Assembly (NCBI GenBank): GCA_028355955.1
Contig: JAOMTQ010000001.1
Coordinates: 62,001-126,000, forward strand
Direction of reading: 5' to 3'
DNA: 64,000 nucleotides
Origin: Methylophilaceae bacterium
GTDB lineage: Bacteria > Pseudomonadota > Gammaproteobacteria > Burkholderiales > Methylophilaceae
Positions 1 through 64,000 of this stretch are shown here, piece by piece. Positions within the stretch are counted from its first letter, which is position 1, and each line of letters opens with the position of its first letter. Position numbers and translations under genes: made by a program. The notes beneath the pieces were generated by a model, which saw only the letters and a list, made by a program, of their open reading frames with translations, was not told the DNA's origin and ran no database searches.

Positions 1-605
1 GGGGTGATGTTTATCCCCATTGCCTTTGAGAAGTCATGAATCCCAAAAACCACGTGCTTTACTGAAGGGAATGACATGAGATCAGTTGCAATTTTCAAAG
101 ATTTTGGATGCTCGATAATAGGCTGTATTGAAATTTTTTCATTAAGGTCAACAAGGTTACTTGAAAGATCTCTTATCTCTGCTGCACCATAAACCTCTCC
201 GGCTTTTGACAACATTACTACGTCAATACATTCAGGCAGTTTTTTTAAGAACTCTAAATCGTTTATATATTCCTCCGTTCGAAACGGATTAATTCGAATT
301 GCTATGTTGATATCTGGTCGGTTTTCTCTTAACTCAGGCAGTTCCTTTTCTAACAAAGTTCGACTCATTTCTTTTTGTCGACATCCATCCTCTAAATCAA
401 ATATTATGGTGTGAGCTTCAGTCGTATGAGCATGCTTTTTCATTCTTTTTGCAGCATCAATAAGATCCTCATAAACGCCTGAAGATGGTGAATATTTTAC
501 CGGAGGATAATAAAGTTGAATGCCTGGCCAGACACCACCAAGAAGGTCATGGCTAAGATGGTCAATTTCAATTTTTTGATGTTGCTTTGAAATTTTATTT
601 TTCAC
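1..605 (-). CDS. HpcH/HpaI (CitE-like) aldolase/lyase, 3' part cut by window edge
   Basis: This is an open reading frame running off the left edge; about 201 codons are visible from the N-terminus. It contains FDLEDG, matching the acidic metal/CoA-site motif of citrate lyase beta-type proteins, an RINPF segment matching the substrate arginine strand, and an IEHPKSL segment where the family has its catalytic-region glutamate. The family makes or cleaves acyl-CoA such as malyl-, methylmalyl- or citramalyl-CoA; the substrate here is unknown. I chose the GTG at 605, which overlaps the end of sdhE by 11 bp and has AAGGA eight bases upstream; a TTG six bases earlier is possible. It is the last visible gene of the gntR-maeB-sdh operon and one of three HpcH/HpaI proteins within 9 kb. 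Confidence 0.85.
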   Translation of the reverse strand, partial: MKNKISKQHQKIEIDHLSHDLLGGVWPGIQLYYPPVKYSPSSGVYEDLIDAAKRMKKHAHTTEAHTIIFDLEDGCRQKEMSRTLLEKELPELRENRPDINIAIRINPFRTEEYINDLEFLKKLPECIDVVMLSKAGEVYGAAEIRDLSSNLVDLNEKISIQPIIEHPKSLKIATDLMSFPSVKHVVFGIHDFSKAMGINIT

Positions 606-849
606 TTTCAATTTCCTTTTGATTTTTAGGGTAAATTAAGTTAACTAATGAATTATATTTTTTTGAATAATGTTTAGAATCTAAGACATGCCAAATATCA
701 TTGTCATCCATTTCTAAAAACTCTAAAAAAAGTTTTTTCTTCTCATTTGATAAATGAAAGAATTTATTTTCGTAAAAGTTATTTAGAATCAAATCAAGTT
801 CTAATAACCCTCTTCTGCAGCGATATTTAATAAGATTGTTTAGTGTCAT
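595..849 (-). CDS. sdhE: Succinate dehydrogenase assembly factor SdhE
   Basis: An 84-residue protein of the SdhE/YgfY (eukaryotic Sdh5) family, which helps attach FAD covalently to SdhA. The family signature RGLLELD is visible near residue 14, followed by the expected helical bundle pattern and the D-DNDIW segment near residue 48. Length matches the family (about 80-95 residues). The start overlaps the sdhB stop by 4 bp, so translation is coupled to the succinate dehydrogenase genes, as in many proteobacteria. It acts in the cytoplasm. The identification rests on both motif and position. Confidence 0.93.
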   Translation of the reverse strand: MTLNNLIKYRCRRGLLELDLILNNFYENKFFHLSNEKKKLFLEFLEMDDNDIWHVLDSKHYSKKYNSLVNLIYPKNQKEIESEK

Positions 850-1592
850 TTTTTTGACTCTTGAACATGAAATATTTTTTTTAAGGTTTTAAATTTTGGT
901 TTTTTAGTTGCCATTTGCATTTTTTTGATGCCTGCAATTGCTTTCGAGGGACTTAAGCCTTTTGGGCAAACATCTGCACAATTCATAATATTGTGACAAC
1001 GGTACAATCGATCAGGATCATCAAGATTCTCAAGACGCTCATCTTTTGCGTCATCCCTACTATCTACTAAAAATCTATAAGCTTGTAATAAGCCTGCTGG
1101 TCCAACAAATTTATCAGGTTTCCACCAAAATGAAGGGCACGCAGTTGTACAAGCGCCACACTGTATACATTCATATAAGCCATCAAGCTTTTTCCTATCC
1201 TCTGGAGACTGTAAACGTTCTTTCTTAGGTGGGGGTTTTTTACTTTTAAGATATGGATCTATTGAATCGTAATGTTTAAAAAATTGCTTCATATCCACTA
1301 CAAGATCTCTTATCACAGGAAGTCCAGGAATAGGTCTTATTACAATAGGTTTTTTTAGATCATCAATTTTTGTAACGCATGCCAGGCCATTTTTACCATT
1401 TATATTCATTGCATCAGAGCCACAAACACCTTCACGACATGACATCCTCATCGAAAGTGAATCATCCATAGCTTTGATTTTTATTAATAAATCTAATAGC
1501 ATCGTATCGGAATCGACTCTCTTTACATCGTAAACCTTGTTGTATGGTTTTTTATCTTTATCTGGGTTAAATCTATAAATTGAAATTTTCAT
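846..1592 (-). CDS. sdhB: Succinate dehydrogenase iron-sulfur subunit
   Basis: This is the electron-transfer subunit of complex II, carrying three Fe-S clusters between the SdhA flavin and the quinone site. All cluster ligands are visible: a plant-type 2Fe-2S motif CREGVCGSDAMNINGKNGLA-C (residues ~52-73), CIQCGACTTACP (~142-153) and CHNIMNCADVCPKG (~199-212). Length is 248 residues, slightly longer than the E. coli protein (238) because of a lysine/proline-rich linker around residues 118-130. It follows sdhA after 7 bp and overlaps sdhE. It works at the cytoplasmic face of the inner membrane, linking succinate oxidation, including succinate from the methylcitrate cycle encoded nearby, to respiration. 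Confidence 0.97.
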   Translation of the reverse strand: MKISIYRFNPDKDKKPYNKVYDVKRVDSDTMLLDLLIKIKAMDDSLSMRMSCREGVCGSDAMNINGKNGLACVTKIDDLKKPIVIRPIPGLPVIRDLVVDMKQFFKHYDSIDPYLKSKKPPPKKERLQSPEDRKKLDGLYECIQCGACTTACPSFWWKPDKFVGPAGLLQAYRFLVDSRDDAKDERLENLDDPDRLYRCHNIMNCADVCPKGLSPSKAIAGIKKMQMATKKPKFKTLKKIFHVQESKK

Positions 1593-1599
1593 CTTAAGC

Positions 1600-3348
1600 T
1601 CAATAGACCCTCTCTTTTAACGGAAATGATTTGACACTTAAAGGTTTCATTTTTACGGGTCGGTACGCTAAAGAACCGTCTTTTGGGTTATATAAGGAAT
1701 GTTGTAACCAAGAATTATCATCTCTTTTTGGATAATCAGACCTTGAATGTGCCCCTCTACTTTCCTCTCTATTTTTAGCTGAAGCCATTGTTGCTAAAGC
1801 GACTTCAATTAAGTTTTGAAGCTCAAGTGCTTCCGTTCTTGCTGTGTTAAAAACTTTAGAATTATCTTTAATAGATATATTCTCAATTCTCTGCTTCAGC
1901 TCATTTACCTTAACCAATCCCTCATTAAGTAGTTGTGGAAAACGAAACACACCACAATGTTTTTGCATTACCGCTCTTAACTCTTCACCTAATTCTCTAG
2001 GGTCCTCCAAAGAGCTTTTTGAATCTATTTTTTTCAATCTTTCTATGGTTTTTTTTGTTACATCATTGGGTAGTTTTTTTAATTTCTTTCCTTTTGATGA
2101 ATCTAGGATATGTTGGCCAGCCGCCTTTCCGAATACAATTAAATCTAAGAGGGAATTGGATCCTAAACGATTTGCACCATGAACAGAAACACAAGCGCAT
2201 TCACCCACGGCATAAAAACCATTTACTTCTTTTTGTTTGACGCCATCTCTGACTTGCCCATTCAATGTTGTTGGGATCCCTCCCATCATATAGTGGACTG
2301 TTGGGACAACAGGAACTGGCTCCTTAACTGGATCAACATTTGCAAATTTAATTGAGATCTCTCTAATCCCGGGTAACTTTTCGTCAATTAACTCCTCACC
2401 CAGATGAGATAAAGTGAGATAAACACCATTTTTATTAGCACCAATTCCTCTTCCCTCTAAAACCTCTTGAGCGATTGCTCTTGAAACTACATCTCTACTT
2501 GCTAAATCTTTTGCGCTCGGCGCGTAACGTTCCATAAAGCGTTCATTATTTGAATTTATTAAATAACCTCCTTCACCGCGAACACCCTCTGTAACTAGGA
2601 CACCCGCACCAAGAATTCCAGTGGGATGAAATTGCCAAAACTCCATATCTTCTAAGCTAATATTTGCTCTTGCAGCCATGCCAAGGCCATCGCCTGTGTT
2701 AATAAATGCATTAGTGCTTGCTTGAAAAATCCTTCCCGCCCCACCAGTTGCGAAAATAGTATTCTTTGCATGAAAGATGCCCAAATCCCCTGTCTGCAAT
2801 TCCAAAGCAATTAATCCAAGTACATCTCCGTCCTCATCTCTAATGAGATCTAAACCAATCCATTCTATAAAAAATTGAGTCTTAAGCTCGATATTTTTTT
2901 GATAAAGAGTATGCAGCATAGCGTGTCCCGTTCTGTCAGCCACCGCACAAGTTCTTGAGATTGATGACTCACCAAAGTTTTTTGTCATTCCACCAAATGG
3001 TCTCTGATAAATACGGCCATCAGCATTTCTATCGAAAGGCATTCCCATATGCTCAAGTTCATATATCGCCTCAGCTGCATTTTTGCACATATATTCGATA
3101 GCATCCTGATCACCTAAATAATCTGAGCCCTTGATTGTGTCATACATGTGCCATAACCATTTATCATCAGAAACATTAGCTAGCGCTGCAGCAATACCTC
3201 CTTGGGCAGCAACAGTATGAGACCTGGTAGGAAAAACTTTTGAAATAACAGCGACACTTTGGCCCGACCCGGCAAGTTGCATTGATGTTCTTAATCCAGC
3301 ACCACCGCCACCAACAACAATAGAATCAAATTCAAAATTTTTAACCAT
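1600..3348 (-). CDS. sdhA: Succinate dehydrogenase flavoprotein subunit
   Basis: 582 residues, the usual SdhA length. It shows the N-terminal dinucleotide motif [10 protein letters not shown], the [10 protein letters not shown] segment with the histidine that takes covalent FAD, the HPTG substrate-site motif near residue 241, and the [11 protein letters not shown] and [12 protein letters not shown] segments typical of the family. It oxidises succinate to fumarate. The start codon overlaps the sdhD stop by one base. No missing catalytic residue was noticed. The neighbouring methylcitrate-cycle genes release succinate, so SDH is the natural downstream step. Confidence 0.98.
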
Positions 3349-3695
3349 TAATAAATCACTATTAAGAAATAAGGTAAATATATAAGTTGCGCGAGCGTTA
3401 AAAGTAAAAAAATTATATTTATTAAAGCCTTCAAAAAACTTAATTTAATATAATCATCAATCACGTGTTGAACCCCTATCCAAGCATGAATAATCATAAA
3501 TATAAAAAAAATAGAGGTTGTCCATCTCATCCATAAAGGTGACATAAATGCCACCCAAGATTCGAAGGTAAATGCATTAAATAAAAGATAAAATACAATG
3601 ATTGCTGAGTAGGCAATCATAAAAAATGCTGTGAACCTTTGATAAAGCCATTGCGTCATTCCACCAAATGGAGATTTTAGGCTAACTCTACTCAA
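3348..3695 (-). CDS. sdhD: Succinate dehydrogenase membrane anchor SdhD
   Basis: A 115-residue hydrophobic protein with three predicted membrane helices (about residues 19-40, 55-75 and 85-108). It has the family features: a QRFTAFF segment at the start of helix 1 and H[12 protein letters not shown] in the second helix region, containing the heme-side histidine and the Asp-Tyr pair near the quinone site. Together with SdhC it anchors SdhAB to the inner membrane and holds heme b. It overlaps sdhC by 4 bp and sdhA by 1 bp. Confidence 0.93.
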
Positions 3696-4057
3696 ATCAA
3701 AAATACCAGTGCAGTGAAAATAAAACTCAAGATTAATACTGTTTTGCTGGTTAGCCTCGCAATAATTAAATCATTTCCAATCTGCATATCTAATAATAAA
3801 TGCCGACATCCTGCAATAAAATGATGAAAGATACCCCATACCAACAATGCGCTTAAAATCCTTACAAACCATAAATCAAAGATTGATATGACATTAGCAA
3901 AACCATTTGAGGACATTAGCGTTATTGAGAAGCCAATCGTAATAAATGGCATTAGTAAAAAAATAATTACTCCACTCATACGATGCATTATTGATACAAT
4001 GGCGGGAATTGGGAATCGAATGGTGAATAGATTTAAGTTTTTGGGTTGTTTATTCAT
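3692..4057 (-). CDS. sdhC: Succinate dehydrogenase cytochrome b556 subunit SdhC
   Basis: A 121-residue membrane protein with three hydrophobic segments. The HRMSG motif (quinone-site serine and arginine) and HHFIAGCRHLLLD (heme b histidine) identify SdhC. An in-frame ATG at 4099 would add 14 residues and overlap maeB by 34 bp; the ATG at 4057 gives the typical SdhC N-terminus (basic, then the RFPIPAIVSIMHR segment) and leaves 8 bp to maeB, so it is preferred. First of the sdhCDAB genes. Confidence 0.92.
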   Translation of the reverse strand: MNKQPKNLNLFTIRFPIPAIVSIMHRMSGVIIFLLMPFITIGFSITLMSSNGFANVISIFDLWFVRILSALLVWGIFHHFIAGCRHLLLDMQIGNDLIIARLTSKTVLILSFIFTALVFLI

Positions 4058-4065
4058 AATCTGAA

Positions 4066-5253
4066 TCAAGATGCATCCTGAACAGCTTTTGCAACCCAAT
4101 CAATCAATCTTGAATCAAAGGGTTTTGGGATTATATATTCAGGACCAAAGGTTAATGATTTTAAGCCGTAGGCCTCAAGAACATCTTGTGGGACTGGCTC
4201 CTTAGCAAGACTTGCTAATGCTTTTGAAGCGGCTATCAGCATTTTATCGTTTATTTCGGTAGCTTTAGCGTCTAAAGCCCCTCTAAATAAAAATGGGAAT
4301 CCAAGAACATTGTTTACTTGATTGGGAAAGTCAGACCTGCCTGTAGCCATCACAATATCATCCCTGATTTTGTGTGCATCAGAAGGAAGTATTTCAGGGT
4401 CTGGGTTAGCTAATGCAAAAATAATAGGGTTAGCTGCCATACTCAATAAATGCGATTCTTTTAAAAGATTAGCCCCAGAAACACCAATAAATACATCCGC
4501 ATCAATAATACATTCATCTAATGTATTACTTTCTGTATCAGTAGCAAGATCTTGATTATATTTATTTAAATCTTTTCTATTTTTATTTAAGACTCCTTTT
4601 CTATCAACTAAGATAATATTTTTTGCGCCCATTTTTTTTAAGAGTCTTGCACATGAGCAACCAGCTGCACCAGCACCTAAAAAAACGATCTTTACCTCAC
4701 CAATCATTTTTTCTTGGATTTCTAAGGCATTCACCAAACCGGCTGCCACAATGACTGCCGTGCCATGTTGGTCATCGTGAAAAACAGGTATATCTAACCT
4801 TTTTTTGAGTTCATCTTCAATGTAAAAGCAATTTGGAGCTGCAATATCTTCTAAGTTAATACCTCCAAAAGTTGGGGCTATATTCTCAACGGTCCTTATA
4901 AATTCATCAGGGTCCTTGCAGTTAACCTCGATATCAAATACATCGATATTTGCAAACCTTTTAAACAGTACACCTTTGCCTTCCATAACTGGTTTACCTG
5001 CTAAAGCACCAACATCACCCAAACCAAGAACTGCTGACCCATCCGTAATGACGGCGACTAAATTTCCTTTGTTTGTATATCTATAAGCATTTTTTTCGTC
5101 TTTTGCTATCTCCTTAACCGGCACCGCCACACCTGGTGTATAGGCAAGAGATAACTCTTCAGCTGTTGTACAGGGTTTTGATGCTTCAACACTTAACTTA
5201 CCTGGAATTGGAAATTCATGGTAGTCCAGGGCTTTTTTTTCATTTGATTTCAT
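4066..5253 (-). CDS. maeB: NADP-type malic enzyme (malate to pyruvate + CO2), MaeB family without Pta domain
   Basis: 395 residues covering the malic-enzyme N domain and NAD(P)-binding domain. Visible features are AYTPGVA, VITDGSAVLGLGDVG, FDIEVNC, FGGINLEDIAAPNCF, FHDDQHGTA (metal-binding acids) and the Rossmann motif FLGAGAAGCS. The E. coli MaeB protein is about 760 residues with a C-terminal phosphotransacetylase-like domain; that domain is absent here and the gene ends normally, so this is the short form known in many bacteria. It lies 8 bp after gntR and just before sdhC, an arrangement that sends succinate-derived malate to pyruvate. The start has no strong Shine-Dalgarno sequence. Confidence 0.93.
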   Translation of the reverse strand: MKSNEKKALDYHEFPIPGKLSVEASKPCTTAEELSLAYTPGVAVPVKEIAKDEKNAYRYTNKGNLVAVITDGSAVLGLGDVGALAGKPVMEGKGVLFKRFANIDVFDIEVNCKDPDEFIRTVENIAPTFGGINLEDIAAPNCFYIEDELKKRLDIPVFHDDQHGTAVIVAAGLVNALEIQEKMIGEVKIVFLGAGAAGCSCARLLKKMGAKNIILVDRKGVLNKNRKDLNKYNQDLATDTESNTLDECIIDADVFIGVSGANLLKESHLLSMAANPIIFALANPDPEILPSDAHKIRDDIVMATGRSDFPNQVNNVLGFPFLFRGALDAKATEINDKMLIAASKALASLAKEPVPQDVLEAYGLKSLTFGPEYIIPKPFDSRLIDWVAKAVQDAS

Positions 5254-5261
5254 TAATATTC

Positions 5262-5969
5262 CTAGTCAAGTTCTGATCGGTAATAGTGGTTGTCTGTAAT
5301 GCAAAGTCCCAACCTCCATTCAAGAGGTTTGTTTTCATAAGTATAAGAAATACGTTCGACACTTAACAGCGGAGTATTTTCTTTAACATTTAAAAGCGAT
5401 GCAGATTCAAAATTAGCGTTGATAGCCCTAATTTTTTCATCCGCACGTAACATCCTTACCCCAAAATCTGTTTCATACATGCGGTACATTGATCCTTTTT
5501 TTTCAACAATCATTTCCGCCGTTAACCCTCTAAATGATTGAGCAGGTATTTTAATGACATCGAGGATTAGTGGTTTTTCATTAAAAGTTAAAACTCTTTT
5601 TAAAGAGATGATCGTTGAAGCAGGATTAATATTTAAAACCTTTGAAAGTTTATTAGTCGCCTTTTCTTTTGAGAATGACACTAATTGATTATCTAGCTTT
5701 TCTTTTAATCCAAAGTTAGATGTTAGCCTTAAAAAACGAAGCTGAATGTTTTCCTCATTATGGGTAGCAACATAGGTACCCTTGCCCTGCCTTCGTATTA
5801 AAATACTTTCTGCACTCAGCTCATCAATTGCCTTTCTAACTGTGCCCTGACTAACCTCATAAACATTTGCAAGCTCTGTCTCACTAGGTATCGCCTCACC
5901 AGGACTCCATTCGCCCTGAACCAAACTTGCTGTAATTTTCTTTTTAACCTTTTCGTACAGTGGCTGCAT
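5262..5969 (-). CDS. GntR-family transcriptional regulator, HutC/UTRA subgroup
   Basis: 235 residues: an N-terminal winged helix (about 1-75, with GEAIPSETELAN and SQGTVRKAIDEL as the recognition region and a GKGTYVA wing) followed by a UTRA effector-binding domain (about 85-235). It is first in the leftward gntR-maeB-sdh operon and divergent from the propionate/C5 genes. Betaproteobacteria often carry a GntR gene beside sdhCDAB. An inverted repeat (5998-6018) overlaps its likely -10 box, suggesting autoregulation; a related repeat lies before the divergent operon. The effector is unknown; a dicarboxylate or acyl-CoA from this pathway is a guess. Confidence 0.92.
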   Translation of the reverse strand: MQPLYEKVKKKITASLVQGEWSPGEAIPSETELANVYEVSQGTVRKAIDELSAESILIRRQGKGTYVATHNEENIQLRFLRLTSNFGLKEKLDNQLVSFSKEKATNKLSKVLNINPASTIISLKRVLTFNEKPLILDVIKIPAQSFRGLTAEMIVEKKGSMYRMYETDFGVRMLRADEKIRAINANFESASLLNVKENTPLLSVERISYTYENKPLEWRLGLCITDNHYYRSELD

Positions 5970-5997
5970 AAATAAATTCCAATTAAATTTAAAAAAT

Positions 5998-6018
5998 TCT
6001 TATATATCTTATATAAGA
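5998..6018. promoter_or_regulatory. Candidate regulator operator A, upstream of gntR
   Basis: TCTTATA, seven bases, TATAAGA: a perfect 7-7 inverted repeat, with a nested 12-bp palindrome TCTTATATAAGA at 6007-6018. It overlaps the inferred -10 of the leftward gntR promoter. The same arms recur at 6130-6141 and 15687-15707. Binding by the adjacent GntR protein is inferred. Confidence 0.6.
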
Positions 6019-6034
6019 GTTATTAATTAATCAA
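6006..6034 (-). promoter_or_regulatory. Likely sigma70 promoter for gntR-maeB-sdh operon
   Basis: On the minus strand TTGATT (6034-6029) and TAAGAT (6011-6006) are separated by 17 bases, about 37 bases before the gntR ATG. The -10 lies inside candidate operator A, which fits repression of its own synthesis. Confidence 0.5.
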
Positions 6035-6129
6035 CATATATTTATAAAAAATTTTTTATGCAAAAAATTATATTAAATTATTGTTTTTAAACAAATTTAT
6101 GATAATAATTTTTAATTAAATTCATATAC

Positions 6130-6141
6130 TCTTATATAAGA
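6130..6141. promoter_or_regulatory. Candidate regulator operator B, upstream of the rightward C5/propionate operon
   Basis: The 12-bp perfect palindrome TCTTATATAAGA is identical to the core of site A. On the minus strand it continues as TATAAGAGTAT, matching the right arm of the site before the aldehyde dehydrogenase. It sits 13 bp upstream of the -35 box of the rightward promoter, a position compatible with activation or looping with site A. Confidence 0.6.
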
Positions 6142-6154
6142 CTTTAAAAATTTA

Positions 6155-6183
6155 TTGACATATATTTTACATATGCCTAAAAT
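6155..6183 (+). promoter_or_regulatory. Strong sigma70-type promoter for the CitE-like/mch/mcl/prpBCD operon
   Basis: TTGACA (6155-6160), a 17-base spacer, then TAAAAT (6178-6183). Transcription would begin near 6190, giving a short leader of about 23 bases before the ATG at 6213. The -35 matches consensus perfectly. Confidence 0.7.
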
Positions 6184-6212
6184 CGTTGCAATTAATGTAA
6201 TTGTATATTTAT

Positions 6213-7088
6213 ATGACAAAATATTTTCGCCCAAGAAGGTCAATGCTTTATGTTCCTGGTTGCAATAGGCGTTACTTGGAAAAAGCAAAGACTTTAAAAG
6301 TTGACTCCATTATTCTTGACCTAGGTGATCCAATTCTGATTGAAGCTAAAGAGGAATCAAGATCAAATGTTGTTGATTTTTTAAACCAAAAAAAATACGG
6401 AAAGCGTGAGGTTGTTGTTAGAGTTAATGACTTTGACTCACCTTGGGGGATAAATGATATCAAGGCTGTAGCAAATGCAGAGCCTGACGCTGTTCTTTTT
6501 CCTAATATTGAGTCAAGCCAAGATGTTTTAAATGCAATCAATGAACTTGATAAGGCAGGTGGCAAGAAAATACCTGTCATGCTTATGATTGAAAGTCCAA
6601 AGGGCGTTTTACATGCCGAGGAAATTGCAGCCACATCATCAAGGACAGCATGCCTAATACTTGCTACATCAGACTTGATTTCCCAGTTACATGCAAGGAC
6701 AACGCAAACTCGAGTGGCTGTCCTCCACAGCCTATCTCGAGTGATTCTTGCCGCAAGAGCTTATGATCTTGCTGTCATTGACGGCATTCATAGCAATCTT
6801 AAGGCTACAGATGCTTTTGAGTATGCATGTAGAATTGGTCGTGATATGGGTTTTGATGGAAAATCTTTAGTACACCCTGACCAATTACCCTACGCCAATG
6901 ACGCCTACTCACCAAAATTAAGTGAGGTTAAAAATGCTCGTGAGATTATCACATCTCTCGCTGAAGCAAACGCTATAGGTAGAGGCACAGTAGTAGTAAA
7001 CGATAGGTTAGTTGAGCATCACCATGTAAATGCAGCCAAAAGACTCCTCGAGCTTCACGAGATGATTGAGGAGTTAAATAATGAGTAA
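6213..7088 (+). CDS. HpcH/HpaI (CitE-like) acyl-CoA lyase or thioesterase homolog
   Basis: 291 residues from the ATG at 6213; a TTG at 6201 would add four residues and neither start has a clear Shine-Dalgarno. The CitE fold is shown by RRSMLYVPG at the N-terminus, VVRVNDFDSPWG (substrate arginine), MLMIESPKGV (catalytic-site glutamate) and the TSDLISQLHA segment. The usual LDLEDA motif reads LDLGDP, so the first acidic residue (position 38) is glycine. Members of this family cleave malyl-, citramalyl- or methylmalyl-CoA, and some are malyl-CoA thioesterases. It overlaps the next gene by 8 bp and leads the rightward operon. The reaction is not assigned. Confidence 0.85.
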   Translation: MTKYFRPRRSMLYVPGCNRRYLEKAKTLKVDSIILDLGDPILIEAKEESRSNVVDFLNQKKYGKREVVVRVNDFDSPWGINDIKAVANAEPDAVLFPNIESSQDVLNAINELDKAGGKKIPVMLMIESPKGVLHAEEIAATSSRTACLILATSDLISQLHARTTQTRVAVLHSLSRVILAARAYDLAVIDGIHSNLKATDAFEYACRIGRDMGFDGKSLVHPDQLPYANDAYSPKLSEVKNAREIITSLAEANAIGRGTVVVNDRLVEHHHVNAAKRLLELHEMIEELNNE

Positions 7089-8145
7089 GATAGGTGGAAA
7101 TTTTCTTGAAGACTTTCATTACGGTGACATAATTCATCATGCAATACCAAGATCTATCACTTCTGGTGATGCATCCATGTTTCTTGGCCTAACTGGAACG
7201 AGATATCCCCTATTTTGTGCCAAAAACTTTGCAAATTCCCTAGGTTTTGAGTCAACACCAATTGATGACATTCTTTTATTTAATATCGCTTTTGGAAGAA
7301 CTGTTCAGGATATTTCTCTAAATGCAGTGGCAAACCTTGGCTATGCAGAGGTTATATTCCATTCGCCTGTTTTTTTTGGTGATACCATTTCTAGTCAATC
7401 TGAGATTATAGGCATCAAAGAAAACTCAAATAAAACTAATGGGATTGTTTATGTCCATTCATCAAGCTTTAATCAACACGATAAAATGGTATTGAGCTGG
7501 AAGCGTTGGGTGATGATTCCAAAAAGAGATAAAAATAAAACTATAAAAGAAGTTCTCCCTAAAAATATAAAACCTGAAGTTGCAGTTAAACGAATGAATA
7601 TTCCTGGCTTTCTTAAAACAAATAACTTTAATGACAAAGATACGGGCTCATCATTGAGGTGGGAGGACTATCATAAAAACGATGAAATTAATCATAGTCG
7701 AGGGCTTACCATTGATGAAGCCTCTCATACCTTAGCAACTCATTTATATCAAAATGATGCAAAGTTGCATTTTAATGCGCATCAAATGAAAGCCTCTCCA
7801 TTTAAAAGAAGACTTGTTTATGGTGGTCATGTTATATCGTTGTGCCGCTCTATTGCTCACGAGGGCTTTGAAAACAACCTTATTATGACAGCTATTCATG
7901 CAGGAACTCACTCAAATCCTGTCTTGGCAGATGACACGTTATATGCGAAAACAGTTATCACTGGCAAGGATGAATTGCCAGATCACCAAGATATTGGAGT
8001 TTTAAAACTAAAGTTAATAGGTATTAAAAACCAAATACCGAGCTCGCTAAAATCTACTTATCAAGAGAGTGCAGAAAGTAAAATTTATAATGAAAATGTT
8101 GTTTTAGATCTTGATTACAGCATTGTTGTGCCTAAAGGAAAATAA
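7081..8145 (+). CDS. Mesaconyl-CoA hydratase-like double-hotdog (MaoC) dehydratase
   Basis: 354 residues with two MaoC/hotdog-like halves. The N-terminal half (GNFLEDFHYGDIIHH, then ITSGDASMFLGLTG, FGRTVQDISLNAVANLGYAE) closely resembles mesaconyl-CoA hydratase (Mch), which interconverts mesaconyl-CoA and beta-methylmalyl-CoA in the ethylmalonyl-CoA and 3-hydroxypropionate pathways. The C-terminal half carries KRRLVYGGHVISLCRSIAHEG and AIHAGTHSNPV, matching the second hotdog. An itaconyl-CoA hydratase role is an alternative within the same superfamily. Its neighbours are two CitE-like lyases, the enzymes that would cleave its product. Translationally coupled to the upstream gene (ATGAGTAA overlap). 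Confidence 0.82.
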   Translation: MSKIGGNFLEDFHYGDIIHHAIPRSITSGDASMFLGLTGTRYPLFCAKNFANSLGFESTPIDDILLFNIAFGRTVQDISLNAVANLGYAEVIFHSPVFFGDTISSQSEIIGIKENSNKTNGIVYVHSSSFNQHDKMVLSWKRWVMIPKRDKNKTIKEVLPKNIKPEVAVKRMNIPGFLKTNNFNDKDTGSSLRWEDYHKNDEINHSRGLTIDEASHTLATHLYQNDAKLHFNAHQMKASPFKRRLVYGGHVISLCRSIAHEGFENNLIMTAIHAGTHSNPVLADDTLYAKTVITGKDELPDHQDIGVLKLKLIGIKNQIPSSLKSTYQESAESKIYNENVVLDLDYSIVVPKGK

Positions 8146-8146
8146 T

Positions 8147-9139
8147 ATGAAATTAGTACACCCAAACGAAGCCCTTTTTCAAGGAGAAAAACCATTCCCA
8201 GCTATCCCATGTTGTGAACATTTTGCAGGTAGTGAAAAGTTAATTACAAAAGCACTATCATTTCAAGAGGAGCTTGGCCCTATTTTTGATATTACTTGTG
8301 ATTGTGAAGATGGGGCTGCTGCTGGCCAAGAAAAAGAACATGCAGAGATGATTGTAAAAGTTTTAAGCTCTGAACTGAATAAACATAAAATGGCCGGAGT
8401 AAGGATTCATGATTATACCCATCCCTCTTGGAAGAAAGATGTTGATATTATTTTGAGTGGTATTGGAGAAATTGTTTCTTATATCACTATACCAAAATCA
8501 ACTACCTTTTCTCAAGTCGATGAAATGGTTGGGTATATTAAAAATAAATCTAACGAGCTTAAGATAACAAAAAAAATACCTATTCATATTCTTATTGAAA
8601 CACATGGAGCTCTTAAGGATGTTCAACAAATCGCAACGATCGATTGGGTTCAAGTCCTTGACTTTGGTCTAATGGACTTTGTAAGTGGTCATCATGGGGC
8701 AATTCCAGCTAGTGCTATGCGTAGTCCTGGGCAATTTGATCACAAGCTTCTCTCAAGAGCAAAATCTGAAGTTGTCGCGGCTGCAATTGGCAACGGTGTA
8801 ATTCCTGCCCATAATGTAACGCTCGACCTAAAAAATACAGTGGTAACTCATAATGATGCTAAACGTGCTCGAGAAGAGTTTGGGTTTTTAAGGATGTGGA
8901 GTATCTATCCAACTCAAATTAAGGCAATTGTTGATGGAATGAAGCCAGATTATAGTGAGGTAATTGATGGGGCAAAAATTTTACTAGAGGCTCAAAAATC
9001 AAACTGGGGACCAATACAATACGCTGGAGAATTGCATGATAGGGCAACTTACCGATATTTTTGGGAAATGCTTCAAACTGCAAAACTTTCAGGGATGGCG
9101 CTACCAGATGATGCAGTTAATGCTTTTTTTGTTAAATGA
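8147..9139 (+). CDS. HpcH/HpaI-family lyase (malyl-/methylmalyl-CoA lyase-like)
   Basis: 330 residues starting at the ATG at 8147, which has AAAGGA about nine bases upstream; an in-frame ATG at 8111 lies inside the preceding gene and is unlikely. The metal/CoA-site motif reads CDCEDG (near residue 50), then [21 protein letters not shown] (catalytic-region glutamate) and [17 protein letters not shown]. This subfamily is common in betaproteobacteria near sdh/mdh genes and is usually annotated as a citrate lyase-type aldolase. Beside an Mch-like hydratase, a beta-methylmalyl-CoA or malyl-CoA lyase is the best guess. The substrate is not proven. Confidence 0.82.
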
Positions 9140-10029
9140 TTATGGAAAATAAAATGACTCCGGGGCTATTATTTAAAAAAGCTATTGAAGAGGAAAGGCC
9201 TTTACAAGTTATTGGGACTATAAACGCTTACCATGCAAAACTTGCAGAAAAAACAGGTTACAAGGCGATTTATTTATCTGGTGGTGGGGTTGCTGCTGGT
9301 TCTCTAGGTGTTCCTGATTTAGGCATCTCAACCTTAGAGGATGTATTAGTTGATATAAGAAGAATTACAGACTCCACATCACTCCCCCTTCTTGTTGACG
9401 TTGATACAGGATTTGGTGGTGCTTTCAATATTGCACGAACTATTCGAAGTGTAGAAAAATCAGGTGCTGCTGCAGTTCATATAGAAGATCAAATTCAGGC
9501 AAAAAGATGCGGGCATCGTCCAAATAAGTCAATCGTTAGCCAGAATGAAATGGTAGATCGAATAAAAAGTGCGGTGGATGCAAAAAGTGATGAAAATTTT
9601 GTCATCATGGCAAGGACAGATGCACTGGCAGTCGAGGGTTTACAATCTTCGATCGATAGGGCTTGCGCATGTGTTGAGGCTGGCGCAGATATGATTTTCC
9701 CTGAAGCAATAAATGATTTGGATACCTACAAAAAGTTTACAAAATCTGTTGATGTACCTGTGCTGGCTAATATTACTGAATTTGGTGCCACCCCATTGTT
9801 TTCTCTAGATGAATTAGATTCTGTAGGTATAGCTATCGCTCTTTACCCTCTGAGTGCATTTAGAGCGATGAATAAGGCAGCCCTCAATATATACAAAGGC
9901 CTCAGAGAAGAAGGAACACAAAAAAATCTAGTCGAACAAATGCAGACAAGAGAGGAGTTATACGAATTTCTTGATTATCATAAATACGAAAAAAAACTCG
10001 ATCGACTTTTTAAAAAAGAAAAAGACTGA
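9136..10029 (+). CDS. prpB: 2-methylisocitrate lyase
   Basis: 297 residues of the isocitrate-lyase/PEP-mutase superfamily. The PrpB-specific active-site loop KRCGHRPNK is present (near residue 125), with [28 protein letters not shown] (metal-site aspartates) and [10 protein letters not shown]. Length equals the E. coli enzyme (296). It splits 2-methylisocitrate into pyruvate and succinate, the last step of propionate oxidation. The ATG at 9136 overlaps the upstream stop (ATGA); an ATG at 9142 is also possible. Its succinate would feed the SDH encoded divergently. Confidence 0.97.
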
Positions 10030-10040
10030 GGAGGCTAAAT

Positions 10041-11183
10041 ATGCCAACTGAACCAAAAAAAGTAAAAAAGGGTGTGGCTTTAGCAGGGGTTAATGCTGGG
10101 GTGACTGCTGTTTGCACAGTGGGACATTCAGGAAACGATTTACATTATCGTGGATACGATATTCTAGAGTTAGCTAAAAAATGTTCATTTGAAGAAGTGG
10201 CTTTTTTACTCATTCACGGTGAGCTACCAAATATCTCGCAATTAGATAAATATACAAAGCAATTAAAAAAATTAAGAGATATACCTGCTCATCTCAAAAC
10301 AGTTTTAGAACAAATTCCGAAAGACGCACATCCTATGGATGTAATGCGCACGGGATGTTCAATGCTTGGGATTTTAGAGCCTGAGGCTAAGGATCACAAT
10401 ATTGATAAAACAAAAGATATAGCAGATCGACTTATATCATGCTTCAGTTCAATTTTAATTTATTGGTATAAATTTTCTCATGAAGGCATACGTATCGATT
10501 GTAAAACAGATGAGGGCTCTATTGCTGGACATTTCCTTCACCTACTCCATGGGAAGACCCCTTCCTCATTACATGAGAGGTCTATGAATATTTCATTGAT
10601 ACTTTATGCTGAACATGAATTTAATGCTTCAACATTTGCTGCAAGGGTTATTACGGGGACATTGTCAGATCTATATTCTTCTATCACAGGAGCAATTGGT
10701 GCACTTAGAGGCCCAAAACATGGTGGCGCCAACGAGGTAGCAATGGAAATCATCAGTCGCTATAGCACGCCCGATGAAGCTGAGGCCGATATAAGGGTGC
10801 GTATGGCTAAAAAAGAAATTATTACAGGATTTGGTCATCCAGTGTATACAATTTCTGATCCCAGAAATGAGTGTATCAAAGAAGTATCGAGAAATTTATC
10901 TGAAGATTCTGGGGATATGAAACTCTTTGAGATATCAGATCGTATTGAAAAAGTGATGTGGGAAGAGAAAAAAATGTTTCCTAATTTAGATTGGTATAGT
11001 GCCTCCTGTTACCACTTAATGGGAATTCCAACATCAATGTTTACTCCTATATTCGTCATATCAAGAACATCTGGTTGGGCTGCACATACAATAGAACAAA
11101 GAATTGATAACAAGATAATTAGGCCAAATGCTGAATATAATGGCCCAGCTGATAGAAAAATAATTCCAATACAAGAAAGATAG
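10041..11183 (+). CDS. prpC: 2-methylcitrate synthase
   Basis: 380 residues, a citrate synthase fold. The N-terminus ([20 protein letters not shown]) and the short length are typical of PrpC rather than the longer hexameric GltA. The catalytic histidines and aspartate are visible in [19 protein letters not shown] and [14 protein letters not shown]. It condenses propionyl-CoA with oxaloacetate. A strong Shine-Dalgarno (GAGGAGG) lies before the ATG, 11 bp after prpB. It may also have citrate synthase activity, as PrpC enzymes often do; no gltA is seen in the window. Confidence 0.95.
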
Positions 11184-11198
11184 AAAGGAAAATTTAGA

Positions 11199-12662
11199 TT
11201 GCACTCACATGTTAAAAAAAATAATCAAAAACCCGACGAGATACTAGTTGAAATCGCTAATTATGTATTTGATTACAAAATTAAAAGTAAAGAGGCTTTA
11301 GAAACAGCAAAATATTGCCTTATTGATACCTTAGGTTGTGGCTTGGAGGCGTTGGACTACCCTGCCTGTGTTAAGCATTTGGGACCGACTGTACCTGGTT
11401 CCATTATTCCAAATGGAACAAAAATTCCTGGAACTAACTTTCAACTTGATCCAATAAATGGGGCATTTAATATTGGGGCAATGATTCGTTGGCTTGATTT
11501 TAACGATACTTGGTTGGCAGCCGAATGGGGTCATCCATCTGATAATCTGGGTGGGATTCTTGCTGTAGCAGACTGGGTTTCGAGAACAAAAGTTTCAAAC
11601 AAGGAAAAACCACTTCAAATGAAAGTCGTTCTTGAAGCGATGATCAAAGCTCATGAAATACAGGGCGTTATTGCATTAGAAAATAGCTTCAATCGTGTTG
11701 GGCTTGATCATGTTGTTTTAGTAAAAATTGCAACAACCGCCGTTGTATCACAGATGCTTGGCGCATCAAAAGAGCAAATTATAGATGCACTATCAAACGC
11801 ATGGGTGGATGGCCAGAGCTTAAGAACTTATCGACATGCTCCCAATACGGGATCTAGAAAATCATGGGCTGCAGGTGATGCTACAAGTCGAGGGGTAAGG
11901 CTAGCATTAATGACAATGAAGGGTGAAATGGGTTATCCAACAGCACTTAGCGCAAAAATATGGGGATTTTATGATGTTTTATTTGATGGCAAACCTTTTA
12001 AATTTAACCAAGAGTTCGGTAGTTATGTAATGGAAAATATTTTGTTTAAAATTAGTTTTCCTGCTGAATTTCATGCGCAAACAGCCGTCGAGTGTGCATT
12101 AAAACTTCATAAAAATGAATTCCATAAAATCAATAAAGTTGAAAAAATAGATGCAATTGACCATATTAATATTACAACACATGAGTCTGCGATTAGAATT
12201 ATAGACAAAACTGGACCATTAAATAACCCTGCCGATCGGGATCATTGTATTCAATATATGGTTGCCATTGGCTTGCTAAAGGGGAATTTAACAGCGCAGG
12301 ACTATGAGGACGAAGTCGCAATTGATCCAAGGATTGATCTTCTCAGAAAAAAAATGAAATGTGTCGAAAAAAAAGAATATACGGAAGATTATCTTGATCC
12401 TAATAAAAGGTCCATTGCGAATGCCATTCAAATATTTTACAAAGACGGTAACAAATCAGAACTGATTGAAGTTGAATACCCAATTGGGCACCAACGAAGA
12501 CGTGATAAAGGCATTCCCAAGCTGATTGAAAAATTCAAGGTAAATCTTTCTCGCCAATTTGATGAAATGCAATCAAAAAAAATACTTGAAAAAAGCCTAA
12601 ATTATGAAATTCTTGAGCAGATTCCAGTTAATGAGTATATGGATCTATACTGGAAAAATTAA
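11199..12662 (+). CDS. prpD: 2-methylcitrate dehydratase
   Basis: 487 residues, close to E. coli PrpD (483). MmgE/PrpD-family features include [51 protein letters not shown] and [13 protein letters not shown]. It converts 2-methylcitrate to 2-methylaconitate; an aconitase, not seen here, would rehydrate it to 2-methylisocitrate. The start is a TTG at 11199 with AAAGGA upstream; no ATG lies nearby in frame, so a TTG start is likely. Last gene of the rightward operon, overlapping the convergent gene at 12659 by 4 bp. No terminator hairpin is obvious between them. Confidence 0.95.
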
Positions 12663-12913
12663 TCTATTATTAATTCTTCTTTGATTGCCGATAGTTCTTG
12701 ATCGGAATTAATATAATCCTCAAATGTTTTTAAACCTGAGCGACTATACCAATACCGACTATTATGAACATCTCCTTCAATTTTATGCAAAACGGCGTGA
12801 ATCCATTGTGCAAAATCTGTATTTATTTCTTGAACAATTGAATGAGCATCATCCCACTTACCCGAAAGTGCAAGGTCAACAGCCTCAATACATTCATACT
12901 TAAACTCAATCAA
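12659..12913 (-). CDS. Small conserved hypothetical protein
   Basis: 84 residues, acidic, with no signal peptide or membrane segment. The core [20 protein letters not shown] followed by WYSRSG resembles small proteobacterial proteins containing an H-R/K-x-EGD-x-x-N-A/S-RYWY pattern; I do not know their function. The pattern of alternating helices suggests a TPR-like or all-helical fold. It overlaps the upstream small gene (12906-13076) by 8 bp, so the two are probably cotranscribed, and it is convergent with prpD. Confidence 0.75.
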
Positions 12914-13076
12914 TTAATTGCTTCTCTTGCTCAACTCTATAACTACAATTAACATCATGTTTATTTAGTAAACCATTGATAAATAGTGCTTCTTTTTTAC
13001 ATATTGAACATCTATATAGATTAAGACCTGGCTCTATTTTCTCTTGTGGGTAGTCAATGTAGTATCTTTTTTTCAT
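12906..13076 (-). CDS. Very small protein with possible zinc-binding cysteines/histidine
   Basis: A 56-codon frame from the ATG at 13076. It reads as a lysine-rich start, then CSIC (residues 23-26), and later H-D-V-N-C (residues 40-44), a C-x2-C...H-x3-C arrangement that could bind zinc. The frame fills the gap between two genes exactly, with an 8-bp overlap downstream, which favours real coding. No family recognised. A small regulatory or adaptor protein is possible, but that is a guess. Confidence 0.5.
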   Translation of the reverse strand: MKKRYYIDYPQEKIEPGLNLYRCSICKKEALFINGLLNKHDVNCSYRVEQEKQLID

Positions 13077-13090
13077 TCTTAAAACGCCTT

Positions 13091-13921
13091 TTAAATGCCT
13101 ATAAACGTTACTGTGCCAGCTTTCATGTCAGGCACAACTAAAACCTTATTATCATGAACTAGCGCAATATCCGCAGCTGCCTCAAAGCCATCTGCGATAA
13201 CCTTTGTTTTTCCATTTTTAAAGGAATAGATGGTTCCTTTTGTCCAACTACTTATAAAGATTGTATCGTTGTTAATTGCTAGACCATCTCCACCTTCAAA
13301 ACCTTCACCTAATTTTTTAATATCTTGGCTTTTTAAATCACCTTCTAACAGATCACCTGCCCAATCAACAATTAGTAACTTTGAATCATCTAAGACTAAA
13401 ACACCATTAGGCGCCTTAATAAGATCATTTCCTTCAAATAAAAGATTAATCACACCAGATGGATTTACTGCAAAAATAAATCCACTCTCCTTGAAGTCTC
13501 CAGTGTCACTAACATATAAGGTTCCATTACTTGAAGCATCTATATCATTAAAAAAAACGGGTACCTTAGGGAACAACATTGTTCCGGCATATACTTGCCA
13601 AGTGCCATCTAAATCTACCTCAATCACTACGTCACGATCAGTGACATATAGTTTGTCATTATGAAACACGATGCCCTTTGGATCAAAAAGGCCAGATGCA
13701 ACAGTCTCTATGGTTCCGTCTGCTTTAATCTTGCTAATCTTGCCATCTTTATCAATATCGCGCTCACCAATCTCTGAAACATAAATAGAGCCATCAGGTC
13801 CTTCTGCAACAGACTCTGGCATCATAAAGCCCTCATATTTTTGATTTGAATCACTTCCACAACCGCTGAGAGTTAAGCTCACTAGAATAATTAAAAAAAG
13901 GTTTAGTAATATTTTATTCAT
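13091..13921 (-). CDS. Exported SMP-30/gluconolactonase-like beta-propeller lipoprotein
   Basis: 276 residues beginning with a lipoprotein signal peptide: basic start, hydrophobic stretch, lipobox LSGC with the acylated Cys at about residue 21. The mature part has repeating blade-like segments (EGPDGSIYVSEIG, DPKGIVFHNDKLYVTD, FNDIDASSNGTLYVSDTG, APNGVLVLDDSKLLIVDWAG, GGDGLAINNDTIFISSW), typical of SMP-30/NHL six-blade propellers. Asp and Asn residues in these turns resemble the metal ligands of lactonases. It is probably anchored in the outer or inner membrane facing the periplasm. The next gene upstream is another propeller protein, a PQQ-type dehydrogenase, so a sugar-lactone pair in the periplasm is conceivable. 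Substrate unknown. Confidence 0.75.
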   Translation of the reverse strand: MNKILLNLFLIILVSLTLSGCGSDSNQKYEGFMMPESVAEGPDGSIYVSEIGERDIDKDGKISKIKADGTIETVASGLFDPKGIVFHNDKLYVTDRDVVIEVDLDGTWQVYAGTMLFPKVPVFFNDIDASSNGTLYVSDTGDFKESGFIFAVNPSGVINLLFEGNDLIKAPNGVLVLDDSKLLIVDWAGDLLEGDLKSQDIKKLGEGFEGGDGLAINNDTIFISSWTKGTIYSFKNGKTKVIADGFEAAADIALVHDNKVLVVPDMKAGTVTFIGI

Positions 13922-13930
13922 TTCATATCC

Positions 13931-15103
13931 TTATAAAATTTTAGATAATTTCCATAAATATGATTTTGGACTATCACTAATTAGGTAAATATTCCCATCA
14001 TAATCAATTTTAAAATCTCTTATTCTTCCAATCTTATCACTGAAGATAATTTCCTTTGCAACAATTTCATTATTCTCAACATCTAACCTGATTAAACTTT
14101 CACCATTTAATGATGAAACTAATAAGTCACCTTGCCATTCGGGAAATGCCTTACCCTCATAAAATTGAATACTACTAATCGCCATCGAGGGAACCCAGCT
14201 TATTAGGGGCTTTTTATACTTATCTTTAAATGGTGTATCACCAATACCTAAGCCATAATATTCTCTTCCACCCCAGGCTATATCCTTCCAACCATAATTT
14301 GACCCAAACTCAACTTGTCCAATATGATCACCACCGCGTGGGCCATGATTAGAAAAATATAACTCATCATCATGAGGAGAAATTGCAATCCCTTGCGGAT
14401 TTCTCACACCAATCACATAGATTTCGGGTAACCAATCTTTTTTTTCAATAAAATGAGGATTGTCTTGCGGTATTGCACCATCTGTCTTAATACGAATAAT
14501 ACTTCCAGGGTGCTTTGAAGGGTCTTGAGATATCATGCCTTGTCCTCTTTCTCCAAAGCTTACAAATAAGTCATCTCCTTTAATAGCTATTCTAGAACCA
14601 TAATGCCGATTTTCTAAAAATTCAGGTTTTGCGATCAGCAATATCTCAAAATCTTTAATTTCATTTTCAATTAATCTTCCTCGAGCAATTGCGGTACTTG
14701 ATTTTTTGCTTAATTGTTTTGACCGAGTTAATTTAGATGATTTATGGCTATATGTGAAATAAGTATAACCATCTGAAGGGTTAAAATAAACATCAAGCAG
14801 GCCTCCTTGCCCACCACCGTCATAACCTATATGCGGTATATTATGTTTAATTTTTTGCTTTTTACCTGATAGGACATCTACCTTATAAATACCTCCATCT
14901 TTTTCTGTTATCACAATGTTTGTTTTATCAATAAATGACAGTGCCCACGGATAACTTAGGTCTTTCGCAGATTTTTCAAGAGTAAATTTAGTTTTGGTAA
15001 CATCGTACTTTCTGTAATCTTCAATACTTGTTTCAGCCAATACTAAAACTGGCGTAAAAAAAATAAGAAAAATTAAGAAATTATTTTTCTTGATAAAGCT
15101 CAC
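13931..15103 (-). CDS. PQQ-dependent sugar dehydrogenase-like protein (Asd/YliI, sorbosone dehydrogenase family), exported
   Basis: About 390 residues with an N-terminal signal peptide ending near VLVLAET. The family features are PWALSFI, GGQGGLLDVYFNP, NRHYGSRIAIKG (catalytic-region His), RNPQGIAISPHDDELYFSNHG, and FGSNYGWKDIAWGG, which together match the soluble aldose sugar dehydrogenase propeller that binds PQQ and calcium. It would oxidise aldoses in the periplasm. I prefer the GTG at 15103 (GGAG nine bases upstream, compact signal peptide) over the ATG at 15118, whose purine tract abuts the start codon; both overlap the upstream lipoprotein gene. Whether the cell makes PQQ cannot be seen here. 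Confidence 0.85.
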   Translation of the reverse strand: MSFIKKNNFLIFLIFFTPVLVLAETSIEDYRKYDVTKTKFTLEKSAKDLSYPWALSFIDKTNIVITEKDGGIYKVDVLSGKKQKIKHNIPHIGYDGGGQGGLLDVYFNPSDGYTYFTYSHKSSKLTRSKQLSKKSSTAIARGRLIENEIKDFEILLIAKPEFLENRHYGSRIAIKGDDLFVSFGERGQGMISQDPSKHPGSIIRIKTDGAIPQDNPHFIEKKDWLPEIYVIGVRNPQGIAISPHDDELYFSNHGPRGGDHIGQVEFGSNYGWKDIAWGGREYYGLGIGDTPFKDKYKKPLISWVPSMAISSIQFYEGKAFPEWQGDLLVSSLNGESLIRLDVENNEIVAKEIIFSDKIGRIRDFKIDYDGNIYLISDSPKSYLWKLSKIL

Positions 15104-15317
15104 AAGCTCTGACTCCATCCTTTCTGCCTACTTTATAGCCTTTACTGTATTCAGCTGAATCCCAATGCCCATAGATTGAAATTTTGCTAACTTCACACTG
15201 AGTATTAAACCCCTCAGCATATCCATCATCATATCCAGACTCGAAGGTTTTCTCATCATGGCTACAACCAAGAACCATAATTTGTAACATAAGAAAAATA
15301 ATAGTTAATTTTTTCAT
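15081..15317 (-). CDS. Small cysteine-containing lipoprotein
   Basis: 78 residues from the ATG at 15317, giving a textbook lipoprotein signal (MKKL, hydrophobic core, lipobox VLGC with Cys at about residue 18). The mature part is repetitive in tone, with GYDDGYAEGF and YSKGYKVGRKDG segments and two further cysteines (residues near 41 and 71) that could form a disulfide. Its 3' end overlaps the sugar dehydrogenase gene and its start overlaps the stop of the upstream membrane protein gene. I do not recognise the family beyond Gly-Tyr-rich small lipoproteins; no function assigned. Confidence 0.75.
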   Translation of the reverse strand: MKKLTIIFLMLQIMVLGCSHDEKTFESGYDDGYAEGFNTQCEVSKISIYGHWDSAEYSKGYKVGRKDGVRACELYQEK

Positions 15318-15505
15318 TATTTCTTTTTTAATTTTTGTCTTATAAAAATTCCGATAATAAGAACCCCAAACCAAGCAAAAATAAAAGCGCTCCCCATTAC
15401 ACTCCCAAAAACTGTATTTGGATCAAATTGGTTATGAACTATTAAGCCAAGAAAAGCCCAAAAACATACAATTGAGATCCATTTAATAATTGTCATAATT
15501 TTCAT
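15317..15505 (-). CDS. Small inner-membrane protein, two transmembrane segments
   Basis: 62 residues with two hydrophobic stretches (about 6-25 and 34-55) and a basic C-terminus (RQKLKKK), predicting a helical hairpin with the tail in the cytoplasm. No family recognised. It heads a tight four-gene leftward group (membrane protein, lipoprotein, sugar dehydrogenase, SMP-30-like lipoprotein) lying just downstream of the tRNA-Ser gene. The overlap of its stop with the next start supports real coding. Confidence 0.65.
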   Translation of the reverse strand: MKIMTIIKWISIVCFWAFLGLIVHNQFDPNTVFGSVMGSAFIFAWFGVLIIGIFIRQKLKKK

Positions 15506-15518
15506 TTATATTTAAATT

Positions 15519-15609
15519 TGGCGGAAGGAGCGGGATTCGAACCCGCGTTAGGGGGTTACCCTAAACACGCTTTCCAAGCGTGCGACTTAAACCACTCATC
15601 CACCCTTCC
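15519..15609 (-). tRNA. tRNA-Ser(GGA)
   Basis: A class II tRNA with a long variable arm. On the minus strand the acceptor strand GGAAGGG pairs with TCCTTCC, followed by discriminator G and an encoded CCA. The anticodon loop reads CTTGGAAAG, giving anticodon GGA (serine UCC/UCU). The T arm GCGGGTTCGAATCCCGC is canonical. Confidence 0.96.
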
Positions 15610-15686
15610 ATAACGTATGAATTATATATCTAACCAGCTCATATTAAATAAAAAAACAATATATAACTAAAAATATTGCTAAAAAT

Positions 15687-15707
15687 TCTTATATATGACC
15701 TATAAGA
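15687..15707. promoter_or_regulatory. Candidate regulator operator C, upstream of the aldehyde dehydrogenase
   Basis: TCTTATA, seven bases, TATAAGA: same arms and same 7-base spacing as site A upstream of gntR, and the bases after the right arm (GAGTAT) match site B read on the minus strand. It lies 19 bp upstream of a plausible -35. Control by the GntR protein at 5262-5969 is inferred. Confidence 0.55.
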
Positions 15708-15726
15708 GTATTAGATTTTAAAGCGC

Positions 15727-15755
15727 TTGATTTATGAGAATAATAGTATTAATGT
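15727..15755 (+). promoter_or_regulatory. Possible sigma70 promoter for the aldehyde dehydrogenase gene
   Basis: TTGATT (15727-15732), 17 bases, TAATGT (15750-15755); transcription would begin near 15762, about 50 bases before the ATG. An 8-bp palindrome AAGCGCTT (15721-15728) overlaps the -35. The -10 match is moderate. Confidence 0.4.
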
Positions 15756-15812
15756 ACTGTAAATAACAAAGAAAATTTAATTCATATAATCAAAATCTAA
15801 ACAGGAGAAATC

Positions 15813-17336
15813 ATGGCTTTCGATACATTGAAAAACTTAGGCGTAAAAAGCCCTTATAGCAAAGAAAAGTATGATAACTACATAAACAATAAATGGGTCA
15901 AACCAGCTGATGGTAAATACTTTGAGAATGTTACCCCTATTTCAGGGAAGCCTTTTTGTGAGGTAGCAAGATCAAATGAAAAAGATATAAATTTAGCCTT
16001 AGATGCTGCGCATGCTGCAAAAGATGGTTGGGGTAAAACAAGTGCAACTGAACGTGCAAATATTCTTCTCAAAATAGCCGATAGGATGGAGCAGAATCTT
16101 GAAACGATTTCATTAGCAGAAACCATCGATAACGGAAAGCCTATTAGAGAATGTATGGCTGCTGATATCCCACTTGCAATTGATCACTTTCGTTATTTTG
16201 CTAGTGCAGTAAGAGCACAGGAAGGTTCAATTGGTGAAATTGATCATGAGACTATGGCTTATCATTTTCATGAGCCTCTAGGGGTAGTTGGGCAAATCAT
16301 TCCATGGAACTTCCCTATCCTTATGGCAGTATGGAAATTAGCACCAGCTTTAGCAGCAGGTAACTGTATTGTGCTTAAGCCTGCAGAACAAACGCCTGTT
16401 TCTATTATGGTGTTAATGGAGATTATTGGAGACCTACTTCCTGCTGGAGTATTGAATGTAGTTAATGGCTTTGGATTAGAAGCAGGAAAGCCTTTAGCAA
16501 GCTCTTCACGTATAGCAAAAATTGCGTTCACAGGTGAAACAACAACTGGTCGCTTAATCATGCAGTATGCTTCACAAAATATTATCCCCGTCACACTTGA
16601 ATTAGGCGGTAAGTCACCAAACATTTTCTTTGAAGATATTATGGATAAAGATGATAGCTTCTTTGATAAAGCATTAGAAGGATTTACGATGTTTGCCTTA
16701 AACCAAGGTGAAGTATGTACCTGTCCATCACGTGCAATCATCCAGGAATCCATATACGATCAATTTATGGAAAGAGCACTTGAGCGAGTGAAAGCTGTTA
16801 CCCAAGGTAGCCCATTAGAGGCATCAACTATGATTGGTGCACAAGCATCTAGCGAGCAAATGGAGAAAATACTTTCATACATTAAGCTTGGTCAAGAAGA
16901 AGGTGCTGAGCTACTCATAGGCGGCAATAGAACTATGCTTGAAGGTGAGCATGCGGATGGTTACTATATTGAACCAACCGTATTTAAAGGTAGTAATAAA
17001 ATGCGCATTTTCCAAGAAGAAATCTTTGGTCCGGTCGTCTCTGTTACAACCTTTAAAGATGAGGCGGAAGCTTTAGAGATTGCGAATGATACGCTTTATG
17101 GTTTAGGTGCGGGTGTATGGACAAGAAATGGTAATACCGCATTTAGAATGGGTAAAGGTATCCAAGCTGGTCGAGTATGGACTAACTGTTACCATGCATA
17201 TCCGGCTCATGCAGCATTTGGTGGCTACAAATCATCCGGTATCGGTCGTGAAACTCATAAGATGATGCTTGACCATTACCAACAAACAAAAAATTTACTA
17301 GTTAGTTATACAGAAACTAAACTTGGATTCTTTTAA
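15813..17336 (+). CDS. NAD-dependent aldehyde dehydrogenase (acetaldehyde/propionaldehyde type)
   Basis: 507 residues of the ALDH superfamily. Seen: [29 protein letters not shown] (cofactor loop), LELGGKSP with the general-base glutamate, GEVCTCPSR with the nucleophilic cysteine, EEIFGPV, and the C-terminal [14 protein letters not shown]. It closely resembles the AldA/ExaC-type acetaldehyde dehydrogenases that are often followed by a DUF779 gene, as here. It oxidises short aldehydes to acids in the cytoplasm. A good Shine-Dalgarno (CAGGAG) precedes the ATG. Codon use and base composition look slightly less AT-biased than its neighbours, consistent with high expression. Upstream site C suggests control together with the propionate genes. 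Confidence 0.92.
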
Positions 17337-17362
17337 ACTGAATGATTAGGTAAAATTTTTAA

Positions 17363-17382
17363 GGCCAAGTTTATTCTTGGCC
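17363..17382 (+). terminator. Intergenic hairpin between aldehyde dehydrogenase and DUF779 genes
   Basis: GGCCAAG, a six-base loop, then CTTGGCC: a perfect 7-bp GC-rich stem 26 bp after the stop codon and 10 bp before the next ATG. It is followed by a mixed A/T stretch rather than a clean U-run, so it may be an attenuator or mRNA stabiliser rather than a full terminator. Confidence 0.5.
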
Positions 17383-17392
17383 GTTATTTATA

Positions 17393-17770
17393 ATGATAAC
17401 CAGAATATCAACAACAGAATCAGCAAATAAACTTATTGATGAGCTTACAGCACAGCATGGTGAACTAATGTTTCATCAGTCAGGTGGTTGTTGTGATGGG
17501 AGTGCCCCTATGTGTTATACCAAAGGAGAATTCTACTTAGGTAATGCTGATGTTGAAATTGGTACAGTAAGACATACACCCTTTTATATGAGTGCTGAAC
17601 AGTTTGCTTATTGGGAACACACACATATTACCCTTGATGCTATCAAAGGAACTGGGGGGCAATTTTCCCTGGAAAGACCTACAGGTTTGCGTTTCATTAT
17701 TCGCTCCAGAATTTATACTGATGAAGAGTGGGATTATCTAAAAGATCAACCAGTAAAGCATTGTGGCTAA
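17393..17770 (+). CDS. DUF779 family protein
   Basis: 125 residues. The family signature is clear: MFHQSGGCCDGSAPMCY near residue 28-44, GEFYLGNADVEIG, and SLERPTGLRFIIRSR. DUF779 genes are typically found directly after an NAD-dependent acetaldehyde/aldehyde dehydrogenase gene, as here; their biochemical role is not established, although the conserved Cys pair suggests metal or thiol chemistry. The gene follows a hairpin and lacks an obvious Shine-Dalgarno, so its expression may be lower than that of the dehydrogenase. Confidence 0.9.
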   Translation: MITRISTTESANKLIDELTAQHGELMFHQSGGCCDGSAPMCYTKGEFYLGNADVEIGTVRHTPFYMSAEQFAYWEHTHITLDAIKGTGGQFSLERPTGLRFIIRSRIYTDEEWDYLKDQPVKHCG

Positions 17771-17810
17771 ATTAATAAAAAAATATTATAAAGTAAGGTA
17801 AAATTAAAAG

Positions 17811-17907
17811 TGGCGGGCCTCCTCGCATTGCGATTTAGCCAACCTGGTCAGATGCGGAAGCAAGCAGCCACAACTAAGGATACAAGTGCCGGGGGTCTGG
17901 CTCGCCA
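17811..17907 (+). ncRNA. ffs: Signal recognition particle 4.5S RNA
   Basis: The conserved SRP apical loop is visible: CCTGGTCAGATGCGGAAGCA then AGCAGCCA. The ends TGGCGGGCC and GGCTCGCCA pair to close the long helix. A -10-like TAAAAT at 17799-17804 places the start near 17811, and a T-run follows the 3' end. It lies just before dnaX, a common position in proteobacteria. Confidence 0.95.
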
Positions 17908-17935
17908 TTTTTTTCATTTAAAATTAAGTGTATAA

Positions 17936-19525
17936 ATGTCACATCAAGTACTAGCTAGGAAATGGCGTCCAAAAAATTTTGATACCCTCGTGGGTCAAGA
18001 AAATACAGTGCAAGCTTTAGTTAATGCACTTGATCAAGAAAGACTTCATCATGCCTATTTGTTTACTGGTACTCGAGGTGTAGGCAAAACAACTTTAGCA
18101 AGAATCTTAGCAAAATCATTTAACTGTGAAAAAGGCATCTCATCAAAGCCATGTGGAGTCTGTTCTGCTTGTGTCTCTGTCGATAAAGGAAATTTTATAG
18201 ATCTAATCGAAGTTGATGCAGCATCAAATACAAAAGTTGATGAAATGCGAGAGCTTTTAGAAAATTCTCAATATGCGCCTACTTCCGGAAGATTTAAAGT
18301 TTATATTATTGATGAAGTACACATGCTCTCAAACAGCGCCTTTAATGCAATGTTAAAGACTCTTGAAGAGCCTCCTGAGCACATCAAGTTTATCCTGGCA
18401 ACAACTGATCCAAAAAAAGTACCTGTAACCGTATTATCAAGATGCTTACAATTTAATTTAAAACAGATGACCATTGAAAAAATATCAAATCATCTTGATA
18501 TGATTTTGACAGATGAGGAAATAAAATTTGAAAAAAAAGCACTAGGTTTAATTGCAAAATGCGCAAGAGGGAGTATGAGGGATGCACTTTCATTAACGGA
18601 TCAAGCGATTGCGTATTCTGGAAATGAAATATCAGAAAATAAAGTTAGCGAAATGCTGGGTATCGTTGATAATAATTTTCTAATAGATATCTTGTTTAAG
18701 ATATCTGAGGATAAGGGTGAAGAACTTATTGAGATTGCTCATGGAATGAATGATAAAAATATTGCGCTGGATAGCACATTGATTGATCTGGCTAAGCTTA
18801 TTCATGAGATTTCAGTCTATCAAGTTACTTCAGGAAGAAACCTAAATTTACAAGGCGATAAAGAAATAAAACAACTAAGTAAATTATATTCCCCGGAAAC
18901 ACTTCAGCTTCTTTATCAAATTGTAATTAATGGAAAAAAAGATATTTATTTAGCGCCTGACTTGTTAACCGGATTTAATACGACTTTGCTGAGAATGTTA
19001 GCCTTTTTCCCTACCTTACAAACTGAAAAGTTAGAATCTAAATTAGTGGGAAAAAAAGTAGCACCTCCTAATCAATCTCTTGAAGAAAAAAAAAGTTCTC
19101 AAATTGAAGTAAAGAATGAAGTTAAAGAGACATTGGAATTTGATGGTAATTGGCACAATCTAGTTAACAATTTGAAACTCGGAATTGCTAATGCATTAGC
19201 ACAAGAATGTGAATTTAAAGCCTATCAAAATTATATCTTTGAACTTACCTTAGACTCAAATAAAGGTCATTTAATGCAAGATAACTATGTCGAAAAACTT
19301 GAAGAATCTCTAATAAATCATTTTAATAAAAAAATTAAAGTAAAAATTTTTGTTGATGAAGTTAAAACAACTCCCGCTATAAAGACTTCAGAAGAAAAAT
19401 CTAAGTTATTAAAGGAAACTGAATCTGCTATGATGAAAGATGGTTTTGTTAAAGATTTAATTGAAAATTTTGACGCGCAAGTAGTTCCAACAAGTATTGA
19501 ACCATTAAATAACAAAGGACAATAA
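17936..19525 (+). CDS. dnaX: DNA polymerase III subunits tau/gamma
   Basis: 529 residues. AAA+ clamp-loader features: Walker [10 protein letters not shown] (~45-53), the zinc module cysteines (C64-x8-C-x2-C-x2-C), Walker B DEVHML (~127) and the SRC sensor LSRCLQFNL (~169). Domains I-III end near residue 370 and a short tau-specific tail follows. Nine consecutive A residues (19086-19094) fall at codons 384-387, just at that boundary. A -1 shift would stop after 390 residues and a +1 shift after 391, which would make a gamma-like product. The gene starts 29 bp after the 4.5S RNA and runs 1 bp from ybaB. It acts in the replisome clamp loader. Confidence 0.96.
19086..19094 (+). other. A9 slippery run in dnaX, candidate programmed frameshift or transcriptional slippage site
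   Basis: The in-frame heptamer is A AAA AAA (GAA AAA AAA AGT). The -1 frame reads AAG TTC TCA AAT TGA and the +1 frame GTT CTC AAA TTG AAG TAA, so either slip terminates within five codons or so. The location, right after clamp-loader domain III, matches where gamma ends in other bacteria. Confidence 0.5.
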
Positions 19526-19526
19526 T

Positions 19527-19835
19527 ATGGCTAAAGGTGGTATGGGTAATATAATGAAACAAGCTCAGATGATGCAAGCAAATCTCCAAAAAGCCCAGGC
19601 AGAACTTGCAGATATTGATGTTGAAGGTGAAGCCGGTAATGGCATGATAAAAATTACTATCTCCTGTAAACATGAAATTAAAAAGGTTGATATCGATCCT
19701 TCTCTGCTTGAAGATAAGGAGATGCTAGAAGATTTGATTATGGTTGCTTTCAAAGATGCCTTAAGTAAGGTCGAGAGTACCTCTTCACAAAAGATGGGAG
19801 GGTTAGTTCCTCCAGGAATGAATTTGCCTTTTTAG
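19527..19835 (+). CDS. ybaB: YbaB/EbfC family nucleoid-associated protein
   Basis: 102 residues; [21 protein letters not shown] at the N-terminus and the acidic [13 protein letters not shown] strand are characteristic of YbaB/EbfC, a dimeric DNA-binding protein linked with recombination and replication genes. It sits between dnaX and recR, the near-universal dnaX-ybaB-recR arrangement. Spacing to dnaX is one base and to recR four bases, so the three genes are cotranscribed. Length is typical (about 105). Confidence 0.95.
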
Positions 19836-19839
19836 TCGT

Positions 19840-20439
19840 ATGCAGACTAATAACACACTAGAAAATCTTATAGAGTCATTAAAATGCCTCCCCGGAGTTG
19901 GACCAAAGTCTGCACTTAGATTAGCCTACTATTTACTTCAAAGAGATAGGAAGGGAGCCCATAAACTAGCAAACTCAATTGAAGAATCCCTCAGCAAGCT
20001 TGGTCATTGCAAACTTTGTAACAATTTCTCTGAAAAAGAAATTTGTTCAATATGTGAATCACCAAATAGAATTACAGATACACTCTGCGTTGTTGAGATG
20101 CCAACTGATTTACTAATGTTTGAGCAAACACGCTCTTACAAAGGCATGTATTTTGTTTTAATGGGAAGACTTTCACCTCTTGATGGAATCGGGCCCAAAG
20201 AAATTCACATTAACAAGTTGCTTGAAAGGATTAAAAAAAGTGAAATCAATGAAATAATTCTTGCAACAAACTTTACAACCGAAGGTAATACAACAGCACA
20301 ATATATCGCTGAACTTCTTAAAGAAAGCAAAATAAATATCACCCGAATTGCTCGTGGTCTTCCGATGGGGGGTGAAATAGAATATATTGATTCTGGCACC
20401 CTAGCCCAATCTATTGTTGAACGTAAAAAATTAATCTAA
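19840..20439 (+). CDS. recR: Recombination mediator RecR
   Basis: 199 residues: an N-terminal helix-hairpin-helix (LKCLPGVGPKSALRLAYYLL), a zinc finger (CKLCNNFSEKEICSIC, ~56-71), and a Toprim domain (LCVVEMPTDLLMFE, LMGRLSPLDGIGP). Works with RecF/RecO to load RecA on gapped DNA. Last gene of dnaX-ybaB-recR; overlaps the convergent gph-like gene by 4 bp. No odd features. Confidence 0.97.
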   Translation: MQTNNTLENLIESLKCLPGVGPKSALRLAYYLLQRDRKGAHKLANSIEESLSKLGHCKLCNNFSEKEICSICESPNRITDTLCVVEMPTDLLMFEQTRSYKGMYFVLMGRLSPLDGIGPKEIHINKLLERIKKSEINEIILATNFTTEGNTTAQYIAELLKESKINITRIARGLPMGGEIEYIDSGTLAQSIVERKKLI

Positions 20440-21083
20440 ATTTTTATTAAAGCGGGAATTTCAGAAGGATGATTGATGATAGCATCTGCACCCCAGCTTT
20501 CTATTTTGTCTTCTTTTTTTAAATAGCCATAACAAGCAAGGATTGCAAAGATATTTGCAGTATTTGAAGAGCTTATATCCTTGTGTGCATCGCCAACATA
20601 AACCACTTCATTAGATTTTACTTTTAAAGATTCACATGCCGCAATCAACATTGCAGGAGAGGGTTTCGGAGCAATGCCATCATCTCCGCATATTAAAATT
20701 TCACATCTTTGATCGAGGTTGATAAATGGCAAGATCATCTCAACAAAACACCGATGTTTGTTTGTGATAACGCCCCACCCTATTTTATTTTTATCCAGCA
20801 GGTTAATGAGGTCATAAATGCCATCAAAAAGGATTGGATTATTTAAAATATTGCTTTTATAAATGCTAATAAACTCATTTGTAAGCGCTGAATAATTATC
20901 AACCTCTTCATCGAATCGCAAGTTTAAATAGGCCTTTATTCCATCAGATGCAACTTCACGCCCCTCCTCAAATGTAATAAGAGGATAATTATGCAGTACA
21001 TATAGATCATTCGCACTTTGCACCAAGTCGTGGGCAGAATCTATTAATGTACCATCTAAGTCAAATAAAACTTTTTTAATCAT
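20436..21083 (-). CDS. gph: HAD-superfamily phosphatase, phosphoglycolate phosphatase-like
   Basis: 215 residues, HAD subfamily IA. Motif I FDLDGTLIDSAHDLVQSAND, motif II GVITNKH, motif III lysine in APKPSP, and motif IV VYVGDAHKDI are all present. In betaproteobacteria the gene after ubiG is usually annotated gph, dephosphorylating 2-phosphoglycolate. A role on another small phosphate ester (for example the N-acetylmuramate 6-phosphate activity of MupP) is possible. Overlaps the ubiG stop by 8 bp. Confidence 0.88.
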   Translation of the reverse strand: MIKKVLFDLDGTLIDSAHDLVQSANDLYVLHNYPLITFEEGREVASDGIKAYLNLRFDEEVDNYSALTNEFISIYKSNILNNPILFDGIYDLINLLDKNKIGWGVITNKHRCFVEMILPFINLDQRCEILICGDDGIAPKPSPAMLIAACESLKVKSNEVVYVGDAHKDISSSNTANIFAILACYGYLKKEDKIESWGADAIINHPSEIPALIKI

Positions 21084-21792
21084 TTACTGACGATGCTTCG
21101 ACGATATAATTCACGGAAGTATCTTGAGAAAGCTTATATTTCTGTGTAATAGGGTTATATGTCATACCTATAATTGAATCAAATGATAGATCATTACCGC
21201 TTACCCAAGCCTGCAATTGGCTCGGTTTTATAAATTTCTTATATTCGTGCGTGCCTTTTGGTAATAAGTTAAGAATATATTCTGCCCCAACAATTGCAAA
21301 TAAAAATGCTTTTACGTTCTTGTTTATTGTTGAAAAGTAAATCTTTCCACCAGGTTTCAAGAGCTTTGAACATGTATTTATTATTGAATTGGGATCAGGG
21401 ACATGCTCTAGCATCTCTAAACAAGTTATAACATCAAATCTTTCGTCCGTATTTTTATAAAATCTCTCAATGTTTATATGTTTATATTTAACTTTTACGC
21501 CACTTTCATTTGCATGAAGTTTAGCTATTTGAATAACCTTGTCACCCTGATCTATTCCAGTCACATCAGCACCTTCATTTGCAAGAGATTCTGATAGAAT
21601 TCCACCCCCACAACCAACATCCAATACTTTTTTGCCTTTAAGGTTTACTGATGACTTTATAAAATTTAATCTTAAGGGATTTATTTCATGAAGTGGCTTG
21701 AACTCACTAGTTGAATCCCACCATTTATGAGCTAATAAGTTAAATTTTTCAATTTCGTGGATATCTACGTTGTTTTTATTTTTGTTTTCCAT
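21076..21792 (-). CDS. ubiG: Ubiquinone biosynthesis O-methyltransferase
   Basis: 238 residues, class I SAM methyltransferase. N-terminal EIEKFNLLAHKWWDSTSEFK and PLHEINPLRLNFI are UbiG hallmarks; the SAM motif I is VLDVGCGGGILSESLA, followed by ITCLEMLEHVPDP (motif post-II). It performs both O-methylations of the ubiquinone ring at the membrane. It overlaps the amidohydrolase gene by 28 bp at its start and gph at its end, a betaproteobacterial block. Confidence 0.96.
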   Translation of the reverse strand: MENKNKNNVDIHEIEKFNLLAHKWWDSTSEFKPLHEINPLRLNFIKSSVNLKGKKVLDVGCGGGILSESLANEGADVTGIDQGDKVIQIAKLHANESGVKVKYKHINIERFYKNTDERFDVITCLEMLEHVPDPNSIINTCSKLLKPGGKIYFSTINKNVKAFLFAIVGAEYILNLLPKGTHEYKKFIKPSQLQAWVSGNDLSFDSIIGMTYNPITQKYKLSQDTSVNYIVEASSVND

Positions 21793-23084
21793 GACTTTGC
21801 TATATTTGTTAATTTATCCAAATCAATATTTTCTAATTGACCTGCATTAAGCTTTAATGTTCCATTGATCCAAACATAGTCTACTCCACCTTGATTTCCA
21901 TTATAAAGAAGGCTTGAAAGTGGTTTATACACTGGTTGAGTAAAGATTGAATCTAAATTAATAGCGACAATATCTGCTTTTTTCTTTAACTCAATAGACC
22001 CAATAAACCTACCTTTATTCATCGATTTGGCAGCGTTATAAGTTGCCATTTTAAAAGCAACGTTGGAATCTAAAATTTCTGGTTTGTGATTTATGCCTTT
22101 TCCTAAAAGAGCTGCCATCCTTAACTCTTCCAATATATCTAGTCTATTATTACTTGCTGAGCTGTCAGTTCCAATTGAAACATTTATACCTAAATCAAGC
22201 ATTTTTGATATATCGGCGATACCACTTCCCAAGATAAGATTTGATGAGGGGTTATGAACGACATTAACATTATTCTGATTCAATAAACTCAAGTCTTGCT
22301 CATCAACATGCGTGCAGTGAGCTGCAACTAAATTTGGACCTAATAAACCTAAAGAACTAAATCTCTGAATTGGGCTGACTTTAAATTGGCTTATGCTATT
22401 TTCAATTTCCTCTCTAGTCTCATGAAGGTGGGTATGGATAGGTAAATTTAGCTGTTCCGCATAAGTCCCTACCAGACTCAATGTTTTATTTGATGTTGTG
22501 TATGGTGCATGAGGTGCTAAAGAAGTGGAAATTAACTCTTCATCCCTCCATTTATCTCTAAAATCAAAACCTTTTTTTAAGTAATCTTCTGGATCTGAAG
22601 CGTAGTTTGTTGGAAACTCCATTACTACTAACCCTATATTTGCTCTTATTCCCATTTCAACGGCAGCCTCTGCTGTCTCATTAGGATGGAAATACATATC
22701 ATTGAAGGTTGTTGTGCCCGACTTGATCATTTCGGCTATTGCAACCAATGAGCCATCTTTAACAAAAGACTCACTGACATGTTTCTTTTCTGCTGGCCAA
22801 ATATAGTCCTCTAACCAAGATTTTAACGGGAGGTCATTTGCATATCCTTTTAACAAGGACATTGCCGCATGCGTATGGTTATTAATAAGGCCTGGGATAA
22901 TTATGTGGTCAGATAATGCAAACACATCATCTGCTTCATATTTATCAAAAACATTTTTTGTAGGAAGGATATCAAAAATCTCATCTTCCAATATCACAAT
23001 TGAATGATCATCAAGAAGTGTATTATCTTTATCTGCCTTGTAAATCCATGAAGCTGAGACAATTGAGTTTACTTTTTTAATCAT
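21765..23084 (-). CDS. mtaD: Amidohydrolase, S-adenosylhomocysteine/5'-methylthioadenosine deaminase-like
   Basis: 439 residues of the TRZ/ATZ (cytosine deaminase-like) amidohydrolase family. Metal ligands are visible: NNHTHAAMSLLKGYANDLPL (HxH), HTHLHE, AHCTHVDEQD and GTDSSASNN. These enzymes deaminate S-adenosylhomocysteine, methylthioadenosine or adenosine-like nucleosides in the cytoplasm; position directly before ubiG, whose product SAH it could clear, supports that role. Length agrees with the family (about 435-440). The exact substrate is inferred, hence the symbol is tentative. Confidence 0.85.
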   Translation of the reverse strand: MIKKVNSIVSASWIYKADKDNTLLDDHSIVILEDEIFDILPTKNVFDKYEADDVFALSDHIIIPGLINNHTHAAMSLLKGYANDLPLKSWLEDYIWPAEKKHVSESFVKDGSLVAIAEMIKSGTTTFNDMYFHPNETAEAAVEMGIRANIGLVVMEFPTNYASDPEDYLKKGFDFRDKWRDEELISTSLAPHAPYTTSNKTLSLVGTYAEQLNLPIHTHLHETREEIENSISQFKVSPIQRFSSLGLLGPNLVAAHCTHVDEQDLSLLNQNNVNVVHNPSSNLILGSGIADISKMLDLGINVSIGTDSSASNNRLDILEELRMAALLGKGINHKPEILDSNVAFKMATYNAAKSMNKGRFIGSIELKKKADIVAINLDSIFTQPVYKPLSSLLYNGNQGGVDYVWINGTLKLNAGQLENIDLDKLTNIAKSWKTKIKTT

Positions 23085-23099
23085 AGATTAAAAACTGAC

Positions 23100-24434
<1,335 letters not shown>

Positions 24435-25409
24435 TTAAGTTAATAGGTTGTTAATGATAAATCTTAAGTCGATAGAAAACCCCGTCGCTGGTCTCATATC
24501 ATCAGAAAATTTATTCATATTATCGTAACGACCACCTTGTGCAACTGCTGTATTAAATTTTTGTGCATAAGCTGAATACACAATACCAGTATGGTATTGA
24601 TACCCTCTGATATCAGAAAAATCAAAGCTAATTTCAACATTCATTTTCTTTAAATTTTCACAAATGCTAGTGAGTGATTTAATCACATCATTTGCAACAG
24701 CCTGATCTGGTAATAATTTATTTAGATTTTTTAGAATGGACTCATCTCCATAAAGATCTGTTAGAGATATAAGTTTTTTTGTTATATCGCTATTATGTTT
24801 TTTGGAAAGAATTTTTTCTATTTCAATTTTATCTTTTAACATCATCGCATTCCCAAGACTTAAAGCCTCACTAGGTGATAAATCGAGTTCACTCTTTAAT
24901 GAGTTATAAATATCAAGATGATTAATATCAAGGACAATATCTTTAATATCAAGTACTTTTAAAGACTGAATCATTAGCTTTTGTATCTCCAAGTCGGCAT
25001 CAATACTTGGGTCACCAAAATATTCTGCGCCAACTTGTAATAGCTCACGAGGTTTTTTATTAGTGGAGTTTGCCCTTAATACCGAACCCGCATAACATAA
25101 TTTGTTAATGCCCTTCTCTGCCATTTGAGAGTCAATCCTAAAAGCCTGAGTCGTAAGGTCCGAACTGACTCCCATCATCTTTCCTGTCATTTGATCAACA
25201 ACTTTATAGGTTTCAAGATCAAGATCTCTTCCATATGCATTTAGAGAATCAGAAAATTCAAGCATTGAAGGAAAAATGAGTTGATATCCATTTTTTAAAT
25301 AGAGATCTATAAGAAGTCTCTTTTTTGATTCAATAACAGCTGCTTTTTTTGGGAATATATCTTCAGCATTTTCAGGAAGAAGCCATTGATTCATTTTAGT
25401 AGGTTCCAA
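24435..25409 (-). CDS. hisZ: ATP phosphoribosyltransferase regulatory subunit
   Basis: 324 residues related to class II aminoacyl-tRNA synthetase catalytic domains but lacking tRNA-synthetase activity: LPENAEDIFPKKA start, DLTTQAFRID, YAGSVLRANS, RELLQVGAEYFG and the C-terminal AQGGRYDNM. HisZ is the partner of the short HisG form and confers histidine regulation. Most HisZ proteins are about 380-400 residues, so this one is compact. It overlaps the DUF2065 gene by 14 bp. Confidence 0.92.
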   Translation of the reverse strand: MEPTKMNQWLLPENAEDIFPKKAAVIESKKRLLIDLYLKNGYQLIFPSMLEFSDSLNAYGRDLDLETYKVVDQMTGKMMGVSSDLTTQAFRIDSQMAEKGINKLCYAGSVLRANSTNKKPRELLQVGAEYFGDPSIDADLEIQKLMIQSLKVLDIKDIVLDINHLDIYNSLKSELDLSPSEALSLGNAMMLKDKIEIEKILSKKHNSDITKKLISLTDLYGDESILKNLNKLLPDQAVANDVIKSLTSICENLKKMNVEISFDFSDIRGYQYHTGIVYSAYAQKFNTAVAQGGRYDNMNKFSDDMRPATGFSIDLRFIINNLLT

Positions 25410-25584
25410 TAAATATAATCATTATGCCAATAATCACTGATAAAAGTCCATAGAACTTTATTTGACCATTTTTTTGATTTGTTATTCTTATAAACGCATC
25501 TTTCCAGCTTTGTGTAAAAAAAAGTGGAAATAAGCCTTCAATAACTAAAACTAGACCAATTGCCAGAACAATAGAGTCTCTCAA
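25396..25584 (-). CDS. DUF2065 small membrane protein
   Basis: 62 residues with two hydrophobic segments (about 5-24 and 42-60) and the family pattern LVLVIEGLFPLFF then GLLSVIIGIM. DUF2065 genes regularly sit between hflC and hisZ/purA in proteobacteria; no function is established. Its start is immediately after the hflC stop. Inner-membrane location is predicted. Confidence 0.88.
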   Translation of the reverse strand: MRDSIVLAIGLVLVIEGLFPLFFTQSWKDAFIRITNQKNGQIKFYGLLSVIIGIMIIFIGTY

Positions 25585-26454
25585 TTACTTACTATCAGGG
25601 CTTTTTAAAAATTTGAAAAAGTCAGAATCAGGATCGAGAACTAAAATATCATCTTTTCCTTTAAAGCTTTTTCTGTATGCTTCAAGGCTTCTAAAGAAAT
25701 CATAAAAATCTTGGTTTTTTGAGAAAGCTTCAGCATAAATTCTAGATGCACTCGCGTCACCTTCACCTTTAATTTTTTGAGCATCCTTATAAGCTTCTGT
25801 AATAATGATATCTCTTTCTTTCTCGGCAACAGCTCTAATTTTCTCTGAATCAGCAAAACCTTGAGACCTTAACTCATTCGCAACAGATTTTCTTTCAGCA
25901 TTCATTCTCTGATACACAGACTCACTAACTTCTTCAGGGAGGTCTACTCGTCTCAACCTTACATCTAAAATTTCAACGCCTATAAGTCTTGACTCACTAT
26001 CAGCTCTCTCCTGTAAAATACCCATAATCTCTGACCTTTGACCAGAAACAACCTCTTGAATTGTCCTTTTACCGAATTCAGCACGAAGTCCATCATTGAC
26101 CGTTTGTGTGATTCTTCGCTCAGCTTGTCTTTCATCACCATTAACTGAAACGTAATATTTAGCTGGGTCCATGATTCGCCATTTAATATACGAATCTACC
26201 AGAACATTTTTCTTCTCACTCGTGATGAATCTTTCTGGCTGATCTGACTCATAAGTTAGAATCCTTTTATCAAAAAATCTAACGTTCTCAACAATCGGCG
26301 TTTTAAAGTAAAGGCCAGGATCTTTTTTAACAGATACAATCTCACCCAACCTAAAAACTAACGCAAATTCTCTTTGATCAACGGTGAACGTCGATAAACT
26401 TAATAAAATTAGTAGTACGATGATTGATACGAGTATTCTTGATAATTTTCCCAT
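25585..26454 (-). CDS. hflC: FtsH protease modulator HflC
   Basis: 289 residues: one N-terminal transmembrane helix (about 7-24), then an SPFH/prohibitin domain (FTVDQREFALVFRLGEIV, GLYFKTPIVENVRFFDKR) and a coiled-coil region rich in Arg/Glu (residues ~165-230). HflC forms a large cage complex with HflK around FtsH in the inner membrane, exposed to the periplasm. Follows hflK by 5 bp. Length is slightly below E. coli HflC (334). Confidence 0.96.
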   Translation of the reverse strand: MGKLSRILVSIIVLLILLSLSTFTVDQREFALVFRLGEIVSVKKDPGLYFKTPIVENVRFFDKRILTYESDQPERFITSEKKNVLVDSYIKWRIMDPAKYYVSVNGDERQAERRITQTVNDGLRAEFGKRTIQEVVSGQRSEIMGILQERADSESRLIGVEILDVRLRRVDLPEEVSESVYQRMNAERKSVANELRSQGFADSEKIRAVAEKERDIIITEAYKDAQKIKGEGDASASRIYAEAFSKNQDFYDFFRSLEAYRKSFKGKDDILVLDPDSDFFKFLKSPDSK

Positions 26455-26459
26455 AATAT

Positions 26460-27710
26460 TTACCTTATATCCCTTTCACGCGCTCTAAATGCTCCCCTAG
26501 AACGATCTGTTAAAGAATTAATGACATCTGATGCAGATACATCAGGGTTTGTTTGGCTTGATGCCTGACTTGGGTCGATATCTACATAATTATTTTTGCT
26601 TGAATTATTAATAATCTTATCAAGCGGGAGGTAAAGAAGGCTATTTGACCCTTTTTGATCGATAATAATTTTACTTACTGTTGACATGATCTGCTCTTGC
26701 GTTTCTAAAAATAACCTTTTTTTAGTTACTTCAGGGGCTCTTATGTATTCAGCTAAAATTTGATCGAAACGACTGGCATTACCCAGTGCTTCATTTTCAA
26801 TTGATATTTTGTATCCATTTGCTTCAGCCGTAAGTCTCGAAGCAGTACCCCTTGCCTTTGGGACTATATCGTTTGCATATGCTTGACCCTCGTTTTTTTG
26901 TCTCTCAAGATCCTGTTTTGCTTTAACTGCATCATCAAATGCCGCTTGGACTTGTTGTGGTGGTTGTGCATTTTGCATTGTCACACTAGTAATATTGATA
27001 CCTGTTTGATATAAATCAAGAATTGACTGCATCAATGATTTTGTTTTTATTGCAATCTCCTCCCTACCCTCATAGAGAACAAAATCCATGTCACTCTTTC
27101 CAACAACCTCTCTAATTGCTGTTTCAGCCGCCCCTCTCACGTAGCTCTCTACTGAGCGATTATTAAAAATAAAATCTTCGACTGATTTTAAATTGTATTG
27201 GACTGCAAATTGAAGGTCGATAATGTTTTCATCGCCAGTTAACATTAAAGACTCTTTAAGTTGTTGAGTGGCGCCTTCACCAAGTGATCGATAACCCACC
27301 TCAATAGTACGAACCTGCTCTTGATTCACAATTTCAACTGTTTCAATTGGATAAGGAATGTGCCATCTTGGTCCAGGAAGAGTAATTGCTGTGTTTTCAC
27401 CAAAGGTTAAAACAACTCCTCTAGAACCCTGATCCACAATGTAGAACCCAGTTGCCAACCAAACTAGAAATATGACAATAACTATTGGTAAAGGCTTTAT
27501 TATCCCTGAATCCCCAGAGTTATCTGATGGCGGTTGAGAGCCATTCCCATTGTTTGTGTTTTTGGGTTTTAATTTAAAAACGTTGTTTACCTTAGATTTT
27601 AGATCTTTCACTAATTCATCTAAATCAGGCGGACCATCATTATTAGCGTTTTTAATTACATTTGAAATTTTGTTTCCAACAAATCCGAATAATTTAAGCA
27701 TATTTTCCAT
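26460..27710 (-). CDS. hflK: FtsH protease modulator HflK
   Basis: 416 residues: a Gly/Asn-rich cytoplasmic N-terminus (GPPDLDELV, NNGNGSQPPSDNSG), one transmembrane helix near residues 75-92, an SPFH domain (GFYIVDQGSRGVVLTFGE, GPRWHIPYPIE) and a coiled coil containing EAYANDIVPKARG-like sequence (here GQAYANDIVPKARG). Partner of HflC. Its first 17 bp overlap the 3' end of hflX, indicating cotranscription. Confidence 0.97.
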   Translation of the reverse strand: MENMLKLFGFVGNKISNVIKNANNDGPPDLDELVKDLKSKVNNVFKLKPKNTNNGNGSQPPSDNSGDSGIIKPLPIVIVIFLVWLATGFYIVDQGSRGVVLTFGENTAITLPGPRWHIPYPIETVEIVNQEQVRTIEVGYRSLGEGATQQLKESLMLTGDENIIDLQFAVQYNLKSVEDFIFNNRSVESYVRGAAETAIREVVGKSDMDFVLYEGREEIAIKTKSLMQSILDLYQTGINITSVTMQNAQPPQQVQAAFDDAVKAKQDLERQKNEGQAYANDIVPKARGTASRLTAEANGYKISIENEALGNASRFDQILAEYIRAPEVTKKRLFLETQEQIMSTVSKIIIDQKGSNSLLYLPLDKIINNSSKNNYVDIDPSQASSQTNPDVSASDVINSLTDRSRGAFRARERDIR

Positions 27711-28815
27711 TTCTTTGATTGATAAAATCTAGACTTCTTTCGACAATTGCTTTCTTTAAAAATTCAATTCCATCACCGTTAATGGCTGATAACTGAACCC
27801 GATTGATTTTACCATACTCATCTCTATCATATCCAGCGTTAAGCTTTATTTTATCTATTTGATTTAATACTAGTATCTGTTGAATATTGTTTGCACCAAT
27901 TTCGTTCAAGATTTTATCTACTTGAATAATTTGTTCCGCCTTATTTGCGTTACTTATATCAACAATATGCAAAAGTAAGTCAGCATCTGATGCCTCTTCC
28001 AATGTTGACTTGAATGCTTCAATGAGTGTCGTCGGTAATTTTTTGATAAATCCTACCGTATCCGAAATAACAAGATCATGCCCATACTCAATAAATAATT
28101 TACGTGAAGTAGTGTCAAGTGTTGCAAATAACTTGTTTTCAGCTAATATTTTCTCACTTGTTAGTTTATTGAATAAAGTGGACTTACCGGCATTAGTGTA
28201 TCCAACAATCGCAATAGTAAATACTTTTGACCTTCTTCGTGCGCTTCGTTGATTCGCTCTTTGTTTTTCAAGCTTTGTTAATTTAATTTTAAGCTGCTTT
28301 ATTCTCTGCCCAAGCATTCTTCGATCAAGTTCGATTTGCTTTTCACCGGGACCACCCCTCACACCTATACCTCCTTTTTGCCTTTCCAGATGGCTCCACC
28401 CTTTTGTTAACCTTGATGACAGATGGTTTAGATGAGCTAATTCTACTTGCATTTTTCCCTCATGACTCTTTGCTCTCATTGCAAAGATAAATAAAATCAA
28501 GGCTGTGCGATCATATACTCGCATAGAAGTTGCTTTTTCAATGTTTCTCTCCTGTGAGGGAGTAAGTTCATGGTTGAAGATAATTGTCTTTATGTTTTCT
28601 GCGGTCTTAATTTGAAGTAATTCTTTTAATTTTCCTGAACCGATGAAAAATTTAGCATCAGGAAACTTTCTTTGACTCTCAACTAATTCAACAACTTTAA
28701 AGCCTGCACTAAAGGCAAGAAGTTTAAATTCACTCGTATTCTCTTTATGGTCAATATCATCAATATTAAGACTAACTAATATCGCACTTTCACCATTCTT
28801 AGGTCTTTCAAACAT
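27694..28815 (-). CDS. hflX: Ribosome-associated GTPase HflX
   Basis: 373 residues. N-terminal HflX domain (FFIGSGKLKEL, IFNHELTPSQERNIE, VYDRTALILFIFAMRA), a glycine-rich linker segment GGIGVRGGPGEKQIELDRR, and a GTPase domain with G1 GYTNAGKST, G3 DTVGF and G4 NQID. HflX splits stalled or stressed 70S ribosomes. It follows hfq by 2 bp, the standard hfq-hflX-hflK-hflC order. The C-terminal domain is shorter than in E. coli HflX (426). Confidence 0.97.
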   Translation of the reverse strand: MFERPKNGESAILVSLNIDDIDHKENTSEFKLLAFSAGFKVVELVESQRKFPDAKFFIGSGKLKELLQIKTAENIKTIIFNHELTPSQERNIEKATSMRVYDRTALILFIFAMRAKSHEGKMQVELAHLNHLSSRLTKGWSHLERQKGGIGVRGGPGEKQIELDRRMLGQRIKQLKIKLTKLEKQRANQRSARRRSKVFTIAIVGYTNAGKSTLFNKLTSEKILAENKLFATLDTTSRKLFIEYGHDLVISDTVGFIKKLPTTLIEAFKSTLEEASDADLLLHIVDISNANKAEQIIQVDKILNEIGANNIQQILVLNQIDKIKLNAGYDRDEYGKINRVQLSAINGDGIEFLKKAIVERSLDFINQRNGKYA

Positions 28816-28817
28816 TT

Positions 28818-29027
28818 CTATGATGGAGTTATGCTCACTTTCTTGGATGGAACAATGGTTGAAATAGAATGTTTGTAGATAAGCTGGGGTGCTTGGCCGT
28901 TTAACACAATGATAGATTGATCAAACGAGTGGATATTGCCTTGCAATTTTATTCCATTTAACAAATATATTGAGACAGAAATATTTTCTTCTATCACTTT
29001 GTTTAAAAAATTGTCCTGTAAATGCAT
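28818..29027 (-). CDS. hfq: RNA chaperone Hfq, minimal-length form
   Basis: 69 residues. The Sm fold is complete: QDNFLN (proximal RNA site), [19 protein letters not shown] (Sm1) and [13 protein letters not shown] (Sm2, with the conserved YKHA/S-I pattern). The protein ends a few residues after Sm2, without the acidic flexible tail found in E. coli Hfq (102). Several Sm1-Sm2 linker residues (NGQAPQL) differ from the common KNTVSQM. It pairs small RNAs with mRNAs as a hexamer. Confidence 0.93.
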
Positions 29028-29050
29028 ATTAATATTTTCTTTATAAAATT

Positions 29051-30442
29051 TTAAAGGCAGTCGCTGACCCTTACTTTTAACTCGTCAAGGCCTAAGACGT
29101 ATATTATACTCCCTATGTTAGGTGTATTAAGATTTCCTGCAACCCTCACTCGGAGAGGCATTGCAATTTCAGGAAACTTTAACCCATTGTTTTTTACAAA
29201 ATCTTTTATACATTGATTAATGTCATCCTCTTGCCACTTTATGCGTTGAAGACTATCGACTAATGCTTTAATATTTTTTCTACTCACTTCATTTATATAC
29301 TTTGACTCTAACTCTATATCAATCTCAGGTTTTTTAAAAAAATAAACAATATTTTCAAAAAGTGTATTTAGGTTCGTTTCTCTATCCTTATATAAATTAA
29401 GCGCATTGCGAATAATTTCTTTATTATTGGCTGGGCAATTAATTTGATTAAGCTTTAAAGCGGCCATTTCTGTCAACTTGTTGATATCGTATTCCTTTAT
29501 ATACTCTCCATTCAGCCAATCCAGCTTTGCCTTATCAAACTGAGCTGATGATGACGTGACATGCTCAAAATCAAACCATTCACAAAAGCTTTCCATAGAA
29601 AACTTTTCATCATCACCATGTGACCAACCCAGTCTAGCAAGATAATTATTTAAGGATTCGGATAGATAACCGTCTTCCTTATACTGCATAACGTTAACCG
29701 ACCCATGTCTCTTTGAAAGCTTTTGACCATCTGGCCCATGGATCATTGATAGGTGTGCGTAATTTGGAATTGGAGCTTTTAAAGAATTTAGCAGATTAAT
29801 CTGTCTTGGGGTGTTATTGATATGGTCGTCTCCCCTGATTACATGAGAAACATCCATATCCCAGTCATCAATAACCACACAAAAATTATAAGTTGGTGTT
29901 CCGTCTGACCTTGCAATAATAAAGTCGTCTAACTCTTCATTATTGATATTAATTTCACCTTTTACTAAATCAATCCACTTAACAATGCCTGTTTTCGGAT
30001 TTTTAAATCTTATTGTGGGAGAGGCATCTTTAGGAGGCTGTGGTAAAGCCTTACCATACTCTGGCCTCCAACGACCATCATAACGGGGCTTATCTCCTTT
30101 TTTTATCTGCTCATCTCTCAGATTATCAAGCTCTTCTTTGGAAGCGTAACAATAGTAAGCATCCCCACTTTCAATCATGGTATTTATATATTTTTTATAT
30201 AAATCTAAGCGTTTCGTTTGATATTGTATTGTTTTATCATGTTCAAGTCCTAACCATTTCATGCCGTCTAATATTGCATTGATAGCATTTTCTGAAGATC
30301 TTTCAATATCAGTATCTTCAATTCTTAGTAAAAAATCGCCCTTGTTTTTTTTCGCATAAGCATATGAAAATAATGCCGTCCTGACACCACCAACATGTAG
30401 GTATCCTGTTGGGCTTGGAGCAAATCTAGTGACTACCTTCAT
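29051..30442 (-). CDS. gltX: Glutamyl-tRNA synthetase
   Basis: 463 residues, class I synthetase. The HIGH-equivalent is PTGYLHVGG near residue 10 and the KMSKS-equivalent GQKLSKRHG near residue 235; LRIEDTD and [14 protein letters not shown] are also typical. The [14 protein letters not shown] and [11 protein letters not shown] segments look betaproteobacterial. It charges tRNA-Glu. The gene is 23 bp upstream of the hfq start and 15 bp downstream of a ZIP transporter gene. Confidence 0.97.
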
Positions 30443-30457
30443 AAAATAATCCTTATT

Positions 30458-31234
30458 TTAATGAATAGAATCATGAAGAAAATAAATGATGGCTACCCCA
30501 AGCAATATAAATGATATTTGCTTTATAGAATCTTTCGCATCTGTTTTCTCATGAAGATCTGGAATAAGATCTGATATTGCAACATATATCATACTTGACG
30601 CAGCAATTGCTAAAACATAAGGAACAAGATTCTCCATTACACTAAGGATATAAAATGATAAAAGACCTCCTAATAATGTTGCAAAACTTGAGGCTATATT
30701 CCACATATACGCCTTAAACTTAGATAGACCTTGATGCAAAAGCACTGAAAATATGCTCATTTCTTGAGGTAAACAATGAAGTAACATTGAGAGGGCAGTA
30801 ATTAAACCAAGTTTAATATCAACCAAAAATGCACTCGCAATTAATATGCCATCAACGAAGTTATGAAATAAATCACCAATAACAATAATACCGCTATTTC
30901 CAATGGGTTTACTTTGCTTTGATTGTGTATCGCATTCAGTATGTTTGTGACAATGAGAACCATGGCAATGACGCCATATCATTAACTTTTCTAGAATAAA
31001 AAGTATCAGTATTCCAATCAATACCGTAAAACTAATATCATGGAAATTATTATTTGAAGCCTCCATTGCATGAGGAATAATTTCAAGAAATGAGGTAGTT
31101 AATAGCGTTCCTACAGCCAAACTCACTAAATTGTTTGTTAAAGCTGCATTAGCATTCTTGAAAATTATGCTGGCAAGTAGGAGGCTCATTAATCCTCCAG
31201 CGAATGAAACAGCTATGATCCAATATAGAGCCAT
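30458..31234 (-). CDS. ZIP-family divalent metal transporter
   Basis: 258 residues with about eight hydrophobic helices. The metal-binding signatures HNFVDGILIASAF (helix 4) and LHCLPQEMSIFSVLL (helix 5) identify a ZIP importer, and a His/Cys-rich cytoplasmic loop (HCHGSHCHKHTEC, near residue 92-104) is typical. Zinc is the likely substrate, other divalent ions possible. A TATAAT box on the minus strand at 31264-31259 gives it its own promoter. It lies in the inner membrane. Confidence 0.9.
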   Translation of the reverse strand: MALYWIIAVSFAGGLMSLLLASIIFKNANAALTNNLVSLAVGTLLTTSFLEIIPHAMEASNNNFHDISFTVLIGILILFILEKLMIWRHCHGSHCHKHTECDTQSKQSKPIGNSGIIVIGDLFHNFVDGILIASAFLVDIKLGLITALSMLLHCLPQEMSIFSVLLHQGLSKFKAYMWNIASSFATLLGGLLSFYILSVMENLVPYVLAIAASSMIYVAISDLIPDLHEKTDAKDSIKQISFILLGVAIIYFLHDSIH

Positions 31235-31258
31235 TGTTTATCCATAAAAAAGTAACCT

Positions 31259-31264
31259 ATTATA
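31259..31264 (-). promoter_or_regulatory. -10 box upstream of the ZIP transporter gene
   Basis: Perfect TATAAT on the minus strand, 24 bases before the start codon, in a 58-bp gap between pgeF and the transporter gene. No convincing -35 at 17 bases; no obvious Zur-type palindrome recognised. Confidence 0.45.
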
Positions 31265-31292
31265 GTTTGAAGTTAGATAAGATGAAATAAAA

Positions 31293-31988
31293 TTATGCTT
31301 CCATCCATATTAATGAAGTCATTCTTTCTTTAGAAGCCTCCCTTCGATATGAGTAATAATTATTAGAATTTTTATAAGTACAGAGATTCTTCGTAATGTA
31401 TATTTTTTCTACACCTAAGCTAAGTAACTTAAGCTGTGCTACTTTAAGCATAGAAAGAAAAAATTTACCATTCGCGCCATGTTTAAATGCCTCATCAGTA
31501 GTTGAGTCATTCTCCAAAAAAATATTTCTTACTTCAGGCCCTACCTCAAAACATTCTTGGCTAATATGAGGGCCAATCCAAACTATAATTTTTCCTTTAG
31601 CGTTAATTTTTTTTAAGGTGTTTTCAATAATGCCAGACGATAGACCTCTCCAACCTGCATGAATAGCAGCAACAAAACTCCCCTCTTCATCTGTAATCAA
31701 TAAAGGCATACAATCAGCTGTTCTGATTGAGCAGATCACTCTGGGATGCTTTGTATATGCAGCATCAGCATCACGATCATCACTTGGTAATTCAATTGAT
31801 GTATTACTATGTGATTGATTTAATCCTATTGCTTTTTTGTTGATAAATTCAAGACCAAAATTAGTTGATAATTTTATTTTGTTTAAATGTGAAGATTCTT
31901 TTCTAGGATTAGTATTTCTAGTTGTTTGTAAGGCAAAAATATTTTTTGGGACAATCCATTCGGGTTCAAATATATTTATATTATCCAT
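31293..31988 (-). CDS. pgeF: Multicopper-fold purine nucleoside phosphorylase / peptidoglycan editing factor PgeF
   Basis: 231 residues of the YfiH/DUF152 family. The zinc-site residues are seen in LNQSHSN (His), TADCMPLLITD (Cys) and IHAGWRGL (His). These proteins act on purine nucleosides in many bacteria and, in E. coli, prevent misincorporation of L-Ser into peptidoglycan. In proteobacteria it regularly follows rluD, as here (11 bp gap), and bamD is divergent from rluD. Cytoplasmic. Confidence 0.93.
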   Translation of the reverse strand: MDNINIFEPEWIVPKNIFALQTTRNTNPRKESSHLNKIKLSTNFGLEFINKKAIGLNQSHSNTSIELPSDDRDADAAYTKHPRVICSIRTADCMPLLITDEEGSFVAAIHAGWRGLSSGIIENTLKKINAKGKIIVWIGPHISQECFEVGPEVRNIFLENDSTTDEAFKHGANGKFFLSMLKVAQLKLLSLGVEKIYITKNLCTYKNSNNYYSYRREASKERMTSLIWMEA

Positions 31989-31999
31989 ACAAATAGGTA

Positions 32000-32965
32000 T
32001 TAAGGAGAAATTGAGCTTTCTTGTCTAATTAAATCAAGAAGGCTTTTCATATCTTCTGGGAGATCAATATCCCAACGCATATGCTTTTTCATATTTGGAT
32101 GAATTAATCCTAATGAACTAGAATGAAGGGCTTGCCTAGGAAAGTTAATTGTTGCTTCTTTCAGAGTAAATGAAATCTCTTTTGTTGGAATAATTTTCTT
32201 GAGCCCATAAGTCTGATCTCCAACTATAGGAGATGTATTATGATTCATGTGTACCCTTATCTGATGTGTTCTCCCTGTCTCAAGTTTGCATCTCAAGTAG
32301 CTATGCATTATAAATCGCTCCAGAACTTCATAATGTGTCACTGCATTCTTTCCGTTATTTTTGTTTATAGCCATTTTTGTTCTAACAGATGGGTGACGCC
32401 CAATAGGAAGATCAATTGATTTATTTATAAGTACTTGGCCCCAGACGATCGCCCGATACTCTCTAAATACTTTTTTTGATTGTAATTGTCTGATAAGGCT
32501 TAATTGTGTAATTTCATCTTTTGCGATAACCATTAGACCCGTTGTATCTTTATCGAGACGATGGACAATTCCACACCTTGGTAAAGATTTATTTTTAGGA
32601 AAGTGAAATAAAATGGCATTCAATATAGTTCCACCCCAGTTGCCAGCAGCGGGATGAACTACCATATTCTTATCTTTATTAATTACAAATAAATTTTCAT
32701 CCTCATAGACAATATTAAGTGGAATATTTTCTGCTTCAAATTGTAATATTTTTTCGTCTTGTTGCACCTCAATACTAACTTTCTCTCCACCTAAGACAAT
32801 GTCCTTTGAAGAGATTTTTTTATTTTCGAGTAAAATAAATCCAGATTTAATCCACACTTGAATCTTTGCTCTTGAATAGATTGACATCAACTCTTGAAGT
32901 GCAATATCTACCCTTTTACCAGTTGATTTCTTAGGTATGATTAACTCTAATTTTTCTTGCTTCAT
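32000..32965 (-). CDS. rluD: 23S rRNA pseudouridine(1911/1915/1917) synthase
   Basis: 321 residues: an S4-like RNA-binding domain (~15-75) and a RluA-family catalytic domain with the aspartate in RLDKDTTGLMVIAKD (~140), plus CKLETGRTHQIRVHM. RluD modifies helix 69 of 23S rRNA. The gene order bamD (divergent)-rluD-pgeF is a classic proteobacterial arrangement. The promoter region shared with bamD is only 23 bp. Confidence 0.95.
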   Translation of the reverse strand: MKQEKLELIIPKKSTGKRVDIALQELMSIYSRAKIQVWIKSGFILLENKKISSKDIVLGGEKVSIEVQQDEKILQFEAENIPLNIVYEDENLFVINKDKNMVVHPAAGNWGGTILNAILFHFPKNKSLPRCGIVHRLDKDTTGLMVIAKDEITQLSLIRQLQSKKVFREYRAIVWGQVLINKSIDLPIGRHPSVRTKMAINKNNGKNAVTHYEVLERFIMHSYLRCKLETGRTHQIRVHMNHNTSPIVGDQTYGLKKIIPTKEISFTLKEATINFPRQALHSSSLGLIHPNMKKHMRWDIDLPEDMKSLLDLIRQESSISP

Positions 32966-32969
32966 AAGG

Positions 32970-32975
32970 TATAAT
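32970..32975 (+). promoter_or_regulatory. -10 box of the bamD promoter
   Basis: Perfect TATAAT 13 bases before the ATG at 32989. Transcription would start about seven bases before that ATG, giving an almost leaderless message, or about 22 bases before the alternative ATG at 33004. No Shine-Dalgarno precedes either start. Confidence 0.5.
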
Positions 32976-32988
32976 TTACATCATCACA

Positions 32989-33810
32989 ATGATTAATCAA
33001 CCTATGAAATTAATTTCAACATTAGCACTTACTTTTCTTCTATCAGGTTGTTTTTTCTTTGGCGATCCCGTTGAATTTGACGAAACTACTGGGCAAACAC
33101 CTCAATGGATACTCTCTAGAGGTGAGGCTTATGCAAGCAACAGTGACTGGCCATCAGCAATAAGAGTTTTAGAAAAAGGAGAGCAACGTTACCCAAACTC
33201 AAAGCTTGCTCCACAATTTAAATTAGATCTGGCTTATTCGTATTATAGATTCTCTGAAGATGCAGAAGCCATTGCTATGCTCGATAAATTTATTAGGCTT
33301 TACCCAAACCATCCAACTGTTGATTATGCATATTATCTTAAAGGGGTCGTTCTTTTTGTGGATAGAAACTTGCTAGACAAATTCACTTTACAAGATATTA
33401 GCGATCGCGATGTTGCCCCCCTAAAGGACAGCTTTCTTACCTTTAACATTATTGTAGAGCGATATCCTGATAGTAAATACTATGACGATGCTTTGATTCG
33501 AATGACATACCTAATGAATAAAATGGCAGAACATGAAATTCATGTTGCAAGATACTATATGAAACGGAAGGCCTATATAGCTGCTCTTAATCGGGCACAG
33601 TCTGTACTGAAAGAGTTTCCACAAACTATTCACCAAGAAGAAGCTTTAATTATTATGATTAGTGCTTATGAATTTCTTGGAATTCAAGATCTTCAGAAGG
33701 ATACTGAAGAAATACTTAAATTAAATTATCCTAATAGTAAATTTCATACAAAAGATCTTCAAGCTCAGAAGAAAAATTGGTGGAATATTTGGGATAGCCT
33801 TTATGATTAA
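32989..33810 (+). CDS. bamD: Outer membrane protein assembly lipoprotein BamD
   Basis: 273 residues (268 from the alternative ATG at 33004, which gives the neat signal peptide MKLISTLALTFLLSGC). Lipobox LSGC; the mature part contains TPR-like helices (residues ~40-240) with WPSAIRVLEKGEQRYPNSKL and FIRLYPNHPTVDYAYYLKG typical of BamD/ComL. It is part of the BAM complex on the inner face of the outer membrane. BamB of the same complex is encoded 1.4 kb away on the other strand. Confidence 0.95.
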   Translation: MINQPMKLISTLALTFLLSGCFFFGDPVEFDETTGQTPQWILSRGEAYASNSDWPSAIRVLEKGEQRYPNSKLAPQFKLDLAYSYYRFSEDAEAIAMLDKFIRLYPNHPTVDYAYYLKGVVLFVDRNLLDKFTLQDISDRDVAPLKDSFLTFNIIVERYPDSKYYDDALIRMTYLMNKMAEHEIHVARYYMKRKAYIAALNRAQSVLKEFPQTIHQEEALIIMISAYEFLGIQDLQKDTEEILKLNYPNSKFHTKDLQAQKKNWWNIWDSLYD

Positions 33811-35216
33811 TTAGAAACGTTTTTTTTATTCAATTTTTCTCTAAATTCATTTTTAATTTTTCTTCTAGTTACAAGACCAGTTTTCTTTGGCTTCAAATCT
33901 TTTTTATCAAAAGGATTTTCAGAATTTTTTAGTAAAACTTTGATCGGTGTACCAACCAATTGAAATGATTTTCTAAAAAAAGACTCCAGAAAAACAAGAT
34001 AATCTTTTTTTATTTCATTTAAATGATTACCATGAATAATGATTTGTGGGGGATTCAAACCGCCTTGATGCGCATATTTCAATTTTGGCCTTATGCCCTT
34101 AATAATTTTTGGCGGATGCGCAATTAAAGCATTCTCAAGCACAGAGTTAATTTGTGGAGTTGAGAGTTTTTTTTGTGATGATTGATATGCTTTTTTGATA
34201 GCTCTCATCATTTCTGAAAAACCTGTTTTATTAATTGCTGAAATAAATACCACCTCAGCAAAATTAACAAAAGAGAGTTTTCTATCTATCTGGTTTTTTA
34301 TCTTATCTTTTTCATATACATCTAATAAATCCCATTTATTAATAACGACAACCAAAGACCTTCCTGTTTCGATTACAAACGCAAGAATATGCAAGTCTTG
34401 GGCTGAAAGCCCATCTTTTCCATCTATGAGTAAAACCGCAATGTTCGACTGCTCTACAGCACTTAACGTTTTAATAATTGAAAATTTTTCTATCGTTTCA
34501 AATACCTTTCCTTTTTTCCTAATACCTGCAGTATCCGTTAAGGTATAAGAATCTTTTCCCCAAAAAAATTCTGTTGAAATTGCATCTCTTGTTGTTCCAG
34601 GTTGGTCAAATGCAATAAATCTATCTTCTCCAAGCAATCCATTAATGAGGGTAGATTTTCCAACATTGGGTTTACCAACTATCGATATTTTTGGATGGTT
34701 TTCATCCTCAATCTCTTCATCGCCGACTTCATCAAACGTCAATAAAAAATCTTTCAGCGCTGAAATACCTTCTCCATGCGCAGAAGACAGTCTAACTAAA
34801 TTTGAAAACCCCAGTGAATAAAAATCTACGAATGCTTTTTCATCAAGAATTCCTTCAGCTTTGTTTACTGCAATAATCTTTGGCTTCTCATTCTTTCTAA
34901 TAATGTCAGCAATATGTTCATCGGTTGGATGCAATCCCTTCCTGGAATCAACCATAAAGATAATAATATCGCTTTCATCAATTGCTTGTTTTGTTTGGAG
35001 AGCCATTTCCTGAACAATGCCCTCCTTATTTTTTGGCTCAAACCCTCCCGTATCAACCAGTAAAAATTGACAATCTTGAATCTCTAATTTTCCATAGTGC
35101 CTATCTCTTGTGAGACCTGGCATATCAGCCACGATTGCATCTCGAGTGTTCGTTAAACGATTAAATAAACTTGATTTACCTACATTAGGCCTACCAACTA
35201 TGACGATACTCTTCAT
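33807..35216 (-). CDS. der: Ribosome biogenesis GTPase Der (EngA)
   Basis: 469 residues with two consecutive GTPase domains: G1 GRPNVGKSS (~7-15) and GKPNVGKST (~183-191), with DTGGF, NKAE, DTAGI and NKWD as the other G motifs, then a KH-like C-terminal domain (GNHLNEIKKDY) and a basic tail. Der is essential for 50S assembly. It follows bamB by 36 bp and ends against bamD (4 bp convergent overlap). Confidence 0.98.
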   Translation of the reverse strand: MKSIVIVGRPNVGKSSLFNRLTNTRDAIVADMPGLTRDRHYGKLEIQDCQFLLVDTGGFEPKNKEGIVQEMALQTKQAIDESDIIIFMVDSRKGLHPTDEHIADIIRKNEKPKIIAVNKAEGILDEKAFVDFYSLGFSNLVRLSSAHGEGISALKDFLLTFDEVGDEEIEDENHPKISIVGKPNVGKSTLINGLLGEDRFIAFDQPGTTRDAISTEFFWGKDSYTLTDTAGIRKKGKVFETIEKFSIIKTLSAVEQSNIAVLLIDGKDGLSAQDLHILAFVIETGRSLVVVINKWDLLDVYEKDKIKNQIDRKLSFVNFAEVVFISAINKTGFSEMMRAIKKAYQSSQKKLSTPQINSVLENALIAHPPKIIKGIRPKLKYAHQGGLNPPQIIIHGNHLNEIKKDYLVFLESFFRKSFQLVGTPIKVLLKNSENPFDKKDLKPKKTGLVTRRKIKNEFREKLNKKNVSN

Positions 35217-35252
35217 TTTATTTGACCAACTAATTAATTTTTTAAACTAAAT

Positions 35253-36665
35253 CTAATAACAATTTTTTCTTTTTCTATTACCCTTATTCCTAATGTCACC
35301 TTCTTCAACATCACACATTTCGTTTGTTGGAGCTTCAGTAGCTTCAGTAGCTTCAGTAGCTTCAGTAGCTTCAGTAGCTTCAGTAGCTTCAGTAGCTTCA
35401 GTAGCTTCAGTAGCTTCAGTAGCTTCCATACTATTTTCATCGATATCTTGTTGTTCATCAATGTTATCTTCTGCTTCTTCTTGTGAAACTTTTTTTAATT
35501 GTATATAGAAAACATTGCCATCTAAATCAATTCCTAAGATTTTATTATCACCAATAGAATAAATATTTTTCCCTATAGGCACATCAGATGTTATTTGAGC
35601 TCTCCCTTCAACAACACCTGTTTCTGAATTTAAAAGATGTAGGTAGCCATCAAAATCACCCACGGCAATATAATCGCCTACAATAATTGGGTTAGTTATT
35701 CTTCGATACTGTAAATCGGCATTTCTCCAATTTGTTTTTCCATTTTTTTTTGAATCTAAGGAGTAGAGTGAATCACTCTTATGAGCTAAATAAATATCAA
35801 AGCCATCAAAGGCAATATCATTAAAGCTTGAAATTTTTCGAGTCCATACGATACTTGCGTTCCTTCTGTCAATTGCTGATAAATCACCCGATGTTGAAAC
35901 TGCATAAACTTCAGCATCATTAATTATTGGTTTACTTAAGACATCACTGAGTCTATCAATATCTGTTACTCCTTTTATTTGAGATATATTTGCCTCCCAT
36001 ATAAATGCACCACTTTTTTGATGTACTGCTACAATTTTTCCTGCACCAAATCCACCATAAATAACTCCATCTGAAAAGGTTAAAGAGGATGTCCCATTGA
36101 AAGCTAAGGGAGGTGATGAATGTCTATATCTCCAGTCAATATCGCCTTGCTTTAGATCAATTTGTAAAATTTCATAGTTGGCAAGCCTAATGTAGGCTTT
36201 CTGATTATTAATGACTGGTGAAGTTAAAGCCTCACCATCAACAAATATCTTCCAAATTGCATTACCTTTACTATCAAGGCACCAAAGATAACTATCCTCC
36301 GTAATGAATAGAATATTTTCAAAATCTCCACCTACACCCATCACTATTTCTTCAGAAATCTCTTTTTCCCAAATAGTTTCACCAGTTGCGATTTGCATTT
36401 TTCGCAAACTACCATCGCTAGTAGCGGCTATCACAAACTCTTCAGAAAATATAAGATTAAGGTTATTTGCATCATTATCGCCAATTTTATTCTCCCAGAT
36501 TAGCTCTATAGAAGCCTTTTTGTCATAGGGTTTTATTTCAGTCGGGATATTATTAAATTCATCTGCAAAATATTGATCATCCATTTGATCAACAAAGTCT
36601 TCAACTGGTCCAAAAACGCAGCCAAATAAGAGAGATATAAGAAATATTAGAGGAATTAACCTCAT
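35253..36665 (-). CDS. bamB: Outer membrane assembly lipoprotein BamB with a repetitive C-terminal extension
   Basis: 470 residues. Lipoprotein signal with lipobox LFGC (Cys near residue 16), then an eight-blade PQQ-like beta-propeller (residues ~45-390; repeats such as ANYEILQIDLKQGDIDWRY, KSGAFIWEANI, RNASIVWTRKI). After the propeller comes an acidic linker (residues ~390-412), ten copies of Glu-Ala-Thr (about 414-445), and a basic, two-Cys tail. E. coli BamB is 392 residues and ends at the propeller, so the last ~75 residues are extra. The repeat DNA is a 9-bp tandem array, so its length may vary in frame between cells. Confidence 0.93.
   Translation of the reverse strand: MRLIPLIFLISLLFGCVFGPVEDFVDQMDDQYFADEFNNIPTEIKPYDKKASIELIWENKIGDNDANNLNLIFSEEFVIAATSDGSLRKMQIATGETIWEKEISEEIVMGVGGDFENILFITEDSYLWCLDSKGNAIWKIFVDGEALTSPVINNQKAYIRLANYEILQIDLKQGDIDWRYRHSSPPLAFNGTSSLTFSDGVIYGGFGAGKIVAVHQKSGAFIWEANISQIKGVTDIDRLSDVLSKPIINDAEVYAVSTSGDLSAIDRRNASIVWTRKISSFNDIAFDGFDIYLAHKSDSLYSLDSKKNGKTNWRNADLQYRRITNPIIVGDYIAVGDFDGYLHLLNSETGVVEGRAQITSDVPIGKNIYSIGDNKILGIDLDGNVFYIQLKKVSQEEAEDNIDEQQDIDENSMEATEATEATEATEATEATEATEATEATEATEAPTNEMCDVEEGDIRNKGNRKRKNCY
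35331..35426. repeat. 9-bp tandem repeat (AGCTTCAGT, ten full copies plus a partial one) within bamB
   Basis: Ten identical copies of AGCTTCAGT from 35331 to 35420 and a partial eleventh to 35426. On the coding strand the unit is ACTGAAGCT (Thr-Glu-Ala). Because the unit is a multiple of three, gain or loss of copies would not shift the frame. All ten copies are identical, implying recent expansion or active homogenisation. Confidence 0.97.
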
Positions 36666-37285
36666 TGACTAATTGAATTTAATTTATTCTCAATTACTTT
36701 ATGAAGTTCTCCTTGACCACCAAAATAACTAAGAGCAAGTTCATAAGATTTGATTGCATTATCTTTGTCACCCAATGCGAGGTAGATATCGCCTTTTAAA
36801 TCATTTGCTAAGCCAATATACCCATCAGTTATGATTTTATTTGCTACCTGAAGAGCTTCGTCTAGTTTATCCTGAACCAGATATAAGTTACCTAAGAGAT
36901 AATTTGCCATAGATTGTATTGATGACTCGATATTTTCACCTGAAGCCCAAACAAGCTCATTAGCTGCGGCAGAGTAATCTCCAGTTTCTACTAAAAGCTT
37001 AGAATAATAAATGGTTGCACGGCCGGCATAGGGTGAATTATTAAACTCATTTTGAAGTCTAGCTACTTTTAATTTAATTTCATCAATATTATCGATTTTG
37101 GATACGAGTACATCTTGGAAAAGTTGAGATGCTTCTTCAGCTTTAGATTCATTGGCTCTTATAAGATATTGGTATGCAAAAAAAGCTGCTAGAAATACTA
37201 TTATTGCTGAGAATATTTTAATTTTATGTAAATTATAAAAATTCTTAAAATACTCTGATTGTTGTTCATCGTTATCAAATGCCAT
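36662..37285 (-). CDS. yfgM: YfgM-family TPR membrane protein (periplasmic ancillary factor)
   Basis: 207 residues: short cytoplasmic N-terminus, one transmembrane helix (about 23-41, KIFSAIIVFLAAFFAYQYL), then TPR-like repeats in the periplasm (NSPYAGRATIYYSKLLVETG, YLLGNLYLVQDKLDEAL, DLKGDIYLALGDKDNAI). Matches YfgM, which associates with SecYEG and PpiD in E. coli. Overlaps bamB by 4 bp. The usual upstream neighbour, hisS, is here separated by two ABC ATPase genes. Confidence 0.93.
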   Translation of the reverse strand: MAFDNDEQQSEYFKNFYNLHKIKIFSAIIVFLAAFFAYQYLIRANESKAEEASQLFQDVLVSKIDNIDEIKLKVARLQNEFNNSPYAGRATIYYSKLLVETGDYSAAANELVWASGENIESSIQSMANYLLGNLYLVQDKLDEALQVANKIITDGYIGLANDLKGDIYLALGDKDNAIKSYELALSYFGGQGELHKVIENKLNSISQ

Positions 37286-37290
37286 ATATT

Positions 37291-38091
37291 TTAATTCCTT
37301 TTTGAGATTAATCCTGGAATAGATTGGATTAAGTCTTTTGTGTACTGGTTTTTCGGATTTTTGAAAATTATATCAGTTTTTCCTTCTTCGACGAGCTTTC
37401 CATGTCTCATTACCATGACATCATCTGCAACATGTCTTACTATCCTTAAATCATGAGTGATAAATAAATAAGTGAGTCCAAACTCTCTTTGTAAGTCTTT
37501 TAAAAGCTTTAATATCTGAGCTTGGACAGAGACATCAAGCGCTGAAACAGGTTCGTCACATATCACTAATTTCGGTTCAAGAATAAGCGCTCTAGCGATA
37601 CCAATTCTTTGCCGTTGGCCACCTGAAAACTGATGGGGGTATTTTTTTAAATCAGACACCTTCAGCCCAACACGCTCAATAAAATTCTTAATTTTTTTTC
37701 TACGAGCATCACCATCTTGATAGTTATGGATAAGAAGTGGCTCCTCCATAATTTGTAAGATGCTTAATCGAGGGTTTAGGGAAGCATAAGGATCTTGAAA
37801 AATCATCTGAATATCTTTTCTAACACTCTTTAATTTCTCCCCTTCAAGGCTCAGCAAATCAATACCGTCGAACTTAATACTGCCTTTATCAAGATTTACA
37901 AGACGCACTAAACTTTTAGCAAGTGTTGATTTTCCACTACCCGATTCGCCTACGACAGCCATCGTCGTCCCTTGGTTGATAGAAAAACTTACGTTATCAA
38001 GAGCGTGAATATTTGTCCTTACCCTAGAAAAAAATCCTTGTGTTTGCACATAGGTTTTTGATAGATTGGTCGTTTGAAGTAACTTATTCAT
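37291..38091 (-). CDS. Peptide-type ABC transporter ATP-binding protein (OppF/DppF-like)
   Basis: 266 residues. Walker A GESGSGKST (~50), Q-loop IFQDPYASLNPRLS, signature SGGQRQRIGIARAL, Walker B LVICDEPVSALDVS and H-loop ITHD. The C-terminal KNPKNQYTKDLIQSIPGL fits the Opp/Dpp family. A second ATPase precedes it with a 4-bp overlap. No permease or substrate-binding protein is in the window, so the membrane partners must be encoded elsewhere; the pair resembles a split version of YejF (uptake of small peptides). Confidence 0.92.
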   Translation of the reverse strand: MNKLLQTTNLSKTYVQTQGFFSRVRTNIHALDNVSFSINQGTTMAVVGESGSGKSTLAKSLVRLVNLDKGSIKFDGIDLLSLEGEKLKSVRKDIQMIFQDPYASLNPRLSILQIMEEPLLIHNYQDGDARRKKIKNFIERVGLKVSDLKKYPHQFSGGQRQRIGIARALILEPKLVICDEPVSALDVSVQAQILKLLKDLQREFGLTYLFITHDLRIVRHVADDVMVMRHGKLVEEGKTDIIFKNPKNQYTKDLIQSIPGLISKRN

Positions 38092-38927
38092 AAACGTTGT
38101 ATTGCTCTATCTAATTTTTCATAATCTATTGGAGTTAATTGTTTTTTCCCTAATGCATCTGGAACACATCCTAGTAAAGCTTTTGTATATGGGTGTTTTG
38201 GTTTTTTAAGTACATGATTTACTTCTCCTCTTTCAACAATTTTGCCCTTAAACATAACAATCACATCATCAGCGATATCCTCAACAACGCCAAAATCATG
38301 AGTAATAAATAACATAGACATATTTAACTTTCTTTTAAGATCGTCTAACAGTTTGAGAATTTGAGCCTGAACTGTTACATCAAGAGCAGTGGTAGGTTCA
38401 TCTGCAATAAGTAACTTAGGATTACAAGACATTGCCATTGCAATCATAACTCGCTGCCTCTGCCCTCCTGATAATTCGTCAGGATAACTATTAACTCTTT
38501 CAACTGGAATCCCAACAAGTATTAATAATTCTTCAACTTTTTTATTAATTTTATTATTTGGTAAATCAGAATGAACAGCTATGGCCTCTTTGATTTGATA
38601 ACCTATCGTTAAAACTGGGTTCAGTGAAGTCATGGGTTCCTGAAAAATCATGGCGATATCAAGACCTCTCTTTTGTCTAATTTCAAGCTCACTCATTTTG
38701 CAAATATCTTCATTATTAAATAAAATTTCTCCTGACATTTTTAGTTGAGGTGAGAGCAGTCTTATGATCGAAAGTGCCGTTAGGCTTTTGCCACTTCCAG
38801 ATTCACCAACAATACATGTTGTTTTTCCCTCTTTTACAGAAAAGGAGATACCATCAACCAAATATAAGTTAGTATTTACTTTAGTTTTAATTGATAAGTT
38901 ATTAATTTTTATGATATCTTTTTTCAT
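38088..38927 (-). CDS. Peptide-type ABC transporter ATP-binding protein (OppD/DppD-like)
   Basis: 279 residues. Walker A GESGSGKSL, Q-loop IFQEPMTSLNPVLTIG, signature SGGQRQRVMIAMAM, Walker B LLIADEPTTALDVT, H-loop ITHDFGV. The tail KPKHPYTKALLGCVPD is the oligopeptide/dipeptide transporter C-terminal motif. It starts 4 bp after hisS and overlaps the second ATPase. The two ATPases interrupt the otherwise conserved hisS-yfgM adjacency, so they were probably inserted here in this lineage. Confidence 0.92.
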   Translation of the reverse strand: MKKDIIKINNLSIKTKVNTNLYLVDGISFSVKEGKTTCIVGESGSGKSLTALSIIRLLSPQLKMSGEILFNNEDICKMSELEIRQKRGLDIAMIFQEPMTSLNPVLTIGYQIKEAIAVHSDLPNNKINKKVEELLILVGIPVERVNSYPDELSGGQRQRVMIAMAMSCNPKLLIADEPTTALDVTVQAQILKLLDDLKRKLNMSMLFITHDFGVVEDIADDVIVMFKGKIVERGEVNHVLKKPKHPYTKALLGCVPDALGKKQLTPIDYEKLDRAIQRL

Positions 38928-38931
38928 ATAT

Positions 38932-40197
38932 TTAAATATTATTTTTTATAAAACTTAATATGTCTTTCTCTTTCAATTCTATTTGAGAGCCATCTTTGCG
39001 AATAAGTTTCACTTGAATGAGATTGTTTTTTAACTCATCTTCCCCAATAATAAGTGCAATTTTTGCGTTACTTTTATCAGCTTTTTTCATTTGTGATTTA
39101 AAACTTGCTGAGTCAAGGTTTACGGCAACTTTATAATCTTGATCTCTTAAGTATTCTGCAATCGTAAAAGACTTATCTCTCGATTCATTACCTAAATTTA
39201 CGATATAGATATCTGGATGAATATTGTTAACCAAATTTGCATTTTCAAGTAATAAAATAATTCTTTCAATACCAATCGCAAAACCACATGCTGGAGTTGA
39301 CTTCCCCCCAAGCCTTTCTACTAAGTAGTCATAACGTCCGCCGCCTGCAACGGTACCTTGACTGCCCAAATCAGTTGTAATCCATTCAAAAACTGTTCTA
39401 TTGTAGTAATCTAAACCTCTAACCAGTCTTTTATTTAATTGAAAATCAACCTGATTGTCCTTTAAGATCTGACAAAGTAAATTAAAGTGATTTTTTGCAT
39501 CCTCATTTATGGAGTCAATCAATTTCGGCGCTTTTTCAAGCATATCCTGCATCTGTAGATTTTTACTATCTAATATTCTCATTGGGTTTTTATGCAGCCT
39601 TCGCTTTGCATCATCATCAAGGATCTCTAAATTTTTTTCAAAATAATCAATTAATTCTTTTCTATATTGCTCTCTGTCCTCCTTATCTCCAATAGAGTTT
39701 ATCTCTAGGCGAATTATTTTCTCTAAACCAAGCGTTTTCCATAATCTGCTGAGCATAATTATCTGTTCCGCATCACTTGAGGGATCTGTTAAGCCAAATG
39801 ATTCAATGCCTAGCTGATGAAATTGCCTTTGCCTTCCCTTCTGAACATTCTCATGTCTGAACATAGGGCCCCTATAAAAAAGCTTTATTGGTCCGTTATA
39901 AGTCAAACTACCTTGTATAACAGCCCTTACACATCCAGCCGTGCCCTCTGGCCGCAAGGTCAGCTTGTCCTTATTTAACTTATCTGTCCAGCTATACATT
40001 TCCTTTTCAACAATATCAGTATGGGTACCGACACCCGCTTCAAATAATTTTGTTGCCTCAATAATAGGAAGCCCAATCTCTTCATACCCATATTGGTCAA
40101 AAATGGAAAGGCACTGTGATTCAAAATAACGCCAGATCTTTTGAGCATCTGGGGTTACATCGTAAAACCCTTTTATAGATTGAATTTTATTAGCCAT
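38932..40197 (-). CDS. hisS: Histidyl-tRNA synthetase
   Basis: 421 residues, class II synthetase: motif 1 region DVTPDAQKIWRYFE, RPEGTAGCVRAV, motif 2 YRGPMFRHENVQKGRQRQFH, the histidine-A loops RGLDYYNRTVFEW and AGGGRYDYLVERLGG, and an anticodon-binding domain at the C-terminus. Charges tRNA-His. Follows ispG by 7 bp, as is common in proteobacteria. Confidence 0.98.
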   Translation of the reverse strand: MANKIQSIKGFYDVTPDAQKIWRYFESQCLSIFDQYGYEEIGLPIIEATKLFEAGVGTHTDIVEKEMYSWTDKLNKDKLTLRPEGTAGCVRAVIQGSLTYNGPIKLFYRGPMFRHENVQKGRQRQFHQLGIESFGLTDPSSDAEQIIMLSRLWKTLGLEKIIRLEINSIGDKEDREQYRKELIDYFEKNLEILDDDAKRRLHKNPMRILDSKNLQMQDMLEKAPKLIDSINEDAKNHFNLLCQILKDNQVDFQLNKRLVRGLDYYNRTVFEWITTDLGSQGTVAGGGRYDYLVERLGGKSTPACGFAIGIERIILLLENANLVNNIHPDIYIVNLGNESRDKSFTIAEYLRDQDYKVAVNLDSASFKSQMKKADKSNAKIALIIGEDELKNNLIQVKLIRKDGSQIELKEKDILSFIKNNI

Positions 40198-40204
40198 TTA
40201 AGAG

Positions 40205-41416
40205 TTATTTTTTCTCATAATTGTTTTGGATGTAGTTTTCAATAATACCTTTAAAATCATCACTAATTGAAGAGCCTTTTAATGTAACTGTTTTTATTCC
40301 ATTTTCATAAACAGGCGCTATCGGAACTTCACCCGTACCCGGCAAGCTGATACCAATATTGGCCATTTTTGACTCTCCAGGACCATTAACAACGCAACCC
40401 ATTACCGCTACGTTCATATTTTCAACGTTATTATATTTCTTTTTCCATGCTGGCATAGTCTTTCTTAAATAGCTTTGTATTTCACCAGCCAATTCTTGAA
40501 AATAAGTTGAAGTTGTTCTTCCACAACCCGGGCAGGAGATAACAAGAGGTGTAAAAGATCTTATACCCATAGTTTGCAATAACTCTTGTGCAACGATGAC
40601 TTCTTTTGTTCTCGATTCTTTTGGTTCAGGGGTTAGTGAAATTCGAATTGTATCACCTATCCTATGCTGCAAAAGATACCCCATTGAAGCTGCAGAAGAA
40701 ACAATTCCTTTTGACCCAATACCTGCCTCTGTAAGCCCTAAGTGGAGGGGGTAATTACATCGTTTTGAAAGGTTTGTATAAACTTCAATTAAATCTTGAA
40801 CATCACTTACCTTGCACGAGACAATAATTTTATTATTCGCAAGTCCTAATTCCTTTGCAGCATTAGCGCTATCTATAACCGATCTTATTAAAGCTTCTTT
40901 CATAACTGATTGAGATGTTAATGGATTTTTTAACTTTCCATTCTCATCCATTAACTTTTTTAAAAGGTCTTGATCCAAACTACCCCAATTAACACCTATA
41001 CGAATAGGTTTATCAAAATCTATTGCAATATTAATCATTGCTGCAAATTGCTCGTCGCGCTTACTTCCCTTGCCAACATTACCTGGATTGATTCGATATT
41101 TATCAAGGGCTTTTGCGCAATCTGGATATTTTTCTAATAATTTATGCCCATTGAAATGAAAATCACCCACAATAGGGGCATTGCATCCATTATCGAGTAA
41201 TTCTTTTTTTATATCAGAGACTGCTTTAGCTGAATCCTCATCATTAACTGTAACTCGAACAATCTCTGAGCCAGCGCGCCAGAGTTCTAATATTTGAGCA
41301 ACCGTTTCTTTTTTATCAAACGTATGAGTATTAGTCATCGACTGAATCACAATAGGAGCTCCACCGCCCACTGCAATATCACCTACCATTACTTGTATTG
41401 TATTTTTTTTAATCAT
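40205..41416 (-). CDS. ispG: 4-hydroxy-3-methylbut-2-en-1-yl diphosphate synthase (flavodoxin)
   Basis: 403 residues of the two-domain GcpE family. Cluster cysteines appear in SCPGCGRT (~261-268) and [10 protein letters not shown] (~304-313), and a TIM-barrel first half includes [11 protein letters not shown] and GDFHFNGH. IspG is the penultimate step of the MEP isoprenoid pathway. The start overlaps the rlmN stop by 4 bp; the pilF/rodZ genes that often sit between rlmN and ispG are absent. Confidence 0.97.
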
Positions 41417-42504
41417 ATTAACTGAAGCCGTTGCGTTCTCTTTGTTTTATCTTGAACCTGTCCTGCAAGCTGTCCACACGCAGCATCAATATCATCCCCA
41501 CGAGTTTTTCGAATTGTTGTCACGATACCTTCATCCATTAAAATTTCTTGGAAAGATTTAATGGCTATCCTTTTTGAGCACTTGTATCCACTTTTTGGAA
41601 ATGGATTAAATGGGATTAAATTAAGCTTTGATGGAACATCTTTAATTAGCTTAATAAGTTCTTTGGCTTGTTCAGCTGAATCATTTATACCCTCAAGCAT
41701 TACATACTCAAATGTTACGAAGTCTCTTGGTGCTCTTTCTATATATCTAATGCAAGAAGACATAAGTTTATCGAGAGGATATTTCTTATTTATTGGAACA
41801 ATTTTATCTCTAAGTTCGTTATTTGAAGCATGAAGAGAAATGGCAAGAGAAACTGGACAATCAAGACTTAATTTGTCAATTGCAGGAACTAGGCCACTAG
41901 TCGATAAAGTAACCTTTCTTCGGCTTAAGCCATAAACAGCATCATCTAACATCATTTCTAATGCATGAACGACATGCTTGTAGTTTGCTAAGGGTTCTCC
42001 CATCCCCATCATCACAACATTCGTGATAATGCGCTCATCACTCTTTAACAGCTTATAATTTTCTTGCTCACGGAGTTTGTTGTTAGCTAGCCATAACTGC
42101 CCTATAATCTCAGCTGATGTTAAATTTCTATTAAAGCCCTGTCTGCCCGTAGAACAAAATGTGCACTCTAGAGCGCAACCCACCTGAGATGAAATACAAA
42201 GTGTGCCACGATTTTCTTCTGGAATAAAAACGGTTTCAATGCCATTTTTTGTCCCCATATCTAATAACCATTTACGTGTTCCATCATAAGATAGATGATC
42301 TAATTCAATTGCAGGAACTTCAATTTTTGCTATTTCTTTCAAAGATTCACGAAATGTAATAGCTAAATCCGTCATTTTAGAAAAATCTTTTTCTCCAAAA
42401 TGATATATCCACTTCAACAATTGTTTTGCACGATAAGGTTTGTGACCAAATTTTTTAATGTATTCGGTTAATTCATTACAGTTTAAATCGAGTAAATTAT
42501 CCAA
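41413..42504 (-). CDS. rlmN: Dual-specificity RNA methyltransferase RlmN
   Basis: 363 residues, radical SAM enzyme with [15 protein letters not shown] (C-x3-C-x2-C, ~110-117), [21 protein letters not shown], and the C-terminal methyl-carrying cysteine in DAACGQL. It methylates A2503 of 23S rRNA and A37 of some tRNAs. It follows ndk by 6 bp. Standard length. Confidence 0.97.
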
Positions 42505-42510
42505 AAGAAT

Positions 42511-42915
42511 TTAACCAAAGAAATAGTTAATCTCTATTTTAGCATTTTCTAATGAATCAGAACCATGAACAGCATTTGCATCTATACTATCAGCAAAATC
42601 TGCTCTAATAGTCCCAACATCTGCTTCCTTAGGGTTGGTTGCACCCATCAATTCCCTATTTTTCAAAACTGCATTATCACCCTCTAATGCTTGGATCATT
42701 ACTGGGCCCGAGGTCATGAATGTTACTAAATCGTTAAAAAAGGGTCTTTCCTTATGAACTGCATAAAAACCTTCTGCTTCCTCTTGTGTAAGATGAACCA
42801 TCATTGCCTTAATAATTTTTAAATTAGCTTTTTCAAATCTTGTGTATATTTCTCCAATTACATTCTTTGAAACCGCATCAGGCTTAATGATTGATAGTGT
42901 TTGTTCAATTGTCAT
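42511..42915 (-). CDS. ndk: Nucleoside diphosphate kinase
   Basis: 134 residues. [19 protein letters not shown], the [11 protein letters not shown] segment and the catalytic histidine in [12 protein letters not shown] are standard NDK features. It balances NTP pools by phosphate transfer. Start preceded by CCGGAGAA on the minus strand. Divergent from trhO across a 100-bp gap. First gene of the leftward ndk-rlmN-ispG-hisS run. Confidence 0.98.
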
Positions 42916-43015
42916 TTTAAAATTCTCCGGAACATTTATTAAATAAATCTGCTAAAAGAGCGTTAAAATAACATTTTTAAGCTATAAAATAAATTAAATT
43001 TAATCAATATTAATT

Positions 43016-43945
43016 ATGTTCCTTACAATTGCCTTCTATCATTTCGTAAGTCTTGAAAATATCAAACAATTTCAACCATTTATTCAAAAATTTTGTCAAA
43101 AAAATAACATTAAAGGTACTATTTTATTAGCATCTGAAGGTATTAATGGCACCATATCGGGTCAAGATATAAGTATCCATAATTTTCTCAGATTTATAAG
43201 AGATGATTCATTCTTTAATGATAATTTTAAAAATTTAGAGCATAAGGAATCATGGGCAGAAAAAAATCCTTTTTACCGAATGAAGGTCAGATTAAAAAAA
43301 GAAATTGTTGCCCTTGGGGTTGATGGTATCAGTCCTACAAAAAAAGTAGGTAAATATGTTACCCCAGAAGAATGGAATAACCTTATTAAGGACCCTAATA
43401 CGATTGTTATCGACACTAGAAATAATTACGAAGTAGACATCGGTACATTTAAAAATTCAATTAATCCAAAGACAGAATCATTTAGAGAATTTCCCGCATA
43501 TGTAGATAATAATCTTAAAAATAATAAATCCAAAAAAGTTGCTATGTTTTGCACTGGAGGTATTCGTTGTGAGAAAGCAACCTCATTAATGCTAGAAAAA
43601 GGTTTTAAAGATGTATATCACCTCAAAGGAGGTATCTTAAAATATTTAGAAAATATTCCTCAAGAGCAAAGTTTATGGGAGGGTGAGTGTTTTGTATTTG
43701 ATCAGCGTGTCGCCGTAACTCATGGCTTAAATGAGGGTCAGTATGATCAATGTTATGCTTGTAGACATCCATTGTCCCCTAGCGAATTGATATCAAAAAA
43801 ATATGATAAAGGTATTTCGTGTCCATATTGCTTCAATAAGCTGAGTGATAAAAAGCAGGCTGGAGTAATTGAGAGACAAAAACAAATGGTGTTAGCAAAA
43901 GCTCGAGGAGAAAAACATATTGGTGATAATCAAAATAAAAAATAA
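43016..43945 (+). CDS. trhO: tRNA uridine(34) hydroxylase (rhodanese-domain protein)
   Basis: 309 residues. An N-terminal acylphosphatase-like/UPF0176 domain (KGTILLASEGINGTISG), a rhodanese domain with catalytic loop CTGGIRC (~180-186), and a zinc-like C-terminal segment (CYACRHP ... CPYC). This is TrhO/YceA, which forms 5-hydroxyuridine in tRNA using molecular oxygen. No Shine-Dalgarno before the ATG. It heads a rightward three-gene run. Confidence 0.95.
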   Translation: MFLTIAFYHFVSLENIKQFQPFIQKFCQKNNIKGTILLASEGINGTISGQDISIHNFLRFIRDDSFFNDNFKNLEHKESWAEKNPFYRMKVRLKKEIVALGVDGISPTKKVGKYVTPEEWNNLIKDPNTIVIDTRNNYEVDIGTFKNSINPKTESFREFPAYVDNNLKNNKSKKVAMFCTGGIRCEKATSLMLEKGFKDVYHLKGGILKYLENIPQEQSLWEGECFVFDQRVAVTHGLNEGQYDQCYACRHPLSPSELISKKYDKGISCPYCFNKLSDKKQAGVIERQKQMVLAKARGEKHIGDNQNKK

Positions 43946-43954
43946 GGAAAGTTC

Positions 43955-44959
43955 ATGACAAAAATTAGATGGGGTATTGTGGGTGCAGCTAGAATTAATG
44001 AACGCATTATGCCTGCTATAGCAAAATCGAAACTTGGTGAGCTAATTGCTATCGGCAGTAGACGTAAAGGCGCAGCCCAAGAGTGCATTTTAAAGTACTT
44101 ACCAGAATATGAAGACAAAGTCTCATGCTTTGATGGTCTCGACCAGGTAATCAATCATGACAGGGTAGATGTAATATATATCCCTCTAGCAAATGAGGAA
44201 CATACTGAAGTTGCATTAAAAGCTATTAGGGCAAAAAAAAATGTGCTTATCGAAAAACCCATGGCATTAAAATCTGAAGAAGTCATCATGATTCATGATG
44301 AAGCAATAAAAAATAATGTAAAAATAATGGAGGGTTTTATGTATGCATTTCATCCACAATTCGATCGAATAAATAATATTATTCAATCAAATATTTTAGG
44401 TGAAGTTAATTATGCACATTCAATGTTTTCATTTCCGATTCAACCTGCAAGATTTTATCGAATAAATCGTCCAATTGATAATGGTGGAGGCGCACTTTGG
44501 GACATTGGTCCTTATGCAATTCATACGGTTAGGCAATGTTTCAAAGAAAATCCAATTAAAGTTCAAGCAATAGCTAAGATTAACGATCATGGAGCAGATA
44601 TCTCAACTACAGGCATAATTCATTTTGAAAACCATAAACGTGCAACCTTTGATATCAGTTTTGAATGTACACGAAGGTCTGAATTTCAAGCTTTTGGGCA
44701 ACTTGGAAGTGTATTTTGTCCAACTGTCTGGCAACCTGAGGACAAAACAGCCAAAATAGTTTTTACTACAGAAAGCTCTGGGATAAATGAAGAAGTTGTT
44801 CCAAAAGCAAATCACTTTGTGAGCGAGATTGACCATTTTAATAAGGTAGTGCAAAACCAATTAAAACAAAAACTAGATAGAGCGGATGCTATATGGAATG
44901 TTAAAACACTAGAGGCAATTTCTAAAAGCATTTCATCAGGTAATTGGGAAGATATTTAA
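43955..44959 (+). CDS. Gfo/Idh/MocA-family oxidoreductase
   Basis: 334 residues: N-terminal Rossmann domain (WGIVGAARINERI, IYIPLANEEHTEVALKAI), the EKPMALK motif with the catalytic-region lysine (~95), and a C-terminal alpha/beta substrate domain (NGGGALWDIGPYAIHTVRQ). The family uses NAD(P) to oxidise or reduce sugars, inositols or similar compounds; the substrate cannot be told from sequence. It is followed by a HAD phosphatase whose ATG overlaps its stop (TAATG), so the two may act in one small pathway. Confidence 0.9.
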   Translation: MTKIRWGIVGAARINERIMPAIAKSKLGELIAIGSRRKGAAQECILKYLPEYEDKVSCFDGLDQVINHDRVDVIYIPLANEEHTEVALKAIRAKKNVLIEKPMALKSEEVIMIHDEAIKNNVKIMEGFMYAFHPQFDRINNIIQSNILGEVNYAHSMFSFPIQPARFYRINRPIDNGGGALWDIGPYAIHTVRQCFKENPIKVQAIAKINDHGADISTTGIIHFENHKRATFDISFECTRRSEFQAFGQLGSVFCPTVWQPEDKTAKIVFTTESSGINEEVVPKANHFVSEIDHFNKVVQNQLKQKLDRADAIWNVKTLEAISKSISSGNWEDI

Positions 44960-45594
44960 TGTCAAGATTATGGATATTTGACTTCGATGGTACCTTGGTA
45001 GATTCTGAACCTGGAATAAAAAAATGCTATTTAAACGTAACAGAAAAATTAGCACCCTCAAGAGTAAGTTTTGCTGAAAATATTTTAATAGGTCCAACAT
45101 TATTGGAAACTGCAAGCCTTATACTCGACAATAAGAACAAAGAGCTAGTCACTAAATTCATAGAGTTATTTACTCAAGAATATGATCAAAAAATCTTACT
45201 TCAAACCAAACCATATAAATATGCTACAGAAGTTTTAAGTTACTTAAAAAACAAAAATGATGAGATAGTTATCGCAACGAATAAAAGAGGTAACCCCACT
45301 AGAAAATTAATTAATTTCTTTGGTTGGGATCATTTTTTTAACTGGATTGGATGTATGGATGATTTTAAAAACTATAAGAATAAATCTGACTTAGTAAAAA
45401 ATGAGATTATAAATAAACGTGAGTATGAAGCAATATATTTTGTGGGAGATACGGTTAATGATGGAATTACAGCAAATGAAAATAATATCCCTTTTATATT
45501 TGCAAAGTTCGGCTATGGGAAAAAACAGGATTGGTCAAAAATAGAAATAACTAGAACAATTTCATCTCTTAAAGACATTAAAAAAAATTATTAA
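44959..45594 (+). CDS. HAD-superfamily hydrolase (phosphatase)
   Basis: 211 residues from the ATG at 44959 that overlaps the previous stop; an in-frame start at 44944 would extend into that gene. Motif I WIFDFDGTLVDSE, motif II VIATNKRGNP, and motif IV FVGDTVNDGI. Subfamily IA-like, resembling phosphoglycolate phosphatase in outline. The motif III lysine is probably in KNKSDLVKNE. Substrate unknown; the paired Gfo/Idh gene hints at a sugar phosphate. Confidence 0.85.
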   Translation: MSRLWIFDFDGTLVDSEPGIKKCYLNVTEKLAPSRVSFAENILIGPTLLETASLILDNKNKELVTKFIELFTQEYDQKILLQTKPYKYATEVLSYLKNKNDEIVIATNKRGNPTRKLINFFGWDHFFNWIGCMDDFKNYKNKSDLVKNEIINKREYEAIYFVGDTVNDGITANENNIPFIFAKFGYGKKQDWSKIEITRTISSLKDIKKNY

Positions 45595-45598
45595 TGTA

Positions 45599-46408
45599 TT
45601 AAATTTTTGTATATAGCGTTAGGCCTCCCGCCCACTGTTCTGAAACTTGTTTTGTATGCTTTGAGAGCATTTGTGTCATACACCAAAATTCCATATGAGG
45701 CCCATACGCCTTAAGAACCAAAATTAATCTTTCATCCTTATGGACATAAGAAGACATACATAATATTGGAGTGTAGTGGTCTTTATCAATTAGCAATTCC
45801 GGTGAGGTTATTAAGGCAGCACTTATATCCATACCTCCACTTAAACATAATTTTATTCCTTTTGTCTTTGGAAGATTTTTTAATTGAGCTCTTTGCGAAT
45901 CAATATCAAACTCTTGAAACACTTGCGGAAAATACCATCCTATTAAACCTTCTGAGCTGTCATCTATGAAATTTGTATAATTACTATCAGGATGAATGCT
46001 AATATTATTTTTCAATTCTGAATCACTTTGAAGTACAGCTTTAAAATGAGAGTTTGGAAACCTATCTGTAAATGAATCTTTTAAGGCGGGTAGTATGTTT
46101 TCCTCAAGATTTGTTCCTATATCATTAATTTTATTAGGATTAGAGTATATAAAGGGAATATGAACTCCATTAGCCATTTTAGAAAAATCATCATTTTTTT
46201 TAATTGAGTCTAGTAAATCTGTTGCTTTAGATTGAAAATGAGACAATGACAAGTCATCCGAACAGAGACCATACTTTTTTGCTCTTTGGAGAATTAATGC
46301 ATAATCAATTTTCGGTTGATTTAATTTATAATAAAAGCTAGGTTTATCGCCAAACACCCTGTCTCCATGAGCTGGTAGACGGCGACCGAAATCATCAAAC
46401 AGTTTCAA
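45599..46408 (-). CDS. Unrecognised protein paired with a radical SAM enzyme
   Basis: 269 residues, soluble, no signal peptide or membrane segment, only four scattered cysteines or fewer. The start is lysine- and aspartate-rich (MKLFDDFGRRLPAHGDRVFG) and the C-terminal half contains GIKLCLSGGMDISAALITSP, KDERLILVLKAYGPHMEFW and MTQMLSKHTKQVSEQW. I do not recognise a family. It begins 13 bp after the stop of the radical SAM gene at 46422-47633, so the two are almost certainly one transcript. It may be the substrate-binding partner or the modified target, but this is only inference from the pairing. Confidence 0.75.
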   Translation of the reverse strand: MKLFDDFGRRLPAHGDRVFGDKPSFYYKLNQPKIDYALILQRAKKYGLCSDDLSLSHFQSKATDLLDSIKKNDDFSKMANGVHIPFIYSNPNKINDIGTNLEENILPALKDSFTDRFPNSHFKAVLQSDSELKNNISIHPDSNYTNFIDDSSEGLIGWYFPQVFQEFDIDSQRAQLKNLPKTKGIKLCLSGGMDISAALITSPELLIDKDHYTPILCMSSYVHKDERLILVLKAYGPHMEFWCMTQMLSKHTKQVSEQWAGGLTLYTKI

Positions 46409-46421
46409 GAATATCTCCTAA

Positions 46422-47633
46422 TTAAATAGATTTTATAGCAAAGATAGCTCTTCTATCATCTGCTAAAATTTCTGGCGGGCTAGGCGGATTGTCATTATTT
46501 TCTATTTCTGGAGTTTTACCAAAGCCATGTTCGTATGTTACTGGGAGTAAATGGCTTACATTTTTCTGATAATCTTGAACAGATTTATTATGGAAGCGAA
46601 TAAAGTCCATATGCTCACCAATTATGCACTCGTCCCTATAAGGTCCAAGCCAACTATTCATCATCCCTCTATTAAGCACATCCTTAAGAGGCTCTTTAAC
46701 AACATTGCCGATAGACAGATCCATATAAGGACATGGAACAATTTCTCCGTCGTGGTTAACTGTATTTATTCCTTTTACCGTAATACATCTTCCAGGTTGG
46801 CCGTAGGAAGGGCTCATATGAGTGAAAATATCATATTTTCCTTCTAAATATTTGAGTTGGTCCACATCCTCTTTTGTACAAACCCAAGTATCTTGTTCTC
46901 TAGCTGTTCCAACTGGCTTAGCTAAAGTTACATACAGAGGAATATCTTCATCCTTACAAAAACTGCAAAGGTCTTCAAATTCTTTTGAAAATACTCTATC
47001 TTTAATGATACATGTAGATATAAGTAATTCTAAATTTGCTGCCTTAGAAGCTTTAAGAGCTGTCATAACTCTCTTATAAGATCCTTTTTTCCCTCTAAAT
47101 TCATCATGCTCTTCCTCTATCATGCTGTCTAAAGAAATTTGCACCTTATAACCTCCTAAACCAGCAAACCATTTTGCTTTTTCTTCATCAAAAGTCCAAC
47201 CATTTGTATCAAGAATAATAAGATGTTTTTTTGGATCTAATGCCTCAATAAGCAAATCTAAATTTTTATCTAATAATGCTTCGCCTCCAGTTAGTACAAA
47301 ACGAAAAATACCACATTCATCGGCTTGCCTTGAAAGCTCCCTATAATCATCAAGATCCATCTGGTGTCTAGGGTCCAACTTAACTCCTGTTTCTTTTTTG
47401 ATATCACGAGTCATATAAGGCTCTTCACAACAATGTGCGCAATGAAAATTACATAGTGAACGGTTAATCTTTAAACGTAAAATTGGACTAATCTCACCAT
47501 CAAGCATATTTTTAAAATATTGTTGAATTTTTTCATGAACTCTTGGACGCAGAACGCTTTGGTCTTTTCTTTTATTTTTTTCAACTAAAGATAAAGCCTC
47601 TTGATCTGCTAGGATTTGAAGCGAATCAGTCAT
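46422..47633 (-). CDS. Radical SAM protein with SPASM/twitch-like C-terminus
   Basis: 403 residues. The cluster motif CNFHCAHC (C61, C65, C68) is followed by a further Cys; FRFVLTGGEALLDKNLDLL is the GGE motif binding SAM, and KVQISLDSM marks a later strand. The C-terminal part has GRCITVKGINTVNHDGEIVP then CPYMDLSIGNV, an auxiliary-cluster (SPASM/twitch) type pattern, and a long Pro/Asn-rich tail (IENNDNPPSPPE). Such proteins modify peptides, proteins or small molecules. Strong Shine-Dalgarno (CGGGAG) before the ATG. Substrate unknown; the downstream 269-aa protein is the obvious partner. Confidence 0.88.
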   Translation of the reverse strand: MTDSLQILADQEALSLVEKNKRKDQSVLRPRVHEKIQQYFKNMLDGEISPILRLKINRSLCNFHCAHCCEEPYMTRDIKKETGVKLDPRHQMDLDDYRELSRQADECGIFRFVLTGGEALLDKNLDLLIEALDPKKHLIILDTNGWTFDEEKAKWFAGLGGYKVQISLDSMIEEEHDEFRGKKGSYKRVMTALKASKAANLELLISTCIIKDRVFSKEFEDLCSFCKDEDIPLYVTLAKPVGTAREQDTWVCTKEDVDQLKYLEGKYDIFTHMSPSYGQPGRCITVKGINTVNHDGEIVPCPYMDLSIGNVVKEPLKDVLNRGMMNSWLGPYRDECIIGEHMDFIRFHNKSVQDYQKNVSHLLPVTYEHGFGKTPEIENNDNPPSPPEILADDRRAIFAIKSI

Positions 47634-47702
47634 AACTAACTCCCGTTAAATTGTATTTATTAGATATATTAAAATTGATTTACTAGAATTTTAGCATACA
47701 TA

Positions 47703-48635
47703 TTAGAAGTTTATTCTTTCAAGCTCAACAACTAAAGGCATTTTTCTCACTCTTGTATGAATTGCAATAATATATTCTCCCAACACACCTAAAAAAAACA
47801 TTTGCATTGCACCAAAAAAGAAAATTCCGATCAACATTGGTGCAATTCCAAGGTCAAAAGTATCCCAATTTAATAATTTTGCAAATAAGAATAAAAGAGC
47901 TAGAGAAAAACTAATTATAGATAATATAAATCCCAACATAACCATCAATCTCAACGGAACGGTTGAATGATTTGTAATTCCTAATAGCGCAGCATCGTAT
48001 AAAGAATAAAAATTATTCTTGGATACTCCTTTTTTTCTTTTTTCTTGTTTTAATTTAACTCTACCAATTGGAAATCCTATTTCTGCTAGAAGGCCTCTAA
48101 AGAAAGGATATGGGTCATCAATTTTTTTTAGAGCATCTAATACAACCTTGTCGTATAAACCCTCACCAGTTGCATTAATTATTGGCGGTACATTTGATAT
48201 TTTTGAAAGAAGCTTGTAATACAAAGCTCTAAAATAGAATAGAATAGAAGACTCCTTAGATTCTGATTTTACCAACAAGACAGTCTTAAAGCCCTTTTCC
48301 CATTCCAATACTAAATCTTTAATAACTTCCGGCGGCGTTTGAAGGTCAGAGGCAATTTGAATTGCAGCATTTGCTTTCGTTTGCATCAATCCATAAAAAG
48401 GTGAGTTAAAGTGGCCAAAATTTCTAGAATTAACTATTAACTTTACACTTTTATCCTTCAGTATAATTCTTTTTATCTTCTTTACAGTTGAATCTTGAGA
48501 GTGATTATCAATAAAAATATGTTCAAAATTATATTTTCTAATTTTTGAAGTTACTGATTTAACCCTATTGTAGAGCTCCTGAACATTATCTTCTTCATTA
48601 AATGTTGGAGTTAAAATACTAATTATTTTTTTCAT
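47703..48635 (-). CDS. Polyprenyl-phosphate glycosyltransferase, GtrB/DPM1-like
   Basis: 310 residues: an N-terminal GT2 domain (ISILTPTFNEEDNVQEL, FIDNHSQDS, NSRNFGHF, IASDLQTPPE) and two C-terminal transmembrane helices (about 227-252 and 263-288). This matches polyprenyl-phosphate hexosyltransferases that load a sugar on undecaprenyl phosphate. The next gene upstream is a GtrA-like flippase (17-bp overlap), the usual GtrA-GtrB pair for adding side-chain sugars to surface polysaccharide. The sugar is unknown. Confidence 0.9.
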   Translation of the reverse strand: MKKIISILTPTFNEEDNVQELYNRVKSVTSKIRKYNFEHIFIDNHSQDSTVKKIKRIILKDKSVKLIVNSRNFGHFNSPFYGLMQTKANAAIQIASDLQTPPEVIKDLVLEWEKGFKTVLLVKSESKESSILFYFRALYYKLLSKISNVPPIINATGEGLYDKVVLDALKKIDDPYPFFRGLLAEIGFPIGRVKLKQEKRKKGVSKNNFYSLYDAALLGITNHSTVPLRLMVMLGFILSIISFSLALLFLFAKLLNWDTFDLGIAPMLIGIFFFGAMQMFFLGVLGEYIIAIHTRVRKMPLVVELERINF

Positions 48636-49020
48636 TGAAAACTAACCGCTTGTTCAGAAAAAAAGACAGTAACGCATTTGGAGCTAACATTAAGGCACCT
48701 CCTATTTCGTAACTGATACCATACAAATATAATATAGACAATCCAGATATTGTAAATAAATATATAAAGATATATACCATAACAAACTTAAGAATTAAGT
48801 AATTATTTGTTGATTTAAAAACAAACCTTCCAGTAGTAAAAAAATTAAAAATTATCCCAAGAATTGTTGATAGGAGCGCTGCAATTACAAAGTTGAAACC
48901 TATCAGAAGAAATAAAAGATAAATCCCATAACCAAAAATTGTATTTATAATTCCAATAAATATAAATTTAATAAATGTCTGATTTTCGTTCAAAGCTTTT
49001 TTAACGAATTTAAAAAACAT
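48619..49020 (-). CDS. GtrA-like flippase
   Basis: 133 residues with four hydrophobic helices (about 16-35, 38-58, 75-95 and 100-122). The GtrA pattern is seen in FIKFIFIGIINTIFGYGIY and NALLSFFLNKRLVF. Members are thought to flip polyprenyl-phosphate-linked sugars across the inner membrane. Coupled to the GtrB-like gene by overlap. Divergent from the GT2 gene at 49042 over 21 bp. Confidence 0.88.
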   Translation of the reverse strand: MFFKFVKKALNENQTFIKFIFIGIINTIFGYGIYLLFLLIGFNFVIAALLSTILGIIFNFFTTGRFVFKSTNNYLILKFVMVYIFIYLFTISGLSILYLYGISYEIGGALMLAPNALLSFFLNKRLVFNEKNN

Positions 49021-49041
49021 ATTTTAAGATTATTGTAATAA

Positions 49042-50187
49042 ATGTCTTGTAATATAGAGCATATTAAAATAAACAACAAATTTAATATAAATAACAATTT
49101 TAAATCTAATAATTATTTCAAAGAGGAAATTTCAATCGTAAAAGTTAAAAAAGGGTACATAAGTATAATCGTCGCAGTTTATAATGACGAAAATAGGATT
49201 GGCTACTGCATTAAAAGTGTATTAAATCAAGACTTTAATAACTTTGAATTAATCATTGTGAATGATGGATCAACTGATTCATCAGGGAAAATTTCAAGAG
49301 ATTTTGCTAAAAAAAATTCTCGAGTTTCTTTAGTTAATATTACAAACAGCGGTCCTAGCAACGCCAGGAATGTTGGAATAAAAAAAGCTAAAGGTGAATT
49401 TATTTTTTTTCTAGATTCTGATGATTATATTGAGACAGAAGCATTAAATTTATTATATTCACAGATAACTAAATCAAAAATTGATTTGGTTATTGGTAAC
49501 TTCACAACACTTTTAGATAGCAAAAAAATAATACCTTCAAGAAATATTTTGCATTTCCCAAGATCAACAATCCTTTCAAGAAAAAAAATAAATACATACA
49601 TCAATTTATATCTTCAAAGGCCAAATAAATATCCGCTTTTTGCATTCTCATGGGGCCGCTTGTTTAGAACAGAAATTATTAAAGAAAAAAAAATATTATT
49701 TAATAAAGATATGCGAACATTTGAGGATGTTGATTTTAATTTTAGGTATCTTTGCTATGTTGAAAATGCTTTTTACGTAAAAAAATCTATTATTAATCAT
49801 ATCATTTCTTCAACCTACTCCTCTGCAACAATGAATATTCCAAAAAATTATAAGAAATTCTTTGGTTATGGAATTGCCCTAGAAAGTGCGTCAAATTATT
49901 TACGGAAAAATAAAATAACCAAAAATATTATTCCAAACGTTGCTCATGCTTATTCAGCCTTTACCATTATTCAATTTATTCGGTTAGGGCTCCAATATAA
50001 TAAGAAAAATAAAGTAATAATTAAAAAAATATTTTTTGAATTTGTAAATGACCCTTTACTCCAGGAAAAAATTTCACATTACTCACCTAACAAAGGCGAT
50101 AGTGTGATTATCCCAGTACTTATTAAAATGAAATTTACTTGGCTTCTTATTCAATTTTGCAGAATTAAAGGAAAATTGAGATACTAG
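49042..50187 (+). CDS. Glycosyltransferase family 2
   Basis: 381 residues. An Asn-rich N-terminal leader (residues 1-35) precedes a canonical GT-A domain: YISIIVAVYNDENRIGYCI, LIIVNDGSTDSSGKI, NSGPSNARNVGIKKAKGEF and FLDSDDYI (the DxD motif). Later TFEDVDFNFRYL is the usual acceptor-side ED motif. A cytoplasmic inverting transferase for polysaccharide assembly; donor and acceptor unknown. The true start may be an internal codon, because the Asn-rich leader is unusual. Strongly AT-rich, with many Lys/Asn/Ile, like other genes in this region. Confidence 0.88.
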   Translation: MSCNIEHIKINNKFNINNNFKSNNYFKEEISIVKVKKGYISIIVAVYNDENRIGYCIKSVLNQDFNNFELIIVNDGSTDSSGKISRDFAKKNSRVSLVNITNSGPSNARNVGIKKAKGEFIFFLDSDDYIETEALNLLYSQITKSKIDLVIGNFTTLLDSKKIIPSRNILHFPRSTILSRKKINTYINLYLQRPNKYPLFAFSWGRLFRTEIIKEKKILFNKDMRTFEDVDFNFRYLCYVENAFYVKKSIINHIISSTYSSATMNIPKNYKKFFGYGIALESASNYLRKNKITKNIIPNVAHAYSAFTIIQFIRLGLQYNKKNKVIIKKIFFEFVNDPLLQEKISHYSPNKGDSVIIPVLIKMKFTWLLIQFCRIKGKLRY

Positions 50188-50202
50188 TTAGAGACTTTTT
50201 GT

Positions 50203-50208
50203 TATAAT
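50203..50208 (+). promoter_or_regulatory. -10 box upstream of the Rossmann/radical SAM gene
   Basis: Perfect TATAAT, 30 bases before the ATG at 50238 (29 intervening bases). A TTGAGA lies 21 bases upstream of it, too far for a standard promoter, so only the -10 is supported. Confidence 0.4.
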
Positions 50209-50237
50209 AGTAATTTGATACATGTAAATAATTGTTT

Positions 50238-51542
50238 ATGAGCTTACTTGAAAATTATACAAAACAAGACTTAATTACAAAAATAGGTGCTCAGACGATA
50301 CCTACCATAATTTATGGTGCTGGTGTTTCTGGCCAAGCCCTTCTTTTCGCTTGCAGAGAGTCTGGTATTAAGGTTGTAGGTTTCTGTGATAACAATATTA
50401 AAAAAAAGGGAAAATCGCTTCTTGATATAGAAATTATTCATACAGATGATATTAAAAGTAGATTTCCTAATGCAAATTGGCTCATAGCGTCTGCTGATAT
50501 AACTGACATAAGGGATCATCTTATCGATTATGGTTATGATGAAACTAATCTTTACCCTGGGGCCACCCTTCTAAGAGATTACAATCTAGAAAATTTCTCT
50601 AAACATTATGAATCTTATAATGAAGAAGATAATGACAAAGGTTTTATTGAGTTTGCTGTTGCCAGCACAATTCAGTGTCATGATGGCTATCTAGATTCAA
50701 GTAAAGTTTTCATGCGTAGCGTAGATATTGTAGTTACTGAAAAATGTACAATGAAATGTGTAGATTGCTCTAATTTAATGCAATACTTCGAAAAACCTGA
50801 AAGTTATGAGATCCAAGAAATGAACGAAGCAATCGAAGCATTATGTTCAGTATCTGATGAAATTTTTGAGTTTAGAGTGATTGGTGGTGAGCCTTTTGTG
50901 AACAAAGAAGTCCACCTTGTAGTTGAAAAGCTCATAGCCGAACCTAAAGTTAAAAGAATTGTTATCTACACAAACGGTAATGTTATACCAAGAGATCACC
51001 AACTTGAATGTTTAAAACATAAAAAAGTATTATTTAACATAACCGATTACTCAAGATGTGGGGAAGAGGTTGAAGATGCGTATACAAAGAAACTATCAAG
51101 ATTCCAACGTACAACGGATAAATTAGAACAAATTTGTATTGACAATCAAATAGATTACAGGAGACATCCACCTGAAAATTGGACTGATTGTGGGCGTATC
51201 GAGAAATTCAATAGGACTGAGGAAAAAAATCAAGAAGTATTCGACGCTTGTTGCTGTAAGAACCTTACAACATTATCAAAAAATGAGCTTCATAGATGTC
51301 CATTTTCTGCACAAATTACTAGATTAGACGTCTGTGATGAAAAAGTTGATTATGTTGATCTAACCGTCGCATCCGACATATCAGATAAGAGAAATGAAAT
51401 ACAGTCATTGTTAGAAAGTAAGGTTGCACTTAAAGCATGCGATTATTGTCCAGGGAGGGCTCTGCATGACCCGCAAATTACTCCAGCTGTTCAGATAAAA
51501 ATGCCTCTTCCTTATGAGAAGAAGCAAAAAGCTTCAGCCTAA
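50238..51542 (+). CDS. Rossmann-fold domain fused to a radical SAM domain
   Basis: 434 residues from the ATG at 50238 (a TTG at 50232 adds two residues). Residues ~22-115 form a small Rossmann-like unit (TIIYGAGVSGQALLFA, VVGFCDNN) like the nucleotide-sugar/PglD-type N-domain; a linker follows; the radical SAM motif is CTMKCVDC (C170, C174, C177) with RVIGGEPFVNKEV as the GGE motif. The C-terminal part holds many cysteines (CCCKN, HRCPF, CDYCPGRAL) suggesting an additional Fe-S cluster. No clear Shine-Dalgarno. Location among glycosyltransferases suggests a sugar- or glycan-related modification, but the reaction is unknown. Confidence 0.85.
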   Translation: MSLLENYTKQDLITKIGAQTIPTIIYGAGVSGQALLFACRESGIKVVGFCDNNIKKKGKSLLDIEIIHTDDIKSRFPNANWLIASADITDIRDHLIDYGYDETNLYPGATLLRDYNLENFSKHYESYNEEDNDKGFIEFAVASTIQCHDGYLDSSKVFMRSVDIVVTEKCTMKCVDCSNLMQYFEKPESYEIQEMNEAIEALCSVSDEIFEFRVIGGEPFVNKEVHLVVEKLIAEPKVKRIVIYTNGNVIPRDHQLECLKHKKVLFNITDYSRCGEEVEDAYTKKLSRFQRTTDKLEQICIDNQIDYRRHPPENWTDCGRIEKFNRTEEKNQEVFDACCCKNLTTLSKNELHRCPFSAQITRLDVCDEKVDYVDLTVASDISDKRNEIQSLLESKVALKACDYCPGRALHDPQITPAVQIKMPLPYEKKQKASA

Positions 51543-51545
51543 TCG

Positions 51546-52382
51546 CTATACTTTTAGATAGGCTTTAAGCTTCTCTAAACATAAAAAATAACCATACTCA
51601 ATAACACGTATCATTTTTGATACTAATAACAAGAAATGAAGATAAAATGTTTGCTTAAAAATTATTTTAATCATTTTATCTCTGCACTTATATCTCCCCT
51701 CAATCATAAAAGATGAACCATAAGATTTATTTGTATGGCTTTCGGGCCATATTCTAAAATCTGCTAACAATTCTTTATTAAAAACTAGTTTCTTTTCTTT
51801 AGCGTAGCAAGAAGTAATCATGAAATCTATGTCTGTAGTATAGGGAATATCATAAAATTTTGAGTTTTTAAAAAATTTTGTTTTTAATAATTGCGATGAC
51901 GGAGTACCTAAATAGTTTCTATAGAAAATTGAGATGAGTAACTCAAAGCCAAAAAAACCATATGTTCTTCTACCAATTTGATTATTTTTTTCGTCAATGT
52001 ACCTAATTCCTGAAGTAAAACCAGCGATTGCATCATCTGTTTTTTCGAGTGTATTAATTGCTATAAAAAGAAAATTCTTGTCCAACATATCGTCAGAACC
52101 TAATAACTTAAAGTACTTATAATCACCAATATAACTTATACATCTTGACCAATTATCTGCTTGAATAACAAAATTATCGTGAGTCTGAATTATAATTTTT
52201 TTTTGATTAATAAGTCTTTGGTAATTTTTTTTTAACATCTTAATTGTATTATCAGATGAATTATTATCAACAATTGTTAAGACCCAAAATTTATAAGACT
52301 GATTTATAACAGAATCTATTGTTTCCTTAATTAAATTAGACCTATTAAATGTAGGTATTAAAATATGAATTGTTTCTGGCAT
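51546..52382 (-). CDS. Glycosyltransferase family 2
   Basis: 278 residues. IHILIPTFNRSNLIKETIDS, VIN-QSYKFWVLTIVDNNSSD and LLGSDDML (the DxD equivalent) place it in GT2. The C-terminal third is rich in aromatic and basic residues and has one hydrophobic stretch, so it may be membrane associated. It is the last gene of the leftward rfb operon, 15 bp after the SDR gene, and convergent with the radical SAM gene. Likely adds a sugar to the surface glycan made by this locus. Confidence 0.88.
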   Translation of the reverse strand: MPETIHILIPTFNRSNLIKETIDSVINQSYKFWVLTIVDNNSSDNTIKMLKKNYQRLINQKKIIIQTHDNFVIQADNWSRCISYIGDYKYFKLLGSDDMLDKNFLFIAINTLEKTDDAIAGFTSGIRYIDEKNNQIGRRTYGFFGFELLISIFYRNYLGTPSSQLLKTKFFKNSKFYDIPYTTDIDFMITSCYAKEKKLVFNKELLADFRIWPESHTNKSYGSSFMIEGRYKCRDKMIKIIFKQTFYLHFLLLVSKMIRVIEYGYFLCLEKLKAYLKV

Positions 52383-52397
52383 AATTGAATTATGTTC

Positions 52398-53447
52398 TTA
52401 TTTTGATATTATTTGAGCAGTTTTTATTATTGAGTCTTCAATGCTATGCCACTCATCGACTTTTAAATCATTTATGATTTTTTTATTGTTTGGAACATAA
52501 ATACTTCGATCAAAATTATCATTTTTATTATTCTGATTTAAAAACATAATTTTTTTACTTGGAGAAACTAGGTCTTTAACTTTAACAGCTAATTCTTTAA
52601 TTGATATTTTTTCACTTGAGCCAACGTTGTATATTTTATTATCTGTTCCAGAAATGAGCATTTTAAATAACCATATCATTGCATCAGCTATATATAAATA
52701 TGACCTAATATCATTTCCAGTCCCTTTGACAGTAATTGTTTCTTCATACAACGCATCATTTAAAAAGTTACCAATTGCATAGTGAATATTTAGAGGAAGG
52801 TAAGGACCTACGAAAGAGAAACATCTAGCAATATTAAATGATATTTTATGTTTATCACAGTAATAAGCTATTACATACTCAGCCAATCTTTTTCCCTCGC
52901 CAAGAGCTGAGGAAATATCAGTTGTTATTGGTGCTTTTACTGAAGACTCAATATAATCATTTTGAGATGACAGTGAGCCATAAGCTACTCCAGAAGATGT
53001 AAAAATTATTTTTTTAACATTTGCCTTGATTAGCTGCTCCATTAAATTCTTAGTTCCCTCGTACAAAAGATCAATTTTATTAATTTGACTCTCATTATTA
53101 AATGTTTCTAAGGCATTTGTTGTAGCCATATGAAAACAATAGTCAATTTTCTGACTGCCAATTGAAAAATTTCTGATATCAGACTTTATAAAATTTATTT
53201 TTCCGACAAAAATTGGATTATTTTTTAAGAAATTCTCAGGGTCTCTACTTAAAGCATAAACATTGATATTACATCCATAATTTTCATTAAGGTCATGAAA
53301 TATAGACAACATCCAAATTCCAAAAAAACCTGTAGCACCTGTCACGAGTACATTCTTATTTTTTAGATATGCAACGTCCCCAAGCAGCTTTGATGTAATG
53401 AATTTTATATCATTACTTATATCAATATTAATATTTGAAGTCTTCAT
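52398..53447 (-). CDS. NAD-dependent epimerase/dehydratase (extended SDR), catalytic Tyr replaced
   Basis: 349 residues. The cofactor loop is VLVTGATGFFGIWML (~33-47) and the active-site serine region is IIFTSSGVAYG (~148-157). The usual YxxxK motif reads L-GEG-K (Leu182, Lys186; CTT on the coding strand), so the general-acid/base tyrosine is missing. The rest of the domain, including ARCFSFVGP and GTGNDIRSYLYIADA, is intact. It overlaps the Nudix gene by 20 bp. In this cluster a 4-keto-sugar reductase or epimerase would be expected; with Tyr lost it could have altered chemistry or act after a partner. Substrate unknown. Confidence 0.85.
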   Translation of the reverse strand: MKTSNINIDISNDIKFITSKLLGDVAYLKNKNVLVTGATGFFGIWMLSIFHDLNENYGCNINVYALSRDPENFLKNNPIFVGKINFIKSDIRNFSIGSQKIDYCFHMATTNALETFNNESQINKIDLLYEGTKNLMEQLIKANVKKIIFTSSGVAYGSLSSQNDYIESSVKAPITTDISSALGEGKRLAEYVIAYYCDKHKISFNIARCFSFVGPYLPLNIHYAIGNFLNDALYEETITVKGTGNDIRSYLYIADAMIWLFKMLISGTDNKIYNVGSSEKISIKELAVKVKDLVSPSKKIMFLNQNNKNDNFDRSIYVPNNKKIINDLKVDEWHSIEDSIIKTAQIISK

Positions 53448-53946
53448 TAATATACTTAGAAAAAGTTAGTTGATTTGCAAGAAGATTGTCAGGAGCATTT
53501 TTATGCCAAGCCCACTGTCCATGTTTAGGTTTACCTTCCAAGAACTGATCTGCCTTGATACTTGTTTTTAATCTGCAAGGACAAAGCAATGAAATGAAGT
53601 GACCTCTAATATCACGCCCTTTTGCGAAAAGTTCTCTTATAGCAATGGGGTGTTCTTCATGTGTCACCTCAGCCCCGAGTTCTTTTCTTGCAACTTTCAA
53701 AATTCTTGAATCAAATTTTTCTCTAAACCTAATTATTCCACCAGGAATATGCCAAGCAGGCCCATAAAATTTATCATCACGCCATGTCAACAACGTCTCA
53801 TTTAATTCATTCTTTATTAATAAATCTACGTTTACTAATGGTGTTAATTTACTTATAAAATAAAATATTTCCTCTGTTAACCCTTCTCTGGGATCATCAA
53901 TATAATGTTCAATCTCTAATAAAAGCTTATTTAATGATTTACTCAT
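53428..53946 (-). CDS. Nudix-fold protein, GDP-mannose mannosyl hydrolase-like
   Basis: 172 residues. PAWHIPGGIIRFREKFDSRI is followed by KVARKELGAEV; the canonical Nudix box (REUxEExGU) is degenerate, as in GDP-mannose mannosyl hydrolases, which release the free sugar from a nucleotide sugar. The N-terminal 35 residues are additional. It overlaps the methyltransferase gene by 4 bp and the SDR gene by 20 bp. The true nucleotide-sugar substrate is unknown; a CDP-sugar would be consistent with the cluster. Confidence 0.8.
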   Translation of the reverse strand: MSKSLNKLLLEIEHYIDDPREGLTEEIFYFISKLTPLVNVDLLIKNELNETLLTWRDDKFYGPAWHIPGGIIRFREKFDSRILKVARKELGAEVTHEEHPIAIRELFAKGRDIRGHFISLLCPCRLKTSIKADQFLEGKPKHGQWAWHKNAPDNLLANQLTFSKYINEDFKY

Positions 53947-55079
53947 TTGATAATCTCTAGATTATCTTCACGTAAAACGGCAATATTTTGTATGAAAGGA
54001 TATTTAGTATTAATAATTTTTACAATCTCATCAGAAAAACCAGCTGCCATCACAATAATAGACTCTGGTTTGTCTTTAAGCATAAAGTCAGGTTTATTTA
54101 TTAATAAGTGTGATTCTGGGGTGTATTTATTTTGCTTAAATGTTGCAGAATCAACTATATAACTAATTTTTTTCTTAATATTTGATAATGAAATAACTGT
54201 TAATGCCTGATGCCCTGCCCCCCAGATCACTGTTTTATTAGCATTGATTTCATCTAAATAATCATTCAATGATACTTTTATAATTTTAAATTTCTTATTG
54301 AAAATTTCTACATTAAGTGGCTCCCTTCTTACAACCTCTGCAGATATAATATAATCATTCCATATATTTTTAATTGATAGAATTTCAAAGCCATTGGAAG
54401 TCAAAAAATTTGATAATGATTTCTGATCAAAATAAAATATATGATCAACCGTAAATTCGGTATATAAACCTTTAGCCTTAATCATATCAAAATTAGGAAC
54501 TTCAATTAGTCCATAAGCATTTGGATTTAAAAACTTATTTAAAATTTCGACTCCTAATTTAAGATTTGGCCAATGCTCCATAAAACTAAAAATTGCAAAA
54601 GCATCAAATGGTTGACCTTTTATGTCCTCTAAACCATCTTCTAGATAACCTTGAGTGGCATTATTTCCTTTAGATAAGATGTACTCAATATTGCTCTTCT
54701 CAAACTCAAGCCCAAAAACCTTTTTCACACCAATTTTTTTGAATAAATCTAAGTATTCGCCCCTACCACTTCCCACCTCGAGTATAGATTTATTTTTTAG
54801 AGAATATTTTTGTAGCCAGTCATCTAATTGCTGCAAACGAAAATCCGTCATTTCCTTAGAAAAAGAAACAGCTCTTATAACTTTTTTATAATAACTTACA
54901 GGTTGCGAATTATGTTGAATTAATCCACATTTTGAACACTGGTAAATTTTAAGTGTAACTGGCGCATCATTTGAAGATGTTAAATTATTAATAAAATTTT
55001 GTGCAGATTCAGGAGAATTTTTATAAGTTAGTAATGGTGTCTCAAAGAGTTCAGCTCCACATGATCTACAATTATTCAT
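53943..55079 (-). CDS. Zinc-ribbon class I methyltransferase with C-terminal Rossmann domain (sugar C-methyltransferase-like)
   Basis: 378 residues in three parts: an N-terminal zinc ribbon (C4, C7, C48, C51), a SAM domain (SILEVGSGRGEYLDLFKK at ~95-112, then FSFMEHWPN), and a C-terminal Rossmann-like domain starting at TVIWGAGHQALTVISL (~278). This architecture is that of TylCIII/NovU-type nucleotide-sugar C-methyltransferases, whose C-terminal domain binds the sugar nucleotide. It would methylate a keto-sugar carbon. Next to the CDP-sugar genes it may add a branch methyl. Starts one base after the ThDP gene stop. Confidence 0.88.
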   Translation of the reverse strand: MNNCRSCGAELFETPLLTYKNSPESAQNFINNLTSSNDAPVTLKIYQCSKCGLIQHNSQPVSYYKKVIRAVSFSKEMTDFRLQQLDDWLQKYSLKNKSILEVGSGRGEYLDLFKKIGVKKVFGLEFEKSNIEYILSKGNNATQGYLEDGLEDIKGQPFDAFAIFSFMEHWPNLKLGVEILNKFLNPNAYGLIEVPNFDMIKAKGLYTEFTVDHIFYFDQKSLSNFLTSNGFEILSIKNIWNDYIISAEVVRREPLNVEIFNKKFKIIKVSLNDYLDEINANKTVIWGAGHQALTVISLSNIKKKISYIVDSATFKQNKYTPESHLLINKPDFMLKDKPESIIVMAAGFSDEIVKIINTKYPFIQNIAVLREDNLEIIK

Positions 55080-55080
55080 A

Positions 55081-56919
55081 TCAATTTTTTATTTTCATTG
55101 ATTCTTTACTTAACGGATAAATCATTTGTTGTTTTAATTCTTCTCTTGATAGAAGTGGACTCATATCCTCAAGTGGCATTGATATCATTGAGCCATTTTT
55201 TTGAGGGATTGCTGCAGATTTTGGCCAGAGAATATCATCTTTTTTAAGCATAACTTCACAAATAATTGATTCTTTAAAATCAACTATAAGTTTAAGTTTT
55301 TTTTCAAGTTCTTCAATTCTATTTATCTGGATTGACTTAATATTGAAAGCTTTTGCTAAATCTTTTATTGGAGGTATATTTAATTGACTTGATGAATCTG
55401 TTGCAATTGATCTTCCTTTAAAGTAATTATTTTGTGTGTTCCTTATCGATGCATATCCATTATTATTCATTATTATAATTTTAACTATTCTATCGAGTGA
55501 TTTTAATGTAGCTAACTCCTGAATATTCATCATCAAACTACCATCACTTTCAATAGCAAAGATATTTTTCTTTTTTGTAGCAGCAGATGAGCCAATAAGG
55601 GCGGGAATACCATAACCCATAGAACCAAGACCTGATGTTAGAAAAATTCTTTGATTTTTCTTATTTCTAAAAGCAGTATAAAAAGACTCTACAGCCAGAC
55701 CGGAACTTCCAGTTACAACTAAAGAATTTTCAGGTATTGCATCAGATAATTTATCAACTAATTGAAAATGACTTATTATTCCCTTTTTTGGAAATGGTAC
55801 TCCATCGTTTAAGCAATACTTGCTTTTCCAACTATTACATTTTTTAATCCATTCACTATAGTTAGTTAATTTTTTTTTATCCACCTTTTTTAAAAGTTGA
55901 TATATAAAGCTTTTTGCATCACTTTGAATTTTAAAATCTACTTTATGAGTGAATTTTTTTAATTCAGCAGCATCAATATCTACTATAATTTTTTTAGCAT
56001 ATCTTGCGAAGTTTTTTGGATTATATGCAGTGACTACATTATCTAATCTAGCCCCTATTGAAATAATTAAATCACAATTTTGAACAGCAAAATTTCCAGC
56101 TCTTAGAGCAACAGTCCCCGGCCTTCCAATATTTAATTTATTTTTATGCTCCATTAAGTCAAGAGCATTCCATGTAAAAACAGTAGGAATTTTTAATAAC
56201 TTTATTAGCTTCTTAAATTCTTTCTCAGCACCGGACAGTCTTACACCGTGACCAATTAAAAATAATGGTCTTTTTGCTTCATATATTAATTTTAAAATCT
56301 TTTCATACTTTAAAATATTTTTACTATCCTTTACTTCTTTAGTTTTAAATCCTCTTATAATATTTGAATTAACTACAGTCGCTTGAATATCTAAAGGGAC
56401 GTCTAACCATACAGGTCCTTTTCTACCATCCTTAGCCAAAAAAATAGCTTTTTCCAGCTCATACTTAATATCAGTTGGTTTTTGTATTGTTTTAGCATAC
56501 TTTGTAATGCTTTGAACAATTGATGTTATATCAACTTCTTGGGGTCCTTTTTGCCTAACTCCACTATCTAACTTTAAATCTTCTCTCTTTACTTGTCCTG
56601 AAATTACCAACAATGGTACAGATTCAATCCAAGCACCAGCTACTCCTGTAATTGCATTTGTTGATCCTGGTCCAGTTGTGACCATTGCAACCCCTAATTC
56701 TTCATTAATTCTGGAAAATGCCTCTGCACAGATTGTAGATGCCTGTTCATTTTGATTAGCAATAAACTTCATATTTTTACATTTAGCGACTGCATCATTT
56801 AAAAACATTGCACCACCACCAGGCACCAAGAAAATATAATTAATTCCAATTTTCCTCAGGTATTCAATAATAAAGTCAGCGACTCTTACTTTTTTTTCTT
56901 TTTTAATTGATAAATGCAT
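55081..56919 (-). CDS. ThDP-dependent acetolactate synthase-like enzyme (YerE-like candidate)
   Basis: 612 residues. N-terminal ThDP-binding PYR domain (FLVPGGGAMFLNDA, NEQASTICAEAF with the activating glutamate, TTGPGSTNAITGVAGAWIES), a central FAD/DHS-like domain (IGHGVRLSGAEKE), and a C-terminal PP domain (GSMGYGIPALIGSSA, ESDGSLMMNIQEL-AT for the metal site). It looks like an acetolactate synthase large subunit but lies inside a sugar operon. In yersiniose synthesis the ThDP enzyme YerE adds a two-carbon unit from pyruvate to CDP-3,6-dideoxy-4-keto-glucose; the neighbouring rfbF, rfbG and rfbH genes would make that acceptor. The assignment is inferred from context; ordinary acetohydroxyacid synthase activity is an alternative but lacks an ilvN partner here. 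Confidence 0.85.
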   Translation of the reverse strand: MHLSIKKEKKVRVADFIIEYLRKIGINYIFLVPGGGAMFLNDAVAKCKNMKFIANQNEQASTICAEAFSRINEELGVAMVTTGPGSTNAITGVAGAWIESVPLLVISGQVKREDLKLDSGVRQKGPQEVDITSIVQSITKYAKTIQKPTDIKYELEKAIFLAKDGRKGPVWLDVPLDIQATVVNSNIIRGFKTKEVKDSKNILKYEKILKLIYEAKRPLFLIGHGVRLSGAEKEFKKLIKLLKIPTVFTWNALDLMEHKNKLNIGRPGTVALRAGNFAVQNCDLIISIGARLDNVVTAYNPKNFARYAKKIIVDIDAAELKKFTHKVDFKIQSDAKSFIYQLLKKVDKKKLTNYSEWIKKCNSWKSKYCLNDGVPFPKKGIISHFQLVDKLSDAIPENSLVVTGSSGLAVESFYTAFRNKKNQRIFLTSGLGSMGYGIPALIGSSAATKKKNIFAIESDGSLMMNIQELATLKSLDRIVKIIIMNNNGYASIRNTQNNYFKGRSIATDSSSQLNIPPIKDLAKAFNIKSIQINRIEELEKKLKLIVDFKESIICEVMLKKDDILWPKSAAIPQKNGSMISMPLEDMSPLLSREELKQQMIYPLSKESMKIKN

Positions 56920-56937
56920 TTAGTTTATGTTTATAAA

Positions 56938-58449
56938 CTACGAATTTGAAAAGAAGGTAACATGAGTCTTTCGATCCATATTTTTGTTTATTGCATCATC
57001 CGAATAAAAAGAGTCATCCTTGAAATGTGTATCAGATATTTCTTCAATAATACAGCCACTTTTACTTGAAAATTCATGCCTAACTTCTTTTTCTACAGTA
57101 ACTATATCGCCAGGATTCAATATACTTTCTTTACCATCAAGAATTAAAGATGCATCGCCATAAAGCAACCTAAAGGTTTCCTCTTTTTTTGTATGATATT
57201 GCTCTGGGTGATTCTGGCCGGCGAAACAAATTAATAATTTTTTACAGTAAGTTCTATTGATTAAAGTAAATATGCACATACCAAATTTATCAAATTTATC
57301 AATACCATAATGATGAGAAATTTCTAAAATAATTTTATTTGGAAGTTTAATATCTGCATCAGATACTATCTTCTTTACCTGATTTACAATTTTTTCAAGA
57401 TTTTTTCTAGAATTAATATTTTTAGAATTTTTTCTACTCAGAGATTGGTTTTTTGTTACATTTTTAGTTAATGTAAACATCGAGTATTTTGAGAAGTCAT
57501 TCGCAGTATATTGGTCCTCTTCTGATGGAAATGCAAAATATACATCAGCGGGTGTTACAACATGCCCTGTATCTAGGCTAGCCTTAAAAAATACGCCCCT
57601 TTGCAAAGATTTTAAGCTCTTTTGCTCATCTTTGTTATCTAGAACTCTTTTATTACCCTCACCACAAACATTTTGTGCGAAGCTAGCAGCCTTCAGCCAA
57701 TCCTCAAACTGATTAAGGTCAACTGAATATTTATTAATAGGATACTCCTCTGTTGGTAAAGCTATATGTTTTTCAAAAATATCAGCTCCCTTTGATATTG
57801 CCATTTTTATCATGTCAGTTGACCCAGGATTCTCATGAGTTGAGAATCCTACTCTTACATCACAATATCTTTTTTTAAGAAAATCTATCTGTGATAAATT
57901 CATATTTTTATCTGGCGTTGGGTACTGTGCGACACAGTGCATTATCGCAAAATCCTTATCCCTATTACTAAAAAAAGAAATTACATTGTCTATTGTTTCT
58001 AGATTAGCCCCTGCAGTAGAAGCTATTATAGGTAAATCTAACTGAGCAGCCGATTCAAGAAGTGGCCAGTCACCGAATGAACAACTTGCAATTTTCACAA
58101 TATCTATTGGCTGCTTTTTAATTAAATTATATGATTCGTTATCAAAAGCAGTAACCATAGCAAAATTTTTATTGTCTTTAATGCAATTTATCAATAAATC
58201 AAAATCCTCCTCATTTAATCTAGTTTCCTGAAATCTTTTAATGTAGCCTAAATCAAATCTTTCTTTAAAGTCTTCATGAATAAAACTATCAAGATGCCTA
58301 TACTGAAGTTTAAATGCGTAATTAAACTGAGGATATTTTTTACACACCTTTGAATACTCTTTAATCAAATTAATACCATGTTGCACATCACCCATGTGAT
58401 TATTAGCAATTTCTAAAACTACTAAATTTTCTGGAAGTAAAGAATTCAT
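56938..58449 (-). CDS. NeuB-family sialic acid synthase-like protein with SAF and cupin domains
   Basis: 503 residues. Residues ~1-265 are a NeuB TIM barrel ([49 protein letters not shown]), ~275-345 an SAF/antifreeze-like domain ([20 protein letters not shown]), and ~390-485 a cupin ([36 protein letters not shown]). NeuB enzymes condense phosphoenolpyruvate with an aldehyde sugar to make a nonulosonic-acid-type product; the C-terminal cupin fusion is unusual and could supply a sugar isomerase step. It overlaps rfbH by 4 bp. No CMP-sugar transferase is seen in the window. Confidence 0.85.
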
Positions 58450-59765
58450 TCAAATTTAACTCCTAAAAATTGTTCAATATTATCAGCTACATAAGATAGC
58501 ATTTCTTCTGTCAGCCCTGGATAAACACCTATCCAAAAAGTATGATTCATTATTCTATCTGTATTATTTAGATTATCGAAGATTTTAAATTTTATATCCT
58601 TCATTGAAGGTTGTTTTGTTAAATTTCCTGCAAACAGAAGTCTAGTTCCAATATTTTTCTGAGTTAGAAACTCGATAAGATCAAGCCTTCTTACAGGTGA
58701 GTTTTCTTTCATCGTAATAGGAAAACCAAACCAAGAAGGTTCTGAATTTTCAGTTGCTACCGGAAGATCAATGAAATCTTTACAACTTTGAAGTCTATTT
58801 AATAAATAATTAAAATTATCTATTCTTTTTTGTATAAAAAAATCGAGCTTATTAAGTTGAGCTAAGCCACAAGCTGCCTGCATATCAGTGATTTTTAAAT
58901 TAAATCCTATATGGCTATAGGTATACTTATGATCGTAACCGTGAGGTAAATCTCCTAATTGCCAATCAAATCTTTTACCACACGTATTGTCTTTACCTGG
59001 CTCACAATAACAATCCCTACCCCAGTCTCGATATGACTCAATTATTTTTTTTAACTCATGTTGATTAGTAAATACTGCTCCCCCTTCACCCATCGTTATA
59101 TGGTGAGCAGGATAAAAGCTGAGGGTTCCAATATCACCAAACGTTCCAGTATATTGTCCATTATATTTTGAACCGAGTGCATCACAATTGTCTTCAATCA
59201 ACCATAATTTATATTTCTTGCATAAATCAACCACCTTTTTTAAATTAAAAGGATTACCTAATGAATGAGCAATAACAATTGCCTTAGTTTTTTCATTTAT
59301 TGCTGGTTCAATTTTATCAACATCAATGTTGTGAGTTAGCAAATCAACATCAATAAATACAGGAATAGCTCCAAATTGAATTATTGGATTTACAGTCGTT
59401 GGGAAGCCAGCAGCAACAGTAATTACCTCATCACCCTTTTTTATTGCCCTATCTTTAAGTTTTGGTGATGTTAGTGCAGTAAAAGCAAGTAAATTTGCCG
59501 AAGATCCTGAGTTTGTGGTTAATAAATACTTAATGCCTAAGAAATTTGATAATTTTTTTTGAAAATCATCATTAAATCTACCGGTTGTTAGCCAACCATC
59601 TAAGGACGCCTCAACCATTGAAGTAATTTCTTCGTGATCAATTACCTTGCCAGATGCTGGTATGAATGTCTCGCCAGGTACAAAGCTATTCTCAGAAGAA
59701 TATTTCTCGTTTGCAAAATTCTTTACTGAGCTTAGTATATTATTTATTTTATTAGTTTGATCCAT
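58446..59765 (-). CDS. rfbH: CDP-4-keto-6-deoxy-D-glucose 3-dehydrase (PLP/iron-sulfur, RfbH/DdhC)
   Basis: 439 residues of the DegT/DnrJ aminotransferase fold. The PLP-site lysine is replaced by histidine in [17 protein letters not shown], the hallmark of the E1/RfbH dehydrases that remove the 3-hydroxyl. Cysteines [11 protein letters not shown] (~245-255) provide Fe-S ligands. It makes the 3-deoxy intermediate of CDP-3,6-dideoxyhexoses. The reductase partner (DdhD/E3) is not visible. It follows rfbG after 62 bp. Confidence 0.93.
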
Positions 59766-59827
59766 TTTGTTTTTTTATGTAATTGTTAATTAAAAGAGTT
59801 TAAAGAGAGGTTTGGTTTAAATATGAA

Positions 59828-60925
59828 TCATTTTAACAAAGATTCGTATTTTTTTATCTGATCTAAAGTATATAATTGCATATTATTATCCTCCAAATAA
59901 AAATTCCTATACCACTCACAAGTAAATGCAATTGTATTCTTAATTGTTAACAGAGGATGCCAATTCAACTTTGATGTTGTTTTTGAGATATCCAAATTTA
60001 ACAAATTAGCTTCATGTTGTTTGGATCTATCTTTACTGTAACTTATATCTACATCCTCATTCCACTGCAAAGCCAATTCTTCAAGAACATTTTTAACAGT
60101 TGAAGTATCTTTATTATTTGGCCCAAAATTCCAAGCTTCACTGTAACCTTCATTTTTAAACATAAGCTCAGCTAAAATCAGATAACCTCTAATAGGCTCC
60201 AAAACATGCTGCCAAGGTCTGGTTGCACTAGGATGTCTTATGTGCATGGCTTTTTTTTGAGAAACCGCTTTAAAAAAATCTGGGATTAACCTATCTGCAG
60301 ACCAATCACCTCCACCTACTACATTTCCCGATCTAGCTGAAGCAATAGATGTTATAGAGGATTTATCACTATTTTCATTAAAAAAAGAAAGCCTATAAGC
60401 TGACGTAACTAGCTCTGAACAACCCTTACTTGAACTATATGGGTCATGCCCACCCATGCGATCAGTCTCTTTGTAGGAATACTGTTTTTCAATATTTTCA
60501 TAACATTTATCACTTGTTACATTTATAAAAGCTTTTACATAACTTTTATTTCTAATAATCTCTAAAATATTTAATGTTCCAATAATATTAGTTTTGTATG
60601 TATCCAGAGGGTTTTTATACGACTCAAGGACAAGAGCCTGAGCTGCCATATGAATTATAATTTCTGGTTTAGCATTAATGATTGATGATTCTAATTTTTT
60701 ATAATCAAGAATATTTCCGAAAATAGAATTTGTTACTGACCCAATATCACATGCGTTATAAAAAGAAGGGTCGGTATTTGGTTCTAAGGAGTATCCGGTA
60801 ACGTTTGCACCAAGCTGACTAAGCCAAAGTGATAACCAGCCACCCTTAAAGCCAGAATGTCCTGTAATAAAAACGTTTTTTCCATTCCAAAAATTTTTAT
60901 CTGGAAATAAATTAACTTTATCCAT
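59828..60925 (-). CDS. rfbG: CDP-glucose 4,6-dehydratase
   Basis: 365 residues, extended SDR. Cofactor loop VFITGHSGFKGGWLSLWL (residues ~18-35), NVTSDKCYEN, the active-site region YSYKETDRMGGHDPYSSSKG with YSSSK giving the YxxxK motif, and RPWQHVLEPIRGY are hallmarks of RfbG/DdhB. It makes CDP-4-keto-6-deoxyglucose. It lies 6 bp after rfbF. The substrate is supplied by the neighbouring cytidylyltransferase. Confidence 0.96.
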   Translation of the reverse strand: MDKVNLFPDKNFWNGKNVFITGHSGFKGGWLSLWLSQLGANVTGYSLEPNTDPSFYNACDIGSVTNSIFGNILDYKKLESSIINAKPEIIIHMAAQALVLESYKNPLDTYKTNIIGTLNILEIIRNKSYVKAFINVTSDKCYENIEKQYSYKETDRMGGHDPYSSSKGCSELVTSAYRLSFFNENSDKSSITSIASARSGNVVGGGDWSADRLIPDFFKAVSQKKAMHIRHPSATRPWQHVLEPIRGYLILAELMFKNEGYSEAWNFGPNNKDTSTVKNVLEELALQWNEDVDISYSKDRSKQHEANLLNLDISKTTSKLNWHPLLTIKNTIAFTCEWYRNFYLEDNNMQLYTLDQIKKYESLLK

Positions 60926-60931
60926 TCTAAA

Positions 60932-61693
60932 CTACCATACTTTCCAAGGAGGATTTTTTTTCCATAACTCCTCTAAGTCAATTTTATCTCTCATTGTATC
61001 CATTGGTCGCCAAAAACCTTTATGGAAAAAAGAGCTTAATTGCCCCTCTTTCGCAAGATTTCTGAGTGGTTGTTGCTCCCAAATTGTTGAATCATTTTCA
61101 ATATAATCAAATATTTTAGGCTCTAAAACAAAAAATCCACCATTTATCCACCCTCCATCTCCCTGCGGTTTCTCAATAAAGCCTTCTACTAAATCATTTT
61201 TAATTTTTAACGCACCAAAACGGCCAGGTGGTTGCACTGCTGTTATGGTACCTAGGGTTGATTGTTTTTTATGAAAGTCTAAGAGTTGCGCTATATTAAC
61301 ATTTGAAACCCCATCACCATAAGTCATACAAAAGGTATCGTCGATTTGATCTTTTATTCTTAACAATCTTCCACCTGTTTGAGAAAAATCACCAGTATTA
61401 ATCAAAGTTATTGACCAAGGATCAGAATTCTTTTTTTTGATATCTATTGAGTTATCTTTTAAATTTATTGTGACGTCAGAACTGTGAAGATAATAATTTG
61501 AAAAATATTCCTTAATTAAATACCCTTTGTATCCGCAACAGATAATGAACTCGTTGATACCATAAAATGAATAGAGTTTCATAATATGCCAAATAATTGG
61601 CATATCTCCAATTTCTATTAAGGGTTTTGGCTTGGAGATTGATTCTTCTGATATCCTAGTTCCAAGTCCGCCTGCTAATATAACTGCTTTCAT
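60932..61693 (-). CDS. rfbF: Glucose-1-phosphate cytidylyltransferase
   Basis: 253 residues. AVILAGGLGTRISEESISKP (nucleotide loop), MPIIWHIMKLYSFYGINEF and TYGDGVSNVNI (metal-site aspartate) match RfbF/DdhA. It makes CDP-glucose from CTP and glucose 1-phosphate, the entry reaction of CDP-deoxysugar pathways. First gene of the leftward operon. A near-perfect AT-only inverted repeat (61699-61714) lies just upstream of the start and could affect translation. Confidence 0.96.
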   Translation of the reverse strand: MKAVILAGGLGTRISEESISKPKPLIEIGDMPIIWHIMKLYSFYGINEFIICCGYKGYLIKEYFSNYYLHSSDVTINLKDNSIDIKKKNSDPWSITLINTGDFSQTGGRLLRIKDQIDDTFCMTYGDGVSNVNIAQLLDFHKKQSTLGTITAVQPPGRFGALKIKNDLVEGFIEKPQGDGGWINGGFFVLEPKIFDYIENDSTIWEQQPLRNLAKEGQLSSFFHKGFWRPMDTMRDKIDLEELWKKNPPWKVW

Positions 61694-61801
61694 GCGCTAA
61701 TAATACATTATTATCTCTTAACTTAAAATCGATATTTTGGCTCAGAAATTCTAAAAACATGTAGTAGAATTGGAAATTATTTCACCTAAGATTTAATTCT
61801 A

Positions 61802-62926
61802 ATGATTAATCAAAAAATAGTTCATTTAGCTAAATTTTTTCCTCCACACAAGGGAGGAATAGAAAAAATTACTTCTATTTTTGCTAACAATAATGAAAAC
61901 TCTAAAATTACTATTATTGCATTTTCAAACAAATTCACACCAAATATAAGAAAAAGAAATCTAAACGTTATAATCTGCAAAACCTTATTTGAAAGCTACT
62001 CTCAACCTTTTAGCTTTAATTATATATACCAGGGAATTAAAGGATTATTAAAATCAGATATTGTGCATGTACATGCTCCAAATATCCTAGCTTTTATGGT
62101 CTTATTATTACCATTCAGAAGAAAAATTATTGTGCATTGGCATAGTGATATCATTCACTATCATAATTTTCGTTTTATTATAAAACCCATTGAAAATTTA
62201 ATATTAAATAAAGCAGCTAAAATTGTATGTGCAACACAAAATTATTACGAATCATCAAAAATACTTTCAAAGTATAAAAATAAAATTTCTTTAATCCCCT
62301 ATGGCATTAAAAAAAATCAAAATACTCAAAATATAATCTCAAATAAAATTAAAGTATTAGTAAAAGAATTAAGACAAAAGAAAATAATTATTTCTGTGGG
62401 AAGGTTAATTAAATATAAAGGTTTTGATAAGTTAGTTGAAGTTGGAAATTTTTTAAGTGAAGATTGTATTATTTTAATTGTAGGAAATGGTCCATTAGAA
62501 AATAGTCTTTCACAAAAAATTATAAAAAACAAATTACAAAAAAAAGTAAAAATTTTAAATAATATTTCAAATGAAGATCTTGCCTTCCTCTTAAAAAATT
62601 CTAATTTATATTGTTGTTTTTCAATTAATAGACAGGAATCATTTGGAATTTCACTCATCGAAGCCCTGATGCATAAATTACCAATTTACTCAGAAGAAAT
62701 AGCTGGTTCTGGAGTTAGTTATGTAAACCCAAATGGCATAACAGGAATAAATACTAAATCTATAGATGCTCAACGAACTGCTATTAAAATAAATAAACTC
62801 TTAAGTAACAAAGAGAAAATGAAGGTTATGAGCAATAATGCATATGCTAGATACAAAAAATTGTTTACCGAAGAAAGGATGCTTCTATCATTTAAAAATT
62901 TATATAAAGATATATTAAAAAATTAG
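61802..62926 (+). CDS. Glycosyltransferase family 4
   Basis: 374 residues. The GT-B N-terminal loop is KFFPPHKGGIEKI, the donor-side domain begins at IISVGRLIKYKGFDKLVE, and the ESFGISLIEALM segment carries the EX7E motif. Retaining enzyme family; donor unknown. It ends against the next glycosyltransferase (4 bp overlap, opposite strand). Very AT-rich and Lys/Asn/Ile-rich, like much of this surface-glycan region. Confidence 0.9.
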   Translation: MINQKIVHLAKFFPPHKGGIEKITSIFANNNENSKITIIAFSNKFTPNIRKRNLNVIICKTLFESYSQPFSFNYIYQGIKGLLKSDIVHVHAPNILAFMVLLLPFRRKIIVHWHSDIIHYHNFRFIIKPIENLILNKAAKIVCATQNYYESSKILSKYKNKISLIPYGIKKNQNTQNIISNKIKVLVKELRQKKIIISVGRLIKYKGFDKLVEVGNFLSEDCIILIVGNGPLENSLSQKIIKNKLQKKVKILNNISNEDLAFLLKNSNLYCCFSINRQESFGISLIEALMHKLPIYSEEIAGSGVSYVNPNGITGINTKSIDAQRTAIKINKLLSNKEKMKVMSNNAYARYKKLFTEERMLLSFKNLYKDILKN

Positions 62927-64000
62927 CTTAAAATTTCTTTATATAAATCTAAAACTTTATTGGCAGTTTTATTCCAAGAAAAGCTTTTAGAATAAGCAAA
63001 ACCTTTATCAGAAATATATAATTGGAAACCTTTATCTTCAATTAACTTAAGCATGTTTTGCTTTATTGATAAGCAATCATTTGGATCTACGGAAATAGAA
63101 CTGTCTGCATAAAGTTCTTTTAAGGTGCCTTTATTACTTGTTATTGTCACAGTCTTACATGACATTGCTTCAAGGGGCGGAAGGCCAAAACCTTCGTAAA
63201 CTGATAGATAAAGCAGCGCAAGAGCTGCATGGTATAGATATTCAAGTGACTGGTCTTCAACATAACCTATGAATTTAACTGTTTCATCAATATCGAAAGC
63301 AGATTTATCAAATTTCCATCCATATGCACCAATTATTAATAATGGATATTTTTTTCTAATTGATTTTGGTAATAATAAATAAGACTTTATACAATTAGTT
63401 AAATTTTTTCTCGGTTCCAAAGTTCCAACACAAATAAAAAACTTTTTATAAGTTATGTTATTTGCTAAAAGAAAATCTTCAAGACTATTTTTATAAGTCT
63501 TAAACTTATACTTACTTGCGAGATAAATAACATGAACATCATTTTCATTTATATCAAAATAATTCAATAACTCATTTTTAATAAAATGGCTATCAACAAT
63601 TATTTTTTTTGATTTCTTTAGTGATATGGGCACATATTTTTTTAAACTTTTTACCCTTCTATTTGGATGTGTTTGAGGATGAGAGATCCATGATAAATCA
63701 TGAATATTCAATACAACAGGAATATTAGAATTAAGACTTATAAAGTTTGGCTCATGATAAATAGAATAAGAATTTTTATTCAGTATTTTATTAAAACCTA
63801 ACTGTCTTATAGATCTTGCGATCTCATATGAAAATGGAATTCTATCTCTAATAAAGTTTCGAATTGTTACATTGCTTAGTGAAGGGTTAAGGGAGTCCCC
63901 TAAATTTCCAAGTACTTTATTTCCAACAAACAAATCTATGTCGATTTTTTTATTTTTTGAAAGCTCTTCGTAAATATTTTGTGTATATTCACCAATTCCA
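62923..64000 (-). CDS. Glycosyltransferase family 4, 5' end cut by window edge
   Basis: The frame remains open to the right edge; the edge codons read GIGEYTQNIYEEL, the N-terminal acceptor loop of GT4 enzymes, so only a few residues are missing. A TTG at 63933 is an internal codon, not the start. Visible features: VVLNIHDLSWISHP, CVGTLEPRKNLTNCI, and EGFGLPPLEAMSC (EX7E motif). Retaining glycosyltransferase similar to mannosyltransferases of polysaccharide synthesis; donor unknown. Confidence 0.88.
   Translation of the reverse strand, partial: GIGEYTQNIYEELSKNKKIDIDLFVGNKVLGNLGDSLNPSLSNVTIRNFIRDRIPFSYEIARSIRQLGFNKILNKNSYSIYHEPNFISLNSNIPVVLNIHDLSWISHPQTHPNRRVKSLKKYVPISLKKSKKIIVDSHFIKNELLNYFDINENDVHVIYLASKYKFKTYKNSLEDFLLANNITYKKFFICVGTLEPRKNLTNCIKSYLLLPKSIRKKYPLLIIGAYGWKFDKSAFDIDETVKFIGYVEDQSLEYLYHAALALLYLSVYEGFGLPPLEAMSCKTVTITSNKGTLKELYADSSISVDPNDCLSIKQNMLKLIEDKGFQLYISDKGFAYSKSFSWNKTANKVLDLYKEILS

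Follow-up and report, generated by a model that had tools for sequence, protein, structure and literature searches.

An operon of nine closely packed genes, all on the minus strand, lies in the 64,000-nucleotide stretch analysed here (the window) from a Methylophilaceae bacterium, an aquatic organism with a small genome. The genes follow one another in the order rfbF, rfbG, rfbH, NeuB-cupin fusion, ThDP enzyme, C-methyltransferase, Nudix-like protein, SDR and family 2 glycosyltransferase (GT2), with intergenic gaps from rfbF through to GT2, calculated from the coordinates, of 6, 62, -4, 18, 1, -4, -20 and 15 nt (negative values are overlaps). An earlier note on this DNA had described the same nine open reading frames, and each was found where it had been placed. 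Its membership list stands, but the limits it set may be too narrow, since relatives of a radical SAM/SPASM protein (46422..47633, minus strand; Pfam) adjoin methyltransferase and Nudix genes at other loci, a co-occurrence that suggests a possible extra tailoring member. In agreement with that note, which knew of no characterised pathway with the full set, no description of the nine genes together was found in the literature searched, although several central papers lay outside the search and an earlier proposal is possible.

The CDP-deoxysugar precursor genes recognised previously all exceed NCBIfam equivalog cut-offs, namely RfbF, a glucose-1-phosphate cytidylyltransferase (60932..61693, minus strand; TIGR02623, 423 bits against a cut-off of 300), RfbG, a CDP-glucose 4,6-dehydratase (59828..60925, minus strand; TIGR02622, 478 against 278), and RfbH, of the CDP-6-deoxy-4-hexulose 3-dehydrase type (58446..59765, minus strand; NF011936, 741 against 423). 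RfbH aligns with PDB 3bcx over 417 residues, has cysteines at positions 194, 252, 254 and 262 and, as had been reported, carries His (His221) where aminotransferases have the PLP-binding Lys. Together the three proteins represent the predicted gene set for a CDP-4-keto-3,6-dideoxy acceptor. For the electron-transfer partner of RfbH, the best match in the same genome to a reductase-like protein from another locus (L173) stands at 36%, and neither protein reaches an NCBIfam cut-off. Two loci (L009 and L010) initially listed as lacking CDP-sugar genes were dropped from that class, their wider flanks holding, some 10-15 kb away, open reading frames recognisable by eye as rfbF and rfbG and a second RfbH-like protein of 35% identity, in which His at the Lys position was likewise assigned by eye.

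The ThDP enzyme and the NeuB-cupin fusion

The ThDP protein (55081..56919, minus strand) contains three TPP domains (Pfam), the catalytic Glu58 and an SDG motif in place of GDG. Its best match of known structure is JanthE (PDB 8rph), at 374 bits, compared with 245 bits for the best acetohydroxyacid synthase, and in a tree that carries a long-branch warning on the outgroup it falls apart from the acetohydroxyacid synthases and from the IlvB of its own genome. On these similarities the protein is a member of the YerE-like carboligase family, as the earlier note had supposed, with carboligation itself predicted. It is extremely improbable that it instead serves amino acid synthesis as an acetohydroxyacid synthase and lies in a glycan region by chance; its top NCBIfam matches are acetohydroxyacid synthase models, but each is below cut-off, and the nearest solved relative, the position in the tree and the conserved association with NeuB described below all argue against such a role. 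Furthermore, a housekeeping IlvB adjoins IlvN elsewhere in the same genome, both passing NCBIfam cut-offs, and an IlvB identity was rejected. A grouping with acetohydroxyacid synthases beside ilvN, the outcome that the earlier note had regarded as fatal to its reading, was looked for and did not occur.

The neighbouring gene (56941..58449, minus strand) encodes a NeuB-type PEP aldol synthase (approximately residues 1-330) joined to a lyxose-isomerase-fold cupin (approximately residues 345-503), a fusion proposed earlier that Pfam matches and AlphaFold2 modelling (mean pLDDT 90.8) both confirm. The PEP and metal residues E25, K53, K129, S132, S213, H215 and H236 (NmNeuB numbering) are kept in 89 of 89 sequences, D247 is replaced in this clade, and the clade is separate from the sialic-acid-type synthases NeuB, PseI and LegI. 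The protein remains below the curated NCBIfam cut-offs for N-acetylneuraminate synthase (116 vs 400 bits) and pseudaminate synthase (104 vs 340 bits). In the cupin, the metal positions H419, E424 and H458 are present in 10 of 10 sequences, while position 417 is Gln in seven and His in three.

A mobile origin was considered for both proteins and rejected. NeuB gave three matches in a phage collection (coverage 44-55%, identity 22-26%), and the best 20 of its 88 plasmid matches had coverage of 54-61% and identity of 24-27%. The ThDP protein matched nothing among plasmids at 1e-80. In the phage collection it had 12 matches at 28-31%, of which three carry the annotation acetolactate synthase and the others carry none.

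Association of NeuB with ThDP genes and proposed alternative donor modules

A ThDP gene is found near the NeuB gene in 72 of the 80 loci of this clade, on the same strand in 65 of the 72 and at a median gap of 138 nt, compared with one of 33 ordinary NeuB loci, where the ThDP gene is IlvB-like. Genes resembling CMP-sugar synthetases show a different distribution, being present in 28 of the 33 ordinary NeuB loci, in 3 of the 80 loci of the clade (one is a KdsB, at L062; the other two are Actinomarina loci where no ThDP gene was found) and in none of 28 loci selected by their ThDP gene. ThDP and NeuB distances are correlated (r 0.62, against 0.06 for ThDP and RfbH; raw distances, in which species relatedness is included). 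By these comparisons NeuB and the ThDP enzyme are partners that have diverged together, whereas the earlier note had treated NeuB as one odd extra; the gene set, which that note had suggested checking for conservation, is conserved. The donor keto acid of the ThDP enzyme is most likely made by NeuB, and the branch would therefore probably exceed the two carbons originally envisaged. Members of the clade occur on records titled with many phyla, and the recurrence of the pair across many bacteria suggests a source for the extended branches that certain uncommon surface sugars carry.

The 28 ThDP-selected loci were gathered with a profile from NeuB-linked enzymes, which biases the share of each module among them. 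This NeuB is encoded in 13 (locally in 10, elsewhere in the genome in 3), the 4-hydroxy-2-oxovalerate aldolase pair DmpG and DmpF in five and an HpcH/HpaI-family aldolase in six; in the remaining four a donor module was not found. Four DmpG proteins were scanned, and all scored above the 4-hydroxy-2-oxovalerate aldolase cut-off. Counting against the pathway favoured below, L170 and L172 have no such module within the examined flank, and the aldolase gene is separated from the ThDP gene by almost 6 kb in L167 and L175 and lies on the opposite strand in L123.

The same distributions bear on a yersiniose-type scheme, in which the ThDP enzyme would add a two-carbon unit from pyruvate and NeuB would make a separate ulosonic acid for the same glycan. 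The acceptor genes are the same, and YerE itself favours pyruvate according to one study (PMC12247030); the scheme nevertheless appears unlikely given the near absence of CMP-sugar synthetase-like genes beside the NeuB clade, the co-divergence of NeuB and ThDP enzyme and the replacement of NeuB by aldolases at other loci. Moreover, the clusters most like that of yersiniose (L176 and L177) have no donor module, and their ThDP enzymes branch apart in the tree.

Putative tailoring genes

The C-methyltransferase (53943..55079, minus strand; Methyltransf_23/Methyltransf_14 type) matches PF08484 and PF13489 above cut-off, which upholds the TylCIII/NovU assignment made earlier, and Cys 4, 7, 48 and 51 form an N-terminal CxxC...CxxC pattern, although Pfam returned no match for the N-terminal zinc domain. 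The Nudix label of the adjoining protein (53428..53946, minus strand) is weak: its single NCBIfam match, the GDP-mannose mannosyl hydrolase model NF011963, scores below cut-off (39 vs 146 bits), and no Pfam family was matched at E 0.001. The Nudix-like gene is present in 12 of 13 methyltransferase-positive loci (L019 and L024 being one contig), including two, L167 and L168, without NeuB in the examined stretch, and a role for its product in supplying free sugar to NeuB was rejected on this pattern. The SDR (52398..53447, minus strand; Pfam) is of the extended type, and an alignment of 57 SDRs shows Leu182 at the position of the catalytic Tyr of YxxxK. The last gene encodes the family 2 glycosyltransferase (51546..52382, minus strand; Pfam).

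It is also conceivable that the ThDP enzyme comes first and NeuB second: the branched sugar would be released, possibly through the Nudix-like protein, and NeuB would condense the aldehyde of the free sugar with PEP, giving a branched ulosonic acid. Free aldoses are substrates of NeuB family enzymes, and the operon does encode a relative of GDP-mannose hydrolases. This order is nonetheless quite improbable, as the product would require CMP activation, for which genes are almost missing, the Nudix-like gene follows the methyltransferase rather than NeuB, and the exchange of NeuB for aldolases is better explained by donor supply.

Proposed pathway and comparison with known systems

The interpretation that we favour, and consider probable, is that the operon directs the synthesis of a 3,6-dideoxyhexose that is CDP-activated and bears a long branch at C4. 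It draws on gene families, a YerE affiliation, a distinct NeuB clade, a NeuB-ThDP partnership and alternative aldolase modules that are established at the level of sequence comparison, whereas the reactions, their order, the aldehyde and the tailoring are proposed. Aided by an electron-transfer partner encoded outside the operon, RfbF, RfbG and RfbH would produce CDP-4-keto-3,6-dideoxyglucose as acceptor. The NeuB domain would condense PEP with a free aldose, which the fused cupin may provide from a ketose, yielding a 3-deoxy-2-ulosonic acid, which is an alpha-keto acid. The ThDP enzyme would decarboxylate this acid and attach the resulting acyl carbanion at the C4 ketone. Tailoring would then fall to the methyltransferase, the Nudix-like protein, the SDR and possibly the radical SAM protein, and glycosyltransferases would transfer the product into a surface glycan. 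Against this route, an rfb-type gene is absent from the examined flank in 8 of the 28 ThDP-selected loci, the SDR that would be expected to reduce the branch ketone lacks its catalytic Tyr, and Gln occupies one metal position of the cupin in 7 of 10 sequences. Some of these branched sugars also carry a C3 hydroxyl, according to PMC9912281, which for them a 3-deoxy acceptor leaves unexplained.

A broader proposal, which we regard as evenly poised, is that NeuBs of this clade make sugar-like alpha-keto acids as donors for YerE-like ThDP enzymes and not for CMP activation, and that bacteria vary the branch by replacing NeuB with DmpFG or HpcH/HpaI aldolases. In that case the fused isomerase-like domain and the methyltransferase of the operon would lead to a branched sugar that bears a C-methyl group and has at least 12 carbons. 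The origin of the hydroxylated keto acids favoured by the erwiniose and caryophyllose ThDP enzymes is not stated in the literature covered; the NeuB/aldolase pattern offers a testable answer on the keto acid source for long branches and a rule by which the branch could be guessed from the adjacent gene. It would also assign a role to the protein of PDB 3g8r, a second fate to NeuB-type products and natural donors to biocatalysts of the JanthE type and, if true, would represent a widespread route for sugar-to-sugar C-C coupling.

Among known systems, the yersiniose A pathway (RfbF/G/H-type genes, YerE and YerF) has the same acceptor genes and likewise a ThDP carboligase of the YerE type, but the operon adds the NeuB-cupin, methyltransferase and Nudix-like genes, pyruvate is probably not its donor, and its SDR has Leu for the catalytic Tyr where YerF serves as ketoreductase. 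With the erwiniose and caryophyllose pathways it would share a long C4 branch and hydroxylated keto-acid donors; the ThDP enzymes of those pathways, ErwE and MMAR_2332, favour 4-hydroxy-2-oxo acids (PMC12247030). The NeuB domain has the fold and the PEP and metal residues of the NeuB/PseI/LegI synthases but differs from them in its clade, the replaced D247, the fused cupin and the usual absence of a CMP-sugar synthetase gene nearby. Its relative 3g8r, a putative spore coat polysaccharide protein E from Chromobacterium violaceum (46% identity in the NeuB part; TM-score 0.95 by target length), has no cupin in the solved chain, and the function in its title is only putative. The cupin itself has the fold of the D-lyxose isomerases 2y0o and 7nzq (TM-score 0.68 by target length; rmsd 2.5 and 1.7, respectively), from which it is distinguished by its fusion to NeuB and by an HxH pair with one His replaced by Gln in 7 of 10 sequences.

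Operon, host genome and the two central enzymes

From 61693 to 51546 the window carries nine minus-strand genes, separated by gaps of at most 62 nt and with three overlaps, in which RfbF, RfbG and RfbH all score above their NCBIfam equivalog cut-offs. RfbH has His221 at the place of the PLP lysine, as the earlier note had read it, and its cysteines are in register with those of the solved structure 3bcx. The genome (1.09 Mb, completeness 78.6%) is taken to be that of a small-genome Methylophilaceae because a 99% identical NeuB gene sits on a contig titled Methylophilaceae bacterium (L021). This NeuB type was detected at E 1e-40 in four of 23 listed same-genus genomes (the window's own counted) and in five of all 150 genomes searched.

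The NeuB protein is no ordinary NeuB. When 185 genomes of the class were searched with a profile built on four relatives, 44 rows resulted: three (the window's own counted) at 493-956 bits and the remaining 41 no higher than 113.4 bits. The other two high-scoring genomes (G309 and G217) are both within the eight of 369 with a ThDP match at E 1e-120. The 121-row tree separates the 89 rows of the NeuB clade from all others by a single branch with SH-aLRT 100. The PEP and metal residues E25, K53, K129, S132, S213, H215 and H236 (NmNeuB numbers) do not vary in these 89 rows, and 88 of the rows have T110; N184 is conserved neither in the clade nor in ordinary NeuBs. At position D247, V, I or L replaces the Asp in 84 of the 89, and 30 of 31 ordinary NeuBs have D. 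In the AlphaFold2 model (pLDDT 90.8, pTM 0.73) the NeuB part matches 3g8r, a putative spore coat polysaccharide protein E, and the cupin part matches D-lyxose isomerases; phmmer agrees. Across 10 fused NeuB-cupin proteins H419, E424 and H458 never vary; position 417 is occupied by Gln in seven and by His in three.

The ThDP protein scores 374 bits against PDB 8rph and 245 bits against the best acetohydroxyacid synthase (AHAS); 8rph is JanthE, a YerE-like enzyme, according to PMC12188165. The phylogeny that the earlier note proposed for separating YerE-like enzymes from IlvB favours the former, as it had supposed: in a tree of 101 sequences, in which long outgroup branches are flagged and the outgroup is not one side of a branch, the protein groups with JanthE and further enzymes of glycan loci, and is separate from AHAS II, from the genome's IlvB and from a control resembling IlvB. 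The housekeeping synthase lies elsewhere: the other ThDP match in the genome scores 840 bits as an acetolactate synthase (cut-off 538), and a small subunit scoring 196 bits against a cut-off of 57 comes directly after it. The window's protein and its near relatives have SDG as cofactor motif, JanthE has CDG.

Several other genes of the window were recorded. A radical SAM/SPASM protein (46422-47633, minus strand), with relatives of at least 100 bits in nine of 110 loci (L019, L020, L022, L026, L157, L158, L160, L162 and L164), adjoins a 269-aa protein (45599-46408, minus strand) that has no Pfam or NCBIfam match and recurs in L019, L020 and L026. A second radical SAM protein, with a NeuD-like stretch at its N-terminus (50232-51542, plus strand), has counterparts of 71-72% identity in same-genus loci L019/L024 and L020/L028. 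ORFs resembling, by eye, CitE/malyl-CoA lyase, MaoC and a methylcitrate-cycle set (6201-12662, plus strand) lie beside a GntR-type regulator (5262-5969).

Association of NeuB with the ThDP enzyme

By gene context and sequence distances, NeuB and the ThDP enzyme are partners. A NeuB-profile scan of the genome collection confirmed 114 stretches, the best 80 of which (L021-L100) were kept. The earlier note had asked whether the gene set is conserved; at fixed thresholds, the fetched flanks of these best 80 hold a ThDP gene in 72 loci, RfbH or its second type in 42, RfbF in 40, RfbG in 37, a methyltransferase in 10 and a Nudix-like match in six. The eight loci lacking a ThDP gene comprise four that are short or start near a contig end (L034, L069, L083, L090), two from Actinomarina, and two from Accumulibacter with full flanks (L036, L059). 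The NeuB and ThDP genes are co-stranded in 65 of the 72, with a median gap of 138 nt and 37 within 200 nt. In a control set, the best 33 of 41 ordinary NeuB rows, a single ThDP gene is present; it shares 30% identity with the window's and falls close to IlvB in the tree. Pairwise distances correlate at 0.62 for ThDP-NeuB (n=78; none of 999 permutations reached this value) and, for RfbH-RfbF, at 0.36 (n=39; 0 of 999), with lower values for ThDP-RfbF (0.20, n=48; 8 of 999), NeuB-RfbF (0.19, n=43; 33 of 999), NeuB-RfbH (0.14, n=44; 123 of 999) and ThDP-RfbH (0.06, n=53; 198 of 999). Similar rfb/NeuB loci (L047, L049, L090) stand on records whose titles name Thermoleophilia, Bifidobacterium or Actinobacteria; the Bifidobacterium breve MAG label of L049 is probably a binning error.

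Ordinary ulosonic acids require a CMP-sugar synthetase. A profile that combined two synthetases of this type with related proteins of the control loci matched in 28 of 33 control loci, three of the best 80 NeuB-clade loci and none of 28 ThDP-selected loci, a comparison that favours the control loci, on which (up to 30 ORFs) the profile was trained. One of the three matches is KdsB by NCBIfam (L062); the others are Candidatus Actinomarina loci in which a NeuB-cupin gene lies near a cytidylyltransferase closest to PseF but below its cut-off (L029, 7848-10491; L030, 8968-14704), and in which no YerE-like ThDP gene was found. CMP activation of this same ulosonic acid may take place in Actinomarina. 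Because CMP-sugar synthetase genes are scarce at NeuB-clade loci, and the Actinomarina loci carry a cytidylyltransferase without a ThDP gene, the ThDP enzyme and a cytidylyltransferase look like alternative consumers of the NeuB product.

Proposed donor modules and tailoring genes

The 28 ThDP-selected loci (the window left out) comprise seven found among 369 genomes of the class and 21 among 349 of the phylum; the search profile was built from NeuB-linked enzymes, so that the shares of locus types are no unbiased census. A clade NeuB lies within the fetched stretch in 10, and elsewhere in the genome for L157, L159 and L160; in two of these three the ThDP gene is close to where the contig stops. 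Five loci carry a DmpG-like and DmpF-like pair (L121, L122, L171, L173, L174) and six an HpcH/HpaI-family protein (L119, L123, L167, L168, L169, L175), with aldolase-to-ThDP gene distances of 25 nt to 5.9 kb, and no donor module was found in four (L170, L172, L176, L177). The four DmpG proteins scanned (L121, L171, L173, L174) score 370-386 bits as 4-hydroxy-2-oxovalerate aldolase (cut-off 286) and DmpF of L121 scores 368 (cut-off 282); the L122 pair is assigned by Pfam only, and the HpcH label derives from a 35-bit Pfam match in L119 (cut-off 25), the others being 44-47% identical to that protein. L173 additionally encodes an HpaI-like protein (153 bits, below the cut-off of 369). The 33 control loci gave no HpcH, no DmpF and one DmpG-like match at 30%. 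At least one rfb-type gene lies in the fetched flank of 20 of the 28.

L176 and L177, which branch outside the other ThDP loci, encode RfbF, RfbG, RfbH, the ThDP enzyme and a short SDR (the last by eye), the layout of the yersiniose cluster, and their genomes gave no NeuB match at E 1e-15. Because JanthE's ThDP clade also contains the enzymes of L121, L122 and L174, which adjoin 4-hydroxy-2-oxovalerate aldolase genes, its natural donor may be 4-hydroxy-2-oxopentanoate. An AroB-related protein, TIGR04425-like but below cut-off in L119, turns up both at ThDP loci with NeuB and at those with HpcH (L118, L119, L044, L048, L062, L073, L169, L175).

A methyltransferase match of at least 120 bits was found in 13 of 110 loci scanned (L019 and L024 being one contig), 12 of which also have the Nudix-like gene. 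Since L167 and L168 pair both genes with HpcH and have no NeuB in the fetched stretch, these two proteins may act on something common to both donor types. Among 57 aligned SDRs the catalytic Tyr position is Tyr in 43 and Leu in 12, the window's counted; eight of the other 11 (L021, L022, L024, L028, L157-L160) share the window's region of the ThDP tree, as do the Tyr-keeping loci L023, L117, L161, L162 and L165.

Comparison with known branched sugars

Erwiniose and caryophyllose each carry a CH2 adjoining the newly formed carbinol, as a PEP or pyruvate aldol would leave, and their carbon counts are six plus four and six plus six, respectively. The total is 10 carbons for erwiniose (PMC8657720) and 12 for caryophyllose, whose C4 bears a hydroxylated C6 chain (PMC7821131), and deletion of MMAR_2331, 2332 or 2333 leaves an LOS precursor without the terminal caryophyllose (PMC5706390). 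Erwiniose and the caryophyllose-like sugar differ in a C3 hydroxyl, and a 3-O-methyl form exists in R. palustris, according to PMC9912281; the proposed 3-deoxy acceptor, CDP-4-keto-3,6-dideoxyglucose, accounts for neither feature.

No literature link between NeuB and YerE-type pathways was found in a search that reached part of the key work on these sugars. The acceptor genes and the ThDP chemistry are of known kind; the elements that appear to be new are the proposed donor maker of NeuB type, the fusion that joins it to an isomerase-fold domain, and the donor-swap rule.
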